From Candidatus Chryseopegocella kryptomonas (GTDB lineage Bacteria > Bacteroidota > Ignavibacteria > Kryptoniales > Kryptoniaceae): a DNA stretch of 64,000 nucleotides. Location: NCBI RefSeq assembly GCF_001536065.1, contig NZ_CZVW01000001.1, positions 1 to 64,000 of the forward strand, written 5' to 3'. The notes below the pieces were generated by a model. That model made no database searches. It saw only the letters and a list, made by a program, of their open reading frames with translations, and was not told where the DNA came from. The position numbers and the translations under genes are program-made. Shown here in pieces: positions 1 through 64,000 of this stretch. The first letter of the stretch is position 1. Each line of letters starts with the position of its first letter.

Positions 1-312
1 AAAAAATTCATGCTTTCCGCTTTTGTTTCTTCTTCTCTTTTCTTAATCGGATACCTTGTTTATCATTACAGCGCTGGGATAACAAAATTTAAAGAGATCG
101 GATTTTGGAGAAATGTTTATCTTGCGATTTTATCATCTCACACTTTGCTTGCGATTTTTGCGCTTCCACTTGCTGTTGTGACATTAACATTTGCCTTGCT
201 TAAAAAATTTGATAAGCATCCGAAAGTTGCAAGAATTACTTTGCCAGTGTGGATGTATGTTTCATTGACTGGTGTTTTGATATATCTAATGCTTTATCAC
301 ATTTTTAGGTAA
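1..312 (+). CDS. DUF420-family membrane protein, 5' end missing
   Basis: The frame is open from base 1 and the first Met (base 10) has no ribosome-binding site, so the gene almost certainly begins before the window. The visible ~103 residues contain three hydrophobic segments, the loop Y-H-Y-S-A-G-I-T-K-F, the helix L-S-S-H-T-L-L-A-I-F-A-L-P and the ending P-V-W-M-Y-V-S-L-T-G-V. These fit the C-terminal part of DUF420 proteins, small polytopic inner-membrane proteins often found near cytochrome oxidase and haem assembly genes. Function is not established; a role in oxidase assembly is suggested for some relatives. It is followed 19 bases later by another small membrane protein and lies near respiratory genes. 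Confidence 0.75.
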   Translation, partial: KKFMLSAFVSSSLFLIGYLVYHYSAGITKFKEIGFWRNVYLAILSSHTLLAIFALPLAVVTLTFALLKKFDKHPKVARITLPVWMYVSLTGVLIYLMLYHIFR

Positions 313-331
313 ACAAACTTTGGAGGTTGTT

Positions 332-583
332 ATGAAGAGGATAATTTTTGTGGTGTTAATTTTCTTACTTAATCTTTTGCTTGTTTCAAATTTTGCATAC
401 GGACAATGTGCAATGTGTAAGCAAAATGTGACGAATTCAGAGGAGGGAATGAAACTGGCAAGTGGTTTGAACGATGGCATTGTTTATCTACTTGTTGTGC
501 CATATTTGATTTTTGCTGGCTTTGCTATAACCATTTATGTGGCTTCAAAAAGGCGCAGGGTCAAGGAAATTAACTTGAATTGA
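332..583 (+). CDS. small exported membrane protein with a CxxC motif
   Basis: This encodes an 83-residue protein. The ATG at 332 is preceded by GGAGG (322-326), which rules against an upstream TTG at 320. The N-terminus is a signal peptide (MKRIIF then a leucine-rich core), followed by Q-C-A-M-C-K-Q-N, a short soluble part and a transmembrane segment (about residues 48-68), ending in a basic tail. The CAMCK pair could bind metal or form a disulphide outside the cytoplasm. I recall similar proteins next to DUF420/oxidase-assembly genes in Bacteroidota, but no function is known to me. The gene is real by leader, ribosome site and position; the role is unassigned. Confidence 0.65.
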   Translation: MKRIIFVVLIFLLNLLLVSNFAYGQCAMCKQNVTNSEEGMKLASGLNDGIVYLLVVPYLIFAGFAITIYVASKRRRVKEINLN

Positions 584-587
584 TTTT

Positions 588-616
588 TTTGAAAAGTTGC
601 TCGGATTTCGTATATT
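588..616 (+). promoter_or_regulatory. candidate promoter of atpDC
   Basis: TTGAAA (589-594), 16 bases, then TATATT (611-616), lies 38 bases before the atpD start. The same bases also read as TTTG (588-591), 19 bases, TATATTTT, which is close to the TTTG/TAnnTTTG promoter pattern known from Bacteroidota. It sits in the only real gap (584-653) upstream of atpD. Prediction by eye. Confidence 0.45.
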
Positions 617-647
617 TTTTGAAAATTTCAAAAAGAAAATCGTTTAA

Positions 648-2063
<1,416 letters not shown>

Positions 2064-2065
2064 AG

Positions 2066-2422
2066 ATGGATAAATTAATTCAAGTTGAGATATTAACGCC
2101 GGAAAAGGTTGTTTATCGTGGCAAGGTGAAAAGCATAACTTTGCCTGGTGTGATGGGAAGTTTTCAAGTTCTTTACAACCACGCTCCTTTGATAAGCGAA
2201 CTTGAAATTGGAGAGGTTAAAATTCTTGATGAAAATGGGAATGTAAATTACTTTGTGATCACAGAAGGATTTGCTGAAGTGAAAAATAATGTTGTAACGG
2301 TTCTCGTTGATTCGGCTGAACAATATGATAAACCAACTGCTGATAAAATTGTTAAAGAGAAAAAGAAAATGTTAATTTCTGGCTTTGTCGCAACAGATGT
2401 AAAAGATAGAACATACTTTTAA
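2066..2422 (+). CDS. atpC: F-type ATP synthase subunit epsilon (short form)
   Basis: This is the rotor epsilon subunit, which links the gamma stalk to the c-ring and can regulate ATP hydrolysis. The 118 residues begin with the typical beta-sandwich (V-E-I-L-T-P-E-K-V-V-Y, then L-P-G-V-M-G-S-F-Q-V-L-Y-N-H-A-P-L). The C-terminal helical part is only about 30 residues and Lys-rich, shorter than the E. coli two-helix arm, so strong epsilon inhibition is less likely (inference). The start lies two bases after the atpD stop, indicating translational coupling. Confidence 0.92.
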   Translation: MDKLIQVEILTPEKVVYRGKVKSITLPGVMGSFQVLYNHAPLISELEIGEVKILDENGNVNYFVITEGFAEVKNNVVTVLVDSAEQYDKPTADKIVKEKKKMLISGFVATDVKDRTYF

Positions 2423-2480
2423 TGAACACATTCTCGGTGCTTCTTGTTAATTCAAATGGAAAATAAATTGAGAAATCAAA

Positions 2481-2831
2481 GTGTCGCAATCTCAGATAAA
2501 TGAAACTCCACAAAAAACAGTAAGAAAGAAAAAAGTAAAGCTTGTAGCTGTTGTCAATCCAGTTGGTTGCACAGGTTGTGAAGTTTGCATTGAATTTTGC
2601 CCTGTTGATTGTATTTACAAAGTCAAAGGTCCGGAATTCATTGATTCATTCAACGGTGTCAAATCAACCACGCTTGAAATTTTAAGACAAAATCTTTCAA
2701 ACGGAGTAAATCCGTTTTCAAATGTAAATGGCATTGTGATTGTTGATGAAGATATTTGCATAGGTTGCAAACTTTGTGCTAAGTATTGCCCGTGGGAAAC
2801 AATTGATATGGTTCAAAAAGATAGTGAATGA
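2481..2831 (+). CDS. ferredoxin with two [4Fe-4S] clusters
   Basis: This is a 116-residue soluble electron carrier. It uses a GTG start (2481). Two cluster motifs are visible: CTGCEVCIEFCPVDC near the N-terminus and CIGCKLCAKYCP near the C-terminus, separated by an insert of about 50 residues that is longer than in a minimal 2[4Fe-4S] ferredoxin. The N-terminal tail is basic (T-V-R-K-K-K-V-K). It lies directly upstream of an Rrf2 regulator and the Rieske/cytochrome b genes, so it may exchange electrons with that complex or belong to the same regulon; this is inferred from position only. Confidence 0.85.
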   Translation: MSQSQINETPQKTVRKKKVKLVAVVNPVGCTGCEVCIEFCPVDCIYKVKGPEFIDSFNGVKSTTLEILRQNLSNGVNPFSNVNGIVIVDEDICIGCKLCAKYCPWETIDMVQKDSE

Positions 2832-2835
2832 AAAC

Positions 2836-3285
2836 ATGATAGATATATCCAAATCACTTGGATATGCAATCCACGCAATAGTTTATATAGCGACGAAACC
2901 AGACGGAAAACTTGTCCGTGCTTCTGAAGTTGCCCGTGAATGTGGTTTGTCAGTAAGTTATATGATGAAAATTCTTCAAGCTCTGAGACGAGCTGGAATT
3001 CTTGAAAGCACAATCGGTGTAAAAGGTGGTTATGTGCTTGCAAAACCGCTTAAAGAGATCACGCTTTATGATCTAATCGTTGCCATAGAGCCATCAAGGG
3101 AGGAAATATGTTATCTTTCAACTGCAATTGGATGTCGTTTCAAAAAGAATTGTCTTGTTAGAAGTTTGTTTGGGGATGTAAATGATAAGATAAAGTTATA
3201 CCTTCAATCGGTTAATCTTCAAAGCGTGGTTGATTCAATTGGAGATAAAATTTGCATTTTTTTTCCGCAGAAGCATGCGGTATAA
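2836..3285 (+). CDS. Rrf2-family transcriptional regulator
   Basis: This is a DNA-binding regulator (149 residues from ATG 2836; a GTG at 2824 is an in-frame alternative). The winged helix is typical: L-G-Y-A-I-H-A-I-V-Y-I-A, A-S-E-V-A-R-E-C-G-L-S-V-S-Y-M-M-K-I-L-Q-A-L-R-R-A-G-I-L, then G-V-K-G-G-Y-V-L-A-K-P. Three cysteines (E-I-C-Y.., G-C-R-F, K-N-C-L) lie where Rrf2 proteins such as IscR, NsrR and RsrR bind an Fe-S cluster, so redox, NO or Fe-S sensing is plausible. It sits between a ferredoxin and the bc-type complex; control of those genes is an inference. Confidence 0.9.
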   Translation: MIDISKSLGYAIHAIVYIATKPDGKLVRASEVARECGLSVSYMMKILQALRRAGILESTIGVKGGYVLAKPLKEITLYDLIVAIEPSREEICYLSTAIGCRFKKNCLVRSLFGDVNDKIKLYLQSVNLQSVVDSIGDKICIFFPQKHAV

Positions 3286-3351
3286 TTTTTTTGCCTCAAA
3301 AAAGGAGTTTTTTTATCCCAATTTTTAAAAACAAAATTTGCAACCTGATTT

Positions 3352-3948
3352 ATGAGTGAAATTCTAAACCAGCAAACAAATCAAGAAGTTGCTCAAAAGG
3401 AAACAAAAAAGAAAGTCATTCCTAAACAGGATAAACCACCTGAAAATGACACTGGGTTATGGAAGTTTAACCGTCGTTCTTTCTTAACACTTGCGGGATG
3501 GCTTGGATTTTTGGGCTTTATATTCACCTCAATTATCGGAGTTATAAGATATTTGTTTCCCCGTGTTCTTTATGAACCTCCGACGGCATTTAAAGCAGGT
3601 TATCCCGATGAATACACTGTTGGTGAGGTAAGCGAACGATTTAAGGATTCACAACGTGTTTGGATAGTTCGTGAAGAGGATGGATTTTATGCTCTGCTTG
3701 CGGTTTGCACTCATTTGGGTTGCACTCCGAGATGGTTAAGCAGTGAAAATAAGTTTAAGTGTCCGTGCCACGGGAGTGGATTTAGAAAATCGGGAATAAA
3801 TTTTGAAGGTCCAGCGCCAAGACCGCTTGAAAGAGTTAAAATTACGCTTGCTGAAGATGGTCAAATTTTGATTGATAAAGGTATAACTTATAGATACGAG
3901 AAAGGCGAATGGGGTAAGCCTGGATCTTTTCTGCCTTACAAAGGTTAA
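3352..3948 (+). CDS. Rieske iron-sulphur subunit of a quinol:cytochrome c oxidoreductase
   Basis: This is a 198-residue membrane-anchored [2Fe-2S] protein that takes one electron from quinol at the Qo site. Ligands are clear: C119-T-H121-L-G-C124 and C137-P-C139-H140-G-S-G-F, with the extra Cys pair forming the usual disulphide. The N-terminal ~40 residues are hydrophilic, then N-R-R-S-F-L-T-L-A-G-W resembles a twin-arginine signal running into the transmembrane anchor (about 43-68), so folding before Tat export is likely. It heads the complex genes, with cytochrome b 28 bases downstream. Confidence 0.95.
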   Translation: MSEILNQQTNQEVAQKETKKKVIPKQDKPPENDTGLWKFNRRSFLTLAGWLGFLGFIFTSIIGVIRYLFPRVLYEPPTAFKAGYPDEYTVGEVSERFKDSQRVWIVREEDGFYALLAVCTHLGCTPRWLSSENKFKCPCHGSGFRKSGINFEGPAPRPLERVKITLAEDGQILIDKGITYRYEKGEWGKPGSFLPYKG

Positions 3949-3976
3949 TTGAAAACAAAATTTTTTATGGAAGGAT

Positions 3977-4753
3977 ATGCTTGCTCAGATAAAAAAGAAG
4001 ATAAAAAGTTCGGAAATTTACAAATCAATTTTTCGCCACGGATATGAAGATACACAGAGAAACAGAGCTTTGATGGTCGTTGATAATGTCTTTTTGCATC
4101 TTCATCCTGTTAGAGTGTCAAGGCATGCTGTGAATTATGGATACACTTGGGGAATGGGCGGAATTTCTTTTCTTCTGTTTATAATTTTGACAATCACGGG
4201 TGTAATTTTAATGTTTTACTATCGCCCAGCAGCTGAATATGCGTATGAAGATATGAAATATCTTATGAACGATGTTCCGTTTGGGGCGTTGATAAGAAAT
4301 ATGCATCGTTGGTCTGCGCATCTTATGGTCATAACAGTTATGCTACATATGTTCAGGGTATTTTTGACCGGCTCGTATAAACCACCGCGTCAATTTAACT
4401 GGGTAATTGGTGTGATACTTTTGCTTCTTACATTTTTGTTAAGTTTTACAGGTTATCTTTTGCCTTGGGATCAGCTTGCGATTTGGGCTGTGACGGTTGG
4501 AACAAATATGGCAAGAGCTACACCTTTCCTCGGACATCAAGGACCTTTTGGTCCTGAGCTTGGGATGAGACCTGACAATGACATTAGATTTTTGCTTCTG
4601 GGCGGGACTCAAGTTGGACCGCCAGCGCTGTTAAGATTTTATGTTTTGCATTGTATCTTTTTGCCACTTGTTACGGCAATTTTCCTTGCTGTTCATTTCT
4701 GGCGTGTGAGAAAAGATGGTGGAATTTCAGGTCCTGTGCCAAAAAAGATTTAA
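3977..4753 (+). CDS. cytochrome b, N-terminal half (b6-type)
   Basis: These 258 residues form the haem-bearing half of the quinol oxidase core. Haem ligand pairs are H110/H124 (M-H-R-W-S-A-H ... M-L-H-M-F-R) and H225/H240 (V-L-H-C ... A-V-H-F-W-R). The 15-residue step in the second pair is the b6-type spacing rather than the 14 of mitochondrial cytochrome b. The Qo-side motif G-Y-L-L-P-W-D-Q is present. The position of the Cys that binds haem c(n) in b6f appears to be Gly here (W-G-M-G-G), so no covalent third haem is expected (inference). The C-terminal half is a separate downstream gene. Confidence 0.94.
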
Positions 4754-4775
4754 AATAAAATCCAAGTGTTAAATT

Positions 4776-5669
4776 ATGCACAACCTTTTAAAAATCCTCG
4801 GCAATCCCGACAACTTCCCGATAATAATTCTTCTTTTCACAGTTTATGGTTTCTTCATCTATGCGATGAAAAAAGCAAAAAGAAATGATGAACGCGGTGT
4901 CCCATACGAAGCTGATGAATCTGATAAAGTTCAGGTCTGGCCTTATCTTGTTCGTGTTGAATTTATAGCAGCGGTTGCGGTTATGGCTTTTGTTCTTGTC
5001 TGGTCAATCGCTTTTGATGCACCGCTTGAAGAACCAGCAAATCCAACTCTTACACCAAATCCATCAAAAGCACCGTGGTATTTCCTCGGACTTCAAGAGA
5101 TGCTTGTTTATTTTGACCCTTGGATAGCGGGAGTTTTGCTCCCGACCTTGATTATAATCGGTTTAATGGCGATCCCATACATTGATATAAATCCGAAGGG
5201 AAACGGATATTACACATTTAAAGAAAGAAAATGGGCAATCACAATTTTTGCTTTTGGGTTTCTTGTTCTTTGGGTTCTTTTGATTTTTGTCGGAACATTT
5301 TTCAGAGGTCCGGGATGGAATTTCTTCTGGCCTTGGGAAGAGTGGGATCCGCATAAGGTAGTTGCGATTACAAATGTTGACTTAACTGAACTTTTTGGAA
5401 TTCCAACACATAATCCCGATGGAACTTTAAACCCGGTTGCTTCTGTGCTTGGTGGTGTTTTCGTCATCGGTTATTATGCAGTTTTAATGCCACTTGGATG
5501 GTTTCTTTTGAAAAAGAAACTGCCTGATTTTGCTGAAAAATTTGGATTAACAAGATACATAATTACATCATACCTGCTTTTGACTATGATAGCTTTGCCG
5601 ATAAAGATGATTTTGAGATGGACTTTGAATGTTAAGTATGTCTGGGTGACGCCTTGGTTTAATGTTTAA
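4776..5669 (+). CDS. cytochrome b, C-terminal half (subunit IV-like)
   Basis: This 297-residue membrane protein supplies the rest of the cytochrome b fold. The Qo region reads A-N-P-T-L-T-P-N-P-S-K-A-P-W-Y-F-L-G-L-Q-E, so the usual PEWY is A99-P-W-Y102, with the acidic residue a few positions later in GLQE. It has more hydrophobic segments than the three of plant subunit IV: about six can be seen, including one at residues 8-30 before the core and two or more after residue 200. It lies 22 bases after the b6-like gene and 27 before the octaheme cytochrome. Confidence 0.9.
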   Translation: MHNLLKILGNPDNFPIIILLFTVYGFFIYAMKKAKRNDERGVPYEADESDKVQVWPYLVRVEFIAAVAVMAFVLVWSIAFDAPLEEPANPTLTPNPSKAPWYFLGLQEMLVYFDPWIAGVLLPTLIIIGLMAIPYIDINPKGNGYYTFKERKWAITIFAFGFLVLWVLLIFVGTFFRGPGWNFFWPWEEWDPHKVVAITNVDLTELFGIPTHNPDGTLNPVASVLGGVFVIGYYAVLMPLGWFLLKKKLPDFAEKFGLTRYIITSYLLLTMIALPIKMILRWTLNVKYVWVTPWFNV

Positions 5670-5696
5670 ATTAAAAACAAAATCCCGGATGATAAA

Positions 5697-8297
5697 ATGA
5701 TTTTTACTTGGCTTAAAAAGCGTAAAGAAATTCCCGTTGAACAGAGAAGATATGATAAAATTTACCTTGCACTTGCAAGCATACTTTTCCTTGCAACCCT
5801 CTGGGCAGTGATAGATGAGGTCTCAATAAGGAGACCTTGGAAAGAATATCAAAGGAAATTTTACCAGCTTAAACTCGCAAAACTTGATTCACTTTATAAA
5901 ATTGCACTTTCAAATTTTGACAGCACAAGATATAAAGAATTAACAGAAGAACTTCAAAAAGCAAGAGAAGCTCTAAAATCAGACGAATATAAAAATGCTC
6001 TTGCAGATTATAAAAGATATGAAAAGGAACTTGCTGATCTGACTCGGGAATTTCAATTTGCCAAAAGTAGATCCGATGAGTATTATTACTTCTATCAAAG
6101 AGCAAAGCTTGATAATGAAGATGAAAAAGAAGTTAAAAAATGGTGGGACAAGGTCCAGAGAGAAGAAAGTTTGATGAAGGAGTTTAACGCGAAGATAGAA
6201 GATCTCACAAGAAAGAAGGACTCAGCTTGGGCTATTGTTAAAAGATACAAAGCAAGGGTTGATGACGCGGAACATGAACTTAACAAACTTCTTGATGAAA
6301 TAAACAAAATAAAAGACAGAATTCAAAAGACAAAAGAAGCACAGATAAAGATCGTTCAAGTGATACTTCCAGAATTTGAGAGGACTAATTTTGGGACATT
6401 AAAATCTCGCGTTGATAGATGTCAGACATGTCATCTTGGATGGAATGATTCACTTTTTGTTGATGCTCCGCAACCATTTAGAACACATCCTAATCTTGAA
6501 TTACTTGCGAAGCATAATCCTGAAACTTTCGGATGCACGCCATGCCATCGTGGTCAGGGTCCAGCTTTAACTGAAGGATATGCTCACGGAGATAAAGATA
6601 AACATTGGGAATGGCCAATTTTGAAGAAAGAAAACATTGAAGCTGGTTGTAATGATTGTCATTTCAACGAGATAAATCTCAAATGGGCTCCAAAGTTGAC
6701 AATGGGTAAGCATATTTTGATTGAGTCAGGATGCTATGGATGTCACGGGGTTGATGGATACAATGATTTTCCGAAAGTTGGACCGAGTTTGAATAATTTG
6801 CTTGTTAAAACATATCCGGGCTGGATATATCGCTGGGTTTTGAATCCAAGAGAATATTTGCCTCACGGAAGAATGCCGAACTTTAAATTAACCCCTGAAG
6901 AGGCGGAAGCCATAACTGCTTATCTTGTTAAAATTGGTCAGGATAGCGCTAAAAACTGGCAATATCAATTCAAATACACAGGTGGAGGAAACCCTGCACG
7001 AGGTAAAGAGTTGGTTGAAAACATTGGATGTCTTGGCTGTCATGCAATCGGTGATAACAAAGTCGTTCGCGAAACAAGAGGATTGAATTATGATATTGCG
7101 CCTGAACTTACAAAAATTGGTAGTAAGGTAAATCCACAATGGCTTTACGACTGGCTTAAAAATCCGCGTCATTATCTACCGAATACGAAAATGCCAAGTT
7201 TGAGATTAACAGATCAAGAAGCAAGCGATATAGTTGCTTATCTTATGACATTGAAGGATACGGTTGATTACGCTTCAATCAAAATTAATTACACAAATGA
7301 GAAAGCTGAGCAAGGTTTGAGATTGATAAAAAGCTATGGATGTTATGGTTGTCACGAGATCAAGGGAACAGAACGAGAAACAAAAGTTAGCGTAGATATA
7401 TCTGACTTTGCGAGGAAAAACATTGAACAGCTTGATTTCGGGTATAAAGAGTATCTTCCAAAGGATCGTTTGGTTTGGCTTGCTGAGAAACTCCGCGACC
7501 CGAGAGGATATTCAACTGAAAGAATTCAATTGAAAATGCCACAATTTAATTTCACGGATAAAGAAATTGACGCGCTTGTTACTTTGATTGCGAGTTTCAA
7601 AAAGAATGAAGTTGGTCCTAAATATGTTCAGACATTTGACAGAAAACGCAAGGAGATAAACGAGGGGAGAAGATTAACACTTTGGTATAATTGCGTCAAT
7701 TGTCATCAAATTGAGGAGCAAGGTGGATATATTCACCCGATGATTGAAGACCCCGGATTAAGACCGCCATTACTTACGATTGAAGGTGCGAAAGTTCAAG
7801 AGCCGTGGCTTTATGAATTTTTGAAAAATCCAAGCACAATAAGACCTTGGTTTAAACTTAGAATGCCAACCTTTCAATTTACAGACGATGAGATAACATC
7901 TCTAATAAAGTATTTCCTTGGCTTGAGCAACCAAGAATTCAAGGTCAGAAGTTATGATGTTCCACTTGAGAAGAAATATGTTCAAGCTGGGAAAGAATTG
8001 TTTGATAAGTTGCAATGTTTGAAATGCCACACTGTTGGAAGTGGTCTTTCTGCGTCAATGCTTGCGCCAAATCTTGAACTTGCTCCGAAAAGATTAAAAC
8101 CAGAATGGGTGATTGATTGGTTGCGTGATCCACAGGCAATTCAGCCGGGGACAAACATGCCGACATTTTTCTACGAGGGCACAAGCCCGATTCCAGATGT
8201 TCTTGATGGCAATGCGAATGAGCAAATAAGAGCGTTGCGTGATTACATCTGGACATTTGCGCGCAAAGGTGGGACTTCTCTCGTTATGAATAGATAA
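5697..8297 (+). CDS. membrane-anchored octaheme c-type cytochrome of the bc-like complex
   Basis: This 866-residue protein carries eight CxxCH haem sites (near residues 242, 280, 318, 346, 445, 548, 665 and 773). An N-terminal anchor helix (about 22-40) is followed by a charged coiled coil (about 50-215). The first three sites are close together. The last five lie in repeated mono-haem modules, each ending in a pattern like W-L-x-x-P-x-x-x-x-P-x-x-x-M-P-x-F-x-L-T-x-x-E, whose Met is the probable distal ligand. No separate cytochrome c1 or f is present, so this protein probably takes the Rieske electrons and passes them on in the periplasm. It is the last gene of the cluster, before a terminator. 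Confidence 0.9.
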   Translation: MIFTWLKKRKEIPVEQRRYDKIYLALASILFLATLWAVIDEVSIRRPWKEYQRKFYQLKLAKLDSLYKIALSNFDSTRYKELTEELQKAREALKSDEYKNALADYKRYEKELADLTREFQFAKSRSDEYYYFYQRAKLDNEDEKEVKKWWDKVQREESLMKEFNAKIEDLTRKKDSAWAIVKRYKARVDDAEHELNKLLDEINKIKDRIQKTKEAQIKIVQVILPEFERTNFGTLKSRVDRCQTCHLGWNDSLFVDAPQPFRTHPNLELLAKHNPETFGCTPCHRGQGPALTEGYAHGDKDKHWEWPILKKENIEAGCNDCHFNEINLKWAPKLTMGKHILIESGCYGCHGVDGYNDFPKVGPSLNNLLVKTYPGWIYRWVLNPREYLPHGRMPNFKLTPEEAEAITAYLVKIGQDSAKNWQYQFKYTGGGNPARGKELVENIGCLGCHAIGDNKVVRETRGLNYDIAPELTKIGSKVNPQWLYDWLKNPRHYLPNTKMPSLRLTDQEASDIVAYLMTLKDTVDYASIKINYTNEKAEQGLRLIKSYGCYGCHEIKGTERETKVSVDISDFARKNIEQLDFGYKEYLPKDRLVWLAEKLRDPRGYSTERIQLKMPQFNFTDKEIDALVTLIASFKKNEVGPKYVQTFDRKRKEINEGRRLTLWYNCVNCHQIEEQGGYIHPMIEDPGLRPPLLTIEGAKVQEPWLYEFLKNPSTIRPWFKLRMPTFQFTDDEITSLIKYFLGLSNQEFKVRSYDVPLEKKYVQAGKELFDKLQCLKCHTVGSGLSASMLAPNLELAPKRLKPEWVIDWLRDPQAIQPGTNMPTFFYEGTSPIPDVLDGNANEQIRALRDYIWTFARKGGTSLVMNR

Positions 8298-8303
8298 AAT
8301 TTC

Positions 8304-8333
8304 AAGCGGGCTTCAACGCCCGCTTTCTTTTTT
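8304..8333. terminator. bidirectional intrinsic terminator
   Basis: AAGCGGGC (8304-8311), a six-base loop, GCCCGCTT (8318-8325), then a T-rich run: an 8-bp perfect stem serving the respiratory genes on the plus strand. An A-rich run on the other side (AAAATTTC) lets it also end the minus-strand gene whose stop codon (8313-8315) lies in the loop. Confidence 0.85.
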
Positions 8334-8558
8334 AATTATTCTTTTCAATCTCTGCGTAGATGTGGTCCCGTCGGAGAAAAAGGCAGATTTTACAGCAATC
8401 GTTGTCCCACAAAATTTTGAATTATGTTTAAAAAGCAAATACCCACCGCCATAACTTCCCATATACTTTTGATAACCGACAAGCTTTACATTGTCATCGT
8501 TTAAAAATTCACTTTTTGTTTTCCAAATACTATTGCACATCGGACATTTTTTGAACAT
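8313..8558 (-). CDS. small conserved protein with CPMC motif, function unknown
   Basis: This 81-residue protein starts M-F-K-K-C-P-M-C-N-S-I-W-K-T-K-S-E-F-L, continues V-G-Y-Q-K-Y, and has G-G-Y-L-L-F-K-H-N-S-K-F-C-G-T-T-I-A-V. I recognise this pattern (a Cys pair, then FL.D..V.LVGYQ, then LF.H....CGTT) as a small family scattered through environmental bacteria, with no known function. The N-terminal CxxC and the later Cys could bind a metal. No signal peptide or membrane segment. It stands alone on the minus strand, and its stop lies inside the loop of the shared terminator. Confidence 0.6.
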   Translation of the reverse strand: MFKKCPMCNSIWKTKSEFLNDDNVKLVGYQKYMGSYGGGYLLFKHNSKFCGTTIAVKSAFFSDGTTSTQRLKRIIKKESGR

Positions 8559-8628
8559 TTAAAAAATCGTCGTTTTGTTTTGAAATTCACTATTTAATTT
8601 ATCGGAATTTTTTTTGAAAAGTTTAATT

Positions 8629-9777
8629 TCATTCCACTATTTCAAGATTTCGCAATCCTTTGTATTTTCTCTCTTTCCACACTGTTTTCCCGCCAAGGAA
8701 AACAGCAAATGGAAGCACAACAACATAGATGATGTAGTAAATTTCAAAGAAGGGAAGATATTTCAAGAGTGGGATTTTTTTGAACTTTTTTAGAATTTTG
8801 AAGAGGAAAGCGCCGTCAATAAAAAATTTCAAAGCTATCGCAATCGCAAGATACAAAATTTGGCTTGCTAAAAATGGTGATAGCAAGAGTAGAAGGTGAA
8901 AGATATAACCACCAGACATAACCATTATCCCCAGAGGACCTGTGTCAAGTCCGCCTGTGCCCCACCTTTTCTTTTGATGGTAAAGTTCTTTCCATGTTTT
9001 AACTGGCTTACTCATGACAAGGGTATCAGGATCAACGGGAAACGCGTAATTCCATTTTCCATTTTGAATTATTGCTTTAAAAAGTGCGTAATCTTCGGTG
9101 ATGCTGAATTTTAAATTTTGATAACCACCGCATTCAATGTATGCTTTTTTTCTAAAAACCATATTATTTCCGATGCAAGCCACTGGTTTAAAAAGTTTCC
9201 CGACAGCAGCTGCAACTCCGAGCAAAAAAGCCCAGTCCAAAGATTGCATTCCGGAGAAAATTTTTCCATCTTCAATTATAGTTATCCCAGATGCGACGCC
9301 TGTTTTTTCATCAAAATATCTTAACATTCCCTTTATCCAGTTTTTCGGGACTGCGCAATCCGCATCTGTCATAAATATAAATTCGCCTGTTGTTTTATCA
9401 ATTGCCTGAGCTAGAGCGTTTGCTTTTCCTTTTAGATTGTTAACTTGGGAATTTATCTTGAGAAGTTTTAAATGTGAATTTTCTTTTTGTAAGCTTGAAA
9501 CTATTTCAGCGGTTCTATCTGTTGAGCCATCATCGGCAATTATTATCTCAAGTTTATCCTTCGGATAGTTAAGTTCAAGAATTGACTTAACACATCTTTC
9601 AATGTTTTCTTCCTCATTTCTTGCTGCGACGACAACGCTGACATTTGGGAGATGACCGTTGTTTGCGTTTTCAGTGTTAATTTTTCTTTTCTTGTCTTTT
9701 TTCCCCAGCCCGATTAAAAACAGAATTATTTCAAGCGAATAAAAAACCGCCGAAATAATCAAAATTGTTTCAAACAT
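8629..9777 (-). CDS. membrane glycosyltransferase, family 2
   Basis: This is a processive-type GT2 enzyme (382 residues). An N-terminal helix (1-24) precedes the cytoplasmic catalytic domain: V-S-V-V-V-A-A-R-N-E-E-E-N-I, A-D-D-G-S-T-D, D-A-D-C-A, a third acidic motif T-E-D-Y, and Q-K-K-R-W-G-T-G (the QxxRW acceptor motif). Two or three further helices lie in the last 90 residues. This architecture is shared by enzymes that glycosylate diacylglycerol, carotenoids or polysaccharides; the donor and acceptor cannot be told. It lies 18 bases downstream of the carboxyltransferase on the same strand, without an obvious functional link. Confidence 0.85.
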   Translation of the reverse strand: MFETILIISAVFYSLEIILFLIGLGKKDKKRKINTENANNGHLPNVSVVVAARNEEENIERCVKSILELNYPKDKLEIIIADDGSTDRTAEIVSSLQKENSHLKLLKINSQVNNLKGKANALAQAIDKTTGEFIFMTDADCAVPKNWIKGMLRYFDEKTGVASGITIIEDGKIFSGMQSLDWAFLLGVAAAVGKLFKPVACIGNNMVFRKKAYIECGGYQNLKFSITEDYALFKAIIQNGKWNYAFPVDPDTLVMSKPVKTWKELYHQKKRWGTGGLDTGPLGIMVMSGGYIFHLLLLLSPFLASQILYLAIAIALKFFIDGAFLFKILKKFKKIPLLKYLPFFEIYYIIYVVVLPFAVFLGGKTVWKERKYKGLRNLEIVE

Positions 9778-9795
9778 AGCATTGTGAATTTAATT

Positions 9796-11340
9796 TTACA
9801 ACGGAATGTTGCCATGTTTTTTCTTTGGATTCGTGTCAACTTTATTTTCAAGCATTCGGAGTGCTTTTATTATCATCTGCCTTGTTTTTCTTGGTTCAAT
9901 GACATCATCAATGTATCCTCTTTCAGCAGCTATGTATGGATGTGCGAATTTATCTCTGTATTCTTGAATTAATTTCTCTTCAAGTTCTTCTGGGTTTTCC
10001 GCTTTTTCAATTTCTTTTTTGAAAATTATTTCAACTGCACCTTTGGGACCCATAACTGCAATTTCAGCTGTTGGCCAAGCGTAGTTTATGTCGCTTCTTA
10101 TATGTTTTGAACCCATAACATCGTATGCGCCACCATAAGCCTTTCTTGTTATGATTGTAATTTTAGGCACAGTTGCCTCGCAATATGCGTAAAGAAGTTT
10201 AGCACCGTGTCTTATTATCCCACGCCATTCTTGATCAGTTCCGGGCATAAACCCGGGGACATCAACGAAAGTTATTATCGGTATGTTGAATGCATCGCAA
10301 AATCTTACAAATCTTGCTGCTTTAACAGAAGCATCAATGTCCAAAACACCAGCAAGCACTGCAGGTTGATTTGCAACAATCCCCACTGGATAGCCATCAA
10401 ACCTTGCAAATCCGCAGATTATATTTGGAGCAAAATACTCGTGAACCTCAAGAAATTCAGCGTTATCAACGACGGAAAGAATTATTTCTTTCATATCGTA
10501 TGGTTTATTTGGATTGTCTGGAATTATTGTGTCAAGTTTTGGTTCTTCGCGATTTGGGTCATCCCCAGTTTCAATTCTTGGTGGGTCTTCCATATTGTTT
10601 GATGGGAGATAACTTAAAAGTTTTCTTATATGCAATAGACACTCAACATCGTTATCGCAGATAAAATGTGCAACACCGCTTTTAGTTGCGTGCACCGTTG
10701 CCCCACCAAGTTCTTCAAATGTTACATCTTCGTGTGTAACTGTTTTCACAACATTTGGACCCGTGACAAACATATAACTTGTGTTTTTCACCATAAAGAT
10801 GAAATCAGTTATAGCTGGTGAATAAACCGCACCACCTGCACACGGACCCATAATTGCGGAAATTTGTGGTATAACGCCGGAGGCAAGCGTATTTCTTAAG
10901 AAAATTTCTGCATATCCACCCAAACTTGCAACTCCTTCTTGAATTCTCGCACCACCTGAATCGTTTAAACCTATGACAGGAGCTCCAACTTTCATAGCAA
11001 GGTCCATTATTTTGCATATTTTTTCAGCGTGTGCTTCTGAAAGAGAACCACCAAAGACAGTAAAATCCTGACTGAACACAAAGACAAGTCGCCCGTCAAT
11101 TGTGCCGTATCCTGTTACAACCCCATCACCAAGAGGTCTTTGCTTGTCCATTCCGAAGTCGTGAGCTCGGTGTCTTACGAACATATCTATTTCCTGAAAA
11201 CTTCCATCATCAAGCAAAATTTCAAGCCGTTCTCTTGCTGTTAATTTGCCTTTCTTGTGCTGTTCTTCAATTCTTTTTACTCCGCCACCGAGTTTTGCTT
11301 CTTCGCGAAGTTTGATTAGATATTCAATTGTGTTTTTCAT
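9796..11340 (-). CDS. acyl-CoA carboxylase carboxyltransferase subunit (propionyl-CoA type)
   Basis: This 514-residue protein transfers CO2 from carboxybiotin to an acyl-CoA. The ATG at 11340 has GGAG upstream on its strand; an open frame continues further 5' but lacks support. The start [22 protein letters not shown], the oxyanion-hole region [11 protein letters not shown] and the C-terminal [11 protein letters not shown] are typical of PccB/MmdA proteins. No biotin carboxylase or biotin carrier gene is nearby, so partners are elsewhere; it could equally be part of a methylmalonyl-CoA decarboxylase. A divergent MerR gene begins 188 bases away. Confidence 0.93.
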
Positions 11341-11527
11341 CGGTGTGCTCCATTTTTTTGAAATACACATTAAATTTACTAAAAAGTGCTTTTTTTCAAA
11401 AGCCATTTTAAATTTGGCACTCAAAAGTTAATGCTTTGTTAAAGCAATGTTAAATCTTGATTAACCTACGAAAGAGGTTGAATTTTATAAAAGAAATCGT
11501 TAAAATAAAACAAAAAAGCAACTCAAT
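11341..11527. promoter_or_regulatory. divergent promoter region with two short palindromes
   Basis: This 187-base gap separates the minus-strand carboxyltransferase from the plus-strand MerR gene. It holds TGCTTT-GTT-AAAGCA (11432-11446) and AACCT-acgaaag-AGGTT (11463-11479), plus repeated GTTAA. Such symmetric sites are possible operators; no sigma-70 pair is convincing by eye. Confidence 0.3.
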
Positions 11528-11902
11528 ATGCCAGAGTTTAAAATTGAACGACTTTATTATTCAATAGGAGAAGTGAGCAAGCTTACAGGAGTTGAACCTT
11601 ATGTCTTGCGATATTGGGAAAAGGAATTTGAGCAACTCAAACCTTCAAGAAGTAGGGGGAAAGACAGAGCATACACAAACAGAGATATTAAAATCGTTCT
11701 GATGATAAAGCGTTTGCTTTGGGAAGAAGGTTACACGATTGAAGGCGCAAAACGCGTCCTTCAAAATTATAACCCCGACGAAGATGCAACCGAAATTTTA
11801 GACGATGGAAAAATTAAAGTCCCTAAAATCACAGATCCAGAACTTCGCCAATGTCTGGTGGATGTTAAGAAAATTCTTGAACTTATTTTAAACAAACTTT
11901 AA
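11528..11902 (+). CDS. MerR-family transcriptional regulator
   Basis: This 124-residue regulator has the MerR winged helix at its N-terminus: Y-Y-S-I-G-E-V-S-K-L-T-G-V-E-P-Y-V-L-R-Y-W-E-K-E-F, then R-A-Y-T-N-R-D-I. A short helical part follows. There is no cysteine or large effector domain, so the signal is unknown; such short MerR proteins are common in Bacteroidota. The C-terminal region (V-D-V-K-K-I-L-E-L-I-L) is probably the dimer helix. It is transcribed away from the carboxyltransferase gene and converges with the outer-membrane protein gene, overlapping its stop by four bases. Confidence 0.88.
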   Translation: MPEFKIERLYYSIGEVSKLTGVEPYVLRYWEKEFEQLKPSRSRGKDRAYTNRDIKIVLMIKRLLWEEGYTIEGAKRVLQNYNPDEDATEILDDGKIKVPKITDPELRQCLVDVKKILELILNKL

Positions 11903-13659
11903 AATGGATTTGATAATCTCAGAACCACAATCGGCGGTGTTTTCCTGTCCGTTCTCCACGCAAAGTAAATCCTTGTCTTCATACTCTCTGTCCCGAAACC
12001 AAAGCCGAAATCAGATTTTATCTCGCTTAAATTTTTTATCTTGAATCCAGATGTGAGTTTCCCTTCTTCACTATTTACATATCCAGCGTCAAAGAAAATA
12101 AAGAAGTTAACAAAATCAAAGACATCAATCGGATTTTTCAAAATATATTCAAAATTTGCAAGCAACATTTTATTCCCCTCAAATGCTTTATATGGGAAGG
12201 CGTAAAGCGTTCCGAAACCACCGATCTCAAATGATTTCTGCTTTGGCAAAATTTGATTTGAAGCCCCAACTCTAAGTCTAAAGCCGAAGTTATCGTAATT
12301 GGACAAACTTAACCTTGCTTTTAACTCAGATGTTAAAATTGTGTATTTTAAATTGCCAAGTTCTTTTTCAATGTAAATTTCAAACCCAACGCCAGATTTT
12401 CTAAATCCCTCAATTAGATGAAAGCCCCCAACCCGATAATTGATTGAGATTGATTTTAAATTACCCTCATAAACGGGTGGATTTGCTCTGAATGGTCTTT
12501 TTTCGTTCCAGCTGAAGTATTTTATGTATCGCGAGACTTCGCTTGCGTAATTGTCGCTTGAATATCTTAACATCAAATTGCTTACCTTTGAAAGAATCGC
12601 TGTCTCAAGATAAATGTTAAACCCTTCTTGCTTGAAATAATCGCGATAATCATTGTTCCAGATAAGTGCTGATATCGTGTTGGCATTTGGGGAGATAAGC
12701 CAGTTGTCTTTCGTCCCGATGGTTGAGTAAATTTCAGCTCCGAGAATTAAGAATAAATCATCATTTGAGTTAAATAACAATCTATTAAGCCCGAGCAAAA
12801 AAATCCATCTATGTGATTTTGTTGCATAAGCCCCGTAGCCATACATTGAAATTGGTTTGTAAACTGTGTTAATAAATTTTCTCGGATAAATTAAACCAAT
12901 TTTGAAACCGCTTACCCTTTCAAATTCAAAATAAAAATTATCAACCCCTGGAACATCCTCGTGAAATTGTTTGAAACCACCAAAACTCGCATAAATGCCT
13001 TTGTATCTTATTTCCAACCTGTGCTTTCTCCTGTCGTATGAGATCAAGCTGTCAGCTTTTGCAATCTGTGAAAAGTTCTCATATTTTTCGCCCGTGAATT
13101 TAGCCCCGCTTCTTATCGTTATCTTTCCATTCGTCGTGTAGATGTTTCCATTTACTTCTGCTCCATCTTCCACAAAGACATCACCGTTTTCAACAAGTAT
13201 ATCGCCATTTATCCTGCCGTAGATTTTCAAGTCCCCATCTTGAACAAGCACATTTCCATCAATGTAATCATTTCTCCCAATCTCTGTTTCACCTCTGAAT
13301 CTAAAAGATGGAACAAAAGATAAAGTCGTGGTTTTCTTTTGGCTTTGCTCAATTAATTCCTGACTTGCTCTTTGAATTTCAATCGCTGTCTTTTGAATTT
13401 TTTCAAGCTCTTCTTGAAATTTTTCTGGCTCAATTAAATCTTTTTGCTTTTTTAGAATCTCAAGTTGTTTTCTTATCCTTTCAAGCTGTTTTTGAAGTTC
13501 TTTTTGCTTTTGTATCTGATAATCGGAGAGCGTTTCTTCTGCGGAGTAATAATTTTCAATTTTTTTCAAAATCTCATCAATCAAGCTTTCAATTTTTCCG
13601 CTTTCCTGTGCGAGAAGAACTTGGGGAAGCAAAAGCAAAATCATAGCTAATTTTCGCAT
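11899..13659 (-). CDS. outer-membrane barrel protein with coiled-coil and bactofilin-like domains
   Basis: This 586-residue exported protein has three parts. A signal peptide (1-18, ending L-L-A-Q) is followed by a Lys/Glu/Gln-rich coiled coil (about 20-110). Residues about 118-185 carry short beta repeats (V-Q-D-G-D-L-K-I-Y-G-R-I-N-G-D-I-L-V-E-N) like the right-handed helix of polymer-forming bactofilin proteins. The rest is rich in alternating beta strands and resembles an Omp85/surface-antigen barrel: G-G-F-G-T-L-Y-A-F-P-Y-K-A-F-E-G-N, then F-F-I-F-F-D-A-G-Y, D-F-G-F-G-F-G-T and a C-terminal Phe. Function is unknown; a surface assembly or transport role is only a guess. truA lies upstream on the same strand. 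Confidence 0.7.
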   Translation of the reverse strand: MRKLAMILLLLPQVLLAQESGKIESLIDEILKKIENYYSAEETLSDYQIQKQKELQKQLERIRKQLEILKKQKDLIEPEKFQEELEKIQKTAIEIQRASQELIEQSQKKTTTLSFVPSFRFRGETEIGRNDYIDGNVLVQDGDLKIYGRINGDILVENGDVFVEDGAEVNGNIYTTNGKITIRSGAKFTGEKYENFSQIAKADSLISYDRRKHRLEIRYKGIYASFGGFKQFHEDVPGVDNFYFEFERVSGFKIGLIYPRKFINTVYKPISMYGYGAYATKSHRWIFLLGLNRLLFNSNDDLFLILGAEIYSTIGTKDNWLISPNANTISALIWNNDYRDYFKQEGFNIYLETAILSKVSNLMLRYSSDNYASEVSRYIKYFSWNEKRPFRANPPVYEGNLKSISINYRVGGFHLIEGFRKSGVGFEIYIEKELGNLKYTILTSELKARLSLSNYDNFGFRLRVGASNQILPKQKSFEIGGFGTLYAFPYKAFEGNKMLLANFEYILKNPIDVFDFVNFFIFFDAGYVNSEEGKLTSGFKIKNLSEIKSDFGFGFGTESMKTRIYFAWRTDRKTPPIVVLRLSNPF

Positions 13660-13726
13660 AGCTTTTTAAAAATTTTGTTTGTCTTCTGGTTGTAAATATA
13701 CGAAACTTTGAGATAGATGTTTCCTC

Positions 13727-14455
13727 TCAATATCTGATTTCTTCAAGGAAGAGCCCATTTGCTGGTGCGTGCATAAGTTCGGCTTGATTTGATTTTTCAA
13801 TGAGCATCTTTTTGAAAACATCTATTTCAAATCTTCCTCTTGCGACATCAATCATAGCCCCGACAAGCCCTCTAACCATCCCATAAAGAAATCTATTTGC
13901 GGTTATTGTGAAGATCAATTTATCATTTTCTTTTTTCCATTCTGCGAATTTGACATCACATATATAGTTTTTCACATTCGTTCCTTTTTTTGAGAAGATT
14001 TCAAAATCGTGTTTTCCCGTTATAAGTCGGGCGCATTCTTCAAGTTTTTGAAAATCAATTTCGTATTTTACAAACCAAATGTAATTTCTTCCAATTGCAA
14101 TTTTGTTTTGTGTGATAAAGTATCGGTATGTTTTTTCAATTGCGCTGTATCTTGCGTGGAAATCATCAGGGACTTCTTCAACTGAATGAATCACGATGTC
14201 ATCGGGCAAAATTGAGTTGAGTGCTTTTTTTAGATTTTCAACTGGGATTTTGGTTTGAGATTTAAAATTTGCAACTTGACCTCGTGCGTGAACTCCAGCG
14301 TCGGTTCTGCTTGCTCCGATGAGATTAACATCTTCTCCAGTTATCTGCTTTATTGCTTTTTTTATTTCGCCTTGCACACTTCTTCCGTTGGGTTGAATTT
14401 GCCAGCCGACAAAATTTGTCCCATCGTATTCAATTAAAAGTTTGATGTTTCGCAT
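13727..14455 (-). CDS. truA: tRNA pseudouridine synthase A
   Basis: This 242-residue enzyme isomerises uridines 38-40 of the tRNA anticodon stem. The catalytic Asp is in S-R-T-D-A-G-V-H-A-R-G-Q-V, and the start reads N-I-K-L-L-I-E-Y-D-G-T-N-F-V-G-W-Q. The later motifs R-Y-F-I-T and R-F-L-Y-G-M-V-R-G-L-V-G are present. ATG 14455 is preferred over an in-frame TTG at 14464. Length is normal. It is divergent from the cation transporter gene; the gap between them holds the 10-bp palindrome TGCAATTGCA (14491-14500), of unknown meaning. Confidence 0.96.
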   Translation of the reverse strand: MRNIKLLIEYDGTNFVGWQIQPNGRSVQGEIKKAIKQITGEDVNLIGASRTDAGVHARGQVANFKSQTKIPVENLKKALNSILPDDIVIHSVEEVPDDFHARYSAIEKTYRYFITQNKIAIGRNYIWFVKYEIDFQKLEECARLITGKHDFEIFSKKGTNVKNYICDVKFAEWKKENDKLIFTITANRFLYGMVRGLVGAMIDVARGRFEIDVFKKMLIEKSNQAELMHAPANGLFLEEIRY

Positions 14456-14560
14456 CAATTTCAAATAAATTTATTTTAAATGAGCAAGTTTGCAATTGCA
14501 GGTTTTCTTGAATAAATTTAAAAAGTATTTCCGTGATACTTCAAAAAATTTTAAACGAAA

Positions 14561-15961
14561 ATGGAAGTTAAAGCAAGCATAGAAAAGCAAAAAGCAGCAA
14601 TTAGTTCGGTTGTTGCTGCTGTCTTTTTAACTGCTTTTAAACTTGTTGTTGGTTTGATGACTGGAAGTTTAGGAATTCTTTCCGAAGCTGCACATAGCGG
14701 ACTTGATCTTGTAGCAGCTGCTATGACTTATTTTGCTGTGAAAATTGCGGATAAACCTGCGGATAGAGAACATACATACGGGCATGGAAAATTTGAAAAT
14801 CTTTCAGCTTTGTTTGAAACATTGCTTCTCCTTGTCACCTGTGGATGGATAATTTATGAGGCGATAAACAGGATTTTCTTTCACGAGGTTCATATAGAAG
14901 TAAATTTTTGGAGCTTTGCTGTAATAATCACTGCAATTGTGATTGATTATTCTCGTTCAAGAATTTTGTTTAAAGCTGCGAAAAAGTATAACAGTCAAGC
15001 GCTTGAAGCGGATGCACTTCATTTTAGCACTGATATTTTAAGCTCCGCTGTTGTAATAATTGGTTTAATCGGTGCTGGATTGGGATTTCATAAAGCTGAT
15101 GCTTTTGCTGCTCTTATCGTCTCTGGAATTGTAATATGGATAAGTTTACGACTTGGGAAAAGAACCATTGATATGCTCACGGATAAAGTTCCAGATGTTA
15201 ATTTGATTGAAAAAGTTAAGGAAGAGGTTATGAAAATTGATGGTGTTGTAAATTGTAGAAATGTAAGAATAAGACAGTCGGGGTCAAAATCATTTGTTGA
15301 TATGGTCGTTGATATAAAAAGAACGCTTCCATTTGAACACGCACATCAAGTGATGAATTTGGTTGAAGAAAGAATAAAACAAATCATTCCAAATGTTGAT
15401 ATCGTCATACACGCAGAACCAATTGAGACGGATGATGAAACGGTGATTGATAAAGTCAGAATGATACTTGTTGGTTCTGGAATGTCTGCTCACAATATAG
15501 AAGTTCAAAAAGTAGGGGATAAATACTTTGTTGATCTTCATCTTGAATGCGGAAGCAAACAGACACTTGAAGAAGCGCACGAAGTCGCAAATCAAATAGA
15601 GAAAAAGATCAAAGAGAAGATTCCTAATGTTGATAAAATTTCAATTCACATTGATGAAGAAAGCGATATGATAAAAGAGACACAGATTGTAAACGACCGA
15701 TGCGACGAGATGATTCAAAAAATTCTTAAAATAGCAAGGTCTCACAATGGCGTCATTGATTGTAAAGATGTCACGGTTATGGAAATTGACGGCAAATATA
15801 AAGTCACGATGAATTGCATTCTTGACAATTCTCTTTCTCTAACGGAGGCGCATGAAATTGCAACGACAATTGAAAATCAGATTTATCTTGACATAAAAGA
15901 AGTTTCAAAAGTTATAGTTCATGCTGAACCCGAAATTAAATACGAAAGAAGTAAACAATGA
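14561..15961 (+). CDS. cation diffusion facilitator with three tandem C-terminal dimer domains
   Basis: This divalent metal (Zn/Co/Mn/Fe) exporter has about six helices in its first ~210 residues. The metal sites are visible: A-A-H-S-G-L-D-L in helix 2 and D-A-L-H-F-S-T-D-I in helix 5, plus Y-G-H-G-K-F-E. At 466 residues it is much longer than the usual ~300. The extra length comes from three consecutive copies of the cytoplasmic ferredoxin-like dimer domain, each ending in a pattern like E-A-H-E-V-A/I-A ... V-x-x-I-x-I-H-x-E (near residues 210-290, 290-370 and 380-460). The downstream gene overlaps its stop by four bases. Confidence 0.92.
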   Translation: MEVKASIEKQKAAISSVVAAVFLTAFKLVVGLMTGSLGILSEAAHSGLDLVAAAMTYFAVKIADKPADREHTYGHGKFENLSALFETLLLLVTCGWIIYEAINRIFFHEVHIEVNFWSFAVIITAIVIDYSRSRILFKAAKKYNSQALEADALHFSTDILSSAVVIIGLIGAGLGFHKADAFAALIVSGIVIWISLRLGKRTIDMLTDKVPDVNLIEKVKEEVMKIDGVVNCRNVRIRQSGSKSFVDMVVDIKRTLPFEHAHQVMNLVEERIKQIIPNVDIVIHAEPIETDDETVIDKVRMILVGSGMSAHNIEVQKVGDKYFVDLHLECGSKQTLEEAHEVANQIEKKIKEKIPNVDKISIHIDEESDMIKETQIVNDRCDEMIQKILKIARSHNGVIDCKDVTVMEIDGKYKVTMNCILDNSLSLTEAHEIATTIENQIYLDIKEVSKVIVHAEPEIKYERSKQ

Positions 15962-16824
15962 AAATTTTCTCATCTGCGAATAAACTAAAACCAGAGTGGA
16001 TTTTTAAAGCCCCTGCTGATTTTAAAATCTGGAAAATTTTCCCGACGAAATATGACAAAATTTTATGTGAGTTAAGAGATGTTGATAAGAAAATTGTTAA
16101 GTTTGTTTGTCTGTCAATTGATACAGGGAATAAGATTTGGGAAAATTTGGAAATTGATGAACAATGGTGGGTGCAAATTTCCGATTCAGATGAAAATCTT
16201 TTTTTCCTCTGTGAGTTCAGACGCCCAGATTTCCCAGTGCAGGGGAAAATTTACGCTGTTGATTCCGAATCTGGAAAAATTCTGTGGGAGAATGATGATT
16301 ATAATTTTCTCTTTGCTCTAAATGGTAAAGTTTACACTGTTAAGAATTTGATTGAGCAAAGATTTTATTTTGAACTTGATTCAAGAACAGGTGAGATTGT
16401 CAAGGAATATGGAGATAATTCAGGTGTTATAAACGCACTGAAAGATGAAAAAGCAGAAAGTATGAATTACATTGAAACATCTTTGCCTTTTGATGAATTT
16501 CATCCAGATTACGATGAAATTTCGGAAAAAATTGGACAGTTCATTGAAAATGCGGATTTGAGATTTCCAGCAGAAGTTTTGAAGAAGGGAAATTTTGCGG
16601 TCGTGAATTATCATATTTTAAATCGTGCGAAATTACCGCTTGAAGCGGATAAATTTTCAAATGTTTTGAAGATAATTGACACTGACGAAGGGAAACTTTT
16701 GTATGAGGATGTTCTTTATAACGACTTAACATTTTTTATTCCAGATGCTTTTTTCTGTAAAGATGACTTCGTTTTTTATGTGAAAAATCAAGTTGAACTT
16801 ATTGCAATAAAATTGCCAGAATAA
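15958..16824 (+). CDS. DUF4905-like protein with PQQ-type beta repeats, function unknown
   Basis: This 288-residue soluble protein has no signal peptide. Repeats such as L-S-I-D-T-G-N-K-I-W-E-N, A-V-D-S-E-S-G-K-I-L-W-E-N and D-S-R-T-G-E-I-V resemble blades of PQQ/quinoprotein-like propellers. The start (P-E-W-I-F-K-A-P, I-W-K-I-F-P) and the W-W-V-Q segment fit what I remember of DUF4905, a Bacteroidota family of unknown function; this naming is from memory. The start overlaps the transporter stop (ATGA) and YjbQ follows three bases later, so it is a member of a long operon. Confidence 0.6.
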   Translation: MKIFSSANKLKPEWIFKAPADFKIWKIFPTKYDKILCELRDVDKKIVKFVCLSIDTGNKIWENLEIDEQWWVQISDSDENLFFLCEFRRPDFPVQGKIYAVDSESGKILWENDDYNFLFALNGKVYTVKNLIEQRFYFELDSRTGEIVKEYGDNSGVINALKDEKAESMNYIETSLPFDEFHPDYDEISEKIGQFIENADLRFPAEVLKKGNFAVVNYHILNRAKLPLEADKFSNVLKIIDTDEGKLLYEDVLYNDLTFFIPDAFFCKDDFVFYVKNQVELIAIKLPE

Positions 16825-16827
16825 GTT

Positions 16828-17247
16828 ATGAAGGTCATAACCGATAAAATAACTGTCTCAACGAAGGGATTTAATGACATAATTGACATAACTGATCAAG
16901 TTCAGGGGATCGTGAAAAAGCATCAAGTTAAAAATGGAAATGTCACAATTTTTGTCTCTGGTTCAACCGCAGGAGTTACGACGATTGAATATGAGCCGGG
17001 GCTTTTAAAAGATTTGCCAGAAGCGTTTGAGAGGATTGCTCCTATGGATAAGCGTTATCATCACGATTCAAGGTGGGGTGATGATAATGGTTATGCTCAT
17101 GTGCGAGCGTCAATTCTTGGTGCGTCTTTAACAGTTCCATTTTCAGATGGAAAGTTGCTCGTTGGAACATGGCAACAGATTGTGCTTGTGGATTTTGACA
17201 ACCGCCCAAGGACGAGAAATATAGTTGTCCAAATAATTGGCGAATAA
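16828..17247 (+). CDS. yjbQ: YjbQ/UPF0047 family protein (secondary thiamine-phosphate synthase type)
   Basis: This 139-residue protein contains all family marks: F-V-S-G-S-T-A-G-V-T-T-I-E-Y-E, the metal-site stretch Y-H-H-D-S-R-W-G-D-D-N-G-Y-A-H-V-R-A, and L-V-G-T-W-Q-Q-I-V-L-V-D-F-D. Relatives show weak thiamine-phosphate synthase activity in E. coli, though the physiological role is unsettled. Here it stands directly before thiL, the next enzyme of thiamine pyrophosphate synthesis, five bases apart, which supports a thiamine link in this organism. Confidence 0.92.
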   Translation: MKVITDKITVSTKGFNDIIDITDQVQGIVKKHQVKNGNVTIFVSGSTAGVTTIEYEPGLLKDLPEAFERIAPMDKRYHHDSRWGDDNGYAHVRASILGASLTVPFSDGKLLVGTWQQIVLVDFDNRPRTRNIVVQIIGE

Positions 17248-17252
17248 ATTTT

Positions 17253-18323
17253 ATGAATGAAAGTTTTACAGATATTTCACAGATTGGGGAATTCGGGTTA
17301 ATTGCGAGATTAAATGAAATTTTACAGCCATATCGTGATTCGCTCATAGTTAAGGGCATTGGTGATGACGCTGCTGTTTATATTCCAGCGGAGGGAAAAG
17401 TTCAAGTTGTCACAACGGATGCTTTGATTGAAGGGATCCATTTTGATTTAACTTATGTCTCTATGAGAAATCTCGGCTGGAAATCAATGGTTGTGAATTT
17501 AAGCGATCTTTGTGCGATGCTTGCAACTCCAAGATATGCTTTAATAACTGTTGCGATACCGAGGAAGATATCTGTTGAAATGATGGAAAATTTATATCTC
17601 GGGATAAAATCCGCATGTAATGAATTTAACTTTGCTTTAATAGGTGGCGATACGACGACGACATTTGGAAATATGGCAATATCTGTGACGATGATAGGAG
17701 AGGCAGATAAAGACATCATTCCGTATAGAAGCGGTGCTAAAATTGGGGATTATATTTGTGTAACAGGGACGCTCGGTCTATCGTATGCAGGATTGAAGAT
17801 CCTCTTGCGAGAGAAGAAAAAATTTCTTGAATCAGAGGATAAACAAAATTTCAAACCCAATTTTGAGCCATTTTTGAAAGCAATTGAAAAACATCTTAAA
17901 CCAGTTCCAAGATTTGACATCGCAAACAAGTTGAAAGATTTAAAAGTGAAAGTAAATTCAATGATTGATATAAGCGATGGTTTATCTTCTGATTTACTTC
18001 ATATTTGCAGACAAAGCAATGTAGGAGCTGAAATTTATGAGACGAGTTTGCCAGTTGATGAACTTGTCAAGAAAATTGCAAAAGATGAATTTAACGAAGA
18101 TTATCTCCCGTATGTTTTAAATGGTGGTGAAGATTATGAGCTTTTATTTACCGTTTCTGAAAGCGAACTTAAAAAACTTGATCCTCTTTATTCTGATGTG
18201 AAAGTTATCGGCAGAATACTTGATAGGGAGCAAGGGATAAGGTTGATAAGGGAGGATAAAAGCGAGGTTGATCTTGAAGCCGGCGGATGGGATCATTTCA
18301 AAATAAAATTTGAAGGCAGATGA
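17253..18323 (+). CDS. thiL: thiamine-monophosphate kinase
   Basis: This 356-residue enzyme phosphorylates thiamine monophosphate to thiamine pyrophosphate with ATP. Motifs are G-I-G-D-D-A-A-V (Mg/ATP site near residue 35), M-V-V-N-L-S-D-L-C-A-M, G-G-D-T-T-T-T and M-I-D-I-S-D-G-L-S-S-D-L-L-H. The ending G-G-W-D-H-F is also typical. It follows YjbQ by five bases, and its stop overlaps the start of the secreted peptidase gene (ATGA at 18320). Confidence 0.96.
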   Translation: MNESFTDISQIGEFGLIARLNEILQPYRDSLIVKGIGDDAAVYIPAEGKVQVVTTDALIEGIHFDLTYVSMRNLGWKSMVVNLSDLCAMLATPRYALITVAIPRKISVEMMENLYLGIKSACNEFNFALIGGDTTTTFGNMAISVTMIGEADKDIIPYRSGAKIGDYICVTGTLGLSYAGLKILLREKKKFLESEDKQNFKPNFEPFLKAIEKHLKPVPRFDIANKLKDLKVKVNSMIDISDGLSSDLLHICRQSNVGAEIYETSLPVDELVKKIAKDEFNEDYLPYVLNGGEDYELLFTVSESELKKLDPLYSDVKVIGRILDREQGIRLIREDKSEVDLEAGGWDHFKIKFEGR

Positions 18324-20215
18324 AAAAGTTTTTCATCTTTCTTTTTGTTATCTCGTTTTTAATTGCGGGAGAAAAACCAGAAAAATACTGGATTGTCTTC
18401 AAAGATAAAGGGATTTATGAAAATGTCTCGCTTGCGAAGGGGGGTGTTTTATACAATAGATTAAAATCTTCAATTTCCGAGCGCTCTTATGAACGAAGAT
18501 TGAAAACAGTTCGGGATGAAACAAAAGTTTTTGATTATTACGATTTGCCTGTTTATGATGGATACATTGACAAAATTAAATCTTTAGGTGTTAAGATAAA
18601 TGTCGTTTCAAAATGGCTTAACGCTGTGAGTGCATATCTTGACAGTTCTCAAATTGAGATTGTGAAAAATCTTCCGTTCGTTCTTGAAGTTAAGCCAGTT
18701 GCAAAATCGGTAAATACATTTTTTGATAAACCGGAAGTTGAAACGCCACTTATTGATTACAATTATGGAGCTTCGGAGCGACAGATAAGATTATCCGGTG
18801 TGAAAGAGTTGCACAAAATGAACATAATAGGCAAAGATGTAATTGTTGGGATGATGGACACGGGATTTAGATTAAGTCATGAATCTCTTGAGAATGTTGA
18901 AGTAATTGCACAATATGATTTTATTTTCAACGATACGATAACTGCCAATCAACCTGTTGATTCTCCTGATCAGGATTCACATGGGACATTAACCCTTTCG
19001 GTTCTCGGTGGGAAAAAAGATGGACAAATTTACGGAGTTGCACCAGGGGCGAAATTTGTCCTCGCGAAAACAGAAGATGTAAGAAGTGAAACCCCAGCTG
19101 AAGAAGATAATTGGGTTAGAGCGATTGAATGGATGGATTCGCTTGGTGTTGATGTTGTTTCAAGTTCTCTTGGTTATATTGATTGGTATACTTATGAAAA
19201 TATGGACGGAAATACCGCTAAAATCACAAAAGCAGCCGACATCGCATTTCAAAAAGGGATTGTTGTTGTAAATTCTGCTGGAAACGAAAGAAATACAAGT
19301 TGGAAATATGTTGTTGCACCTGCTGACGGTAAATATGTCATCGCTGTTGGCGCAGTTGATTCACTTGGAAGAATAGCATATTTTAGTTCAATGGGTCCAA
19401 CTTATGATGGAAGGATAAAACCCGATGTCTGCGCACTTGGTGTTTCAGTTTACGGCGCTTCAACAAGTTCAAAATCAAGTTACAGATACGCTTCTGGAAC
19501 TTCATTATCTTGTCCAATAGTTGCTGGAATTGCTGCTTTGATTCTTTCAGTTCATCCCGAGTTAAGTTCTTTTGATGTGAGAGATGCTATAAGAAATACG
19601 GCAAGTCGTGCTGATAACCCGGATAATGATTATGGCTGGGGAATTGTCAATGGTCTTTCAGCGTGTTTGTATCACGGTCCAATTTTAAGCAATTACCCCG
19701 AGATTAGGGAAAGTTTAAATGGTTATGAGATTTCGGTTTATGCTATGTCAAAAAATGGAATAAAAGAGGTTTTCATAATGGCTGACGCTTTGAGGTTTCC
19801 AATGCAAAATGTTGGAGGAAATAAATACACCACCACGCTTACAACATTGCCTTCAAACTTTTTAATTATCGCTGTTGATAACAAAGATGAAAGAAATTTC
19901 TTAACAGTTCATCTTGATATTCAGCCACCTCGTGAATTTCGCCTCTCTCAAAATTTCCCGAACCCATTTAATTCAAAAACAATTTTTCTACTTGATGTCC
20001 CAGAGCCAACTTCTGTCAGTCTCTCAATTTACAATATACTTGGTCAAAAAGTCAGAACTCTTGAAAATAGATTTTTCTCTCAACCAGTTAAAGATTACAG
20101 AATAGTTTGGGATGGAAAAGATGATTATGGAAGATATGTTCCAAGCGGTGTTTATTTCTGCAAACTTGAAACGCCTGTGTATAAAACCATTCGCAAAGTT
20201 GTCTTGATAAGATGA
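18320..20215 (+). CDS. secreted subtilisin-like (S8) peptidase with type IX sorting tail
   Basis: This 631-residue protein is a serine endopeptidase exported to the cell surface. After a signal peptide (about 1-17) and a propeptide-like region, the catalytic triad is visible: Asp in G-M-M-D-T-G-F, His in D-S-H-G-T-L-T and Ser in S-G-T-S-L-S-C-P-I-V-A-G. The last ~90 residues are a type IX secretion C-terminal domain: F-R-L-S-Q-N-F-P-N-P-F-N, I-L-G-Q-K-V-R-T-L, W-D-G-K-D, P-S-G-V-Y-F-C-K-L and final K-V-V-L-I-R. Its stop overlaps the following phosphatase gene, an odd partner that suggests shared expression. Confidence 0.94.
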   Translation: MKKFFIFLFVISFLIAGEKPEKYWIVFKDKGIYENVSLAKGGVLYNRLKSSISERSYERRLKTVRDETKVFDYYDLPVYDGYIDKIKSLGVKINVVSKWLNAVSAYLDSSQIEIVKNLPFVLEVKPVAKSVNTFFDKPEVETPLIDYNYGASERQIRLSGVKELHKMNIIGKDVIVGMMDTGFRLSHESLENVEVIAQYDFIFNDTITANQPVDSPDQDSHGTLTLSVLGGKKDGQIYGVAPGAKFVLAKTEDVRSETPAEEDNWVRAIEWMDSLGVDVVSSSLGYIDWYTYENMDGNTAKITKAADIAFQKGIVVVNSAGNERNTSWKYVVAPADGKYVIAVGAVDSLGRIAYFSSMGPTYDGRIKPDVCALGVSVYGASTSSKSSYRYASGTSLSCPIVAGIAALILSVHPELSSFDVRDAIRNTASRADNPDNDYGWGIVNGLSACLYHGPILSNYPEIRESLNGYEISVYAMSKNGIKEVFIMADALRFPMQNVGGNKYTTTLTTLPSNFLIIAVDNKDERNFLTVHLDIQPPREFRLSQNFPNPFNSKTIFLLDVPEPTSVSLSIYNILGQKVRTLENRFFSQPVKDYRIVWDGKDDYGRYVPSGVYFCKLETPVYKTIRKVVLIR

Positions 20216-22236
20216 ATCAAAAAAATTACGAAATAGAAAAAACATTCTCATTCGGTCAGATTTTGCTTGCCTTCGCTCTTGCTTTCGTTCTTCTTGCCAT
20301 CACGCTTGTTAAAAAAATTTTCCCGTTTCCTGCTTTTGATTTTGCATCAAACATAATTTTTCTCGCACTTTTTATAACTTTGGTTTTGATAGTTCAGCCA
20401 TTTGCTAAAAAATTTGAGAAAAATCCAGTTGAAGGGATAAAGTTTATCATAATTTTTCTCATTCCTCTTGTTGGATTCTCGTTTGCTTTCAAAAACTTCA
20501 TCAATTTGCAAAAAGTTAATGATGTAATTTCACCTTCTTCTTACGCTGATGTGATATTGATAAACATTCACAGTTTGATTTACACTTTTCTTGTCTCAAT
20601 TGTGTTCTCAATTTTTTTAAAGATTTTTTTCTTTGCTCGTGGGAAAGAAGCAAGTGTTAAGTTCACAGTTTCAATTGCATTTTTTGTCGCAGGTGAATTG
20701 ATAAGGGAAATTTTAGAAGAGTTAAGTTTGATTTCGCAGGTAATTTTAATTTTGCAGTTAATTTTATTTGTCTGGATATCTTTTAGAATTCCGTGGGTCA
20801 TAAGTTTAAGCAAAAGAGAGAAATATAAAGTTTTGCTTTACTCTTTTCTCGTGATACTTTTTTTGTTTTTGCTTCAAAGTCCTTTTGCCACGGGAAACAG
20901 CAGTGAAGGTATGAGATATTATTCAACTTTGCTTTTTTCTTTTGCACATTTTTATCTTCATCCGTTTTTGATCATTTATTCGTTTTTCGTTTTCAGTAGC
21001 ACAATTTTTCATCTTCCGACTGCTGAAATTTACGAGAGAAAAGTTGCCGAACTTTCAACACTTCAAAACATTGGAAAACTTGTTGCGCAGGTTCTTGATA
21101 TAAAAGAATTTTCAGACACTGCTGTTAAAATTGCTATGGAGATGACTGGTTCAAAATCAGCGTGGGTTGAACTGAAATTGCCATATGCGGATGAAATTTA
21201 TGGAGTTGCAGGAATTGATGAGATTAATTTAAAAAGTTTGAGAGAGGAAGTTAATTCGCTTCGTAAAAATTTTGAAGAGCGAAATCTTGAATCAAGATAT
21301 ATTGTTTCAAACATCAAGGACTCAAACATTTTGATTGCACCACTTGTTTCGCATCAAAAAATTTCGGGATTTTTATATCTTGTCAAGCAAAATCAAAATT
21401 TCACTTCAGATGAAATTGGTCTTGCGCTTGCGTTAGCGGATCAAATTGCAATCGGCGTTGAAAATTCAAGATTGATTCAGGAGTCAATTGAGAAGGAGCG
21501 ACTTTCTCGTGAGTTTGAACTTGCTCAACAGATGCAGAAAAAACTTCTTCCAAAAGTTTTACCATCTTCGGAAAAGTTTGAGATTTCGGCTCTTTCAGTT
21601 CCTGCTTTTGAAGTTGGTGGGGATTATTACGATTTTTTCACGCACGATGATGGTAATTTATCGGTCATTATAGCCGATGTTTCGGGCAAAGGTATATCAG
21701 CAGCGTTTTATATGGCGGAGATGAAGGGAATTTTTCAATCGCTTGCGAAAATTTATCCAAGCCCTGTTGAATTTTTAATCAAGGTAAATGACACGATTTT
21801 CGGGCATATTGATAGGAAATTTTTTATAACGCTTGTCTATGCTTATTTTGATTTGAAAAAAGCAACGGTTGAACTTGCAAGAGCGGGACATTTACCACCT
21901 GTATTTGTGAAAGATGGAAAAGCAAAATTTTTGAAATCATCGGGACTTGGAGTTGGTTTGGTGAAATCGGAAGAATTTGGAAAATTTATCAAGCCAGTTA
22001 AATTGAAACTTGATGAAGGTGATCTTCTCATACTTTACAGCGATGGAGTGATTGAAGCGATGAATGAGTTAAATGAGGAATTTGGTTATAAGCGTTTTGA
22101 AAAATTGATTGAAAAAATTTGCTATAAAAGTTCGGATGAAATTGTGAGTGAAATTTTTAACGAGGTTGAAAGTTATCAAAAAGGCACAAAACAAATTGAC
22201 GATATAACAATTCTTGCGGTGAAATGGAAAAAATAA
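20212..22236 (+). CDS. membrane SpoIIE/RsbU-type phosphatase with GAF domain
   Basis: This 674-residue sensor phosphatase probably dephosphorylates a STAS antagonist. About eight hydrophobic segments fill residues 10-270; a GAF-like domain follows (about 280-425, V-A-Q-V-L-D-I-K-E-F ... L-A-D-Q-I-A-I-G-V-E-N), then a linker helix with L-A-Q-Q-M-Q-K-K-L-L-P. The PP2C/SpoIIE domain shows F-E-V-G-G-D-Y-Y-D-F-F, I-A-D-V-S-G-K-G-I-S-A-A, Y-S-D-G-V-I-E-A and D-D-I-T-I-L-A-V, which include the metal-binding aspartates. The downstream STAS and HATPase genes make the substrate almost certain. Confidence 0.93.
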   Translation: MNQKNYEIEKTFSFGQILLAFALAFVLLAITLVKKIFPFPAFDFASNIIFLALFITLVLIVQPFAKKFEKNPVEGIKFIIIFLIPLVGFSFAFKNFINLQKVNDVISPSSYADVILINIHSLIYTFLVSIVFSIFLKIFFFARGKEASVKFTVSIAFFVAGELIREILEELSLISQVILILQLILFVWISFRIPWVISLSKREKYKVLLYSFLVILFLFLLQSPFATGNSSEGMRYYSTLLFSFAHFYLHPFLIIYSFFVFSSTIFHLPTAEIYERKVAELSTLQNIGKLVAQVLDIKEFSDTAVKIAMEMTGSKSAWVELKLPYADEIYGVAGIDEINLKSLREEVNSLRKNFEERNLESRYIVSNIKDSNILIAPLVSHQKISGFLYLVKQNQNFTSDEIGLALALADQIAIGVENSRLIQESIEKERLSREFELAQQMQKKLLPKVLPSSEKFEISALSVPAFEVGGDYYDFFTHDDGNLSVIIADVSGKGISAAFYMAEMKGIFQSLAKIYPSPVEFLIKVNDTIFGHIDRKFFITLVYAYFDLKKATVELARAGHLPPVFVKDGKAKFLKSSGLGVGLVKSEEFGKFIKPVKLKLDEGDLLILYSDGVIEAMNELNEEFGYKRFEKLIEKICYKSSDEIVSEIFNEVESYQKGTKQIDDITILAVKWKK

Positions 22237-22248
22237 AGGAGAAATGAA

Positions 22249-22647
22249 ATGGGAAGAGGGCAAAGCGAGAAAAGTTTTGATGTTAAAGTTGAAGAAAAAA
22301 ATTCTGTTAAGGTCTTAAAACTCAAAGGTTATCTTGACGCTTACACATCTTTGCAATTTGAAGAGATGATGAGAGAACTCGTTCAATCTGGGAATTATAA
22401 AATTATCGTGAATATGAAAAATTTGACTTACATAAGCAGTGCTGGTTTTGGAGTTTTTATGGCTTTCGTTGATGATGTGAGGAAAAATTCGGGCGATATA
22501 AGATTTTGCTGTCTTTCGGAAAAAATTGATGAGATTTTTGAATTGCTTGGGTTCAAGCATATATTCAAAGTTTTCAAGGATGAGGATAGTGCAATAAAAT
22601 CTTTTGAGGAGCAAGAGAAGAAAAATGTCCGCAAGAGAAAAAAATAA
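22249..22647 (+). CDS. STAS-domain anti-anti-sigma factor
   Basis: This 132-residue protein starts at ATG 22249 after AGGAG. The STAS fold is seen as V-L-K-L-K-G-Y-L-D-A-Y-T-S, I-V-N-M-K-N-L-T-Y-I-S-S-A-G-F-G-V-F; the Ser of S-S-A-G is the expected phosphorylation site. In the partner-switching scheme, the unphosphorylated form binds the HATPase kinase and frees its target. The C-terminus is Lys/Arg-rich (K-K-N-V-R-K-R-K-K) and overlaps the start of that kinase gene by 23 bases. Confidence 0.93.
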   Translation: MGRGQSEKSFDVKVEEKNSVKVLKLKGYLDAYTSLQFEEMMRELVQSGNYKIIVNMKNLTYISSAGFGVFMAFVDDVRKNSGDIRFCCLSEKIDEIFELLGFKHIFKVFKDEDSAIKSFEEQEKKNVRKRKK

Positions 22648-23068
22648 GAAGATCAAAATTAAAAGCGAGTTGAAAAATCTTAAACTCGTCAGAGATTTCA
22701 TAAGGAAAGAAGCGATCAAGTTCGGATTTGATGAAATTGATGTTGAAAAAATCATTCTCTCCGTTGATGAAGTTTGCACGAATTCAATTAAACATTCCTA
22801 CGAGAATAAGCCAGATGGCATAATATATGTTGAAGTTAAAAAATCTGGAAATAGATTTTCCGTTGTCGTCTCATACGATGGTTTGCCGTTTGAACCAGAG
22901 AAATTGAAAATTGAATCACCGCTTGATAAGTTCAAAAGGACAGGCAAGGTCAAGCGTGGGAAACTTGGGATGTTTATAATTCATAGGTTTATGGACAGGG
23001 TAAAGTATCAGAGAAAGAGGAATAAAAATGTTGTGATCTTAACAAAATTTTTGAGAAAAGATGAATGA
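22625..23068 (+). CDS. RsbW-like serine kinase / anti-sigma regulatory factor (HATPase)
   Basis: This 147-residue GHKL ATPase has the N-box I-L-S-V-D-E-V-C-T-N-S-I-K-H-S-Y and a shortened G-box around G-K-L-G-M-F-I-I-H-R-F-M-D. Such kinases phosphorylate STAS antagonists and bind a sigma factor or other target. The start at ATG 22625 is chosen because GAGGAG lies upstream. It overlaps the STAS gene on one side and the second phosphatase gene on the other (23061), so all three are made together. No sigma factor gene is in the window. Confidence 0.9.
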   Translation: MSAREKNKKIKIKSELKNLKLVRDFIRKEAIKFGFDEIDVEKIILSVDEVCTNSIKHSYENKPDGIIYVEVKKSGNRFSVVVSYDGLPFEPEKLKIESPLDKFKRTGKVKRGKLGMFIIHRFMDRVKYQRKRNKNVVILTKFLRKDE

Positions 23069-24695
23069 GTCGGAGGCAATTTTCACGCTTGAATCAATTT
23101 TTAATTTTGGCAAAGCGTTGGCAAGTTCGCAAAGTCAATATGATGTTCTCAAAATTTCTCTTCTTTCGCTTCTTGGAAAGTTGAAAATTTCAAAAGGTGT
23201 CGCTTTAATTTTTGAAGATGGAAGTTTTAAAGTTGTTTACGCTGTCGGTCTTAAATTTAATTACGGATTTAAAATCAGTTCGGGGAAAATTCCAGAAGGG
23301 ATAACTAAATTGAGTAGGAAATTTTTAAAAAATTTTGGCTTCAAATTTTCAAGTTTTATAAGTAGAAACAAACTTTGTTATCTTGTTCCGATAAGATGGG
23401 GTTCGTCGGGGGATTTTGTTCTTGCGTTGATTCTTCTTGGATGCAGAGACAAAAAATTTACACATAGAGAGATTGAATATATAAACTTTATCGCAAATTT
23501 CACCGCTCTTTCGCTTAAGAATATCGCCTCAATTCTTGATTTAAAGAGGAACATTTATGATTTGAAGATGATAAACGAATTTACACAAAGCGTGCTTTTG
23601 AAGAAAGACGATGAAGAAATTTTTGAATCTCTTGCCCTGACTCTTATGGGACATTTTAAGGTTGAGGGAATTTCTGTCGTTGAGTTTGACGGAGCAAAGC
23701 AAAAAATTTTTTCTTTTCCAAAGTCATTTGAGGTCAAGAAAAGTTTTTTGAGAAAAATTTTGCATCTGGATGAAAATTTAATTCTTGAGCCAGCGAAATT
23801 CGGTTTTAAAAATTTGTCTCTCGTTCTTTTTCATAAAAATGTAAGCGATGGGCGGGTTTTTGTTTTGATTCTGGGGAAAAGAAAAGAGAATTTGCCTTTT
23901 GAAATTTCAGATGTTGAATTAATTCGCACAATTTTTATTGCTACGATAAATGCAATTGAGAATTTGAAAATGTTAAGTTTGAACTACGATATGAAACTTG
24001 CTTATGAAATACAAAAGAATTTACTTCCGAAGAAATTGCCAGATGATGATAGGATTGAAATTTCCGCCTTGTCAATTCCGTCAAAAGTTGTGAGCGGTGA
24101 TTATTATGATGTGATTCAATTGAGCGAAGATGAAATTATAGTTGCAATTGCGGATGTTTGTGGTAAAGGGGTTTCGGCTTCGCTTTTGATGTCAAATCTT
24201 CAAGCGTCGTTGAAAAGTTTTTTGCTTTTTTCAAGTGATATTAAATCCGTCGTTCAATCGCTTAACAAAATTATTCAGATTAACACTTCGCCAGAACAAT
24301 TCATCACATTTTTTATATGCAAGATTGATTTAAGAAATTTCGTTCTTGAATATGTTAACGCTGGACATAATCCGCCGATTTTGTTTAAAAAGAGTAGGTA
24401 TGAGTTTCTTGAAAAGGGTGGTGCAGTGCTTGGGGTTTTGGATGATGAATATGAGGTTGGTAAAGTTAAAATTGAAAATGGCGATTTAATTTTTCTTTAC
24501 ACTGATGGAGTGATTGAGGCGATGAATTCAAATGGAGAGGAAATCGGGCTTGAGAGAGTAATTTCGTTTTTGAATTCAAATGTCAATTTGCCCGCTGGTA
24601 AAATTGTTAACTCAATTAAGGATTTGATTTCTTCATTTTCATACGGAGTTGAACAGGTTGATGATATAACATTGCTTGTTTTAAAGATAAAGTAA
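23061..24695 (+). CDS. second SpoIIE-type phosphatase with GAF-like domains
   Basis: This 544-residue protein has no membrane segment. The first ~300 residues look like two GAF-like sensor domains (a region with L-C-Y-L-V-P-I-R-W-G-S and helix T-A-L-S-L-K-N-I-A, then a second copy before residue 300). The phosphatase domain begins after L-A-Y-E-I-Q-K-N-L-L-P and contains V-V-S-G-D-Y-Y-D-V, I-A-D-V-C-G-K-G-V-S-A-S, Y-T-D-G-V-I-E-A and V-D-D-I-T-L-L-V. It is a cytoplasmic counterpart to the membrane phosphatase four genes earlier, giving the switch two inputs. Confidence 0.92.
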   Translation: MNESEAIFTLESIFNFGKALASSQSQYDVLKISLLSLLGKLKISKGVALIFEDGSFKVVYAVGLKFNYGFKISSGKIPEGITKLSRKFLKNFGFKFSSFISRNKLCYLVPIRWGSSGDFVLALILLGCRDKKFTHREIEYINFIANFTALSLKNIASILDLKRNIYDLKMINEFTQSVLLKKDDEEIFESLALTLMGHFKVEGISVVEFDGAKQKIFSFPKSFEVKKSFLRKILHLDENLILEPAKFGFKNLSLVLFHKNVSDGRVFVLILGKRKENLPFEISDVELIRTIFIATINAIENLKMLSLNYDMKLAYEIQKNLLPKKLPDDDRIEISALSIPSKVVSGDYYDVIQLSEDEIIVAIADVCGKGVSASLLMSNLQASLKSFLLFSSDIKSVVQSLNKIIQINTSPEQFITFFICKIDLRNFVLEYVNAGHNPPILFKKSRYEFLEKGGAVLGVLDDEYEVGKVKIENGDLIFLYTDGVIEAMNSNGEEIGLERVISFLNSNVNLPAGKIVNSIKDLISSFSYGVEQVDDITLLVLKIK

Positions 24696-24724
24696 GGGCA
24701 CGCCGATTAACGACATGCCCTTTT
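24694..24724. terminator. bidirectional intrinsic terminator
   Basis: AAGGGCA (24694-24700), a 15-base loop, TGCCCTT (24716-24722) then TT. The stem overlaps the stop of the plus-strand phosphatase gene and lies just past the stop of minus-strand acs, so it can end both operons. Confidence 0.7.
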
Positions 24725-24732
24725 GATGTGAA

Positions 24733-26739
24733 TTAACCACCGATTTCAGTTTTTAATTTTTCATAAGCAATTTTAACTTCATCAATTGATGCTTGATCTT
24801 CAAGTGTCGTTGTATCTCCGAGGGATTCTCCGCTTATGACTGCTCTGAGAAGTCGTCTCATAATTTTTCCGCTTCTTGTTTTCGGTAAAGCGGAGACAAA
24901 GAAAATTTTTGATGGGTCAGCGATAGGACCGATTGTTTGTCTTACCCATTGGTGAAGTTCTTGTCTTAACTCATCAGATGGATCAAATCCCTGTTTTAAC
25001 ACGACGAAAGCTACTGGGACTTCGCCTTTTACTTCATCAGGGACTCCAATAACTGCTGATTCAGCAACTGCTTTGTGCGAGATTAAAGACGATTCAATTT
25101 CATATGTGCCAAGGCGATGTCCCGCAACTTTTATGACTTCATCTGCTCTTCCGAGGACCCAGATATAGCCGTCGCTATCTTTAATTGCGTAATCACCGGC
25201 GTAAAATTTCCCTTCAAATTTTTTGAAATATGTGTCAATCAATCTTTGAGGATCGCCGTAGATTGTAAGAGGCATACCGGGCCAAGGGTTTTTGATGACA
25301 AGATAACCCTTTTCTCCGGGTTTTGCAGGTTGACCATTTTCGTTGAAAACATCAGCATCAATTCCAAATATCGGAAGTCCGTTTGTGCCAGGTTTAAGTG
25401 GGACAAGATAAGAACCGGGAGTGTGAGATATTAAAATCCCACCAGTTTCCGTCATCCACCAAGTTGAACCAACTGGGCATTTGGAATTTCCGACGACTTC
25501 AAAAAACCATCGCCATGCTTCGGGATTAATCGGTTCTCCAACCGAATGGAGCAATCTTAAAGTTGAAAGGTCGTGTCTTTTAACCCATTGATCACCAAAT
25601 TTCATAAGCGTTCTTATTCCCGTTGGAGAAGTGTAAAGTATCGTAACGCCATATCTTTCAGCTATAGCCCACCATCTGTCGGGATTTGGATATATTGGAG
25701 CTCCTTCATACATAATTTGCGTTGCTCCTTCCATCAATGGACCAAAGACAATGTATGAATGTCCTGTTACCCAGCCGATATCAGCGGTACACCAATAAAC
25801 ATCGTCATCTTTTAGATCAAAAACCCATTTCATCGTTGCGTGAAGCAATGTCATATAGCCACCCGTGTCGTGAACTATTCCCTTTGGTTTTCCTGTTGTT
25901 CCGGAAGTGTAAAGAATGTAAAGGGGATGTTCTGAAGGTAAAGGTTCAGGTTGAATGTAAGCGTTTTCAGGAGTTCCTTCCCTTATATCTCCCCACCAAT
26001 AATCACGACCTTCAATCATGCGAACATTTAGATCTCTAATTCTTCTGAAAACGATGACGCTTTTAACTGTTGGTGATTTTTCAAGCGCTTCGTCAGCAAT
26101 TTCTTTTAAGTTGATAACATTGCCCCGTCTATAAAATCCATTCGCTGTAATGAGAAGTTTCGCCTCCGCGTCATTTAATCTATCTGCAAGTGCATCAGCG
26201 CTGAAACCAGAAAACACAACTGTAAATGTCGCACCAATTCTTGCAAGTGCAAGCATTGTAATCGGAAGTTGCGGAATCATAGGCATATAAATTCCAACTC
26301 TGTCGCCTCTTTTAATTCCAAAATTTCTTTTCAGCGCATAAGCCATTCTATTGACGCTTTTGTAAATATCGTAGTATGTTAATTTCCTAACTTCAACAGG
26401 AACACCATTTGAATCAACCGGTTCGGCTTCCCATATTATTGCAACTTTATTTTTTCGCCAGCTTTTGACATGACGGTCAAGACACAGATACGATGGATTT
26501 AATTCACCCCCAACAAACCACTTGTAAAATGGAGGATTTGAATCATCAAGAACTTTGTCCCATTTTTTAAACCATTCAAGTTCATTTGCCACCATCTCCC
26601 AAAACTCAGGTGTAAGCGTTCCCCGATGCATTGATTTGTAGGTTTCAATGTCAATGTTTCTGTGATTCCACGACTCAATGATTATCTTCTCTCCGAACGG
26701 TAAAGTTTCCTCAACTGTGTTAATTTGTCTTTGCTCCAT
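24733..26739 (-). CDS. acs: acetyl-coenzyme A synthetase (AMP-forming)
   Basis: This 668-residue enzyme makes acetyl-CoA from acetate, ATP and CoA. It has the AMP-binding loop Y-T-S-G-T-T-G-K-P-K-G, the acetate-pocket region W-C-T-A-D-I-G-W-V-T-G-H-S-Y, D-T-Y-F and Y-A-G-D-Y-A-I-K-D-S-D-G-Y, and the C-terminal K-T-R-S-G-K-I-M-R-R-L-L, whose Lys is the acetylation switch in relatives. GGAGG precedes the ATG. The PQQ-dehydrogenase gene lies 23 bases upstream on the same strand, so they may share a transcript. Confidence 0.96.
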   Translation of the reverse strand: MEQRQINTVEETLPFGEKIIIESWNHRNIDIETYKSMHRGTLTPEFWEMVANELEWFKKWDKVLDDSNPPFYKWFVGGELNPSYLCLDRHVKSWRKNKVAIIWEAEPVDSNGVPVEVRKLTYYDIYKSVNRMAYALKRNFGIKRGDRVGIYMPMIPQLPITMLALARIGATFTVVFSGFSADALADRLNDAEAKLLITANGFYRRGNVINLKEIADEALEKSPTVKSVIVFRRIRDLNVRMIEGRDYWWGDIREGTPENAYIQPEPLPSEHPLYILYTSGTTGKPKGIVHDTGGYMTLLHATMKWVFDLKDDDVYWCTADIGWVTGHSYIVFGPLMEGATQIMYEGAPIYPNPDRWWAIAERYGVTILYTSPTGIRTLMKFGDQWVKRHDLSTLRLLHSVGEPINPEAWRWFFEVVGNSKCPVGSTWWMTETGGILISHTPGSYLVPLKPGTNGLPIFGIDADVFNENGQPAKPGEKGYLVIKNPWPGMPLTIYGDPQRLIDTYFKKFEGKFYAGDYAIKDSDGYIWVLGRADEVIKVAGHRLGTYEIESSLISHKAVAESAVIGVPDEVKGEVPVAFVVLKQGFDPSDELRQELHQWVRQTIGPIADPSKIFFVSALPKTRSGKIMRRLLRAVISGESLGDTTTLEDQASIDEVKIAYEKLKTEIGG

Positions 26740-26762
26740 AGAGTAGCACCTCCGTTTTGTTT

Positions 26763-27908
26763 TTATTTTTTGAAAACGATTTTATAAATTTTGTCATCCC
26801 CGGGTTGTGGATTTCCTCGTCCATCTCTATTGCTTGTCAAAACATATAAATTTCCATCAGGACCAACGACGACATCTCTCAATCTTCCAAATTTTCCCCG
26901 TCTATTGTCAAATGCAAACCATCTTTCAATTCTCGTGACTTTGTAAGATTTTCCTGACTTTTGAACTTTTATTCTTATCAAAGCTTCGCTTCTTAATGTT
27001 GCAACAAAAAGATCACCTTTGTAAAAAGTCATTCCCGATGGCGGGGTTGCATCTTTCCAAACGACAATTGGGTCAATGTATCCGGGTTGTCCACCTGCGC
27101 CGATAATTTTGGGCCACCCGTAGTTTCCGCCTTTTACAATTACATTTATTTCATCGTGACCGAAGCGACCGTATTCGCCCGATGGTCCGTGTTCTGATTC
27201 AAAAAGATCACCTGTTTCGGGATGCCACGCAAGTCCTTGTGGATTTCTGTGTCCATAGGAATAAACAGGCGAATTCGGAAATGGATTATCCAGTGGAATT
27301 TCTCCATCTGGGGTCAAACGTAAAATTTTTCCATTAAGTGAGTTTAAATTCTGCGCAAGATCACCTTTGAAAATTTCTCCCGTGGTGATGTAAAGCATTT
27401 TATCCGGACCAAATTTTATCCTTCCACCGTTGTGAAACCTTGCTCCAAGTATGCTGTCAATTATAACTTTATCAAAAGTTCCATTTTTACCATTGTCCTT
27501 TATCCGTATAACTCTGTTAAAAATTTTACCATCTGTTTCATAAGTATACATTGCATAGATGTATGGCTTTTGAGGGAAATCGGGATGAACCGCAAGCCCC
27601 ATCAATCCACCTTCACCAATGTGTTTAACCGGGATTGTCATATATGGTTCAGGAGAAAGTTTCCCATTTTCAATTAAACGAATTCTTCCGGGTCTTTCAC
27701 TCACAAGAGCTCTCCCATCGGGTAAGAAGACAAGGGACCAAGGAATTTCCAAATTATCTATCCACACGCTCACCTGAACGTTGTCTCCATCGGGAAAGTA
27801 GACATCTTCAACTTCTTGCGGTTTTTGACCGACAATTTGAAAGCAGGAAATAAAAGAAAAAAATGCAAGTGTGAGTAAAATTTTGGGCTTCATGTTTCGC
27901 TTTGCCAT
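26763..27908 (-). CDS. lipoprotein PQQ-dependent sugar dehydrogenase (aldose type)
   Basis: This 381-residue periplasmic beta-propeller belongs to the soluble glucose/aldose dehydrogenase family. The leader ends in F-I-S-C (lipobox), so it is lipid-anchored; a Met five codons in (27893) is an equally good start. Family motifs are W-S-L-V-F-L-P-D-G-R-A-L-V-S-E-R-P-G, H-N-G-G-R-I-K-F-G-P-D, G-H-R-N-P-Q-G-L-A-W-H-P and E-H-G-P. The cofactor would be PQQ, but many relatives have no proven PQQ dependence, and no PQQ synthesis gene is visible here. Confidence 0.9.
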   Translation of the reverse strand: MAKRNMKPKILLTLAFFSFISCFQIVGQKPQEVEDVYFPDGDNVQVSVWIDNLEIPWSLVFLPDGRALVSERPGRIRLIENGKLSPEPYMTIPVKHIGEGGLMGLAVHPDFPQKPYIYAMYTYETDGKIFNRVIRIKDNGKNGTFDKVIIDSILGARFHNGGRIKFGPDKMLYITTGEIFKGDLAQNLNSLNGKILRLTPDGEIPLDNPFPNSPVYSYGHRNPQGLAWHPETGDLFESEHGPSGEYGRFGHDEINVIVKGGNYGWPKIIGAGGQPGYIDPIVVWKDATPPSGMTFYKGDLFVATLRSEALIRIKVQKSGKSYKVTRIERWFAFDNRRGKFGRLRDVVVGPDGNLYVLTSNRDGRGNPQPGDDKIYKIVFKK

Positions 27909-28283
27909 TTTTTTGAAAAAATTAAAAAAATTGTTGAAAAAGTCAAGAGCGAAAGATTTGACTTGTCTTTTAAGGGCTAAGTTATGAATTTAAATTTTCA
28001 AAATTAGGTTCGCTTAAAACTCTTGACTTTTTAATTAACGGTCTTTAAATTATTTAAAAAGCACAGGAAAAAATTTCTTTTTGCTCTTGCTTTGCCTTCA
28101 TGTTTCGCGGGTTGTAAGGGTGAGCTTGAAGCAAAAGAGAAATTTCTTCTATTGACTTTAAATTGTGCGTTTTTTATATTCCTGTTAGGATGAAAAGGTA
28201 GATTTACACAATTATGATGCTTAAAATTTCACATAAATCAGGTGTTAACTCCAAGTTTAAATATAAAAATCTTGAGGACCAAA
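27909..28283. promoter_or_regulatory. 375-base regulatory region between the dehydrogenase and the CotH operon
   Basis: This is the longest gap in the window. It contains 13-base inverted copies AAAAAGTCAAGAG (27937-27949) and CTCTTGACTTTTT (28020-28032). The heptamer TTGACTT occurs at 27958, 28023 and 28152, and on the other strand at 27946-27940. A 14-bp stem with one bulged base pairs 28071-28084 with 28131-28145. Two sigma-70-like promoters face the CotH operon: TTGACT-17-TAAATT (28023-28051) and TTGACT-17-TATATT (28152-28180). No convincing gene is present. Confidence 0.5.
28152..28180 (+). promoter_or_regulatory. candidate main promoter of the CotH/polysaccharide operon
   Basis: TTGACT (28152-28157), 17 bases, TATATT (28175-28180). 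Each hexamer differs from the sigma-70 consensus at one position and the spacing is ideal. It would give a leader of about 95 bases before the ATG at 28284. Confidence 0.55.
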
Positions 28284-31079
28284 ATGAGGATTGCGAAGGC
28301 ATTTTTTATCTCAATTTTGGCAACAGCACTTTCTTTCTCTCAGGGAGTGAGAGAATTTTCAATCATTATCAACCCGGACAGTTTGCTTTTGTTGTATTCA
28401 CGCAATATATGGGATAAAACATATGTTCCGATGAGGTTTGTCCCGGAGGATGGTTCAGGACACGCTGGGGGAATAAGATTCAAGGGGCACTCATCAAGAT
28501 ATTATCCGAAGAAACCTTTCACTGTTAAGTTCAACAAGGGGCAAGAATTTGAAGGATGGCGTGAGATGGGGTTTAACGCAATGTATACGGATAAATCTTT
28601 AATGCGGGAGGAACTCGCGTGGCAAATTTCAAGAAAGCTTGGAATAATTGGACCTGAGACATATTATGCAAATCTTTACATCAATGGGAAAAATTACGGA
28701 CTTTATCTTTTTGTAGAAAGAATTGATGAAACCTTCAAGCGAACTCCGGAAAAATATGGATTTATGAAGGGTGGTTCAATGTATGAGCCGGTTGATGATT
28801 ATCATATGGGTGATCTTTTTATCCCGCTGGATTCAAATGATTACTTCAAATTTTATGACAAGAAATTTCCAGCAGATAGCAACTACTCCGATTTAATTCA
28901 ACTCATAAAAGAAATAAACGAAACTCCTGCGGAAGATTTCCACAATTTCATTGAGCGAAAATTTATAGGTGAAACAGTTTTAAACTGGTTCCTGCTTAAC
29001 ACATTAACTCATATGGGAGATACATACAACAAAAATTACTATCTTTATCACGACTCTGTTTCGGATAAATGGCTGATTATACCCTGGGACTATGATCTTT
29101 CTTTTGGGAGAGATGGAACAGGTGTCTTGCCTTATCCTTTGAACCTTTTGAACGATAAATTTAAATACTGGTATATGTTACCCTATCACGGCGTTGATAA
29201 TCCTTTGAAGATCAAGTTCTTTCAAAATTCAATCCTTGTTTCCAGATTCAAGCAAAAACTTGATTCTGTGCTAACTTACATTTTTACAGAAGATAAGATG
29301 CTCGCTTTGATTGATTCGTTGAAAAATTTGATAAGAAATTATGTTTATCGCGATGAATTTAAATGGGGAACGAACAAGGAATTTGATGAACAGGTTGAGG
29401 CATTGAAATACTATGTTACTGCGAGAATATTTTTCCTTTACAAGTGGCTTTCAAACTATTGGCCAGGTGAAGAAAATAAAGCGACATTGAGAATAACCCG
29501 GCTTGACACGGTTTATCACTTTGTTGATAAAAACGGTCGCTTGCTTGGAAGCATTTGGTTTTATGAGGCAAATGGACTTGATAGTTTAACCGTTATAGTT
29601 TATCCAGATAGCATTCCTCCGTATTTGCCTGATGATGTTTTGCCAGATAAATATGTCAGAAGAGTTTTTAAAATTATCCCGTATCCATCAAGTGCGAAAT
29701 TTAGAGCGAGGATAAGATTGGAATATAGAGATGAATCATTGACAAGAACTGAGCTTGGAGTGGGCATTTTGGATGAACATTTTTTGAAATTACATTATTT
29801 TGATGGTCAATCATGGAAACCGCTTGAGACAAATGTTAATTCATATGCAAATACTTTAACTGTTGATAATGTAAGCGATGAAGTTTTGAATGAAAACACA
29901 ACTTTGTCCGCATTTATCCCAGTTGATTACAAATTGCGGTGGAATAAGATAGAGACCTTATCTTGGGATAAACTTTTGAAAATAAAATTTGCGAATAAAG
30001 ACACTGGTTATGTCGTTGGGGAGACAAGCTCAATTTTCATCACAAAAGATGGCGGGAGGACATGGCTTTATAGGACAAAAGCCTTGGGGAAGGAATTAAA
30101 ATTAAACGATATTGCGTTTGCGGATTCGCTTGTTTATATCGTTGGTGAGCAAGGACTCGTTTATAAAGGTAAAATTGGCGATACGCTCTGGACACAAATT
30201 GAACTTGGAACGAGGGATAATTTCAAGCAAATTGGTTTTTATAATGGAAGATATGGATTTATAAGAGGCGAAAGTGAATTTTATTACACAAGCGATGCTG
30301 GAAATACTTGGCAGAAATTGTCTTTTTATGTAAATGGTGAAACGGAAATAAAAAGCGAAGATGCTTTCGCAAGTGTAAAGAAAAATTCAATAATTCTATG
30401 GAGAGCTGGCTCTAATGATTCTGTTTCAGTTTTTGTGAGCTATGTTGATACATCGTTGAGAAAAATAAAATTGTATAAAGATGGAGTTTTCTATGTTGTG
30501 GCAAGCGATGATTCAATTTATGTTGTCAAAGATACTATCGTGATTTCAAGACCTCTCAAAGCAAGGGTCAACGATATAAAGATAATTGACTCATTGAAAA
30601 TTTTCGTCGCCTGTGATGATGGAGTTGTTTTATACACGAAAGATAGTGGAAATTCCTGGCATCTTCAACCGATTGGAGTTACAAACGATATTTATTCAGT
30701 TGAATTTATTGATTCGCTGAAAGGTTTTGCAGTTGGAAATTTTGGCTTGCTTTTAAGCACGGAGCAAGGGGGATATACGAAAGTTATCTTTGCTCAAAAC
30801 CAACCAGAAGTTCCCGCTGTATTTAAACTCCATCAAAACTATCCTAATCCGTTTAACAGTTCAACGAAGATTTATTATGAAGTTCCGTATCCTTCGGAGG
30901 TGAAAATTGAGGTTTATGATATACTTGGCAGAAAAGTTGCGACACTTGTTGATGGGTATAAAAATTCAGGGGTTCACTTTGTTGATTTCAGTGCGGTTAA
31001 CCTTGCAAGCGGAATTTATTTCTATGTTATGAAGGCGAAGAACATCATTATCTCAAAGAAAATGGTTCTTTTAAAATAA
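28284..31079 (+). CDS. secreted CotH-kinase-family protein with YCF48-like repeats and type IX tail
   Basis: This 931-residue protein starts at ATG 28284, where the signal peptide begins (M-R-I-A-K-A-F-F-I-S). Residues about 25-400 form a CotH-type domain: G-G-I-R-F-K-G-H-S-S-R-Y-Y-P-K-K-P, and the active-site stretch P-W-D-Y-D-L-S-F-G-R-D (near 266-275), matching the metal-binding Asp pair of the CotH protein kinases. Residues about 560-830 contain photosynthesis-stability (YCF48)-like propeller blades (T-K-D-G-G-R-T-W). The tail is a type IX signal (H-Q-N-Y-P-N-P-F-N, I-L-G-R-K-V-A-T-L, S-G-I-Y-F-Y). First gene of a nine-gene operon; its phosphorylation target is unknown. Confidence 0.88.
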   Translation: MRIAKAFFISILATALSFSQGVREFSIIINPDSLLLLYSRNIWDKTYVPMRFVPEDGSGHAGGIRFKGHSSRYYPKKPFTVKFNKGQEFEGWREMGFNAMYTDKSLMREELAWQISRKLGIIGPETYYANLYINGKNYGLYLFVERIDETFKRTPEKYGFMKGGSMYEPVDDYHMGDLFIPLDSNDYFKFYDKKFPADSNYSDLIQLIKEINETPAEDFHNFIERKFIGETVLNWFLLNTLTHMGDTYNKNYYLYHDSVSDKWLIIPWDYDLSFGRDGTGVLPYPLNLLNDKFKYWYMLPYHGVDNPLKIKFFQNSILVSRFKQKLDSVLTYIFTEDKMLALIDSLKNLIRNYVYRDEFKWGTNKEFDEQVEALKYYVTARIFFLYKWLSNYWPGEENKATLRITRLDTVYHFVDKNGRLLGSIWFYEANGLDSLTVIVYPDSIPPYLPDDVLPDKYVRRVFKIIPYPSSAKFRARIRLEYRDESLTRTELGVGILDEHFLKLHYFDGQSWKPLETNVNSYANTLTVDNVSDEVLNENTTLSAFIPVDYKLRWNKIETLSWDKLLKIKFANKDTGYVVGETSSIFITKDGGRTWLYRTKALGKELKLNDIAFADSLVYIVGEQGLVYKGKIGDTLWTQIELGTRDNFKQIGFYNGRYGFIRGESEFYYTSDAGNTWQKLSFYVNGETEIKSEDAFASVKKNSIILWRAGSNDSVSVFVSYVDTSLRKIKLYKDGVFYVVASDDSIYVVKDTIVISRPLKARVNDIKIIDSLKIFVACDDGVVLYTKDSGNSWHLQPIGVTNDIYSVEFIDSLKGFAVGNFGLLLSTEQGGYTKVIFAQNQPEVPAVFKLHQNYPNPFNSSTKIYYEVPYPSEVKIEVYDILGRKVATLVDGYKNSGVHFVDFSAVNLASGIYFYVMKAKNIIISKKMVLLK

Positions 31080-31092
31080 AAAGTTCTGAAAA

Positions 31093-33114
31093 ATGAAAAT
31101 CCAATTTCTCTTTTTGATCGTTATTTTGAATACTACAATTCAAACCTTTCTCTTTGCTGAAAAATTGACATTCCAAAAGTTTGGCTACGATGATATTGTT
31201 TTAACTGGACCGACGCCTGCGGTTACATTGTTTTTGAGAGTTGGTGAAAATGTTGATTCATCAAAAAGTTATATCGTTCTTGACATTGAGCCGTCACCTG
31301 TTTTGAATTTTAAAAATTCCTACATTACAGTTTTGATATGGGATAAGCCAGCGTTGACGGTCAGATTGAGCGATCTGGGGGATAAATTGATAGTTCCGCT
31401 TCGTCAGTTTGATTTGAGTTTTTCTGATTTTATCAAGCTTGACATCAAGGCGAACCTTTCCATAACGATGGACAGATGCTATGACATTATAACAAACGGG
31501 TTGTGGGTTAAGATCAGAAAATCATCTTTTGTTAATGTGGAGTTTAAGCAAAGAATAGGTGTAAAGTTAAAGATCAGCAATTTTTTAAAGTTTCTTGAAG
31601 GTGGAGGTGCAATAGTTATACCATCAAATTTATCCACGATTGAATGTGAAGGTGCGGTCTGGGTTTATTCTTATCTGAGAAAATTGACAGGAAAAGATTT
31701 TGAGGTAGAAACATATGAGACGCTTCCAGATGAGGTGGAAAATTTTGTCATCGTGTCAAGATTTGACAAGATACCTGAAAAATATAAAAAGTCAATAAGC
31801 GGAAAATTCTTGAATAACGATGGATTGATTTATGTTTATTCAGAGCAAACTGCAAAATTTCGGAAGAATGTTCTTGTTCTTACAGGTTTCAATGATGAAG
31901 GATTGAGAAAGGTAATCAAAGCGTTTTTAAATAAAGACATTTTTCAATCTTCGTTTAACAGTTTTCTACTTGTTCGTCAAGCGGTGCAAGAATTGGAAGT
32001 AAAACCTCCGCTTCCACCTTACAAGATAAGTTTTCGTAAGCTCGGCTTCACGAGTGGACGACTTGAGGGGATAGGGAATTTAAGATATGTTTACTCATTC
32101 AAAAATTCTGAACTTGGATTTTCACCGGACAAATTGACGATAAACATAACCGCAGTTTATGCCCCCGTGGTAAGTGCGGTTCGCAATGCGTTTTTCAATG
32201 TTTACTTTAATAACACTTTGATTGAAAGCAAAAGATTAACAGAGGAAGGAAAAATCTCTTACAGCTTTGATGTTGATAGATTTGTTTTGTTGAAAACGAA
32301 CACGATAACGGTTGAATTTGTTTATTATCCGACAAGTGAGGAATGTAAAAATTTGATGGCGAACTTTTTCTGTATGCTTGATGATGAAAGGTCGTATATC
32401 AATGTGTCAAGTTTTTATCGTCCAGATGAATTAAGTTTTGTTTATTTCCCCGAGATGTTTGGTTATGGTGAAACGGTTGCGGTCATCGGTGGCAAGATTA
32501 CGCTTCAAAAGGTAAGATCGCTTGCAAAAATTGTTTATCTTGTAAATTCGGGAATTAAAGAGTTTGAATTCTATCCGTCTGTTTATTTCTCTTCATCCGT
32601 TGATTATGAAATTTTGAAAAACTATAATTTAATTTTGATCCTTGATCCAAATGAGCAATTGATGGAGAAATTTGAAAATTCTCCATTGAAGCCAAGACAG
32701 GGATTTAGAATTTTGAGTTCAGCAACGGGGCGTGTTTTATACACACTCTGGGATACAACATCAATTGGTGTGAGTGAGGTATTTTACGGTGAAAAAGGCA
32801 ATCCTGTGCTTCTTGTTTTTGGAATGGGAAGGTATGCCGATGAAAGAATTTATCAAATGACGAAATCACTTGAAGCGAAATTTCCTGACATCAGCGGGAA
32901 CATAGGAATAGTTGATGGTGAGAAAAGTTACTTTTTCAGAGTTGAAGCGGGACTTTTGAAAGTTCAATATCCAGGGGAGAGAACATTTCTTGACATTTTC
33001 AACCAATACAAAATTTTTATAATCGGGCTTGCGTGGGCGTTGTTTTTAGCATTGCTTGTTTATGTCTTCTGGCGTGGAAGGAAAATGGCAAGAAAAGTTA
33101 TGGAAAGAAAATGA
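31093..33114 (+). CDS. BcsB-like periplasmic subunit of a polysaccharide synthase
   Basis: This 673-residue protein resembles the cellulose synthase B subunit: signal peptide (about 1-22), F-x-x-x-G-Y-D-D-I-V-L-T-G-P, paired carbohydrate-binding and flavodoxin-like modules (N-L-S-T-I-E-C-E-G-A at 178 onward; a second set after 300), and one C-terminal transmembrane anchor (I-I-G-L-A-W-A-L-F-L-A-L-L-V-Y-V-F-W) with a basic tail. BcsB guides the growing glucan through the periplasm and activates BcsA. The GT2 protein three genes downstream is the likely partner. The stop shares ATGA with the next gene. Confidence 0.78.
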   Translation: MKIQFLFLIVILNTTIQTFLFAEKLTFQKFGYDDIVLTGPTPAVTLFLRVGENVDSSKSYIVLDIEPSPVLNFKNSYITVLIWDKPALTVRLSDLGDKLIVPLRQFDLSFSDFIKLDIKANLSITMDRCYDIITNGLWVKIRKSSFVNVEFKQRIGVKLKISNFLKFLEGGGAIVIPSNLSTIECEGAVWVYSYLRKLTGKDFEVETYETLPDEVENFVIVSRFDKIPEKYKKSISGKFLNNDGLIYVYSEQTAKFRKNVLVLTGFNDEGLRKVIKAFLNKDIFQSSFNSFLLVRQAVQELEVKPPLPPYKISFRKLGFTSGRLEGIGNLRYVYSFKNSELGFSPDKLTINITAVYAPVVSAVRNAFFNVYFNNTLIESKRLTEEGKISYSFDVDRFVLLKTNTITVEFVYYPTSEECKNLMANFFCMLDDERSYINVSSFYRPDELSFVYFPEMFGYGETVAVIGGKITLQKVRSLAKIVYLVNSGIKEFEFYPSVYFSSSVDYEILKNYNLILILDPNEQLMEKFENSPLKPRQGFRILSSATGRVLYTLWDTTSIGVSEVFYGEKGNPVLLVFGMGRYADERIYQMTKSLEAKFPDISGNIGIVDGEKSYFFRVEAGLLKVQYPGERTFLDIFNQYKIFIIGLAWALFLALLVYVFWRGRKMARKVMERK

Positions 33115-34210
33115 AGAAAATTCTCCTTTCCTGCTCTTGCTTTTTTATTCCTGTTCACCTGTGATATACAGAGTTAATCATTCAAGGTTAAGAGAATTAG
33201 AAACAAAGGCAATTGATGAGATCAAACGAAGGTTGAGTTTGGGACTTCCATCAAGACCAAATGGATTTTGCTATGCGATTGACCTTGCTGAAATTATGCA
33301 AACAGGTGTTGAAATCGGCGATTCGTCTATGTTTAGCAGTGCTTATGAGATTTTGAAAAAACATTACATAATTCGTGATTCGTGGATTGATAGCTCAATT
33401 TTGTGGAGATACAAACCCGAAGTTGAGCCAGATGCTTCTGGAACTGCGGAGACAATTCATTGTGCGCATGCAATTTTTCTTGCGTATAAAAAGTGGAAAA
33501 AGGAAGAATATAAAAGAGTAAGCTATTCTCTCGCAAGGGCTTATTTAAAACACGGCTATATGATTGACTCAAATCGGTTCATTGTAAAAAATTATTTCAA
33601 CTATCAAACGAGAACTCTTTCAGAAAACACTTATCTTATCAACCAGCGTCCTGATTACTTATACGAAATTGGGCTTGAAAACAACGATTCAGAGATGTTA
33701 AATAAAGCGAAGTTAATGTATAATGCGATCATCGGTGGCTATGTTGGGAATGGATTTTTTTACTCAATATATGATGTTGGAGTTTTAACCGTAGATCCTG
33801 GTTCATCAGGTTATTTTTCTCCGAATTCTGTTTTTCCGTTGATTTCTTCAGTTGATATAGCAACTTCAATCAAAGGTTTTAATGATAAGCCAGCTTGGGA
33901 GATTTTGAAATTTTTTGAAAATAATTTTGGAAGATGGAGCGATTTTTATGTTTATAATAATGGCAAATTTATTGAACAAGAGAAAACAAATTCAGTTAAT
34001 CTGGCTGTGCTTTCAGCAATGATTGATCTTTATTTTGCCTTGGGTAAGCCAAAGGCATATAGAAATTTAATAGTTTATCTTTCGCAGATTCTTGCCGATA
34101 AAGTAAATGTATTCTTGACAAGTTTATCGCCTGAAAATCTTGATTCTTATTATTTTGAGTTGGCAAGAGCGATAAGAACAATGCGCAGGATAAACGAGAA
34201 TGGGATTTAA
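33111..34210 (+). CDS. lipoprotein with six-hairpin glycosidase-like fold; frameshift in its leader
   Basis: Most of this ~367-residue protein lies in the frame that stays open from 33056, and contains helical hairpins and E-P-D-A-S-G-T-A-E-T-I-H-C-A-H-A, reminiscent of (alpha/alpha)6 glycosidases. The natural start, ATG 33111 in the ATGA overlap with the BcsB-like gene, is in another frame: M-K-K-I-L-L and then a stop at 33162. A -1 shift near C-T-T-T-C-C (33126-33131) would join them into MKKILLFLLLLFYSC-SP, a perfect lipoprotein leader. So one base is probably missing, by sequence error or real mutation. Position suggests a BcsZ-like trimming enzyme; the family is not proven. Confidence 0.6.
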
Positions 34211-35018
34211 AATTTTGAAATATCCCGTATTTTTATGTTTTGTCGTTTCTTCTGTTTTTGCAGGTGCGTGGACACGGGGGAAAGGAAGCATTCTTCTTGT
34301 GCCATACTGTTATTTTTATCAGGCAAGCGGATATTACGACACGAATTGGAAATTCAATCTTCTTCAAAACAGCGGATATTTTGATGGACTTGGTTTTGGA
34401 TTATACTTTGAATATGGTTTCAGCGATAGATTTAATTTGGTTGGAAATTTTTCTTTTGTGAGAAACAGATGGATTGACAATTATAACTACAAATCAAACA
34501 GCGATTTTGGGGATTTTGAGATTGGATTGAAATTAAAAATTTTTGAGTCAAGGTTTGTGTTAAGTTTTCAAACTCTTGCGATTATACCTGCTTATTCAAT
34601 GGATAGAGAACCATTGATTGGGTATGGAGAATATGCTGGTGAAGTTAAAATTCTTTTCGCTGGCGGATTGAGACCGTTTTCTCTTAATTCTTATTTTAAC
34701 ATTGAACTTGGATACAGAAGATTTTATTCAAAGGTTGCGCCACAGGTTAGATTTCAAATTTTATATGGAATTAATCTCGGTTGGAAATGGCAAGCGATTT
34801 TTCAAATTGACGGCGTCAATTCAATTGGTGAAGGAACATTTTCAACAAGATTTAATCCGTCAATTGAGACGGACTATAACGAAGGGAAATTAAGCGTTTC
34901 GCTTGCGCATAGATTCACATATAAAGCGTGGTTTCAGGGTGGCGTTTTCTATGATGTTTATGGCAGAAAAATTGGCGCTGGAAGAGGTTTCTTCATAGCA
35001 TTGTGGATTGAGATTTAA
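34200..35018 (+). CDS. outer-membrane beta-barrel protein
   Basis: This 272-residue protein starts with a signal peptide (about 1-22, ending V-F-A-G-A-W) and is made of alternating aromatic/hydrophobic strands throughout (G-L-G-F-G-L-Y-F-E-Y-G-F-S-D-R-F-N-L-V-G-N). It ends in a strand closing with W-I-E-I. I cannot name the family; it resembles transporter-like barrels of about 12 strands. Its start overlaps the preceding gene by 11 bases, and the GT2 synthase follows 14 bases later, so an outer-membrane pore for the polymer, as in other synthase-dependent systems, is a fair inference. Confidence 0.7.
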   Translation: MGFKILKYPVFLCFVVSSVFAGAWTRGKGSILLVPYCYFYQASGYYDTNWKFNLLQNSGYFDGLGFGLYFEYGFSDRFNLVGNFSFVRNRWIDNYNYKSNSDFGDFEIGLKLKIFESRFVLSFQTLAIIPAYSMDREPLIGYGEYAGEVKILFAGGLRPFSLNSYFNIELGYRRFYSKVAPQVRFQILYGINLGWKWQAIFQIDGVNSIGEGTFSTRFNPSIETDYNEGKLSVSLAHRFTYKAWFQGGVFYDVYGRKIGAGRGFFIALWIEI

Positions 35019-35032
35019 ATTTCAATTTCGCT

Positions 35033-36895
35033 ATGATTGAAGAAGTCAAGAAATACTCTGTCAAGGATATTTTGATTGATTCTGGAATTATTGATGAGAG
35101 CGCAATCAATGAGATTGAAAAATTTCAAAGTGAAACTGGTTGGTCTTTTGCGAAAGTTTGTCTGACATTTGGTTATGTGAGCAGAAAAAAATGGCGTGAG
35201 ATTGTTGAATCGCTTGGATATGAGATGGTTGATGTTAAGAAGGAAAAAATTGACCCGAAGATTGTCTCTTATATGAATCTTTTAATTATGGAGCAATATC
35301 TTGGAGCGCCGATAAGAAAAGAGAACGGCAAAGTTATACTTGCTATGGTTGACCCGACGGATGCTGAATTTGTTGAGATTGTGAAGAGAGTTTTTAAAAG
35401 CGATGTTGAGATAATTTTTTCAATGGATGTTGATGTAATCTGGGTTTTACATAAATATCTCGGACCTCCTTTTTGCAGGATTGCGATTTATAATTTGCTC
35501 TGGAAAGATCCCGATAGGTCGGCGGTTTTAACTTTGACGACGAAACAAGTTATTATCATCGTTGGTTTGTTGACCCTTTATCTTATTTATTTTTCAATTA
35601 ACCCAATTGGTGGGGTTGTGCTTTTAAACATTTTGATTAGTTTTTTATTTCTTTTTTCAATCCTTTTTAAGTTCACGCTTTCTCTTGTTGGAGCAAGATA
35701 TGAACTTTATGAAGTCATAACGCAGGAAGAGATAAATGCACTCCGAGATGATGAACTTCCAGTTTACACGATACTTCTTCCTGTTTATAAAGAGCCCAAG
35801 GTCATAGCAAAACTTGTTGAAAGCATAAATCGTATGGATTATCCAAAGTTAAAACTTGATGTGAAGCTTTTACTTGAAGAAGATGATTTGGAGACGATAG
35901 ATGCGGTGAGAAGACTTGATTTCCCTGCGGTTTTTGAACCACTTGTTGTGCCATCTGAACAGCCAAAGACGAAACCAAAGGCGTGTGATTATGGATTACT
36001 TTTCTCTCGTGGTAAATATCTGACAATTTATGATGCCGAAGATATTCCAGACGCAGATCAACTTAAAAAAGCAGTTGTGGCTTTCAAAAAACTTCCAGAT
36101 GAATATATCTGCGTTCAATGTGCCTTGAACTATTACAATAGAGAAGAAAATCTTTTGACCCGTATGTTCACGCTTGAGTATTCTTATTGGTTTGATTATA
36201 TGTTGCCTGGGCTTGATAGGTTGAAAATGCCAATTCCTCTCGGTGGGACGAGCAATCATTTCAAGAAAGATATTCTTGAAGAACTTGCTGGCTGGGATCC
36301 ATTCAATGTCACAGAAGACGCAGACCTTGGGATAAGAGCTTATGCGAAAGGTTACAAAGTTGCTGTTTTAAATTCAACAACTTATGAAGAAGCTAACAAA
36401 GCAATTAAAAACTGGATAAGGCAACGCTCAAGATGGATCAAAGGTTATATGCAGACATACCTTGTTCATATGCGACATCCCATTGAATTGATCAAAAAAT
36501 TGGTTTTTAAAGGTTTCCTTGGTTTTCAACTTTTTGTCGGCGGGACTCCGTTCGTTTTTCTTGCTAATCCTATCCTTTGGTTTGTTTTCACAACATGGCT
36601 AATTACCAAAGCTGAAATTATAAAGCTCTTTTTCCCCGATTGGGTTATGTATGTTTCAACTTTTAATCTTTTGTTTGGAAATGCGATCGTAATTTATATG
36701 AATATGATGTCAGTTTTCAGGCGAAAGTATTACAATCTCTTACCTTACGCATTGCTGAATCCATTTTATTGGATTTTGCATTCAATTGCAGCTTATAAGG
36801 CACTGTGGCAGTTGATTCAAAATCCATTTTACTGGGAGAAAACAGAGCACGGATTAAGTGAGATATTTAAGAAAGAAAAAATCCAAAAGAGATGA
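35033..36895 (+). CDS. polysaccharide synthase: GT2 with an N-terminal MshEN-like domain
   Basis: This 620-residue protein has two parts. Residues about 5-150 resemble the GspE/MshE N-terminal (MshEN) fold: V-K-D-I-L-I-D-S-G-I-I-D, then G-W-S-F-A-K-V-C-L-T-F-G-Y-V-S, followed by a small domain (V-I-L-A-M-V-D-P-T-D). Two helices (about 165-220) lead to the GT2 domain: P-V-Y-T-I-L-L-P-V-Y-K-E, Y-D-A-E-D-I-P-D, T-E-D-A-D-L-G and Q-R-S-R-W. More membrane helices follow. The layout recalls E. coli NfrB, a c-di-GMP-controlled glycosyltransferase with MshEN, but in the other order. The R-L-G residues of the nucleotide motif are not conserved, so c-di-GMP binding is doubtful. Confidence 0.85.
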   Translation: MIEEVKKYSVKDILIDSGIIDESAINEIEKFQSETGWSFAKVCLTFGYVSRKKWREIVESLGYEMVDVKKEKIDPKIVSYMNLLIMEQYLGAPIRKENGKVILAMVDPTDAEFVEIVKRVFKSDVEIIFSMDVDVIWVLHKYLGPPFCRIAIYNLLWKDPDRSAVLTLTTKQVIIIVGLLTLYLIYFSINPIGGVVLLNILISFLFLFSILFKFTLSLVGARYELYEVITQEEINALRDDELPVYTILLPVYKEPKVIAKLVESINRMDYPKLKLDVKLLLEEDDLETIDAVRRLDFPAVFEPLVVPSEQPKTKPKACDYGLLFSRGKYLTIYDAEDIPDADQLKKAVVAFKKLPDEYICVQCALNYYNREENLLTRMFTLEYSYWFDYMLPGLDRLKMPIPLGGTSNHFKKDILEELAGWDPFNVTEDADLGIRAYAKGYKVAVLNSTTYEEANKAIKNWIRQRSRWIKGYMQTYLVHMRHPIELIKKLVFKGFLGFQLFVGGTPFVFLANPILWFVFTTWLITKAEIIKLFFPDWVMYVSTFNLLFGNAIVIYMNMMSVFRRKYYNLLPYALLNPFYWILHSIAAYKALWQLIQNPFYWEKTEHGLSEIFKKEKIQKR

Positions 36896-38475
36896 GAAAT
36901 GCCGTTTTATCCATAGCATTAGCGTCGTTGGTTTTTCTTTATTACTTAACACTTGGAATGACTTTTCAAAATAATGGCTATCTTCATCCTGAGGGAATTT
37001 TTTTGATTGAGAAAGCACTGCTTGCGTTGAAGGGTAATCCACCACGACTTGAGAACATAGGTTTAATTTATCCGCCATTGCCGTTTTTCTTTACTTTTCC
37101 TTTTATAATTTCCGTCAATCCAATAATTGCTCCGGTGTTTGCATCTGCGTTTGGAATGGCGGTGCTTTGTGCGGTTTTAATGTACAGAGTTTTAAAACGA
37201 AATTTATCCTTTGTTTTCGTTTTCTATCTTTTAATGATTTTGACAATAAATCCGCTTGTTTTATACTCTGCGACATCTGGTGGAAGTTCTTATCTTTATG
37301 TTTTGTTTATCACGATATTTTTTGCTTTCATTTTTGAGTATTATGAGCGAAATGTGAGTTTTTATCTTGCGGTTGCCGGAATATCGCTCGGGATTTTGGC
37401 ATTGATAAGATATGAGATTGTGTTTATTCTTGTCTTTTGGACTTTGGCAAATTTTATACTTGCTGTGGAAACAACACTTGAACCGGGAGTAAGTTATAAG
37501 AATTTTTACAGGTTGTTAAGAGAACTTCCTGCTTATAGACAAACTTTTTTCCGAAAGGTCATGGCGGTTTATCTTATGATTTTTATACCACCAATCGTTT
37601 CCGCTGTGAGCTGGATGTATCTGAACTGGATTTTCACATCAAATCCATTTCATTTTTTGAGCAGTCCTTATTCATATTTCAGAACTTTGAGAACCTTTGT
37701 TCTTTATAATCCGATTTTGCTTGAGGTAAGGGACAATTTTTTTAAAAGTTTGATTTATATCTTGATGGAAGTTTTCATCTCCGCTCCAACATTTTTGATC
37801 ATATTTTTGTTGTTTGGTCATAGGTTGTTTTTTATACTTGCGTTAACTTCTCCAGTGATTTCCCTTTTTATAAGTTCATTTCTGGGGATTTCGCTTTTAA
37901 ATGTTGATTTCTTTGTTCCGTTTGTTTTTCTTTCTTTCCTTGTTCTCGTTTATGCGTGTGAGCAAAAGAAAACATTGCGTAAAGCAATTATTCTACCGCT
38001 CTTTGGAATTGTCCTGATGATTTCTTCATTCACTGGTTATTATAAGCTCAAAAATTCAAATTATCCTGAGGAAAAAATTTTTGCAAGGGTTTTGCTTGGT
38101 GGCAATGCAGATGGAATTTTTGAAGATGAGAAAAAGGTTGCTGAATTTTTAAAAATGTATGCCGATTCAAACGATGTGATTTTGTTTGATGATGCGGATG
38201 GATATCCGATTGTGGTTTTTTATGGTTATCCTAAAAATATAGTTTTGCCTTATCAATATGAGTTTTCGTCCGTTGTTGAAAGACCTGAGGTTTATGCTGA
38301 TTTTATCGTTGTTTATAATCCAGATACATATGAAGGTGGGCGTGATGCGTTGAATTTAAGACACAAAGATTTATTTTATCGTGGGGCTGATGGGCTTGAT
38401 TTCGTTGCAAGTTTCGGAAACTTGAGAATTTTTCGCTCAAGTTACAGAGCAAAGAGTAAAATTGCTGGGAGGTGA
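36892..38475 (+). CDS. polytopic membrane protein, GT-C glycosyltransferase-like
   Basis: This 527-residue protein has about ten hydrophobic helices and a C-terminal soluble part of about 130 residues. The first periplasmic loop reads N-G-Y-L-H-P-E-G-I-F-L-I-E-K and P-P-R-L-E-N-I-G-L-I-Y-P-P-L-P, like the acidic first loop of GT-C enzymes (PMT/ArnT type) that use lipid-linked sugars. The C-terminal D-V-I-L-F-D-D-A-D-G-Y-P and V-L-P-Y-Q-Y-E-F also recall that group. It overlaps both neighbours (ATGA at 36892), so it is an integral part of the polysaccharide operon. The substrate is unknown. Confidence 0.7.
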   Translation: MRNAVLSIALASLVFLYYLTLGMTFQNNGYLHPEGIFLIEKALLALKGNPPRLENIGLIYPPLPFFFTFPFIISVNPIIAPVFASAFGMAVLCAVLMYRVLKRNLSFVFVFYLLMILTINPLVLYSATSGGSSYLYVLFITIFFAFIFEYYERNVSFYLAVAGISLGILALIRYEIVFILVFWTLANFILAVETTLEPGVSYKNFYRLLRELPAYRQTFFRKVMAVYLMIFIPPIVSAVSWMYLNWIFTSNPFHFLSSPYSYFRTLRTFVLYNPILLEVRDNFFKSLIYILMEVFISAPTFLIIFLLFGHRLFFILALTSPVISLFISSFLGISLLNVDFFVPFVFLSFLVLVYACEQKKTLRKAIILPLFGIVLMISSFTGYYKLKNSNYPEEKIFARVLLGGNADGIFEDEKKVAEFLKMYADSNDVILFDDADGYPIVVFYGYPKNIVLPYQYEFSSVVERPEVYADFIVVYNPDTYEGGRDALNLRHKDLFYRGADGLDFVASFGNLRIFRSSYRAKSKIAGR

Positions 38476-38486
38476 AACATAAAGAT

Positions 38487-39542
38487 ATGAAATTTCTTCG
38501 GTTAATCGTCGCTTTGTTTTCATTGTTAATTTTGATTCTTTTTTTGAATAATGCCTGGATTTGGGATGATATAAATTCGCTTGGAGAAGTTTTGCCAGCA
38601 AAAGAGTTTCATTTGATTCGTTCGCAGGATGATAGAATAGTGACGATTTTAAAAAATAATTTGAGCGGAACTGTTGAAAGATATTCAATTATAAGCGTGG
38701 AAAGAGGCGATGCTATAAGAATGAGTTTAAATAATTCTTTTAAAGTTGGCGGATTTGTAAATTCTGGCGATACGATTTGTAAGTTAATTTCTGCTGAGAC
38801 GATGTATCAGATCGTTAGATTGGAGGGTCTTATTTCAACTGAAATTGCAACTTTAAATTTTTACAAAACTGGTGAAAAAACCGCAATTATAGAAGAGGCA
38901 AGAGGTAGATTGGAGTCAGCCCAACAACAGCTTGAATATCAGGGAAAAGTCCTTGAAAGGATGAAAATTCTTTATGAAAAAAATCTTATCTCTCCACAAG
39001 AATATGAGACGGCAGAGAATTTATTTAAGCTTTATCAGGCAAATGTTTCAATTGCGAAATCTCAACTTGAAGCACTTGAAACGGGGGCAAAACCAGAGCA
39101 AATTCAATTAATTGAAACAAGAATTGAATCTTTGAAAAATGAACTTGAAGCGCTCAAACAAAAAGCACAATCTTACATCATAACATCTCCAATTTCTGGC
39201 GTAATTTTCAAAATTTCTTCTGGCGATACTATATTATCTATGGCGGATATTTCGGCGTTTTGTTGTTTAATTCCAATAAATGTTGATGAAAGGGCAAAAG
39301 TTAAAAATGGTCAAATTGTAGAAATAAAATCATCTGAAATTTTACAAGCGAAGATTGATGCGGTTGAAAATTCGGTTAGAGTAATAAATTTAAAGCAAAT
39401 GGTTTTGGCAAGGGCGATAATTGAAAACAAAACTGAAAATTTAGTTCCACATCTCGTGGTTAAATGCAGAATTAAAGTTGGCAGGGTTAAACTTCTTGAT
39501 TATGTTTATTTTTTTGTCAAACAAATTTTTACCTCGGGATGA
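38487..39542 (+). CDS. HlyD-like membrane-fusion (adaptor) protein
   Basis: This protein of about 351 residues has one N-terminal transmembrane segment, a lipoyl-type half (G-G-F-V-N-S-G-D-T-I), a long coiled coil (about 80-215, E-E-A-R-G-R-L-E-S-A-Q-Q-Q-L-E), the second lipoyl half (I-T-S-P-I-S-G-V-I-F-K-I-S-S-G-D-T) and a beta domain. ATG 38487 is preferred; GGGAGG ends at 38472 and a GTG there (GTGA overlap) is the alternative. Such adaptors bridge inner and outer membranes in export or synthase systems. No ABC or RND pump is adjacent, so it probably serves the polysaccharide machine. Its stop shares ATGA with the VTC gene. Confidence 0.75.
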   Translation: MKFLRLIVALFSLLILILFLNNAWIWDDINSLGEVLPAKEFHLIRSQDDRIVTILKNNLSGTVERYSIISVERGDAIRMSLNNSFKVGGFVNSGDTICKLISAETMYQIVRLEGLISTEIATLNFYKTGEKTAIIEEARGRLESAQQQLEYQGKVLERMKILYEKNLISPQEYETAENLFKLYQANVSIAKSQLEALETGAKPEQIQLIETRIESLKNELEALKQKAQSYIITSPISGVIFKISSGDTILSMADISAFCCLIPINVDERAKVKNGQIVEIKSSEILQAKIDAVENSVRVINLKQMVLARAIIENKTENLVPHLVVKCRIKVGRVKLLDYVYFFVKQIFTSG

Positions 39543-40285
39543 TAAGGTTTGAGTATAAATATCTTGCTCCAGTTGAGTTGATTGAACGATTGCGATTGGA
39601 AATAATGCCGTATGTAAATTATGATGAGTATGCGAATGCAAGTAAAATCGGTGAATATACAGTCCGAAGCATATATTTTGACAATGATAGATTTCAGTAT
39701 TACAACGATAAAGTTGATGGTCTTGAGATAAGGAAAAAAGTTAGAGTTCGTGGTTATGGGGCTAAGGATGAAAGTAGCATTGTTTTCCTTGAAGTCAAGA
39801 GGAAAAAAGGTGTGTATATTTTGAAAAGCAGAGCTCCTTTGACATTTGAGAATTTGGAAAAGATATTTGTCTGCAAAGATTTTGAGAGATATATTTTAAA
39901 CAAGCCGATAGAGAACGCTGTGAAAAGTGCGAAAAATTTTTTCTATTATGTTAATGTGGATAACCTTAAGCCAGTCATTCTTGTCGTTTATGAGCGTGAA
40001 GCGTATCAAGGTAAATTTGATAATTCGTTGAGAATTACATTTGATAAAAATTTAAGAGCTTCTCTTTCATCTCGTTTGACTGATTTATTTGACGAGTTGA
40101 ATATGCGATATGTGATGAAGTCATATTTTACTGTTGAATTTAAAGGGAAGACAAAAATTCCACACTGGTTCAGGAATATAGTCGCAAAGTATGAGCTTAA
40201 ATTTATGGCTTTGTCAAAGTATGTTTTATCTGTTGATGCTTTTGATTTTTCTGAGTTAAAACAAATCACAAGATTGGGATTATGA
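39539..40285 (+). CDS. VTC-domain polyphosphate polymerase-like protein
   Basis: This 248-residue protein has the tunnel-fold VTC domain that makes polyphosphate from ATP in yeast Vtc4. The conserved basic and acidic tunnel residues are seen in R-F-E-Y-K-Y-L, Y-T-V-R-S-I-Y-F-D-N, L-E-I-R-K-K-V-R-V-R-G-Y, V-F-L-E-V-K-R-K-K-G and Y-E-R-E-A-Y. Unlike eukaryotic VTC there is no SPX domain or membrane part. Bacterial VTC proteins commonly neighbour CotH kinases and DUF4956 proteins (my recollection), and both are here. Whether it makes polyphosphate or moves phosphate groups in this system is unknown. Confidence 0.87.
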   Translation: MIRFEYKYLAPVELIERLRLEIMPYVNYDEYANASKIGEYTVRSIYFDNDRFQYYNDKVDGLEIRKKVRVRGYGAKDESSIVFLEVKRKKGVYILKSRAPLTFENLEKIFVCKDFERYILNKPIENAVKSAKNFFYYVNVDNLKPVILVVYEREAYQGKFDNSLRITFDKNLRASLSSRLTDLFDELNMRYVMKSYFTVEFKGKTKIPHWFRNIVAKYELKFMALSKYVLSVDAFDFSELKQITRLGL

Positions 40286-40953
40286 TTGAGGATTTGCAGA
40301 ATATATTTACGATTTCAATTTCGCCTGTGGAAGTGATAAGGAATTTGTTTGTTGCTTTTGTGTGTGGGTTTATAGTTTCGGTATTTTATAAAATTAGTTA
40401 CAGGGGGATAAGTTATTCAAGCACGCTTGTTAATTCGTTGATAGCTCTTTCAATGATAACATCAGTTGTAATAATGGTTATAGGCAATAATCTTGCAAGG
40501 GCTTTTGGGCTTGTTGGGGCGATGTCAATAATAAGATTTAGAACAGCGATAAAAGACACGCAGGATATAGTTTTCATATTTTTTGCTCTTGCTGTGGGAA
40601 TGGCAAGCGGTGTGGGTTTGTATGCGGTTTCTATAGTTGGGACGCTGACAGTTGGGCTGGTTATGTATGCCCTTTCAAGGTTAAATTACGGAATGCCAAG
40701 GAGAAAAGAATTACTTTTGCAATTTACTTATGAAGCAATAGACGAAAAAGAACCCGAATATACTTCTGTTATAAAAAGCGAATGTAAAGATTTTAAGCTG
40801 ATAAATGTTAAAAGCCCAAGGGGCGATCTTTTTGAACTATCTTATTACATTAGGCTTAAAGATAAAAGCAAAGCAGGGGAACTTGTCAGGAAACTTTCAA
40901 AATTGCCAGGTGTTAAGAATGTTTCTCTGCTTGCTGATGAAGAGGGGTTTTAA
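40282..40953 (+). CDS. DUF4956 membrane protein
   Basis: This 223-residue protein has four hydrophobic segments (about 20-40, 50-70, 75-95 with G-L-V-G-A-M-S-I-I-R-F-R-T-A, and 95-130) and a cytoplasmic alpha/beta C-terminal domain of about 80 residues. The motif R-F-R-T-A-I-K-D-T-Q-D and the overall plan identify DUF4956, which resembles the MgtC fold. Function is unknown; the family repeatedly stands next to VTC and CotH genes. It overlaps the VTC gene stop (ATGA at 40282) and ends the nine-gene operon, 72 bases before the RodZ-like gene. Confidence 0.87.
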   Translation: MIEDLQNIFTISISPVEVIRNLFVAFVCGFIVSVFYKISYRGISYSSTLVNSLIALSMITSVVIMVIGNNLARAFGLVGAMSIIRFRTAIKDTQDIVFIFFALAVGMASGVGLYAVSIVGTLTVGLVMYALSRLNYGMPRRKELLLQFTYEAIDEKEPEYTSVIKSECKDFKLINVKSPRGDLFELSYYIRLKDKSKAGELVRKLSKLPGVKNVSLLADEEGF

Positions 40954-41025
40954 ATATCGGGGGCTCAAGTTTGATTTAAAAAGTTAATTTTGTTAGATTA
41001 TTTCTGAAAACTAAACGGACCAGGA

Positions 41026-41772
41026 ATGAGTGTAGCTGAAATTTTGAAAAAGGCACGTGAGGAAAAAAAATTAACCCTCAAAGAAATCTCTGCTAAAACG
41101 AAGATAAGCGAGAAATTCCTTGAAAAAATTGAGAATGGAACTTTTGACTTTGCTCCTGAACCTTATGTGAGGGCTTTTTTGAGAAGTTATGCGAGGGTTG
41201 TGGGGTTGAATCCGGATGAGGTGATAAAACTTTATGATAGTGAAATTTCCGCTTTAAAACCGAAGGAATCAATAAAAGAGGAAAAGGAGAAAATTCAATT
41301 TGATTTTGCATCGTTTGTTTCTGAAAATATATTGTGGTTAATCGGTGGGGCTTTGGTTATTCTGCTTGCTATTTTTATCTTCATAGGGGTTGGGAGAGAA
41401 GAGAAAAAAGAGGTTAGAAAGAAAAGCTTTGAAACTGCGGTTGAGGAAATATCAAAAGCAAATGAAATTCCAATGGAAAAAAAGGAAATGAAGATAGAAC
41501 CAGATAGTTTGGAGTTAAAAATTATAGCTTCTGATTCTGTTTGGTTTAATGTGCTTGTTGATAGCGCACAGGCGAAAGAATTTTTAATGCCACCGAATAC
41601 AAGTTTAACTTTGAAAGCGAGAAATAACTTTAATTTCACAATTGGAAATGCTGGTGGAGTTAAGTTTATATTGAATGGGAATGAACTTGAACCTATTGGG
41701 CGAAAGGGTCTCGTAGTAAGAAATTATGTGATTGATAGGGAGAAATTAAAATCTTTAACATTGCATAGATAA
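41026..41772 (+). CDS. RodZ-like cytoskeletal protein (HTH, one membrane helix)
   Basis: This 248-residue protein has an N-terminal helix-turn-helix of the HTH_25 type (I-L-K-K-A-R-E-E-K-K-L-T-L-K-E-I-S-A-K-T-K-I-S), a basic/acidic linker, one transmembrane segment (about 105-124) and a periplasmic DUF4115-like beta domain (W-F-N-V-L-V-D-S, K-F-I-L-N-G-N-E-L). RodZ links MreB to the envelope and affects rod shape; the HTH binds MreB rather than DNA in studied cases. ligA follows 27 bases later. Confidence 0.82.
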   Translation: MSVAEILKKAREEKKLTLKEISAKTKISEKFLEKIENGTFDFAPEPYVRAFLRSYARVVGLNPDEVIKLYDSEISALKPKESIKEEKEKIQFDFASFVSENILWLIGGALVILLAIFIFIGVGREEKKEVRKKSFETAVEEISKANEIPMEKKEMKIEPDSLELKIIASDSVWFNVLVDSAQAKEFLMPPNTSLTLKARNNFNFTIGNAGGVKFILNGNELEPIGRKGLVVRNYVIDREKLKSLTLHR

Positions 41773-43812
<2,040 letters not shown>

Positions 43813-43826
43813 AAATGGAGGAAAAA

Positions 43827-44435
43827 ATGCGTAAATTCTTTTTTGTCCTACTTTTCTTTGTTGGTGGAAATTTTTTATTTGCACAGACATTGCCGGGTAA
43901 ATTTGGATTTGGCGCCGATTTGGGGATAACGATTTTGCAGGGACAATCAAAGCCGTATGTCCAACCTCTTGGGAGCGCTCATGTGAGATGGGGCGTTTTT
44001 GATTTTCTTTCAATTAATGGAAAATTTTCCGGTGGGTGGGTTGGATTTAGAGATAAAGATACAAATGTTAAGAACTGGACTACAATAATTTCGGGAGAAA
44101 TTCAACCTGAATTTCACATTGTCCCACGCAGTAGATCCGATGCTTACTTTTTCATCTCCGCTGGAATGATCCATTATCAGCCGAATATCAACAGTTATAT
44201 GGGCAAAAATACGCCGACGGTTGGCTTTGGTCTGGGATTAAATATGTATGTTAGACATTTTCTCTCCGTTGATTTTTCTGCGTCATATAATCTCACAACA
44301 AGAGGAGATTTTGACGGAAATCCAAATACAAAAGATAAAGATGGTTTCATTGCTTTGAAACTTGGTCTTACTTATTACTTTTACGACAAAGAATACATTC
44401 GTCAAGCATACATAAGAGGGAAAAGAGCAAGATGA
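43827..44435 (+). CDS. outer-membrane beta-barrel protein (OmpA/OmpW-like size)
   Basis: This 202-residue exported protein starts at ATG 43827, preceded by GGAGG (43817-43821). A signal peptide (about 1-20, ending L-F-A-Q) is followed by barrel strands: G-A-D-L-G-I-T-I-L-Q-G, V-R-W-G-V-F-D-F-L-S-I-N-G-K-F-S-G-G-W and G-L-G-L-N-M-Y-V-R-H-F-L-S-V-D-F. The final part, K-L-G-L-T-Y-Y-F-Y, is typical of small eight-stranded barrels, with a short basic tail after it. The specific role is not known. Its stop shares ATGA with the next gene. Confidence 0.75.
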   Translation: MRKFFFVLLFFVGGNFLFAQTLPGKFGFGADLGITILQGQSKPYVQPLGSAHVRWGVFDFLSINGKFSGGWVGFRDKDTNVKNWTTIISGEIQPEFHIVPRSRSDAYFFISAGMIHYQPNINSYMGKNTPTVGFGLGLNMYVRHFLSVDFSASYNLTTRGDFDGNPNTKDKDGFIALKLGLTYYFYDKEYIRQAYIRGKRAR

Positions 44436-44965
44436 TGGAAATGAGAAAATTAGCGCAAAAATTTTTTCTTTATATTGCAAAGTTGAGAAGTGAGGTTAAA
44501 GGTAAAAAAATCATCAATTTCACGCAAGCATTTCAAAGAGCAAGATATATTGTTGTGATAATGCCGAGGGAAAAAGAGCAGTTTATGATTGCATATGATT
44601 TGCTTAAAGATATTCCGGGCAAATATAACATCACCGTTATAGCGACCTCTAATTTCAAGGAATACTTCACGATCAAGCGTTATAGATATGTTGAGATAAC
44701 AAAGGATGATGTTTCAATTTTCGGGCTACCGAAAAAAAATTTTATAAGAAAACTTTCCTTGTTTAGATATGATGTTGCGATTGATATGAGTTTTAATTTT
44801 GATTTGTTCAATGCGTGGTTGTGCCAGGAACTTAACGCTGGAATAAAAATCGGCTTTAAGCGTGACGATTCTGATTTATTTTACAATTTCCAACTCGCTA
44901 TAAAAAGAGATACAGATTTGAGGTCTGCTTATCACGGGATAATCGGGTCGTTGAGCATTTTTTAA
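44432..44965 (+). CDS. DUF6913-like protein, related to the N-domain of GT9 enzymes
   Basis: This 177-residue protein has no signal peptide. The part from about residue 33 alternates strands and helices: R-Y-I-V-V-I-M-P-R-E-K-E-Q-F, N-I-T-V-I-A-T-S-N, Y-D-V-A-I-D-M-S-F-N-F-D-L-F-N-A-W-L-C, I-K-I-G-F-K-R-D-D-S. This looks like half of an ADP-heptose transferase (GT9) Rossmann fold with no donor-binding half; I recall it as a small Bacteroidota family (DUF6913). A catalytic role is doubtful. It overlaps the barrel gene by four bases and precedes a STAS gene by 15. Confidence 0.55.
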   Translation: MMEMRKLAQKFFLYIAKLRSEVKGKKIINFTQAFQRARYIVVIMPREKEQFMIAYDLLKDIPGKYNITVIATSNFKEYFTIKRYRYVEITKDDVSIFGLPKKNFIRKLSLFRYDVAIDMSFNFDLFNAWLCQELNAGIKIGFKRDDSDLFYNFQLAIKRDTDLRSAYHGIIGSLSIF

Positions 44966-44980
44966 CAAATTTTTTGTAAT

Positions 44981-45325
44981 ATGAATTTTGAAATTTCCAA
45001 GCCAGAGAAAAATACCATAATTTTCAAGTTGCGTGAGAAGAAGATGGATGCTTTAATTTCACCGGATTTAAAAGCAGAATTTCTCGCACTTTGTCAGAAA
45101 GGTGTTAAGAAAATAATTATTGACCTTTCTGATGTTGAGTATTGTGATAGTTCGGGGTTGAGTTCGCTTTTGTTCTGCGAGAGAAGAATGAGAGAAAATA
45201 AAGGCGAAGTTTATCTTGTCGGGGTTAGGGATAAAGTTTTAAACTTGATAAAAATAGCACGGCTTGACCAGTTGTTTAAGTTTTCAAATTCTGTTGAAGA
45301 AGCGCTTGGAACAAAAACAAAGTGA
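44981..45325 (+). CDS. STAS-domain anti-sigma factor antagonist
   Basis: This 114-residue STAS protein contains I-I-D-L-S-D-V-E-Y-C-D-S-S-G-L-S-S-L-L, whose Ser (D-S-S-G) is the expected phosphorylation site. It is separate from the partner-switching operon at 20212-24695 and has no kinase beside it, so it may be a second antagonist used by the same HATPase, or act with a kinase elsewhere. The symporter gene follows ten bases later; its own sequence shows no link to transport. Confidence 0.9.
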   Translation: MNFEISKPEKNTIIFKLREKKMDALISPDLKAEFLALCQKGVKKIIIDLSDVEYCDSSGLSSLLFCERRMRENKGEVYLVGVRDKVLNLIKIARLDQLFKFSNSVEEALGTKTK

Positions 45326-45334
45326 TAATCTCTG

Positions 45335-46813
45335 ATGAGCTTTGGACTTGCTGATTGGATTATTGTCGTTCTTTATCTTATCGGGGTTGCAATTTTTGGG
45401 ATAATCTCCGGGGGAAAACAAAGAAGCACATCTGATTATTTTCTTGGGGCAAGACAAGTTCCATGGCTTGCTGTGTGTTTCGCTGTTGTCGCAACTGAAA
45501 CAAGCGCCTTAACTTTTTTGAGCATTCCGGGAGTTGCGTATGCGACAAATTTGAATTTTTTGCAGTTAACATTTGGCTATATTCTCGGTAGAATTATCGT
45601 AAGTTTTGTCCTTCTCCCAGCTTATTATAAAGGTGAGCTTGCAACTGCTTATCAATTTCTCGGTATAAGATTTGGTAAAAAAATCAGAAATTTTGCTTCA
45701 ATCGTTTTTATGCTCACTCGTCTTGCAGCTGATGGGGTTCGGCTTTTCACAACCGCAATTCCACTTGCAATTATATTGAAAAGTTCTGGACAGTTAGCAA
45801 ACTGGTCTGATACTCAAATTTATATTGTTTCAATTGCGATTGTTTCTTTTGTGACCTTTTTATACACATTTATCGGTGGAGTGAGGGCGGTTATATGGAT
45901 GGATGTGGTTCAAATGTTCATTTACATAGGTGGTGCAATTTCTGCTATAATCGTTCTTTCTTTGAAGATAGATGGCGGAATTTCACAGGTTTTAAATTTT
46001 GCATCTGAAAAATTTAAAATCATAAATTGGGGATTTGATAAACCGTTGAATGAATTTTTCACGCAACCTTACACTTTATTTGCGAGTTTAATTGGCGGAG
46101 CGTTTCTTTCAATGGCTTCACACGGTGCTGATCAACTTATCGTTCAACGACTTTTAACAACGGACTCGCTCAAAAATAGCCAAAAAGCACTTATCACAAC
46201 TGGCTTTATAGTTGCTGTTCAATTTTTTATGTTCCTTTTTCTTGGGCTTATGCTTTACACTTTTTACAATGGAGCAAAGATGAATCCAAACGAAGTATTT
46301 GCTGACTTTATTGTTAAGTATATGCCAAGCGGAATTTCTGGCTTAATAATTGCTGGGCTTTTTGCAGCTGCTATGTCAACGCTTGCTGGTTCAATGAGTT
46401 CGCTTGCTTCGTCTGCTATGATTGATATTTATAAACCTTATTTCGGAAAAGATAATGATGAGAAAAAAGAACTTCTGATTTCAAGGATTATAACAGCGAT
46501 ATGGGCTGTGCTTCTCGTTGGCTCTGCTATGTTTTTTATGAAAACTGAAAGAACTGTCGTTGAGTTAGCTTTAAGCATTGCGTCATTTACCTATGGCGGA
46601 TTACTCGGGTCTTTCCTTCTTGGTGCTTTGTTTAAAAAAGTTAATGAGATAGATGCTTTAATTGGCTTTGTTTTTGGGATTGCTGTTATGATATATGTCA
46701 TCTTGAATACAAAAATTGCGTGGACATGGCACACTTTCATTGGAGCTGGGGCGACGATTTTGGTTGGGAATTTGATTTCAGTGGTGAGAGGCGCTGTCAG
46801 GAGCGAAGTTTGA
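45335..46813 (+). CDS. sodium:solute symporter (SSS family)
   Basis: This 492-residue inner-membrane transporter has about 13 helices. Family features include T-S-D-Y-F-L-G-A-R-Q-V-P-W-L-A, V-A-T-E-T-S-A-L-T-F-L-S-I-P-G and A-A-A-M-S-T-L-A-G-S-M-S-S-L-A (Na+ site region). The substrate cannot be read from the sequence; the start resembles monocarboxylate/iodide-type members more than PutP. The downstream pruA gene would fit an amino-acid substrate such as proline, but this is only inferred from position. Confidence 0.92.
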   Translation: MSFGLADWIIVVLYLIGVAIFGIISGGKQRSTSDYFLGARQVPWLAVCFAVVATETSALTFLSIPGVAYATNLNFLQLTFGYILGRIIVSFVLLPAYYKGELATAYQFLGIRFGKKIRNFASIVFMLTRLAADGVRLFTTAIPLAIILKSSGQLANWSDTQIYIVSIAIVSFVTFLYTFIGGVRAVIWMDVVQMFIYIGGAISAIIVLSLKIDGGISQVLNFASEKFKIINWGFDKPLNEFFTQPYTLFASLIGGAFLSMASHGADQLIVQRLLTTDSLKNSQKALITTGFIVAVQFFMFLFLGLMLYTFYNGAKMNPNEVFADFIVKYMPSGISGLIIAGLFAAAMSTLAGSMSSLASSAMIDIYKPYFGKDNDEKKELLISRIITAIWAVLLVGSAMFFMKTERTVVELALSIASFTYGGLLGSFLLGALFKKVNEIDALIGFVFGIAVMIYVILNTKIAWTWHTFIGAGATILVGNLISVVRGAVRSEV

Positions 46814-46871
46814 ATTTAGTCGGTTAAAATTTTTAAATTTGCAGAGAGAAAAATTTGATTTTAACCTGTGT

Positions 46872-47306
46872 ATGCGAAAGAGAAATAAAATAAGGAAACT
46901 TTTAAAACTGCCAGAGACGCCGGAAGAAGCATTTGAACTTGCAAATGAACTTTATAACAATGCTTTGAAAACACTTTCTGAATCGCCAGTTGAAAATGGA
47001 AGATACAGAAACATTAAGAAAGTTTCCGAAGCCTGCGGGACTGCTTATCTTGCTGTGTTAAGAGCCATTGAAGGGGAAATGTTAAGGAGAGGATTTTCTC
47101 CGGATGAATTTCCGGAAAATGTAATAGAGTATAGAAAATTTTTGAGGAGTTTGCCGAAAAATGGTAAGCTGATTGATGCGTTTAACACTGTTTATGAGAA
47201 TTTACATCTTTTTGGGTATTACAGACACGGTGCTGATGAAGCGATGATAAAATCGGGCTTTGAGAAGGCAAGAGAAATTATCAATAAATTAACAGGCAAA
47301 AAATAA
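46872..47306 (+). CDS. DUF5618-like helical protein
   Basis: This is a protein of about 144 residues from ATG 46872; an in-frame TTG at 46839 is less likely. It is all helical: T-P-E-E-A-F-E-L-A-N-E-L-Y-N-N-A-L-K-T-L, then K-V-S-E-A-C-G-T-A-Y-L-A-V-L-R-A-I-E. I recognise this as DUF5618, a Bacteroidota family similar in layout to HEPN-type helical bundles. Function unknown. It precedes pruA by 14 bases with a GGAGG between, so it may be coexpressed. Confidence 0.6.
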   Translation: MRKRNKIRKLLKLPETPEEAFELANELYNNALKTLSESPVENGRYRNIKKVSEACGTAYLAVLRAIEGEMLRRGFSPDEFPENVIEYRKFLRSLPKNGKLIDAFNTVYENLHLFGYYRHGADEAMIKSGFEKAREIINKLTGKK

Positions 47307-47320
47307 AAGCGGAGGTTAAA

Positions 47321-48874
47321 ATGAAGTTACCAAAATTTAAAAATGAGCCATTTACCGATTTCTCAAAACCTGAGAATCGCAAAAAAATGGAAAAGGCTCT
47401 CGCAAAGGTTGAGAGCGAACTTGGGAGGGAATATGAGATCGTAATTGGAGGTGAGAGGATTAAGACAGATGAAAAATTTTATTCTTACAATCCTTCAAAA
47501 AAGGATCAAGTTGTTGGTGTTTTACAAAAGGGAAATGCTGAACTTGCTAAAAAGGCGATTGAAGTTGCAAATGATGCGTTTAAAGAGTGGGGAATGACAA
47601 AGCCGGAATATAGAGTCAAGATAATGTTAAAAGCTGCACAACTTTTAAGGAAGAGAAAATTTGAATTTGCAGCGTGGCAGGTTTTTGAAGTTGGGAAGAA
47701 CTGGGCGGAAGCAGATGCAGATGTTGCAGAAGCAATTGATTACCTTGAGTATTACAGCAGATGGGCACTTCATTACGCAAAAGGTGCTCCTGTTGTAAAA
47801 TATCCGGGTGAAAAAAATGAAATGGTTTATATACCGCTTGGTGCAGGTGCAGTTATACCGCCGTGGAATTTCCCACTTGCGATTTTACTTGGTATGACGG
47901 TCGGTGCGCTTGTTACTGGAAATACGGTTGTGTTAAAACCATCAAGCGATTCCCCTGTAATTGGTGCGAAGTTCTATGAACTTATGAAAGAAGCAGGTCT
48001 TCCTGATGGAGTTTTGAATTTTATCACAGGTCCTGGCTCAACAGTTGGAGATACACTTGTTGCTCATCCGAAAACAAGATTTGTTGCATTTACAGGTTCA
48101 AAAGAAGTTGGAATTCACATTTATGAACTTGCTTCAAAAGTTCAACCAGGGCAAATATGGTTAAAGCGTGTGATCGCTGAAATGGGTGGGAAAGATGCGA
48201 TAATAGTTGATGATGAAGCAGACCTTGATTCAGCAGTTAAAGGTGTTGTCGTTTCAGCTTTTGGTTATCAAGGTCAAAAATGTTCCGCCTGCTCAAGAGC
48301 TATAGTTGTTGAAAGCGTGTATGATAAATTTATTGAGAAACTCGTTGAGGAGACGGAAAAACTTGAAATTGGACCAGCAAAAGAAAATTATCCTGTCGGA
48401 CCTGTCATCAACGCAGGGGCTCAGCAGAAAATCCTTTCATATATTGAAATTGGAAAGTCGGAAGGAAAGTTGTTAACAGGTGGAGAAGCGGTGCGACAGG
48501 ATGAAGGTTATTACATCAAGCCGACAATTTTCGCAGATGTTGACCCGAAAGCAAGAATTGCGCAGGAAGAAATTTTTGGACCTGTTCTCGCTGTTATAAA
48601 AGCAAGAGATTTTGACCATGCGATTGAAATTGCAAATGACACTGAATATGGTTTAACTGGTTCTGTTTATACGAGGAACAGGAAGAAAATTGAAAAAGCC
48701 AAAAAACTTTTCCATGTTGGCAATCTCTACATAAACAGGAAATGCACGGGCGCAATAGTTGGAGTCCATCCATTCGGTGGATTTAATATGAGCGGAACGG
48801 ATTCAAAAGCAGGTGGTCCAGATTATCTCTTGTTGTTCTTGCAAGGGAAAGCAATATCAGAAAAAGTTAAGTGA
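47321..48874 (+). CDS. pruA: L-glutamate gamma-semialdehyde dehydrogenase
   Basis: This 517-residue aldehyde dehydrogenase oxidises glutamate semialdehyde (from proline or ornithine) to glutamate with NAD. The catalytic Cys lies in Q-G-Q-K-C-S-A-C-S-R-A, the general-base Glu in A-E-M-G-G-K-D-A, and the NAD loop in P-W-N-F-P-L-A-I. The ending G-V-H-P-F-G-G-F-N-M-S-G-T-D-S-K-A-G-G-P-D-Y is specific for this subgroup. No proline dehydrogenase is nearby. GGAGG precedes the ATG. Confidence 0.93.
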   Translation: MKLPKFKNEPFTDFSKPENRKKMEKALAKVESELGREYEIVIGGERIKTDEKFYSYNPSKKDQVVGVLQKGNAELAKKAIEVANDAFKEWGMTKPEYRVKIMLKAAQLLRKRKFEFAAWQVFEVGKNWAEADADVAEAIDYLEYYSRWALHYAKGAPVVKYPGEKNEMVYIPLGAGAVIPPWNFPLAILLGMTVGALVTGNTVVLKPSSDSPVIGAKFYELMKEAGLPDGVLNFITGPGSTVGDTLVAHPKTRFVAFTGSKEVGIHIYELASKVQPGQIWLKRVIAEMGGKDAIIVDDEADLDSAVKGVVVSAFGYQGQKCSACSRAIVVESVYDKFIEKLVEETEKLEIGPAKENYPVGPVINAGAQQKILSYIEIGKSEGKLLTGGEAVRQDEGYYIKPTIFADVDPKARIAQEEIFGPVLAVIKARDFDHAIEIANDTEYGLTGSVYTRNRKKIEKAKKLFHVGNLYINRKCTGAIVGVHPFGGFNMSGTDSKAGGPDYLLLFLQGKAISEKVK

Positions 48875-48935
48875 TGAACATCTTTGAAAAAGTCGTTTGG
48901 AACATGAGAAATTTAAAACAAATCGCACTTTTAAA

Positions 48936-50111
48936 ATGAAGATACACGAATATCAAGCGAAGGAGATTTTAAAAAAGTTCGGCGTTGCTGTTCCCAGAGG
49001 TCGTGTTGCATTTACACCTGAAGAAGCCGTTGAAGTCGCAAAAGAAATCGGCGGTGACTTATGGGTTATAAAAGCTCAAATTCACGCTGGTGGCAGAGGA
49101 AAAGCCGGAGGAATTAAACTTGCTAAAAGTTATGATGAAGTTTATCAACACGCAAAAAATATGCTTGGCTCCAAACTTGTAACTTATCAAACAGGTCCAG
49201 AAGGTAAAATTGTTAAGAAAGTTCTCGTTGAGCAAGGTTTGAAAATTCAAAAAGAACTTTATGTTGGGATTACGCTTGATAGAGCAACTTCAAGAAATGT
49301 CGTTATGGTTTCAAGCGAAGGTGGTGTTGAAATTGAACAGGTTGCAGCTGAAAGTCCGGAGAAAATTTTGAAAGAATATGTTGACCCCAAAGTTGGTTTT
49401 ATGCCTTATCAAGCAAGACGCCTTGCCTTTGGGCTTGGGCTTGAGGGTGAAGCGTTTAAAAATGCAGTTAAATTTTTGCTCGCACTTTACAAAGCTTACG
49501 ATGAAACGGATGCATCTCTTGCGGAAATAAACCCGCTTGTTCTTACAACCGATGGAGAAGTTCTTGCTCTTGATGCGAAGATGAATTTTGATGATAATGC
49601 CCTGTTTCGCCATCCTGAAATTGCGCAGTTAAGAGATATTGATGAAGAGGATCCTCTTGAAGTAGAAGCATCAAAATATAACCTCAACTACATTCGCTTA
49701 AATGGAAATGTGGGTTGTATGGTCAATGGCGCTGGGCTTGCGATGGCGACGATGGATTTAATAAAACTTGCTGGTGGAGAGCCCGCAAACTTCCTTGATG
49801 TAGGCGGTGGTGCAAAAACTGAAACAGTTGAACAAGGGTTCAGAATAATTTTGTCGGATCCAAATGTTAAGGCAATTTTGATAAATATCTTCGGTGGAAT
49901 CGTTCGTTGTGATCGTGTTGCTCTTGGAGTCGTTGAAGCAGCTAAAAAAGTTGGTGTGAATGTTCCCGTTGTTATCCGCCTTGAAGGGACAAATGCAGAA
50001 GAAGGAGCGAAAATTTTAAAAGAATCGGGATTGAATTTTATCGTTGCAAATGGTTTTAAAGATGCAGCTGAAAAAGTTGTCAAAGTTTTAAAAGATCTTG
50101 GCATAAGCTAA
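48936..50111 (+). CDS. sucC: succinate-CoA ligase subunit beta
   Basis: This 391-residue citric-acid-cycle enzyme subunit carries the ATP-grasp nucleotide site and binds succinate. The start [17 protein letters not shown] at 48936 is the family standard, so an upstream in-frame ATG (48897) is rejected. Marks include [21 protein letters not shown], and [10 protein letters not shown]. The usual partner sucD does not follow; an intrinsic terminator does, so the alpha subunit must be elsewhere. Confidence 0.96.
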
Positions 50112-50118
50112 ACACAAT

Positions 50119-50144
50119 GGGGGACTTTCTTTCGTCCCCCTTTT
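50119..50144 (+). terminator. intrinsic terminator after sucC
   Basis: GGGGGAC (50119-50125), an eight-base loop, GTCCCCC (50134-50140), then TTTT. This strong 7-bp GC stem lies eight bases after the sucC stop. Confidence 0.9.
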
Positions 50145-50167
50145 GAAAATTTAAATTTGCTTTCGCA

Positions 50168-50827
50168 ATGCCCAAAAAATTGATCACAGAAAAAACGGTT
50201 TTAGATTTTTACAATCAAGGCAAAACCGAAATAGAAATTGATAAAAACACGATAGTCACACCTTCCGCACGGGATAAAGCCCTGCAGTTAAAAGTTAAGT
50301 TTGTTGAAAAGTTTGAAACCGCTCAAAAATTTAATTACCCATTGAAGCCAGAGCCAAAATTAGATGGTAAAAAAATCGTTGCAATAGCAAGTGATCACGC
50401 TGGATTTAAATTGAAAGAAGAACTTAAAAAATTTATCTCCGAACTTGGTTATTCCGTTCTTGATCTTGGGACGAATTCTGAAAGTTCGGTTGATTATCCA
50501 GATTTTGCTTATGCGGTGGCTTATGCAATTATTTCGGGTAAAGCTTGGCGTGGATTGATGATTGATGGCACAGGCGTTGCCTCTTCAATCGTTGCAAATA
50601 AAGTTCCGGGTGTAAGAGCAGCATGTTGTCATAATGAATTCACCGCAAGAATGAGCAGAGAACACAATGATGCAAATATGTTAACAATTGGTGCTCGTGT
50701 TATTGGGAGCGAACTTGCAAAGGAAATTGTTAGAGTTTTTCTTGAAACAAATTTCGGCGGGGGAAGACACCTCCAACGGCTTAATAAGATTTTTGAAATT
50801 GAGCAAAAATATCTAAAGCAAAAGTAA
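50168..50827 (+). CDS. rpiB: RpiB-type sugar-phosphate isomerase with altered active-site residue and extra N-domain
   Basis: The body (residues about 67-219) is RpiB: I-A-S-D-H-A-G-F-K-L-K-E, D-L-G-T-N-S, S-V-D-Y-P-D-F-A, R-E-H-N-D-A-N-M-L and G-G-R-H-L-Q-R. Two things are odd. The usual catalytic Cys in I-C-G-T-G is Asp133 (M-I-D-G-T-G). About 65 extra residues precede the core and contain I-T-E-K-T-V-L-D-F and I-V-T-P-S-A-R-D-K-A, like the short leader found on several microcompartment-related enzymes (from memory). It may still isomerise ribose 5-phosphate, or another sugar phosphate. Confidence 0.85.
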   Translation: MPKKLITEKTVLDFYNQGKTEIEIDKNTIVTPSARDKALQLKVKFVEKFETAQKFNYPLKPEPKLDGKKIVAIASDHAGFKLKEELKKFISELGYSVLDLGTNSESSVDYPDFAYAVAYAIISGKAWRGLMIDGTGVASSIVANKVPGVRAACCHNEFTARMSREHNDANMLTIGARVIGSELAKEIVRVFLETNFGGGRHLQRLNKIFEIEQKYLKQK

Positions 50828-50839
50828 AAAATCAACAAA

Positions 50840-52498
50840 ATGCCAAAAGCAATAGGTAGCCCGATAAAGCGGGATCAAAGCTTCTTTGAAAATGAAGATA
50901 ATATGAAAAATTTGTTAAGAATTTTGAATGCGAAAGCAGAACAGATAAAACTTGGTGGTGGAAAAGATGCAATTGAAAAACAGCACAAGCGTGGCAAATT
51001 AACCGCAAGAGAAAGAATTCAAAAATTGATAGATCCGGGAAGCGAGTTCCTTGAAATAGGTTTGTTTGCTGGTTATGAGATGTATGAAGAATATGGTGGC
51101 GCACCATCTGGAGGTGTAATTGTTGGAATTGGAAAAATTCACGGTCGTGATGTCGTTATAGTTGCAAATGATGCAACTGTTAAAGCTGGGGCTTGGTTTC
51201 CAATAACCTGCAAAAAGAACCTGCGAGCACAAGAAATAGCAATGGAAAATAGAATTCCGATCGTTTATCTTGTTGATTCAGCAGGTGTTTTTTTGCCATT
51301 GCAGAGTGAAATTTTCCCAGATAAAGAACACTTCGGTAGAATTTTCAGAAACAACGCTATAATGTCATCAATGGGGATTCCGCAAATTGCAGCAATTATG
51401 GGTCCGTGTGTTGCAGGTGGAGCTTATCTTCCAATCATGAGCGACGAAGCTTTGATTGTTGAGGGCACGGGAAGCGTTTTCCTTGCGGGACCACATCTTG
51501 TTAAAGCTGCAATTGGTGAAGAAATTGACATTGAAACCCTTGGCGGAGCGACCGTCCACAGTGAAATTAGCGGTGTCACGGATTACAAATGTAAAAATGA
51601 TGAAGAAGCAATTGAAACGATAAGAAGCATAATCTCAAAACTTGGTGAAACACCAAAAGCTGGATTTAACAGAGTTGAACCACGCCCACCAAAATTTGAC
51701 CCGTATGAAATTTACGGCATAATTCCAAAAGATATTTCAAGACCTTACGATATGTATGAAGTTCTTGCAAGAATAGTTGACGATAGCGAAATTGATGAAT
51801 ACAAAGCTGGATATGGTAAAACCGTGATCTGTGCTTATGCGAGAATTGATGGTTGGGCTGTTGGAATCGTAGCAAATCAAAGAACAATCGTTAAAACAAA
51901 ACTTGGCGAAATGCAAGTTGGGGGCGTGATTTATTCTGATAGCGCAGATAAAGCAGCCAGATTCATTATGAATTGCAATCAAAAGAAAATTCCGCTTGTT
52001 TTCTTTCAGGATGTAACCGGCTTTATGGTTGGTAAAAGGGCAGAGTGGGGTGGAATTATAAAAGACGGAGCAAAAATGGTAAATGCAGTTGCGAACAGCG
52101 TTGTTCCGAAGTTTACATTTATAATTGGAAATAGTTTCGGCGCTGGAAATTACGCTATGTGCGGAAAAGCATATGACCCGAGATTTATCTTCGCTTGGCC
52201 AACTGCTCAAATTGCAGTTATGGGCGGAAAACAAGCAAGCGAAACATTGTTAAGTATAAAACTTTCGCAAATGGAAAGAGAAGGTAGAGTCATAACGAAA
52301 GAAGAACAGGAAAAACTTTTGAAGGAAATTCAGCAAAAATATGAAAAAGAAATGGAACCGTTGTTTGCAGCTGCACGACTCTGGGTTGACGGGATAATTG
52401 ACCCAGTTGAAACAAGAAAGATAATTTCTCGTGGAATTGAAATCGCAAACAATAATCCGTATCTGCCGAGATTCAATGTCGGGGTTATTCAAACTTAA
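50840..52498 (+). CDS. acyl-CoA carboxylase carboxyltransferase subunit (methylcrotonyl-CoA type)
   Basis: This 552-residue second carboxyltransferase has an N-terminal [21 protein letters not shown], the stretch V-D-S-A-G-V-F-L-P-L-Q-S-E-I-F-P-D-K-E-H-F-G-R-I-F that marks methylcrotonyl/geranyl-CoA carboxylases, and the oxyanion part G-P-C-V-A-G-G-A-Y-L-P. The C-terminal half has G-N-S-F-G-A-G-N-Y-A-M-C-G and F-A-W-P-T-A-Q-I-A-V-M-G. Substrate is inferred (leucine breakdown), not proven. No biotin-dependent partner is adjacent. Its 3' end overlaps the next gene by 23 bases. Confidence 0.9.
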   Translation: MPKAIGSPIKRDQSFFENEDNMKNLLRILNAKAEQIKLGGGKDAIEKQHKRGKLTARERIQKLIDPGSEFLEIGLFAGYEMYEEYGGAPSGGVIVGIGKIHGRDVVIVANDATVKAGAWFPITCKKNLRAQEIAMENRIPIVYLVDSAGVFLPLQSEIFPDKEHFGRIFRNNAIMSSMGIPQIAAIMGPCVAGGAYLPIMSDEALIVEGTGSVFLAGPHLVKAAIGEEIDIETLGGATVHSEISGVTDYKCKNDEEAIETIRSIISKLGETPKAGFNRVEPRPPKFDPYEIYGIIPKDISRPYDMYEVLARIVDDSEIDEYKAGYGKTVICAYARIDGWAVGIVANQRTIVKTKLGEMQVGGVIYSDSADKAARFIMNCNQKKIPLVFFQDVTGFMVGKRAEWGGIIKDGAKMVNAVANSVVPKFTFIIGNSFGAGNYAMCGKAYDPRFIFAWPTAQIAVMGGKQASETLLSIKLSQMEREGRVITKEEQEKLLKEIQQKYEKEMEPLFAAARLWVDGIIDPVETRKIISRGIEIANNNPYLPRFNVGVIQT

Positions 52499-53144
52499 CA
52501 TCTTAACACTTCTACTTTCATTTTCAATCGCACAATCACAGTCAATCTTTAACACCTTGCTCAAAAATAAAATTTTCTATGTCCATCAACTACGCAATTT
52601 CATCAGAAGCGAAGAATTCAAAGAGTTAAAAAATAAACTCGGCGATCTCAACGCAATTGATATCATTTATAAAAAATCTCTCGTCTTGTGCGATTATAAT
52701 ATAAAAGATGCACTTTTCGTGTGCGCACTTGCAACCCTTGATCACAGAAAAATTAACTTTAAACTTCCTCTCCTTGGATTTAAAATTCCGATTTTCTTAA
52801 CCTCCGAAAGCGAAGAGCAATTTTTTAAAAGAACCTCAAACCTGCCATCGCATATTTTCTCCAATACAATTGACGATAGAGATAAACTTCAACATTTTTT
52901 CTTTTCTGCTTATTTAACATATACAAATGAAGGTAGGGCAAGTGCAGATAAAATTGGTTTGCTTGTTGAAGAAGGTGAAAAATTAGGGTTAAATCTTGTC
53001 AGAGATGAAAGAGATATTTTAGCAAATAGATTGGGGCAAAATTTTGGGCTCTATCTTCACAAAAATCCACTTGCACTCCCGTCAAGATTTTTGCAACCTG
53101 ACTCAATCAAACAAAATTTTAACCTGCCTTTTAAACCTGAATGA
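52476..53144 (+). CDS. exported protein of unknown function
   Basis: This 222-residue protein starts at ATG 52476, within the end of the carboxyltransferase gene; the start is chosen because a signal peptide begins there (M-S-G-L-F-K-L-N-I-L-T-L-L-L-S-F-S-I-A-Q). The mature part is mixed alpha/beta. R-D-K-L-Q-H-F-F-F-S-A-Y-L-T-Y resembles the D-K-x-x-H-F motif of some small periplasmic or lipoprotein families (YfiM/DUF2279-like), a weak likeness. It converges with, and overlaps by 42 bases, the large minus-strand gene. No function is claimed. Confidence 0.55.
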   Translation: MSGLFKLNILTLLLSFSIAQSQSIFNTLLKNKIFYVHQLRNFIRSEEFKELKNKLGDLNAIDIIYKKSLVLCDYNIKDALFVCALATLDHRKINFKLPLLGFKIPIFLTSESEEQFFKRTSNLPSHIFSNTIDDRDKLQHFFFSAYLTYTNEGRASADKIGLLVEEGEKLGLNLVRDERDILANRLGQNFGLYLHKNPLALPSRFLQPDSIKQNFNLPFKPE

Positions 53145-55514
53145 AAACCCAATTTTCAAACTCGTTTCATCACATTCAAAACTTTTGCAAACTTTATCAT
53201 CAATCAAAACATTTTTAACATTGCGAGGGCTTTCAAAAATCTCAAGATTTACATTTATCTCTGGAAGATTATTCTTTTCAAAATTAATAACAAGACAATC
53301 ACTTGATTTCTCAATCGTTATGTTAATTCTCATATTTTGCAATCTCAAATTTTTCATCTTTACCGAGCCAATCGCATCTTTTATCCTTGGTTTAAAAGTT
53401 AATTTTTTCTCAAACGCATTTACATCAAACTCAAAATCATCAAGGATTTTCTCAACAAAAGATGAAACGCCAATCGCAGAGTTAAGATCAAATTGATTTA
53501 TCTTGCTTGATAACTTTTTTACACCATTTTCAAATCGCATTTTGGACTTTAATTCGTTCAATTTTTCCATATATTCGCTATCTTCAAGAGTATTGGCAAA
53601 CAAAAGAATTGAGTTAAAAGCATCGGGATAATTTTGCAAATTTTCTATCTCGCCTGAAATTAAATTCTTAATCCTTTGCCATGTAAATTTCGCAAAAAGT
53701 TTATCTTTTGAAGAGCGAAGATAATCTCCACAAATTTTGATGAAGTTAAACTTCAAATTGTTATCGTATTCAAAAAATCCAGAAAGCAAAAACTTTTGGG
53801 GTAATTTACTATCAACGCTTATGTATCTTCCGAGAAATTCAAGCGTGTCTCTTGTATCTTCATAATCTCCAATTTTAAGCAATGTGTTAAGTGAATTTAA
53901 AATTTTTTCTGTGTTGATAAATTCCTCTCTCAAATCATTGACCAAAAATCGTCCCAGCGTTTTGACATCTTTCATAAACTTTGGAAGAAGCGAAACAGCA
54001 AATTTAAATTTTTGATTTATGTTCTCGTCCTGTGTCTCAATTGTGAGATATTTTCTCAATGCGTTTCTGACAGATTTGAAGTTTTCTTTGAAAATTTTGT
54101 GCGGTGATGTGAGAGAAAGTTTGTAAAGTTCTTTTGATTCAGATAAAATATCTTTTGGGGCTCGTGGATTTTGAAAGACACCTGTGATTGCAAAGTTAAA
54201 TGCTTTTTCAGAGCCAGCGGAAACTTTGTAAAAAATCTTAACATCAACAAAATCTCCAACTTTAATTTCATAACTTTCTGGCTTTCGTGCGCTTCCAGCA
54301 AAAATAGCGAAGATTTGAGGATTGAAAACATAAAAGCATTTTAACTTTTCATCAAACCCAAACGAGAAATTTTTAATTTGAAATTTTGGCTCGCTTAAAA
54401 ACTTTGGGGAAATTTTTAAATTTAAACAAATTTCAATTTCTTTGTCGCTTGTTATCAAAAAATTTGAGATTAAAATCGGCTTTTTTGGATGTGTGAAGAT
54501 TGTTTCACAGAATTTGGCTTCGCCAATTTCAAAATTTCTAACCACCGCTTCTGGTTTCAGGATAAGTTGTGGTTTTTCAATTTGCTTGAATTCTTCATTG
54601 CTTTTTAAAGACAAACTAATCTCGTCAATTATTTGTAATGGTGGGATTGATATTGACTTAATTTTTTGCTCTGTTATTTCTGCGAAAATTTGCTCGCCTT
54701 GAATGAGATAATTTCCTTTTATTTCGCTTTGAATGTCAGTGCTTTTTCTGCCAATTTTCTTCTGTGCTGTTCTTAACGCCTTGTTTTCAAGTTGAAAACT
54801 TGCACGTGTTATGTTTTCTCTGAAATCCCAATATGTCTTTGGCTCTGGGAATTTGCGAGGATTGTTAAGATATAAAATTGAGTTCAAAAGCAATCTGTCA
54901 AGATTGTTCCAGTTTGGATTTCCCTTGTCCGAGAAATATACATATCCGCCAATTGCGATGATTTTAAATTTGCTTTCAAATTCAAACAAAATTTTTTTCG
55001 TTGGATTGATCTTGTCATCAACTTTTTCAATCCCAACAATTTTTAAATTTTCTGGCGTCCGATCTACATAAGCGAGCATGATTTTTTCTGTCTTTTCTGA
55101 TGCGGTGAATGTATAAGTTGCGTTGTGAAGTTTTCGGAAAACTGGATGACCGAGGAAAGAAGCAAAACCATACGATCGTGAAGAGGTTAAAATTTCTCTT
55201 TTTTCAAAATCAGGTTCAATCGGTTCAATGTTAAGAACATTGAGAAGTTTAACTGCTGTCAAAGTTAAAAGCAAATTTCCACCACGGTTTAAAAAGTTTA
55301 AAAGTGTTGTTTTGAATTCGTCTGAACTTGCGAATTCTGGAAGATTTAAACTTTTGTCGTAATGCCACCAGATGATGTTGAATTCGTTTAAATTCGCATT
55401 ATTTATTTTTTCAATTTCAACTTGAAATGCACAACCTGTTCTTGCCCTCAACCATTTAAATGCGCTTAACTGTTCCTGTGAAGGTTCTGAATCAATTAAA
55501 AAAGCAATTTTCAT
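53103..55514 (-). CDS. large protein with GATase-like N-domain and helical C-part, function unknown
   Basis: This 803-residue protein lacks a signal peptide. Residues 1-215 look like a class I glutamine amidotransferase/ThuA-type flavodoxin fold (I-I-W-W-H-Y-D-K, F-L-N-R-G-G-N-L-L-L-T-L, G-G-Y-V-Y-F-S-D-K-G-N-P-N-W-N-N), similar to DUF4960. Residues about 250-470 are beta-rich. From about 480 to 720 it is helical, with F-E-Y-D-N-N-L-K-F-N-F-I and F-A-K-F-T-W-Q-R-I, resembling an (alpha/alpha) toroid of glycosidases. A last beta part closes it. Its start meets the carA stop (1-base overlap). A glycoside-related role is only a guess. Confidence 0.6.
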   Translation of the reverse strand: MKIAFLIDSEPSQEQLSAFKWLRARTGCAFQVEIEKINNANLNEFNIIWWHYDKSLNLPEFASSDEFKTTLLNFLNRGGNLLLTLTAVKLLNVLNIEPIEPDFEKREILTSSRSYGFASFLGHPVFRKLHNATYTFTASEKTEKIMLAYVDRTPENLKIVGIEKVDDKINPTKKILFEFESKFKIIAIGGYVYFSDKGNPNWNNLDRLLLNSILYLNNPRKFPEPKTYWDFRENITRASFQLENKALRTAQKKIGRKSTDIQSEIKGNYLIQGEQIFAEITEQKIKSISIPPLQIIDEISLSLKSNEEFKQIEKPQLILKPEAVVRNFEIGEAKFCETIFTHPKKPILISNFLITSDKEIEICLNLKISPKFLSEPKFQIKNFSFGFDEKLKCFYVFNPQIFAIFAGSARKPESYEIKVGDFVDVKIFYKVSAGSEKAFNFAITGVFQNPRAPKDILSESKELYKLSLTSPHKIFKENFKSVRNALRKYLTIETQDENINQKFKFAVSLLPKFMKDVKTLGRFLVNDLREEFINTEKILNSLNTLLKIGDYEDTRDTLEFLGRYISVDSKLPQKFLLSGFFEYDNNLKFNFIKICGDYLRSSKDKLFAKFTWQRIKNLISGEIENLQNYPDAFNSILLFANTLEDSEYMEKLNELKSKMRFENGVKKLSSKINQFDLNSAIGVSSFVEKILDDFEFDVNAFEKKLTFKPRIKDAIGSVKMKNLRLQNMRINITIEKSSDCLVINFEKNNLPEINVNLEIFESPRNVKNVLIDDKVCKSFECDETSLKIGFSFRFKRQVKILFD

Positions 55515-56614
55515 CAGAAAACATTGTTTTGTGTTTTTTGGAGCAAATAGACGAAATTTTTGAAGATGTATTCGCTATCGTGCGGTCCAGGTGATGCCTC
55601 TGGGTGATACTGAACTGAAAAAACTGGAAAGTTTTTCAATGCAATTCCCTCAACTGTGCCATCGTTTAAACTTATATGTGTGATTTCAACATCTGATTCT
55701 TTCAATGATTCTGGATCAACCGCAAACCCGTGGTTTTGTGATGTTATCTCAATTTTTTCGGTGATTAAGTTCTTAACAGGATGATTTGAGCCACGATGAC
55801 CGAATTTCATTTTGTAAGTTTTGCCACCAACCGCAAGAGATAGAAGTTGATGCCCAAGACAAATTCCAAGTATCGGTTTTTTTGAAATTAATTTTTTGAT
55901 GTTGTTAATTGCATAAGTTAATGCAGAAGGATCTCCAGGTCCGTTTGATAAGACAATTCCATCTGGATTTAAAGACAAAATATCTTTCGCATCGGTATGA
56001 GCGGGAACAACGAGAACTTTACAATTTAATTTTTCAAGTTTACGAAGTATGTTTAATTTGACTCCGAAATCGTATAAAACCACGAAGAATTTTGCGTTGT
56101 TTTCAGGATTGAAAATATAACTTTCTTCCGTCGTTGTAAATTTTGCAAGATCAAGACCGCTCATTTGTGGAATTGATCTGGCTTTTTCAATCAAACTTTT
56201 ATCGTCAAAGTCAAGCGTTGAGATTACACCTCGCATCGCTCCTTTATCTCTTATTTGTCTTACCAAAAATCTCGTGTCAACATTTGAAATCCCAACGATG
56301 TTATGTCGTTTAAGATAAGAGTCAAGAGATTCACTTGCTCTCCAGTTGCTGTAAAACTTTGAAATTTCTCTTACAACAACTCCTGCTACCTGTGGCGATC
56401 TTGATTCAATATCTTCATCATTTATCCCGTAATTTCCGATTAATGGATTTGTGAATATCAGGATTTGACCTTTGTATGATGGGTCTGTTATCATTTCCTG
56501 ATACCCAGTTAATGCAGTGTTAAATACAACTTCGCCATAGGTTTCTCCTTCAGCGCCGAAATTTACACCTTCAATCACAATTCCATTTTCAAGTGCAATT
56601 TTTGCTTTTCTCAT
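55514..56614 (-). CDS. carA: carbamoyl-phosphate synthase small subunit
   Basis: This 366-residue glutaminase subunit feeds ammonia to CarB for arginine and pyrimidine synthesis. The catalytic Cys is in [10 protein letters not shown], and His/Glu in [12 protein letters not shown]. The N-domain starts [10 protein letters not shown] and contains [12 protein letters not shown]. Length is normal. The ATG overlaps the carB stop by four bases on the minus strand. Confidence 0.97.
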
Positions 56615-59600
56615 TTTGCAAATTCATATTTAATTTCACGATGGTATTCTTGTAAACTTTTTATCGTTAATTTCCCTTCTTTCAATTTTTTAATCGCTTC
56701 AACTGCGCTGAATCCTGCTGAAAGAGTCGTCACGAATGGAACTTTGTATTTTATGGCGTTTCTTCCAATTGCGAACTCATCAAACCTTGAAGTTTCCCCA
56801 AGAGGCGTGTTTATGATAAAATTTATCTTTCCTTCTTTTATCAAGTCAACAATGTCCGGGTGTCCTTCATTTACTTTGAAAACCTTTTCAGCTTTGATCC
56901 CATTTAAGTTCAAAAATTTTGCTGTTCCATCCGTAGCCAGAATTTTAAATCCAAGATTTATAAATTCTTTAGCAATTGAAATTATCTTCTCGTTTTTATC
57001 TCTGTCATTTACGCTTATCAAAACATTTCCGTAAAGTGGAAGATTGTTCCCAGCGCCAATTTGTGCCTTTGCAAAAGATTCACCAAGTGAATATGAAAGT
57101 CCAATTACTTCACCAGTTGAACGCATCTCTGGTCCAAGGAAAACATTTATATTCGGAAGTTTTGAAAATGAAAAGACGGGGGTTTTACATGCTTTGATCT
57201 TAACAGTTTTATGGTTGAAGTTTTTCAAATTGAATTCCTGCATTACTTCATCAGAATTTTTAACGAGAATTTTTGTCGCAATCCTTGCAAAAGGTATTCC
57301 AGTTGCTTTGCTTAAAAATGGAACAGTTCGTGATGAGCGGGGGTTTGCTTCAAGAACATAAACAATCCCATCTTTTTCCGCAAATTGTATGTTGATCAAC
57401 CCGATAACATTTAAAGCAATTGCAATTTTTTGTGTGTATTCAATTATTTTTTGAATTGTCTCATTTGATGACATAAACGGCGGATAAACGCAGGAGCTAT
57501 CCCCGGAGTGAATCCCTGCTTCTTCAATGTGTTCCATTATTCCAAGCAAAAGAACATTTTTACCATCGCATATTGCGTCAACATCGTATTCAAAAGCATC
57601 TTCAAGAAACTTATCTATCAAGACGGGATTATCTTTGGAAATTTTTATCTCGTGTTTTAGATAATCAATCAGCACATTTTCACGGTAGATTATTTTCATT
57701 GCTTTTCCACCGAGAACATAAGACGGGCGAACGAGAACGGGATAACCGATCTTTCTTGCAATTTCAAGAGCTGATTCAATTGAATTAGCATAATCTCCGG
57801 GTGGATAGTTTATTCCAAGTGTGTCAAGAAGTTGAGCAAATTTACCTCTGTCTTCTGCGATGTCTATACTTTGTGGAGATGTCCCGAGAATTTTTATCCC
57901 TTCGCTTTCAAAAAGTTTAGCAAGTTTTAACGGGGTTTGACCGCCGAAGCTTAAAATCACACCTTCTGGTTTTTCAAGTTCAATTACATTCATAACATCT
58001 TCAAAAGTTATCGGCTCAAAATATAATCTATCCGCAGTGTCGTAATCTGTTGAAACTGTCTCTGGATTACAATTTATCATAATCGTTTCAAAACCTTCTT
58101 CTTTCAGAGCGAAAACAGCGTGAACATTTGTGTAGTCAAATTCAATGCCTTGTCCAATTCTATTTGGACCGCTTCCAATGATTAAAATTTTTCTTCTTTG
58201 TGTTGGGGTGGATTCATTTTCAAATTCATAAGTTGAGTAAAAATAAGGCGTGTATGATTCAAATTCAGCAGAGCATGTGTCAATCGTTTTGTAAACAGGA
58301 ATTATGTTAAGTTTTTTTCTTAAACTTCTAATTTCTTTTTCAGTGGTTTTCCAAATGTGAGCAAGCTGTATGTCGGAAAATCCATTTTGCTTGGCTTTCA
58401 AGATTAATTCTTTTGCAAGATTTGGATTTTCAAGCGCTGTTTTAAAGATGTCGGTATTTTTCAATTCTTCTTCAATCTCAACTATCTCTCTCAAATTGTA
58501 AATAAACCATTTGTCAATTTTCGTAGCTGTGTAAATTTCGTCAATTGTCGCACCAAGTTTAAAAGCGTGCCTTATCCAGAAGAAATTGTCCCACTTGTTT
58601 TGTTTCAATCGTTCAAGAATCTGATTTTTTAAGTTTTCATCTTTACCCAAAATTTCAATTTCATCCTTTCCATCGCATCCAAGACCGAATCTTTCAATTT
58701 CAAGCGATCGTATTGCCTTTTGAAAAGCTTCTTTAAAATTTCTTCCAATAGCCATAACTTCGCCAACTGATTTCATCTGGACCCCGAGCGTATCGTCAAC
58801 TTCTTTAAACTTTTCAAAATCCCATCTCGGAATTTTAACAACACAATAATCTATTGATGGTTCAAACGATGCGGGTGTTTTCTTTGTGATGTCGTTTGGA
58901 ATTTCATCAAGCGTATAACCCAAAGCAAGAAGTGTTGCAATTTTGGCAATCGGAAAGCCAGTTGCTTTGCTTGCTAACGCCGAACTTCTGCTCACACGTG
59001 GGTTCATCTCTATGACAAGCGTTTCTCCGTTTTCTGGATTTACCGCAAATTGTATGTTTGCTCCACCTGTTTCAACACCAATTTCATTTATTATCAACCT
59101 TGCGTAATCACGGAGTTTTTGATATTCTTTGTCTGTTAATGTCTGTGCAGGTGCAACCGTGATTGAATCCCCTGTGTGAATTCCCATCGGGTTAAAGTTT
59201 TCAATTGAGCATACAACTACAAAATTATCTTTTTTATCTCTCATCACTTCAAGCTCGTATTCTTTCCACCCGATTACAGATTGTTCAAGAAGAACTTTTT
59301 TAATCGGGCTTTCTATCAATGCTTTTTCAAGTTTGACTTTCAAATCTTCAAGATCATAGGCAATTGCACCACCTGTTCCACCAAGCGTAAAACTTGGTCT
59401 CAAAATAACTGGAAAACCAATTTTTTCAGCAAAACTTATCCCCTCTTCAATGCTTTTGACATATTCACTTTGTGGAACTTTTAATCCGATCTTCTCCATC
59501 GCTTTTTTGAAAAGTTCTCTATCTTCGGCTTTTCTGATCGCTTCAATGTTTGAGCCAATTAACTTAACATTGTATTTTTGTAAAATTCCAATCTCATAAA

Positions 59601-59913
59601 GTTGAACGGCAAGATTGAGCGCAGTTTGTCCTCCAAGTGTAGGGAGTAGGGCATCAGGTCTTTCTTTCTTAATTATCTCTTCAATGAAAAAAGGAGTTAA
59701 AGGTTCAAGATAGGTCGCATCCGAAAATTCTGGATCCGTCATTATAGTGGCTGGATTATTGTTGACGAGAATGACTCTTATACCAAGTTGCTTAAGAACT
59801 TTACATGCCTGAGTCCACGAATAATCAAACTCACACGCCTGTCCTATTACTATTGGACCGCTTCCAATTATAAGAACTGAACTTATCCGTTCTTTCACTT
59901 TCCCTTGCTTCAA
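56611..59913 (-). CDS. carB: carbamoyl-phosphate synthase large subunit
   Basis: This 1100-residue enzyme makes carbamoyl phosphate from bicarbonate, ammonia and two ATP. Both ATP-grasp halves are present, each starting with I-G-S-G-P ([11 protein letters not shown] and [11 protein letters not shown]). Other motifs are [18 protein letters not shown] and E-A-N-P-R-S-S-R-T. The C-terminal MGS-like allosteric domain (L-A-T-D-G-T-A, I-N-T-P-L-G) is intact. carB precedes carA here, the reverse of the E. coli order. The upstream gap to the mannosidase is 43 bases. Confidence 0.97.
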
Positions 59914-59956
59914 AATTTTTCACAAATATAATCAATGGAGCAAATCAATGCAAATG

Positions 59957-62416
59957 TCAGGTGAGAAATTTTATTCGGATGGATTTTAAAAGTTCTGATA
60001 GAGTTTTATCAGATTTTAATTCAACCTCAATCGTTGAATCAGGGTTGATGTCAAAAAAGTTATCGCTCAACTCAACATCAAAACCAGAAAAGTCAACAAA
60101 CACAGCCCTTGCGAGATTTTTTGAGTAAAGTTTTAATCTGTAAAGATTTTCATCCACTTTTGAAATTTTGAACTTTAACCCCGGCGATTTGAACTTCATA
60201 AATTTTGGCTCTTCAAAATAAATTGAGTTCTCGGAAATTCTCCCATCGTTGTATTTAAATTCTGCGTGAATATAATCGGTTTGGAAATCTTCAACTTTTA
60301 AACCTTTTAAATTACTTTCAAAAGCGAAAGCAACGGAATTTTTTTCCGCATCAACTTTAATTTTCTTCTCAAACTTTTTCGCTCCATAAGTCGTAAATGT
60401 TCTAACTATTAGCTCACCCGAAACTTGTCTTGGCAGATCGTTCAAAATGTAAATTTTTAGCGAATCATCAATTCTTTTTAAGACGGGAAGAACTGGATTG
60501 AAAAATTTTTTCGCAAAATAATAAAGTGCCTTTGGTCTTTTTCTATAATCAATCGCAGACCAGCTTATAACATTCCAGCAATCATTCCATTGCCAGAACA
60601 AAGTTCCAGCGGTTTTGAATTTTCTTATTCTCCAGTTTTCAACCGCAAATTTTATCGCTTCCGCTTGATTTAACTGCATCAGATAGATTAAATCTTCAAA
60701 GTCATCGGTAATTTTAAAGTGCGAGGTTAAAAATCTGAAAAGTCGGGGGATACCTTCGGTTTGTTTATTGTGATGGTGAATTGAAAAAGAATTGAAATTT
60801 CTATTTTCAGGTTTTAAAACTTCTTTTAAAGTTTCAATATGGGGTGGTGCTTGAAAGCCGAACTCGGTTATAAACTTTGCTTTAACATTTTCATAATTTT
60901 TATAATCAATCCATTGGCTCCAGACCTTCCATTGATGATGATTTCCGTTTATTTCGGAGTTTGGATAATTCTCTCCCCATGGGGAACTTCGCCAGTATGG
61001 TCTTGTGCCGTCGTATTGCTCGCAAATTTCTTTTAAAACATCTCTAAAAATTTTTGCGCCTGGCATTTCATCTGGGCTTTTTTGCGTTTTGTCAACCCAG
61101 ATCCACTCGTTTTCATTGTTTCCACACCATAAAACAATTGATGGATGATTTCTCAATCTTTTGACGATTTGAATTGCTTCGTTCTTAACATTATCAACAA
61201 ATTCATCATATTCTGGATAACCTGCACAGGCAAACATAAAATCCTGCCATATCATTATGCCAAGTTCATCGCACTTATCATAAAAATAATCATCTTCATA
61301 AATGCCACCACCCCAAACTCTTAACATATTTAAATTCGCATCTTTCGCCATTTTCAAAAGTTTATCGTAATCTTCCTTTCTAACCCTTGGAAGGAAACTA
61401 TCGGCAGGGATCCAGTTTGCACCCTTGCAGAAAATTTTTTCTCCGTTTATCTCAAAAATAAAACTCTCACCTTCTCCATCATCTTCCTGAATTAACTTAA
61501 CTGTTCTAATTCCAAATTTTTTGGTGATTTTATCAATTACTTCGCCATCTTTTGAAATTTCAATTATCGCTGTGTAAAGCTCTGGCTCACCGTATCCGTT
61601 TGGAAACCACAATTTTGCGGATATTATCTCAAATCTATGCGCTCTCACCCTGTCGCGTTTTTTCTGGATTAAGCTTCTTTCGTAAATTTTTTCGTCTTTG
61701 TAAAAAATTTCAATTTTTAAATCAAGATCATCTTCAGTGAATTTTTCAAGTTCAATTTCTGCCGAAATTTCTGCTTTTGAATTTGAAATTGAAAGCGTTT
61801 TAAACCAAACATGTTTTATTTTTGCGAATTTTATGAATTCAAGATAGACAGGTTTCCATATTCCGCTTGTTGTGAGCACCGGACCCCAATCCCAACCAAA
61901 TGAATACTGTGCCTTTCTTAAATAAACTCTGTGCGTTGCAAGTTCAACCGGGAGTTTGCCATATTTCTCTTCAAGTTCTTTGCCTGCAACCGTGGGAGAT
62001 TTGAAGAAAACCTCTATCTCATTTTCTCCGCTCTTTATCAAGTTCTTAACTTCAAAAGAATGCGGAATGAACATATTGTTGAAATGACCTACGATTTCAC
62101 CGTTCAACTTAACACTTCCAACTGTATCAAGTCCTTCAAAAGTAAGTTTAACGGAGTGAAAATCTGAAAAATCAAAATCAAGCAAAAACTTTTTTCTATA
62201 AATCCAATCAACTTTATCAACCCACTGAACATCAATTTCGTTCGTTTCAAAAAATGGATCGGGAATAAAATCATTTGCAAGTAGATCAAGATGAATTGTC
62301 CCCGGAACTTTTGCCTTGTTCCATATTGAAAGTTTTGTTCTTAACTCCTGCGGTAAAAATTCACTTGAACTTGCTTTGAATTCCCATTCACCGCTAAGAT
62401 CAAACTTTAAGTTCAT
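59957..62416 (-). CDS. glycoside hydrolase family 2, beta-mannosidase type
   Basis: This 819-residue exo-glycosidase has family marks L-S-G-E-W-E-F, K-V-P-G-T-I-H-L-D-L-L, G-W-D-W-G-P (mannosidase signature) and N-M-L-R-V-W-G-G-G-I-Y-E. The acid/base Glu is in W-C-G-N-N-E-N-E-W and the nucleophile Glu in I-T-E-F-G-F-Q. There is no signal peptide, so it should act in the cytoplasm on imported oligosaccharides. Its start overlaps the enoyl-CoA hydratase stop by four bases, an operon without an obvious pathway link. Confidence 0.93.
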   Translation of the reverse strand: MNLKFDLSGEWEFKASSSEFLPQELRTKLSIWNKAKVPGTIHLDLLANDFIPDPFFETNEIDVQWVDKVDWIYRKKFLLDFDFSDFHSVKLTFEGLDTVGSVKLNGEIVGHFNNMFIPHSFEVKNLIKSGENEIEVFFKSPTVAGKELEEKYGKLPVELATHRVYLRKAQYSFGWDWGPVLTTSGIWKPVYLEFIKFAKIKHVWFKTLSISNSKAEISAEIELEKFTEDDLDLKIEIFYKDEKIYERSLIQKKRDRVRAHRFEIISAKLWFPNGYGEPELYTAIIEISKDGEVIDKITKKFGIRTVKLIQEDDGEGESFIFEINGEKIFCKGANWIPADSFLPRVRKEDYDKLLKMAKDANLNMLRVWGGGIYEDDYFYDKCDELGIMIWQDFMFACAGYPEYDEFVDNVKNEAIQIVKRLRNHPSIVLWCGNNENEWIWVDKTQKSPDEMPGAKIFRDVLKEICEQYDGTRPYWRSSPWGENYPNSEINGNHHQWKVWSQWIDYKNYENVKAKFITEFGFQAPPHIETLKEVLKPENRNFNSFSIHHHNKQTEGIPRLFRFLTSHFKITDDFEDLIYLMQLNQAEAIKFAVENWRIRKFKTAGTLFWQWNDCWNVISWSAIDYRKRPKALYYFAKKFFNPVLPVLKRIDDSLKIYILNDLPRQVSGELIVRTFTTYGAKKFEKKIKVDAEKNSVAFAFESNLKGLKVEDFQTDYIHAEFKYNDGRISENSIYFEEPKFMKFKSPGLKFKISKVDENLYRLKLYSKNLARAVFVDFSGFDVELSDNFFDINPDSTIEVELKSDKTLSELLKSIRIKFLT

Positions 62417-63192
62417 TTATTTTTGAAAACCGGTTTTCTTTTTTCAAGAAATGCCGATGTTCCTTCTTTGAAATCTTCGGTTCCACAGCAAATTCCGAAA
62501 AGTGTTGCTTCAAGATGAAGCCCATCGCTCAATGTTGTTTCATAAGCCATGTTAACTGCTTTTATAGCCATTCTAATTGCAATTTGTGGTTTTGAAGCGA
62601 GAACCTTTGCTAATTCTTCCGCCTCTTTCATAAGCTCTGATTGGGGAACAACTTTATTTACAACTCCCATTTCATAAGCTTCTTTTGCTGTAAATCTTCT
62701 TCCTGTTAAGATAAGTTCCATTGCTTTTGTTTTTCCAACAAGTCGTGTTAATCTTTGAGTCCCACCGTATCCGGGGATTATCCCAAGATCAATTTCTGGC
62801 TGACCGAAGACAGCGTTTTCGGATGCAATTCTAAAATGACATGCCCAAGCAAGCTCGCTTCCACCACCAAGGGCATAACCATTCACAGCTGCAATTACAG
62901 GTTTTCCGAGATTTTCTATCAAATTAAAAACTTCCTGTCCCCTTTCTGCGAACTCACGACCTGAGACCGCATCAAGTTTGTTAAGTTCGGCTATGTCGGC
63001 TCCGGCAACAAATGCTTTTTCACCAGCGCCAGTGATTATGACAACATAAATTTCATCGTCGTTTTTGATTTTTGTGAAAACATCTTTTAGTTCAAGCATT
63101 GTTTGATGGTTTAATGCGTTTAACTTTTCAGGTCTGTTAATTGTGACAAAAGCAATGTGTTCTTTTACTTCAAATAAAATGTTTTGATACAT
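62413..63192 (-). CDS. enoyl-CoA hydratase
   Basis: This 259-residue crotonase-fold enzyme hydrates trans-2-enoyl-CoA in fatty-acid or amino-acid breakdown. Both catalytic Glu are present (G-G-G-S-E-L-A-W and F-G-Q-P-E-I-D-L-G), as is the oxyanion loop A-F-V-A-G-A-D-I. ATG 63192 is chosen because AGGAGG lies before it; a further upstream Met at 63219 lacks a site. The ending F-L-E-K-R-K-P-V-F is typical. It could serve crotonyl-CoA or short-chain beta-oxidation; the exact substrate is unknown. Confidence 0.95.
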   Translation of the reverse strand: MYQNILFEVKEHIAFVTINRPEKLNALNHQTMLELKDVFTKIKNDDEIYVVIITGAGEKAFVAGADIAELNKLDAVSGREFAERGQEVFNLIENLGKPVIAAVNGYALGGGSELAWACHFRIASENAVFGQPEIDLGIIPGYGGTQRLTRLVGKTKAMELILTGRRFTAKEAYEMGVVNKVVPQSELMKEAEELAKVLASKPQIAIRMAIKAVNMAYETTLSDGLHLEATLFGICCGTEDFKEGTSAFLEKRKPVFKNK

Positions 63193-63251
63193 TTTTGACC
63201 TCCTGATGTTGTTTTTCAAATTTGTTTATCTTTGAGAAAAATTTAATTCAC

Positions 63252-64000
63252 TCACCACGCTATTTCAATTCTTGATTGATCTCCAACCATAAACTTATGA
63301 ACACGTGGCTTTCCTGTCGCTTCAACGATTTCAACATCGTTCCCGAGCAAGCTGCTTTCAATTCTAATTCCAACATTTAAAATTTTGCAATTTTTCATTA
63401 TGATGCTGTATTCAATTTCGCTGTTGAGAACAAATGTTCCTTCGTCAATTGATGTGTATGGACCGATATAACTTCCTTCAATTATGCAATTCTTTCCGAT
63501 GATTGCTGGACCGCGGATTATGCTGTTTTTAATCTTTGCTCCTTTTTCAAGTATGACTTTGCCTTCAATTTTTGTGCTTTGATCAACCTCAACATTTTCT
63601 TCAATTCTCGCTTCAAGTGAGTCAAGAACTAAACGATTTGCCTCAAGGAGGTCTTCCGGTTTACCTGTATCTTTCCACCAACCTGTGATTTCTGCATAGC
63701 CAATTTTATAACCTTTTTCAATTAGATAAGTATGAGCGTCTGAAATTTCAAGTTCCCCACGCCAACTTGGTTTTATATTTTTCACCGCTTCAAAAATGGA
63801 GCTGTCATAAAAGTAAATTCCCGCAACTGCGTAATTACTTTTCGGAACTTTCGGTTTTTCCTCAATTCTTACAATTTTTCCATCAACTATTTCTGGAACG
63901 CCAAACCTTTGCGGGTCTTTTACCTTTGCAAGCGTCAAAAAACAATTGTAATGATTCTTTTCAAATTCTTCAACAAATTTTTTTATCCCACCAACAAACA
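63252..64000 (-). CDS. NDP-sugar pyrophosphorylase, glucose-1-phosphate thymidylyltransferase long type, cut at window end
   Basis: About 249 C-terminal residues are visible; the frame stays open to base 64000, so the N-terminal nucleotide-binding part is missing. R-F-G-V-P-E-I-V-D-G-K-I-V-R-I-E-E-K-P, G-I-Y-F-Y-D-S-S-I-F-E-A and W-W-K-D-T-G-K-P-E-D-L-L-E-A belong to the transferase core. A C-terminal left-handed beta-helix (I-K-N-S-I-I-R-G-P-A-I-I-G-K-N-C-I-I-E) follows. That layout is the long form of glucose-1-phosphate thymidylyltransferase, which makes dTDP-glucose for surface sugars; a related uridylyltransferase is possible. Confidence 0.85.
   Translation of the reverse strand, partial: FVGGIKKFVEEFEKNHYNCFLTLAKVKDPQRFGVPEIVDGKIVRIEEKPKVPKSNYAVAGIYFYDSSIFEAVKNIKPSWRGELEISDAHTYLIEKGYKIGYAEITGWWKDTGKPEDLLEANRLVLDSLEARIEENVEVDQSTKIEGKVILEKGAKIKNSIIRGPAIIGKNCIIEGSYIGPYTSIDEGTFVLNSEIEYSIIMKNCKILNVGIRIESSLLGNDVEIVEATGKPRVHKFMVGDQSRIEIAW

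Follow-up and report, generated by a model that had tools for sequence, protein, structure and literature searches.

Two separable modules, an exopolysaccharide core and a HlyD-VTC-DUF4956 set, share a nine-gene operon in Candidatus Chryseopegocella kryptomonas

The window analysed here is a stretch of 64,000 nucleotides from Candidatus Chryseopegocella kryptomonas (contig NZ_CZVW01000001.1, positions 1 to 64,000 of the forward strand). Between 28284 and 40953, the list of open reading frames gives nine coupled ORFs on the + strand, which overlap slightly or are separated by no more than 14 bases. Overlaps of 4 bases occur at four successive junctions, from the GT2 synthase gene through the DUF4956 gene, and these include the GT-C/HlyD junction at which the two modules described below meet. 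The upstream neighbour lies on the opposite strand, 375 bases away, and the downstream neighbour starts after 72 bases. A scan for promoters and terminators found 64 promoter-like sites where 44 were expected and 11 terminator-like sites where 8 were expected, which is uninformative in AT-rich DNA; with the same limit, it placed no terminator-like site on the + strand from 38208 to the operon end. In the congener G003, the same nine genes are found in the same order with 46-77% identity; the start of the CotH gene falls outside the stretch there, and the kinase domain is present. Therefore, the arrangement is not due to chance, and the earlier note was right to describe one tightly coupled operon in which a synthase-dependent exopolysaccharide machine and a CotH/VTC/DUF4956 set stand in a single gene row. 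Conservation of the gene order, proposed there as a check, is complete in G003 and incomplete elsewhere, the joined order being whole only in the window genome and G003 among 149 genomes of the class and 80 related loci.

Module A includes a BcsB-like, periplasmic, membrane-anchored protein of 673 aa (31093..33114), assigned to the Pfam family BcsB (1.8e-17, 63.4 bits against a cut-off of 21). By sequence it has no match in the PDB, and its AlphaFold2 model (pLDDT 87.1) matches E. coli BcsB (PDB code: 9fmt) over 683 alignment columns with E=2.5e-33 and a TM of 0.56; the comparison with a BcsB structure had been set beforehand, and its outcome upholds the label. The polysaccharide synthase (35033..36895) consists of an N-terminal MshEN/PilB-N-like domain and a processive GT2 domain (Pfam 2.5e-8 and 2.1e-24, respectively, both above the curated cut-offs), carries TED and QRSRW motifs in the alignment, and matches BcsA (9.9e-12) as well as the N domains of PilF/PilB. 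Leu-Gly pairs are missing by eye at the two presumed motif positions of its MshEN domain. Control by c-di-GMP through MshEN was considered, and this by-eye reading of the alignment gives it no support; one GGDEF gene is present in each of four congeners, and the window genome, which is 78% complete, yielded none. The GT-C-fold membrane glycosyltransferase (527 aa, 36892..38475) owes its label to a model with pLDDT 89.8 and pTM 0.89, whose best 25 PDB matches are OST/STT3, DPY19, PglB, ArnT, Pmt, and AftA (top E=1.7e-5, TM about 0.5), all of which we take to be of the GT-C class.

Two labels from the earlier note had to be weakened. The lipoprotein (33098..34210), a possible hydrolase whose start may be a TTG at about 33098 or an ATG at 33062, had been called a six-hairpin glycosidase, and a single-sequence search gave one weak GH8 match (E=0.0048); this lone match disappeared with the family profile, searches of Pfam and NCBIfam assign the protein to no family with confidence, and the six-hairpin/GH8 label is not upheld. 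Relatives of the lipoprotein occur in G002, G003, G004, and G006, the G002 copy being short at the N-terminus. The secreted 272-aa protein (34200..35018), previously an outer-membrane barrel without qualification, has no family match in Pfam or NCBIfam and is perhaps an outer-membrane beta-barrel, a character read by eye.

The barrel-like gene is kept near GT2 in the genus, in f12 and f7 loci, and in 18 of the 80 related loci. BcsB is present in 73 and GT-C in 76 of these 80, VTC and DUF4956 in none, and HlyD lies near the polysaccharide core in one. The core without VTC and DUF4956 is also found in the f12 and f7 loci and in G004. Overall, BcsB, the barrel-like protein, MshEN-GT2, and GT-C make up an exopolysaccharide core that is widespread and belongs to the xag or twisted-stalk kind.

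The remaining genes belong to module B. The first gene of the operon encodes a CotH-kinase-like secreted protein of 931 aa (28284..31079) with Pfam matches to CotH (4.3e-63), PSII_BNR (Ycf48-like repeats, 2.9e-22), and Por_Secre_tail (a type IX secretion tail, 7.1e-9), each exceeding its curated cut-off; it matches the CotH structure 5jd9 (1e-29), with a PWDYD stretch common to both. The HlyD-type periplasmic adaptor (356 aa, 38472..39542) is recognised by matches below the curated cut-offs (Pfam 3.1e-4, NCBIfam HlyD 2.4e-12). It is followed by a VTC-domain (triphosphate-tunnel) polyphosphate polymerase-like protein of 248 aa (39539..40285), in which VTC is the only family above cut-off (Pfam 1e-42) and whose family profile matches Vtc4 (2e-19). 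Residues K7, R69, R71, E85, K87, K96, R153, R165, E200, K202, and K227 are each conserved in 98 or more of 100 sequences; the first eight (K7 to R165) are in register with catalytic residues of Vtc4, the alignment with which reaches as far as R165. The protein therefore keeps Vtc4-type catalytic residues, and synthesis of polyphosphate from ATP is predicted. Neither PPK1 nor PPK2 was detected in the two congeners with intact VTC, a point in favour of the function proposed below. The last gene encodes a DUF4956 inner-membrane protein of 223 aa (40282..40953; Pfam DUF4956 2.1e-15, above cut-off) with an MgtC-like region and an ACT-like C-terminal region, both weakly matched (MgtC 0.0019, ACT_4 0.015), and with R85 and R87 invariant in 101/101 aligned sequences. 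Among the nine proteins, Pfam finds no TolC or known pump class (ABC, RND, MFS), and no Pel family, PilZ, or TPR.

VTC was found in 48 of 296 genomes of this phylum sample and in 36 of 249 from the phylum of the Sporomusaceae MAG. DUF4956 accompanies it in 48/48 VTC-bearing genomes and adjoins it in 61/61 Bacteroidota loci; in Bacillota, 39 of 40 VTC loci contain DUF4956, and the fortieth starts at a contig end. Of the 61 Bacteroidota loci, 41 have HlyD nearby and 14 a DUF2490 barrel, which makes 55 in all and none with both; the six that miss both speak against a role in export. In Bacteroides thetaiotaomicron, the DUF4956 and DUF2490 genes are BT3498-99 according to a table in PMC10434189. 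Bacillota loci have HlyD-profile matches in 4 of 40, none adjoining the trio. CotH, counted in genomes with PF08757 and in loci with a kinase-only profile after an earlier profile that included the type IX tail and repeats was dropped, is present in 45/45 genomes with VTC versus 15/45 without. Since the genomes share descent, none of these counts is independent. Among the 150 CotH places listed, 28 lie within 15 kb of VTC, versus 1.2 expected, although this proximity holds in only 24 of 45 genomes, a point against the function proposed below. A CotH kinase lies near VTC-DUF4956 in 25/61 Bacteroidota and 24/40 Bacillota loci, and PelF/PelG in just one of these. Several gene runs are in line with export: L061 reads CotH-DUF4956-HlyD-TolC-VTC, L191 reads DUF4956-porinO/P-CotH, and DUF4956-HlyD-TolC-like runs occur away from VTC in other loci. 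DUF4956 is present without VTC in 26 of 74 DUF4956-bearing genomes. Among 14 DUF4956 loci away from VTC, seven have an HlyD-type neighbour, six of the seven belonging to a single family, whereas at least five (L186-L190) show neither HlyD nor TolC; therefore, DUF4956 can serve other cargo or none. An apparent VTC-DUF4956 fusion in L051 was set aside, since the long VTC ORF overlaps an HlyD match and looks like a chance extension.

The operon is thus two separable modules: A, the exopolysaccharide genes, and B, HlyD-VTC-DUF4956, often with CotH. Since HlyD is near VTC-DUF4956 in 41/61 loci and near the core in 1/80, it goes with the phosphate genes, and the earlier division into six polysaccharide and three phosphate genes needs to be redrawn accordingly.

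A proposed function of the joined modules can be potentially described as follows. Module A, comprising BcsB, the lipoprotein, the barrel-like protein, MshEN-GT2, and GT-C, would polymerise sugars into a chain at the inner membrane, and its BcsB-type guide would lead this chain into the periplasm, as homology and the models suggest; the GT-C enzyme is likely to attach a side sugar taken from a lipid carrier. VTC, to judge from its conserved residues, may polymerise phosphate from ATP at the cytosolic face; DUF4956 could move the product across the inner membrane and HlyD could carry it onward toward the surface, so that synthesis and translocation would be coupled as in the yeast VTC complex, with the parts on separate genes. 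CotH would be exported by the type IX secretion system and may act as a phosphotransferase outside the cell. With module B in the same gene row in this genus, a phosphate polymer or a CotH-phosphorylated product may be deposited with the exopolysaccharide. We infer polyphosphate export and glycan phosphorylation in this way, and module B would have been recruited beside the exopolysaccharide synthase here, just as it stands next to Pel and to other GT2 synthases in other genomes. That two machines are joined, module B making and exporting polyphosphate as an accessory of module A and not as part of the synthase, is our tentative reading, which we put at a little under an even chance.

It is also possible, although rather unlikely, that CotH is simply a secreted protein kinase of the ordinary kind, and that VTC-DUF4956-HlyD serves envelope phosphate or metal homeostasis, their proximity being a regulatory convenience with no shared product. 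CotH has been described as a spore-coat protein kinase (PMC7112168), and the MgtC- and ACT-like regions of DUF4956, also mentioned in PMC12345266, mean that it could be a regulator, which argues against export. In a search covering synthases of the GT2, BcsB, and Pel kinds, BcsB- or GT2-profile matches within 10 kb on the same strand accompany one Bacteroidota VTC-DUF4956 locus (60/61 are without), GT2 accompanies 3/40 Bacillota loci, and PelF/PelG 1/40 and no Bacteroidota locus. However, module B is joined repeatedly to unrelated synthases (Pel, GT2 with MBOAT/DHHW, GT2 with HEAT repeats, and MshEN-GT2/BcsB), and its HlyD or barrel partners point to export. In S. intermedius, moreover, the amount of Pel changes when either the gene for CotH or the MgtC/ACT-type gene, taken here as DUF4956, is deleted (PMC12345266). 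Against the proposed function, in the passages of that paper on these mutants a Pel or aggregation change is not reported for the polyphosphate polymerase deletion, and a section heading states that Pel production requires none of its four accessory genes.

A single integrated nine-part machine for a phosphorylated polysaccharide, or for one with polyphosphate links, would explain why the four-base coupling spans the module boundary and why the order in G003 is identical; it is nevertheless improbable, given a core that lacks VTC and DUF4956 in 80/80 related loci and an HlyD that belongs to module B. Furthermore, of five congeners in which the operon can be read, three (G002, G004, and G006) have lost VTC or carry a damaged copy, while their bcsB, gt2, gtc, and barrel genes remain open; therefore, a tightly interdependent machine is unlikely. 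VTC might instead be a triphosphate-tunnel enzyme with another product, such as a short phosphate chain or a modified nucleotide, which the ACT-like region of DUF4956 senses to switch export on. The lone 248-aa domain of the bacterial VTC and the weak ACT-like match would suit this, but the basic tunnel residues alignable with Vtc4 are kept, and we regard it as highly doubtful. A broader extension of the polyphosphate-export reading, which we hold to be quite improbable, is that VTC-DUF4956 with HlyD or a DUF2490 barrel would be a machine that secretes polyphosphate in bacteria generally, equivalent to yeast VTC but split into parts. Exported polyphosphate would then be the phosphate donor of extracellular CotH, where there is no ATP, and near a synthase this relay would phosphorylate the emerging glycan or matrix proteins.

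The pairing of an exopolysaccharide machine with the phosphate gene set is rare and was found in one small bacterial group, and it helps to define the second set. In the open-licence literature, no experimental function for bacterial VTC-DUF4956 was found beyond the S. intermedius deletions, nor an assay of these proteins. By the neighbourhood rule, VTC and DUF4956 of two-membrane cells are accompanied by HlyD or a barrel, which those of Bacillota mostly lack; the rule makes a testable exporter of an orphan pair and may account for its occurrence beside biofilm polymers.

Yeast VTC protein combines an SPX domain with its own transmembrane channel part. Over the aligned part, the triphosphate-tunnel catalytic domain of that complex shares its basic residues with the window VTC, whereas the window VTC consists of a single 248-aa domain and lacks both SPX and a channel part. 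Bacterial cellulose synthase (Bcs) has PilZ in the synthase and a BcsC-type TPR porin, both absent from the operon, and compared with the tripartite HlyD/TolC exporter the operon has an HlyD-type protein without TolC or a known pump class. E. coli NfrB unites GT2 and an MshEN-like domain in one protein, as does the window synthase, but its MshEN is C-terminal instead of N-terminal, and an Achromobacter cluster adds a BcsB homologue (PMC8669472).

The closest likeness of module A is to the xag and twisted-stalk sfz-sfb clusters, as far as published descriptions of the Sfz/Xag proteins go: a BcsB-like protein is followed by a GT2 with an N-terminal EpsE-type domain, TED, and QxxRW, and then by a protein of ~500 aa (PMC4643136, PMC8250860). 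The sfz cluster, with BcsB and EpsE-type-N/GT2, includes a CotH gene; Sfz6 has a CotH domain, as the window operon has a CotH gene (PMC8250860). Sfz3, given no function in the description, agrees in size with the window protein encoded in the same place, which models as GT-C, whereas Sfz4 has been labelled a GH10 hydrolase, a family that the window lipoprotein does not match (PMC8250860). VTC, DUF4956, and HlyD, all three in the window, are unmentioned in these descriptions, the terms HlyD and polyphosphate having 0 occurrences in PMC8250860.

Module B resembles C. perfringens NELoc-2, a single row that contains VTC, CotH, a GT2, a 685-aa protein, and a membrane protein of 222-226 aa, which has the size of DUF4956 and bears the label tubulin/FtsZ there, although the GT2 is called a chitin synthase and a HEAT-repeat protein is present (PMC2879425); L199, a locus similar to NELoc-2, has no BcsB-, HlyD-, or GT-C-profile match. 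The earlier note knew of no described system with this set. However, the accessory genes of Gram-positive pel operons include the same CotH/VTC/DUF4956 trio beside a synthase-dependent exopolysaccharide system, together with DUF4832 (PMC7112168, PMC12345266). The Pel synthase is unrelated to that of the window, whose trio is not contiguous with pelDEADAFG. According to the relevant passages of PMC12345266, the trio was not found outside pel loci; in contrast, it is seen here outside pel in loci of both Bacteroidota and Bacillota.

The nine genes on the forward strand of the window (28284-40953; cotH, bcsB-like, lipoprotein, barrel-like, MshEN-GT2, GT-C, HlyD, VTC, and DUF4956) are tightly coupled, as the earlier note had read them: neighbours overlap slightly or stand no more than 14 bases apart. 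The operon is real; 375 bases are free for a promoter on its 5' side, and the gene before it points the opposite way. The functional labels first given to the genes hold for seven of them by family search or model, less firmly for HlyD and GT-C, while family searches did not uphold those of the lipoprotein and the barrel-like protein. Overall, two widespread gene sets have been fused locally in this operon: an exopolysaccharide core (module A: BcsB, lipoprotein, barrel-like protein, MshEN-GT2, and GT-C) and an uncharacterised phosphate module to which HlyD belongs (module B: CotH, HlyD, VTC, and DUF4956). The new element is the joining of the two modules in one operon; marking out the limits of module B and the hypothesis of export matter more than the joining itself. 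A SpoIIE-type phosphatase (23061-24695, 1.8e-44) is encoded upstream of the operon and a STAS-domain protein (44981-45325, 1.9e-17) downstream, and the region may be under partner-switching control.

The gene order, which the earlier note proposed to seek in relatives, recurs unchanged in the congener G003 at 46-77% identity. G002 retains CotH, BcsB, barrel, GT2, GT-C, and DUF4956, with only fragments of HlyD and VTC and a lipoprotein without its first part. The operon of G006 is rearranged: a 63-residue VTC fragment adjoins a CotH whose initial 106 residues are missing, and no DUF4956 was detected. G004 retains BcsB, lipoprotein, barrel, GT2, and GT-C, with CotH as remnants only and no match for HlyD, VTC, or DUF4956. 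GT2 and GT-C of G005 lie on a 3.2-kb contig, too little to judge the operon. G001 lacks VTC and CotH, and its best GT2 match (7.8e-22) is not close. Of the five congeners whose operon can be read (the window counted), three thus have an affected VTC and none an affected bcsB, gt2, or gtc, although some of these lesions could be assembly faults since the genomes are drafts.

Two further families of the class have synthase orthologues: f12 in six genomes at 52-55% identity, and f7 in three at 42-54%. Their loci gave no match for HlyD, VTC, or DUF4956, and two of them (L044 and L049) have matches of a broad CotH profile. In the alignment, the N-terminal region of the GT2 orthologue in two f7 loci (L047 and L048) is unlike the MshEN N-terminus of the window's GT2. 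In a scan of named genomes, the neighbourhoods of the best 80 of at least 583 synthase relatives were inspected up to 10 kb, often less where contigs end. Among these 80, BcsB lies near the synthase in 73, GT-C in 76, the barrel in 18, CotH-profile matches in two, and HlyD and the lipoprotein in one each; VTC and DUF4956 were found in none. Mucilaginibacter and Chitinophagaceae are numerous among them, together with named Flavobacteriaceae genera, two alphaproteobacterial genera, and MAGs called Aquificota, Anaerolineales, Thermomicrobiaceae, Synergistaceae, Desulfobacterales, Sporomusaceae, cyanobacterium, and Thiobacillus. Both modules are present in one genome, that of locus L132, but on separate contigs. 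Structure modelling bore out the BcsB label: the model built with 27 relatives (mean pLDDT 87.1, pTM 0.73) matches E. coli BcsB chains (E=2.5e-33, TM 0.56) and Rhodobacter-type BcsB (4hg6, 2e-19, TM 0.31). The sixth protein (GT-C) has no Pfam family; its model with 29 relatives (pLDDT 89.8, pTM 0.89) has GT-C type glycosyltransferases as best PDB matches (best E 1.7e-5, TM 0.50), and ArnT matches at 0.02 (TM 0.53).

In the Bacteroidota sample, VTC is present in 48 of 296 genomes and DUF4956, under the same sampling settings, in 74, including all 48 with VTC. Sixty-one intact VTC loci were counted with the window left out; part of this set also served to train the profiles, contigs end close to some of the loci, and here as elsewhere the genomes and loci are related, so that counts are not independent. 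DUF4956 is near VTC in all 61, HlyD in 41, a DUF2490 barrel in 14, either of the latter two in 55, and both together in none. The earlier note had split the operon into six and three genes with HlyD in the polysaccharide half; the 41 loci, set against the single one among the 80 synthase loci, place HlyD with VTC instead. CotH kinase is near VTC in 25. All these neighbours lie on the VTC strand and no more than 4.5 kb away; with the limit at 10 kb, GT2 and BcsB were found in one locus, that of G003. Pfam upheld the DUF2490 identity in all nine barrel candidates tested. DUF2490 barrels apparently replace HlyD near VTC-DUF4956 at L079, L080, L082, L083, L086, L089, L091, L093, and L096. One row (L061) comprises CotH, DUF4956, HlyD, OEP (4.3e-17), and VTC. 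Between VTC and DUF4956, L034 encodes a 900-aa protein (10296-12998) with a CotH match (7.8e-9) and weak beta-helix matches, and L068 one of about 875-900 aa (10456-13083).

VTC is present in 36 of 249 genomes from the phylum to which the Sporomusaceae MAG belongs (Bacillota, going by its name). Of 43 places, 40 loci were read; 39 of them contain DUF4956, 24 a CotH kinase, three have GT2-profile matches, four HlyD-profile matches (several kb off VTC), and one has PelF and PelG. At L194, L196, L197, L200, L201, and L203-L205, an opposite-strand gene pair adjoins VTC-DUF4956; judged by their N-termini, the two products (225-231 and 400-472 aa) look like an OmpR-type regulator and a histidine kinase, respectively.

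CotH was found in 45 of 45 genomes with VTC versus 15 of 45 without. The genomes without VTC were chosen for convenience, come mostly from the same class, and include G002 and G006 with their VTC fragments. Among the matches listed, 28 of 150 CotH places lie within 15 kb of VTC versus 1.2 expected at random, and at least 24 of the 45 VTC-bearing genomes have such a place.

VTC residues K7, R69, R71, E85, K87, K96, R153, R165, E200, K202, and K227 are kept in at least 98 of 100 aligned sequences, and the first eight are in register with Vtc4; the basic residues among them correspond to its catalytic K200, R264, R266, K281, K294, R361, and R373. One chain among the profile matches, 7ytj_D, has alanine at both RxR arginines. 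PPK1 is present in 40 of the 45 VTC-bearing genomes and was undetected in five, including G000 (the window's own genome, 78% complete) and G003 (98%), the two congeners with intact VTC; PPK2 was found in none of six congeners. This pattern suggests that congeners with a retained VTC may depend mainly on it for making polyphosphate.

VTC is the commonest enzyme partner of DUF4956 in this sample. In DUF4956 itself, R85 and R87 are kept in 101 of 101 sequences. Fourteen DUF4956 loci distant from VTC were read. A homologous HlyD-type gene stands beside DUF4956 in seven of them: L185 and the six family f35 loci L178-L183, which also have a homologous TolC candidate. Pfam gives modest support at L178, with HlyD_D23 and the first lipoyl family just under the cut-off, Biotin_lipoyl above it, and OEP (0.0019) below it; the TolC candidates of L181 and L185 have no Pfam match. 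A clear OEP (1.1e-34) adjoins DUF4956 in L184. At the second DUF4956 locus of genome G231, away from its VTC (L191, 8515-11301), DUF4956 is accompanied by a CotH gene and a porin O/P-type protein (2.5e-7). Judging from gene content, L178-L183, L184, and L185, which lack VTC, perhaps encode a DUF4956-based envelope exporter of unspecified cargo. L186-L190 have DUF4956 with no VTC, HlyD, or TolC match nearby, and therefore DUF4956 may carry something else or play a different part. In L186-L188 it is short, at 185-186 aa. DUF4956 could also be a regulator, a role with which its ACT-like tail is compatible. As for export, DUF4956 often, not always, adjoins envelope-spanning parts.

The trio of CotH, VTC, and DUF4956 adjoins unrelated polysaccharide synthases several times: BcsB/MshEN-GT2 in the window, GT2 with an MBOAT/DHHW protein (L221), GT2 with a leucine-rich-repeat protein (L231), Pel (L209, and as described in PMC7112168), and a chitin-synthase-like GT2 with HEAT repeats (L199, and as described in PMC2879425). 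Most module B loci gave no synthase match with GT2, BcsB, or PelF/PelG, so any polysaccharide link is occasional. In S. intermedius, deletion of SIR_1592, an MgtC-like membrane part with ACT that is here taken as the DUF4956 gene, raises Pel and lowers aggregation, and loss of the CotH gene SIR_1594 lowers both; no such effect is reported for the polymerase gene SIR_1593 (PMC12345266). These phenotypes fit accessory tuning or decorating of the matrix, and do not imply glycan phosphate.

Going by published descriptions, module A resembles the xag / sfz1-6 type of core, that is, bcsB-xagB-xagC-xagD of stalk-forming iron oxidisers (Kato 2015, PMC4643136) and the sfz1-6 cluster (PMC8250860). As for the trio, PMC12345266 states that this arrangement was not found beyond the Pel locus, whereas the present surveys find it outside that locus.

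Follow-up and report, generated by a model that had tools for sequence, protein, structure and literature searches.

We propose that the genes for a HlyD-type periplasmic adaptor, a VTC-type polyphosphate polymerase domain and a DUF4956 membrane protein form a single unit that makes and exports polyphosphate, that a CotH kinase is the usual partner of this unit and that polyphosphate is a possible donor for CotH. We give this reading a probability of about 0.45. The genes lie in a 64,000-nucleotide stretch of DNA (the window) from a heat-loving bacterium of the Candidatus Kryptonia group.

The unit closes a run of nine genes (28284 to 40953), all on the + strand and separated by gaps of no more than about 15 bp or joined by short overlaps. 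The run opens with a CotH kinase gene (28284..31079; PF08757, 4e-63), the product of which has BNR-like repeats and a T9SS sorting tail (TIGR04183, 3e-11). Six genes stand between CotH and VTC. They code for a BcsB-like periplasmic protein of a polysaccharide synthase (31093..33114; PF03170, 2e-17), a lipoprotein of unassigned family (33113..34210; no match in Pfam or PDB), a protein guessed from its sequence to be outer-membrane-like (34200..35018; no Pfam match), a BcsA-like GT2 synthase with N-terminal MshEN (35033..36895; PF13632, PF05157, cellulose synthase chains at 1e-11), a polytopic membrane protein that is GT-C-like by eye (36892..38475; no Pfam match) and the HlyD/MacA/EmrA-type adaptor (38472..39542; HlyD profiles). 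The lipoprotein, the outer-membrane-like protein and the polytopic protein belong to the synthase operon and are conserved in the genus. VTC (39539..40285) and DUF4956 (40282..40953) follow, and an ATGA overlap is found at both the HlyD/VTC and the VTC/DUF4956 junctions. An earlier note on this DNA had described the second of these overlaps and had placed CotH at the 5′ end of the same operon, with DUF4956 eight genes further on; both descriptions were confirmed. A RodZ-like gene on the same strand (41026-41772) starts 72 bp past DUF4956 and may be co-transcribed. Three of the proteins were compared with PADLOC defence models and gave no match.

A DUF4956 alignment was used to collect 73 non-duplicate named loci from Bacteroidota, Ignavibacteria, Neomarinimicrobiota, Calditrichota, Zixibacteria, WOR-3 and others. 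Sufficient upstream sequence was available for 70, and in 65 of these a HlyD gene lies directly upstream of VTC, mostly with a gap of less than 20 bp; being picked by similarity to the window protein, the sample is uninformative on more distant types. The triad is spread over phyla of the FCB group and is also present in most VTC loci of the class. The adaptor is thus the first gene of the phosphate module, and the BcsB-like protein is a neighbour outside it. The earlier note had pictured an export machine inserted between CotH and the VTC/DUF4956 pair; this put the boundary in the wrong place, since the last "inserted" gene is part of the module itself.

In five loci of monoderm bacteria (Planococcus, Pseudobutyrivibrio, Nonomuraea, Paenibacillus and Acetoanaerobium) VTC and DUF4956 occur without HlyD. 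Presence of the adaptor in most double-membraned hosts and its absence from single-membraned ones is what would be expected if the product must cross the periplasm. Both the constancy of the triad and these monoderm loci speak for a single unit. Against it stand the Bacteroides-type loci L030 and L075-L077, in which VTC and DUF4956 lack HlyD in diderm hosts, and the scarcity of TolC-type neighbours. Such a gene was found directly after DUF4956 in two loci only: L114, a Cyclobacteriaceae locus, has a TolC-type OEP gene (Pfam OEP, 2e-33) overlapping the last bases of DUF4956, and a relative of this gene comes after DUF4956 in L120.

Other neighbours recur as well. Arylsulfotransferase-like proteins, mostly T9SS-tailed, adjoin CotH, HlyD or VTC in several lineages (L024, L028, L032, L065, L106), and a related beta-propeller protein is encoded directly downstream of DUF4956 in L018, L027, L062, L082, L087 and L119; in L018 and L027 it is SdiA-regulated/phytase-like by Pfam. 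Counts of ASST and GH16 were inflated by common T9SS tails and were not used.

The structure model of the adaptor resembles MacA and EmrA (fold match, E 5e-17). Its constant partners among the genes profiled are VTC and DUF4956, and a recurring pump gene (ABC, MFS or RND) was not noticed among the neighbours read. The DUF4956 protein (223 aa) matches PF16316 at 2e-15, with 57.3 bits against a curated cut-off of 30.6. By structure model and fold search it consists of a helical membrane domain and a C-terminal ACT-like domain. The latter was the only part with any match in the fold search, which returned no channel homologue, and this counts against the proposed unit. We know of no function assigned to DUF4956.

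Further support for the unit comes from co-occurrence. VTC was found in 31 of the 149 genomes of the class, accompanied by DUF4956 in all except one in which the locus is broken (G006, described below). CotH is present in all 31, versus 34 of the 118 class genomes without VTC. Among 247 genomes of the phylum the corresponding figures are 42 of 43 and 54 of 204; the tests ignore relatedness, although 33 genera are represented among the phylum genomes with VTC. In the sample of 73 loci CotH lies within about five genes in 24. The window CotH aligns to the solved Bacillus CotH (5jd9) at 3.5e-30, and its T9SS tail goes together with the presence of SprA in all seven genomes of the genus. The association is not without exceptions, and these weigh against the proposal. 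The control genome of Bacteroides ihuae has VTC and DUF4956 but lacks CotH, as does one of the 43 phylum genomes with VTC, so that CotH is a usual and not an obligatory partner. The 34 class genomes that have CotH without VTC indicate in turn that CotH need not use the product of VTC. Nor do VTC-linked CotH proteins form one clade: they were clustered in a quick tree, but with 10 changes.

The arrangement in the window also admits the reading that the module works for the polysaccharide: it would phosphorylate the polymer, or regulate its synthase and export. The earlier note had favoured action on the polymer or its export over storage polyphosphate. Analysis of congeners bears on this directly. 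The GT2 gene was found at 77-79% identity in five of the six other genomes of the genus (the contig of G005 is too short for an assessment of the module), and the lipoprotein at 59-60% identity in three. The complete nine-gene order is retained in G003, which, with the window itself, provides the single-operon argument for a polysaccharide role. G002 still has CotH, the synthase and DUF4956, alongside a frameshifted HlyD and a VTC reduced to its C-terminal third. In G004 the stretch from BcsB to the polytopic membrane protein is preserved, CotH survives as a remnant, and none of HlyD, VTC and DUF4956 is left. A deletion in G006 has fused roughly the first 64 residues of VTC to CotH, beginning near CotH residue 107, giving the order BcsB-GT2-membrane protein-HlyD-VTC::CotH-lipoprotein-OMP. 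These are draft assemblies, with no Ns at the G002, G004 and G006 junctions. VTC has therefore been lost by different deletions in three congeners, with the synthase open in all three, and in G006 CotH had lain directly downstream of VTC. These facts argue for phosphate genes that can be separated from the synthase and against a fixed split between CotH and VTC, even in this one genus. Both observations speak against action on the polymer, and survival of the synthase agrees with a separate unit.

The pattern that the earlier note had named as contrary to its reading, VTC/DUF4956 pairs of relatives always lying away from GT2/BcsB-like genes, is nearly what was found: BcsB is absent from all 28 class VTC genomes outside the genus. 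None of the 73 named loci had a GT2 or BcsB match. Nine class genomes outside the genus have BcsB and no VTC, a non-overlap that on its own is not significant (p 0.2). The note was right, on the other hand, that phosphate modules stand beside polysaccharide synthases in several lineages, and the polysaccharide role draws support from CotH-PPP-DUF4956 genes adjoining Pel genes (PMC7112168), from VTC-DUF4956-CotH together with GT2 in Planococcus and within an EPS-type locus in Pseudobutyrivibrio, and from glycan genes close to the triad in Neomarinimicrobiota. In the latter (L137, L080) the triad is found amid GH16, GH5, GH94, GH2 and GH3 genes, which suggests a link to beta-glucan metabolism there. 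Overall, we consider direct action of the module on the polymer to be possible but not favoured, and a polysaccharide role as a whole to be rather improbable.

The synthase itself is only a distant relative of cellulose synthase BcsA/BcsB, judging by profile scores (CelA equivalog, 71 bits where the cut-off is 699; BcsB equivalog, 28 bits where it is 922). The c-di-GMP-binding consensus of its MshEN domain looks degenerate by eye. Assignment of the lipoprotein as a GH8/BcsZ hydrolase was rejected, as its sequence gives no support. Profile scans of the window named no Pel families; the GT2/BcsB-type synthase is there instead.

The VTC gene is present in a single copy in the genome. Its 248-aa product matches Pfam VTC (PF09359) at 1e-42 over profile positions 2-232 of 235. 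A first scan of genome contigs with this single protein gave no match, and the profile built from 22 VTC proteins found yeast Vtc4 at 1e-21. With Vtc4 numbering checked, K200, R264, R266, K281 and K294 of Vtc4 correspond to K7, R69, R71, K87 and K96 of the window protein. We take R153, R165, E200, S226 and K227 to be equivalents of Vtc4 R361, R373, E426, S457 and K458, on the basis of the alignment and the Vtc4 literature. R69, R71 and K227 are invariant across the 22 sequences, and E200, at the position of the metal-binding E426, and most basic residues of the tunnel are present. In yeast, R264 and R266 of Vtc4 are essential residues (PMC8749416); K458 has been termed catalytic (PMC4641920). 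The position of Vtc4 K455 is occupied by A224. The earlier statement that tunnel residues look intact holds for the essential ones, with K455 as an exception; with the essential Vtc4 residues conserved, activity of the enzyme is a reasonable prediction. Homologues with 26-30% identity were found on unannotated gut phage records MT836222, MT835527, MT837266 and MT838813.

Replacement of K455 counts against the proposed unit and leaves room for a different product or substrate of the tunnel enzyme, as in a polyphosphatase or an enzyme transferring phosphate to a membrane acceptor, with DUF4956 and HlyD exporting something else. E5 of the window protein could point the same way. It is invariant in the class, Vtc4 has Thr at this position, and, placed by position only, E5 may match Glu-4 in the acidic patch of tunnel (TTM) phosphatases (PMC4641920). 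The equivalents of R264, R266 and K458 and the E426-x-K428 pattern are, however, Vtc4-like, and we regard a different tunnel activity as distinctly unlikely.

PPK1 was detected in 102 of the 149 class genomes and in none of the seven genomes of the genus (G000-G006). That VTC is an ordinary intracellular maker of storage or stress polyphosphate, with HlyD and CotH as unrelated passengers, is very unlikely: in a genus without PPK1 a VTC with conserved essential residues could be the sole source of polyphosphate, but linkage to HlyD is near-constant across several phyla, VTC has been dispensable in three congeners with a synthase, and PPK1 alongside VTC in 23 of the 31 class VTC genomes argues against storage as the general role and agrees with a separate exporting unit. 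The earlier note's doubt about storage has accordingly stood up as far as the general function is concerned, while its suggestion of action on the polymer or its export is unsupported.

In the one-unit reading, VTC would polymerise polyphosphate from ATP at the cytoplasmic side of the inner membrane, DUF4956 would be its partner in that membrane and the likely conduit for polyphosphate, and the adaptor would take the product over the periplasm, in the direction of a TolC-type channel if the host offers one. To our knowledge, the phosphoryl donor of secreted bacterial kinases outside the cell is an open question. CotH is predicted to be secreted to a site where ATP is scarce, which makes exported polyphosphate a candidate donor for it; we offer this part as speculation. 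A still more complete scheme, in which the triad, joined by TolC if there is one, spans the envelope as a polyphosphate synthase-exporter that feeds T9SS-secreted CotH kinases and so allows ATP-independent extracellular phosphorylation, is doubtful. In Candidatus Kryptonia this accessory unit sits within an operon for a GT2/BcsB system that resembles cellulose synthase; it may modify the surface product of that system, which does not need the unit. Because the polymerase-adaptor operon recurs, and almost always in genomes with CotH, the kinase-donor and the DUF4956 questions both become testable. If the proposal is true, the operon would have its counterpart in the yeast VTC complex and would give polyphosphate a route across two membranes.

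Clusters of CotH, VTC and DUF4956 side by side, which the earlier note had mentioned for other bacteria, are indeed known. CotH, a polyphosphate polymerase and DUF4956 have been described beside Pel genes in Gram-positives, with a suggested role of the kinase in Pel regulation (PMC7112168), and NELoc-2 of C. perfringens has a VTC/CotH/chitin-synthase cluster (PMC2879425); plasmids of Planococcus and Pseudobutyrivibrio provide further cases. Among the papers searched, DUF4956 is mentioned in three, and we found none that describes either DUF4956 or VTC as forming a unit with an adaptor; subscription journals were mostly outside the coverage, so that novelty of the adaptor-containing triad is provisional.

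The Gram-positive Pel operons, with the order CotH-PPP-DUF4956-DUF4832 (PMC7112168), share with the window the combination of CotH, a VTC-type polymerase and DUF4956, again as neighbours of a synthase-dependent polysaccharide operon. There the three genes are contiguous and the synthase is Pel, whereas in the window CotH and VTC are six genes apart and the synthase is of the GT2/BcsB type; the window further adds the adaptor directly before VTC and the T9SS tail on CotH. In C. perfringens NELoc-2 (PMC2879425) and on the Planococcus plasmid, CotH, VTC and GT2 are likewise clustered with a protein of DUF4956 type or size, but, unlike the window, without an adaptor. Synteny of the Firmicutes order CotH-690aa-HEAT-GT2 with CotH-BcsB-lipoprotein-GT2 of the window was considered and rejected: the 690-aa and HEAT proteins of Planococcus have no detectable similarity to the window BcsB or lipoprotein, and only the GT2s are related. 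Adaptors of the MacA/EmrA/HlyD type have the same TM anchor, helical (coiled-coil) hairpin and beta domains as the window protein, the conserved genetic partners of which appear to be VTC and DUF4956 in place of an ABC, MFS or RND pump. The yeast VTC complex couples polyphosphate synthesis with translocation. The window VTC resembles its Vtc4 subunit in the tunnel polymerase domain, in keeping the essential residues and in having a membrane partner of its own; it differs in having neither SPX nor a fused membrane domain, in having DUF4956 as its partner and in being encoded alongside a periplasmic adaptor.
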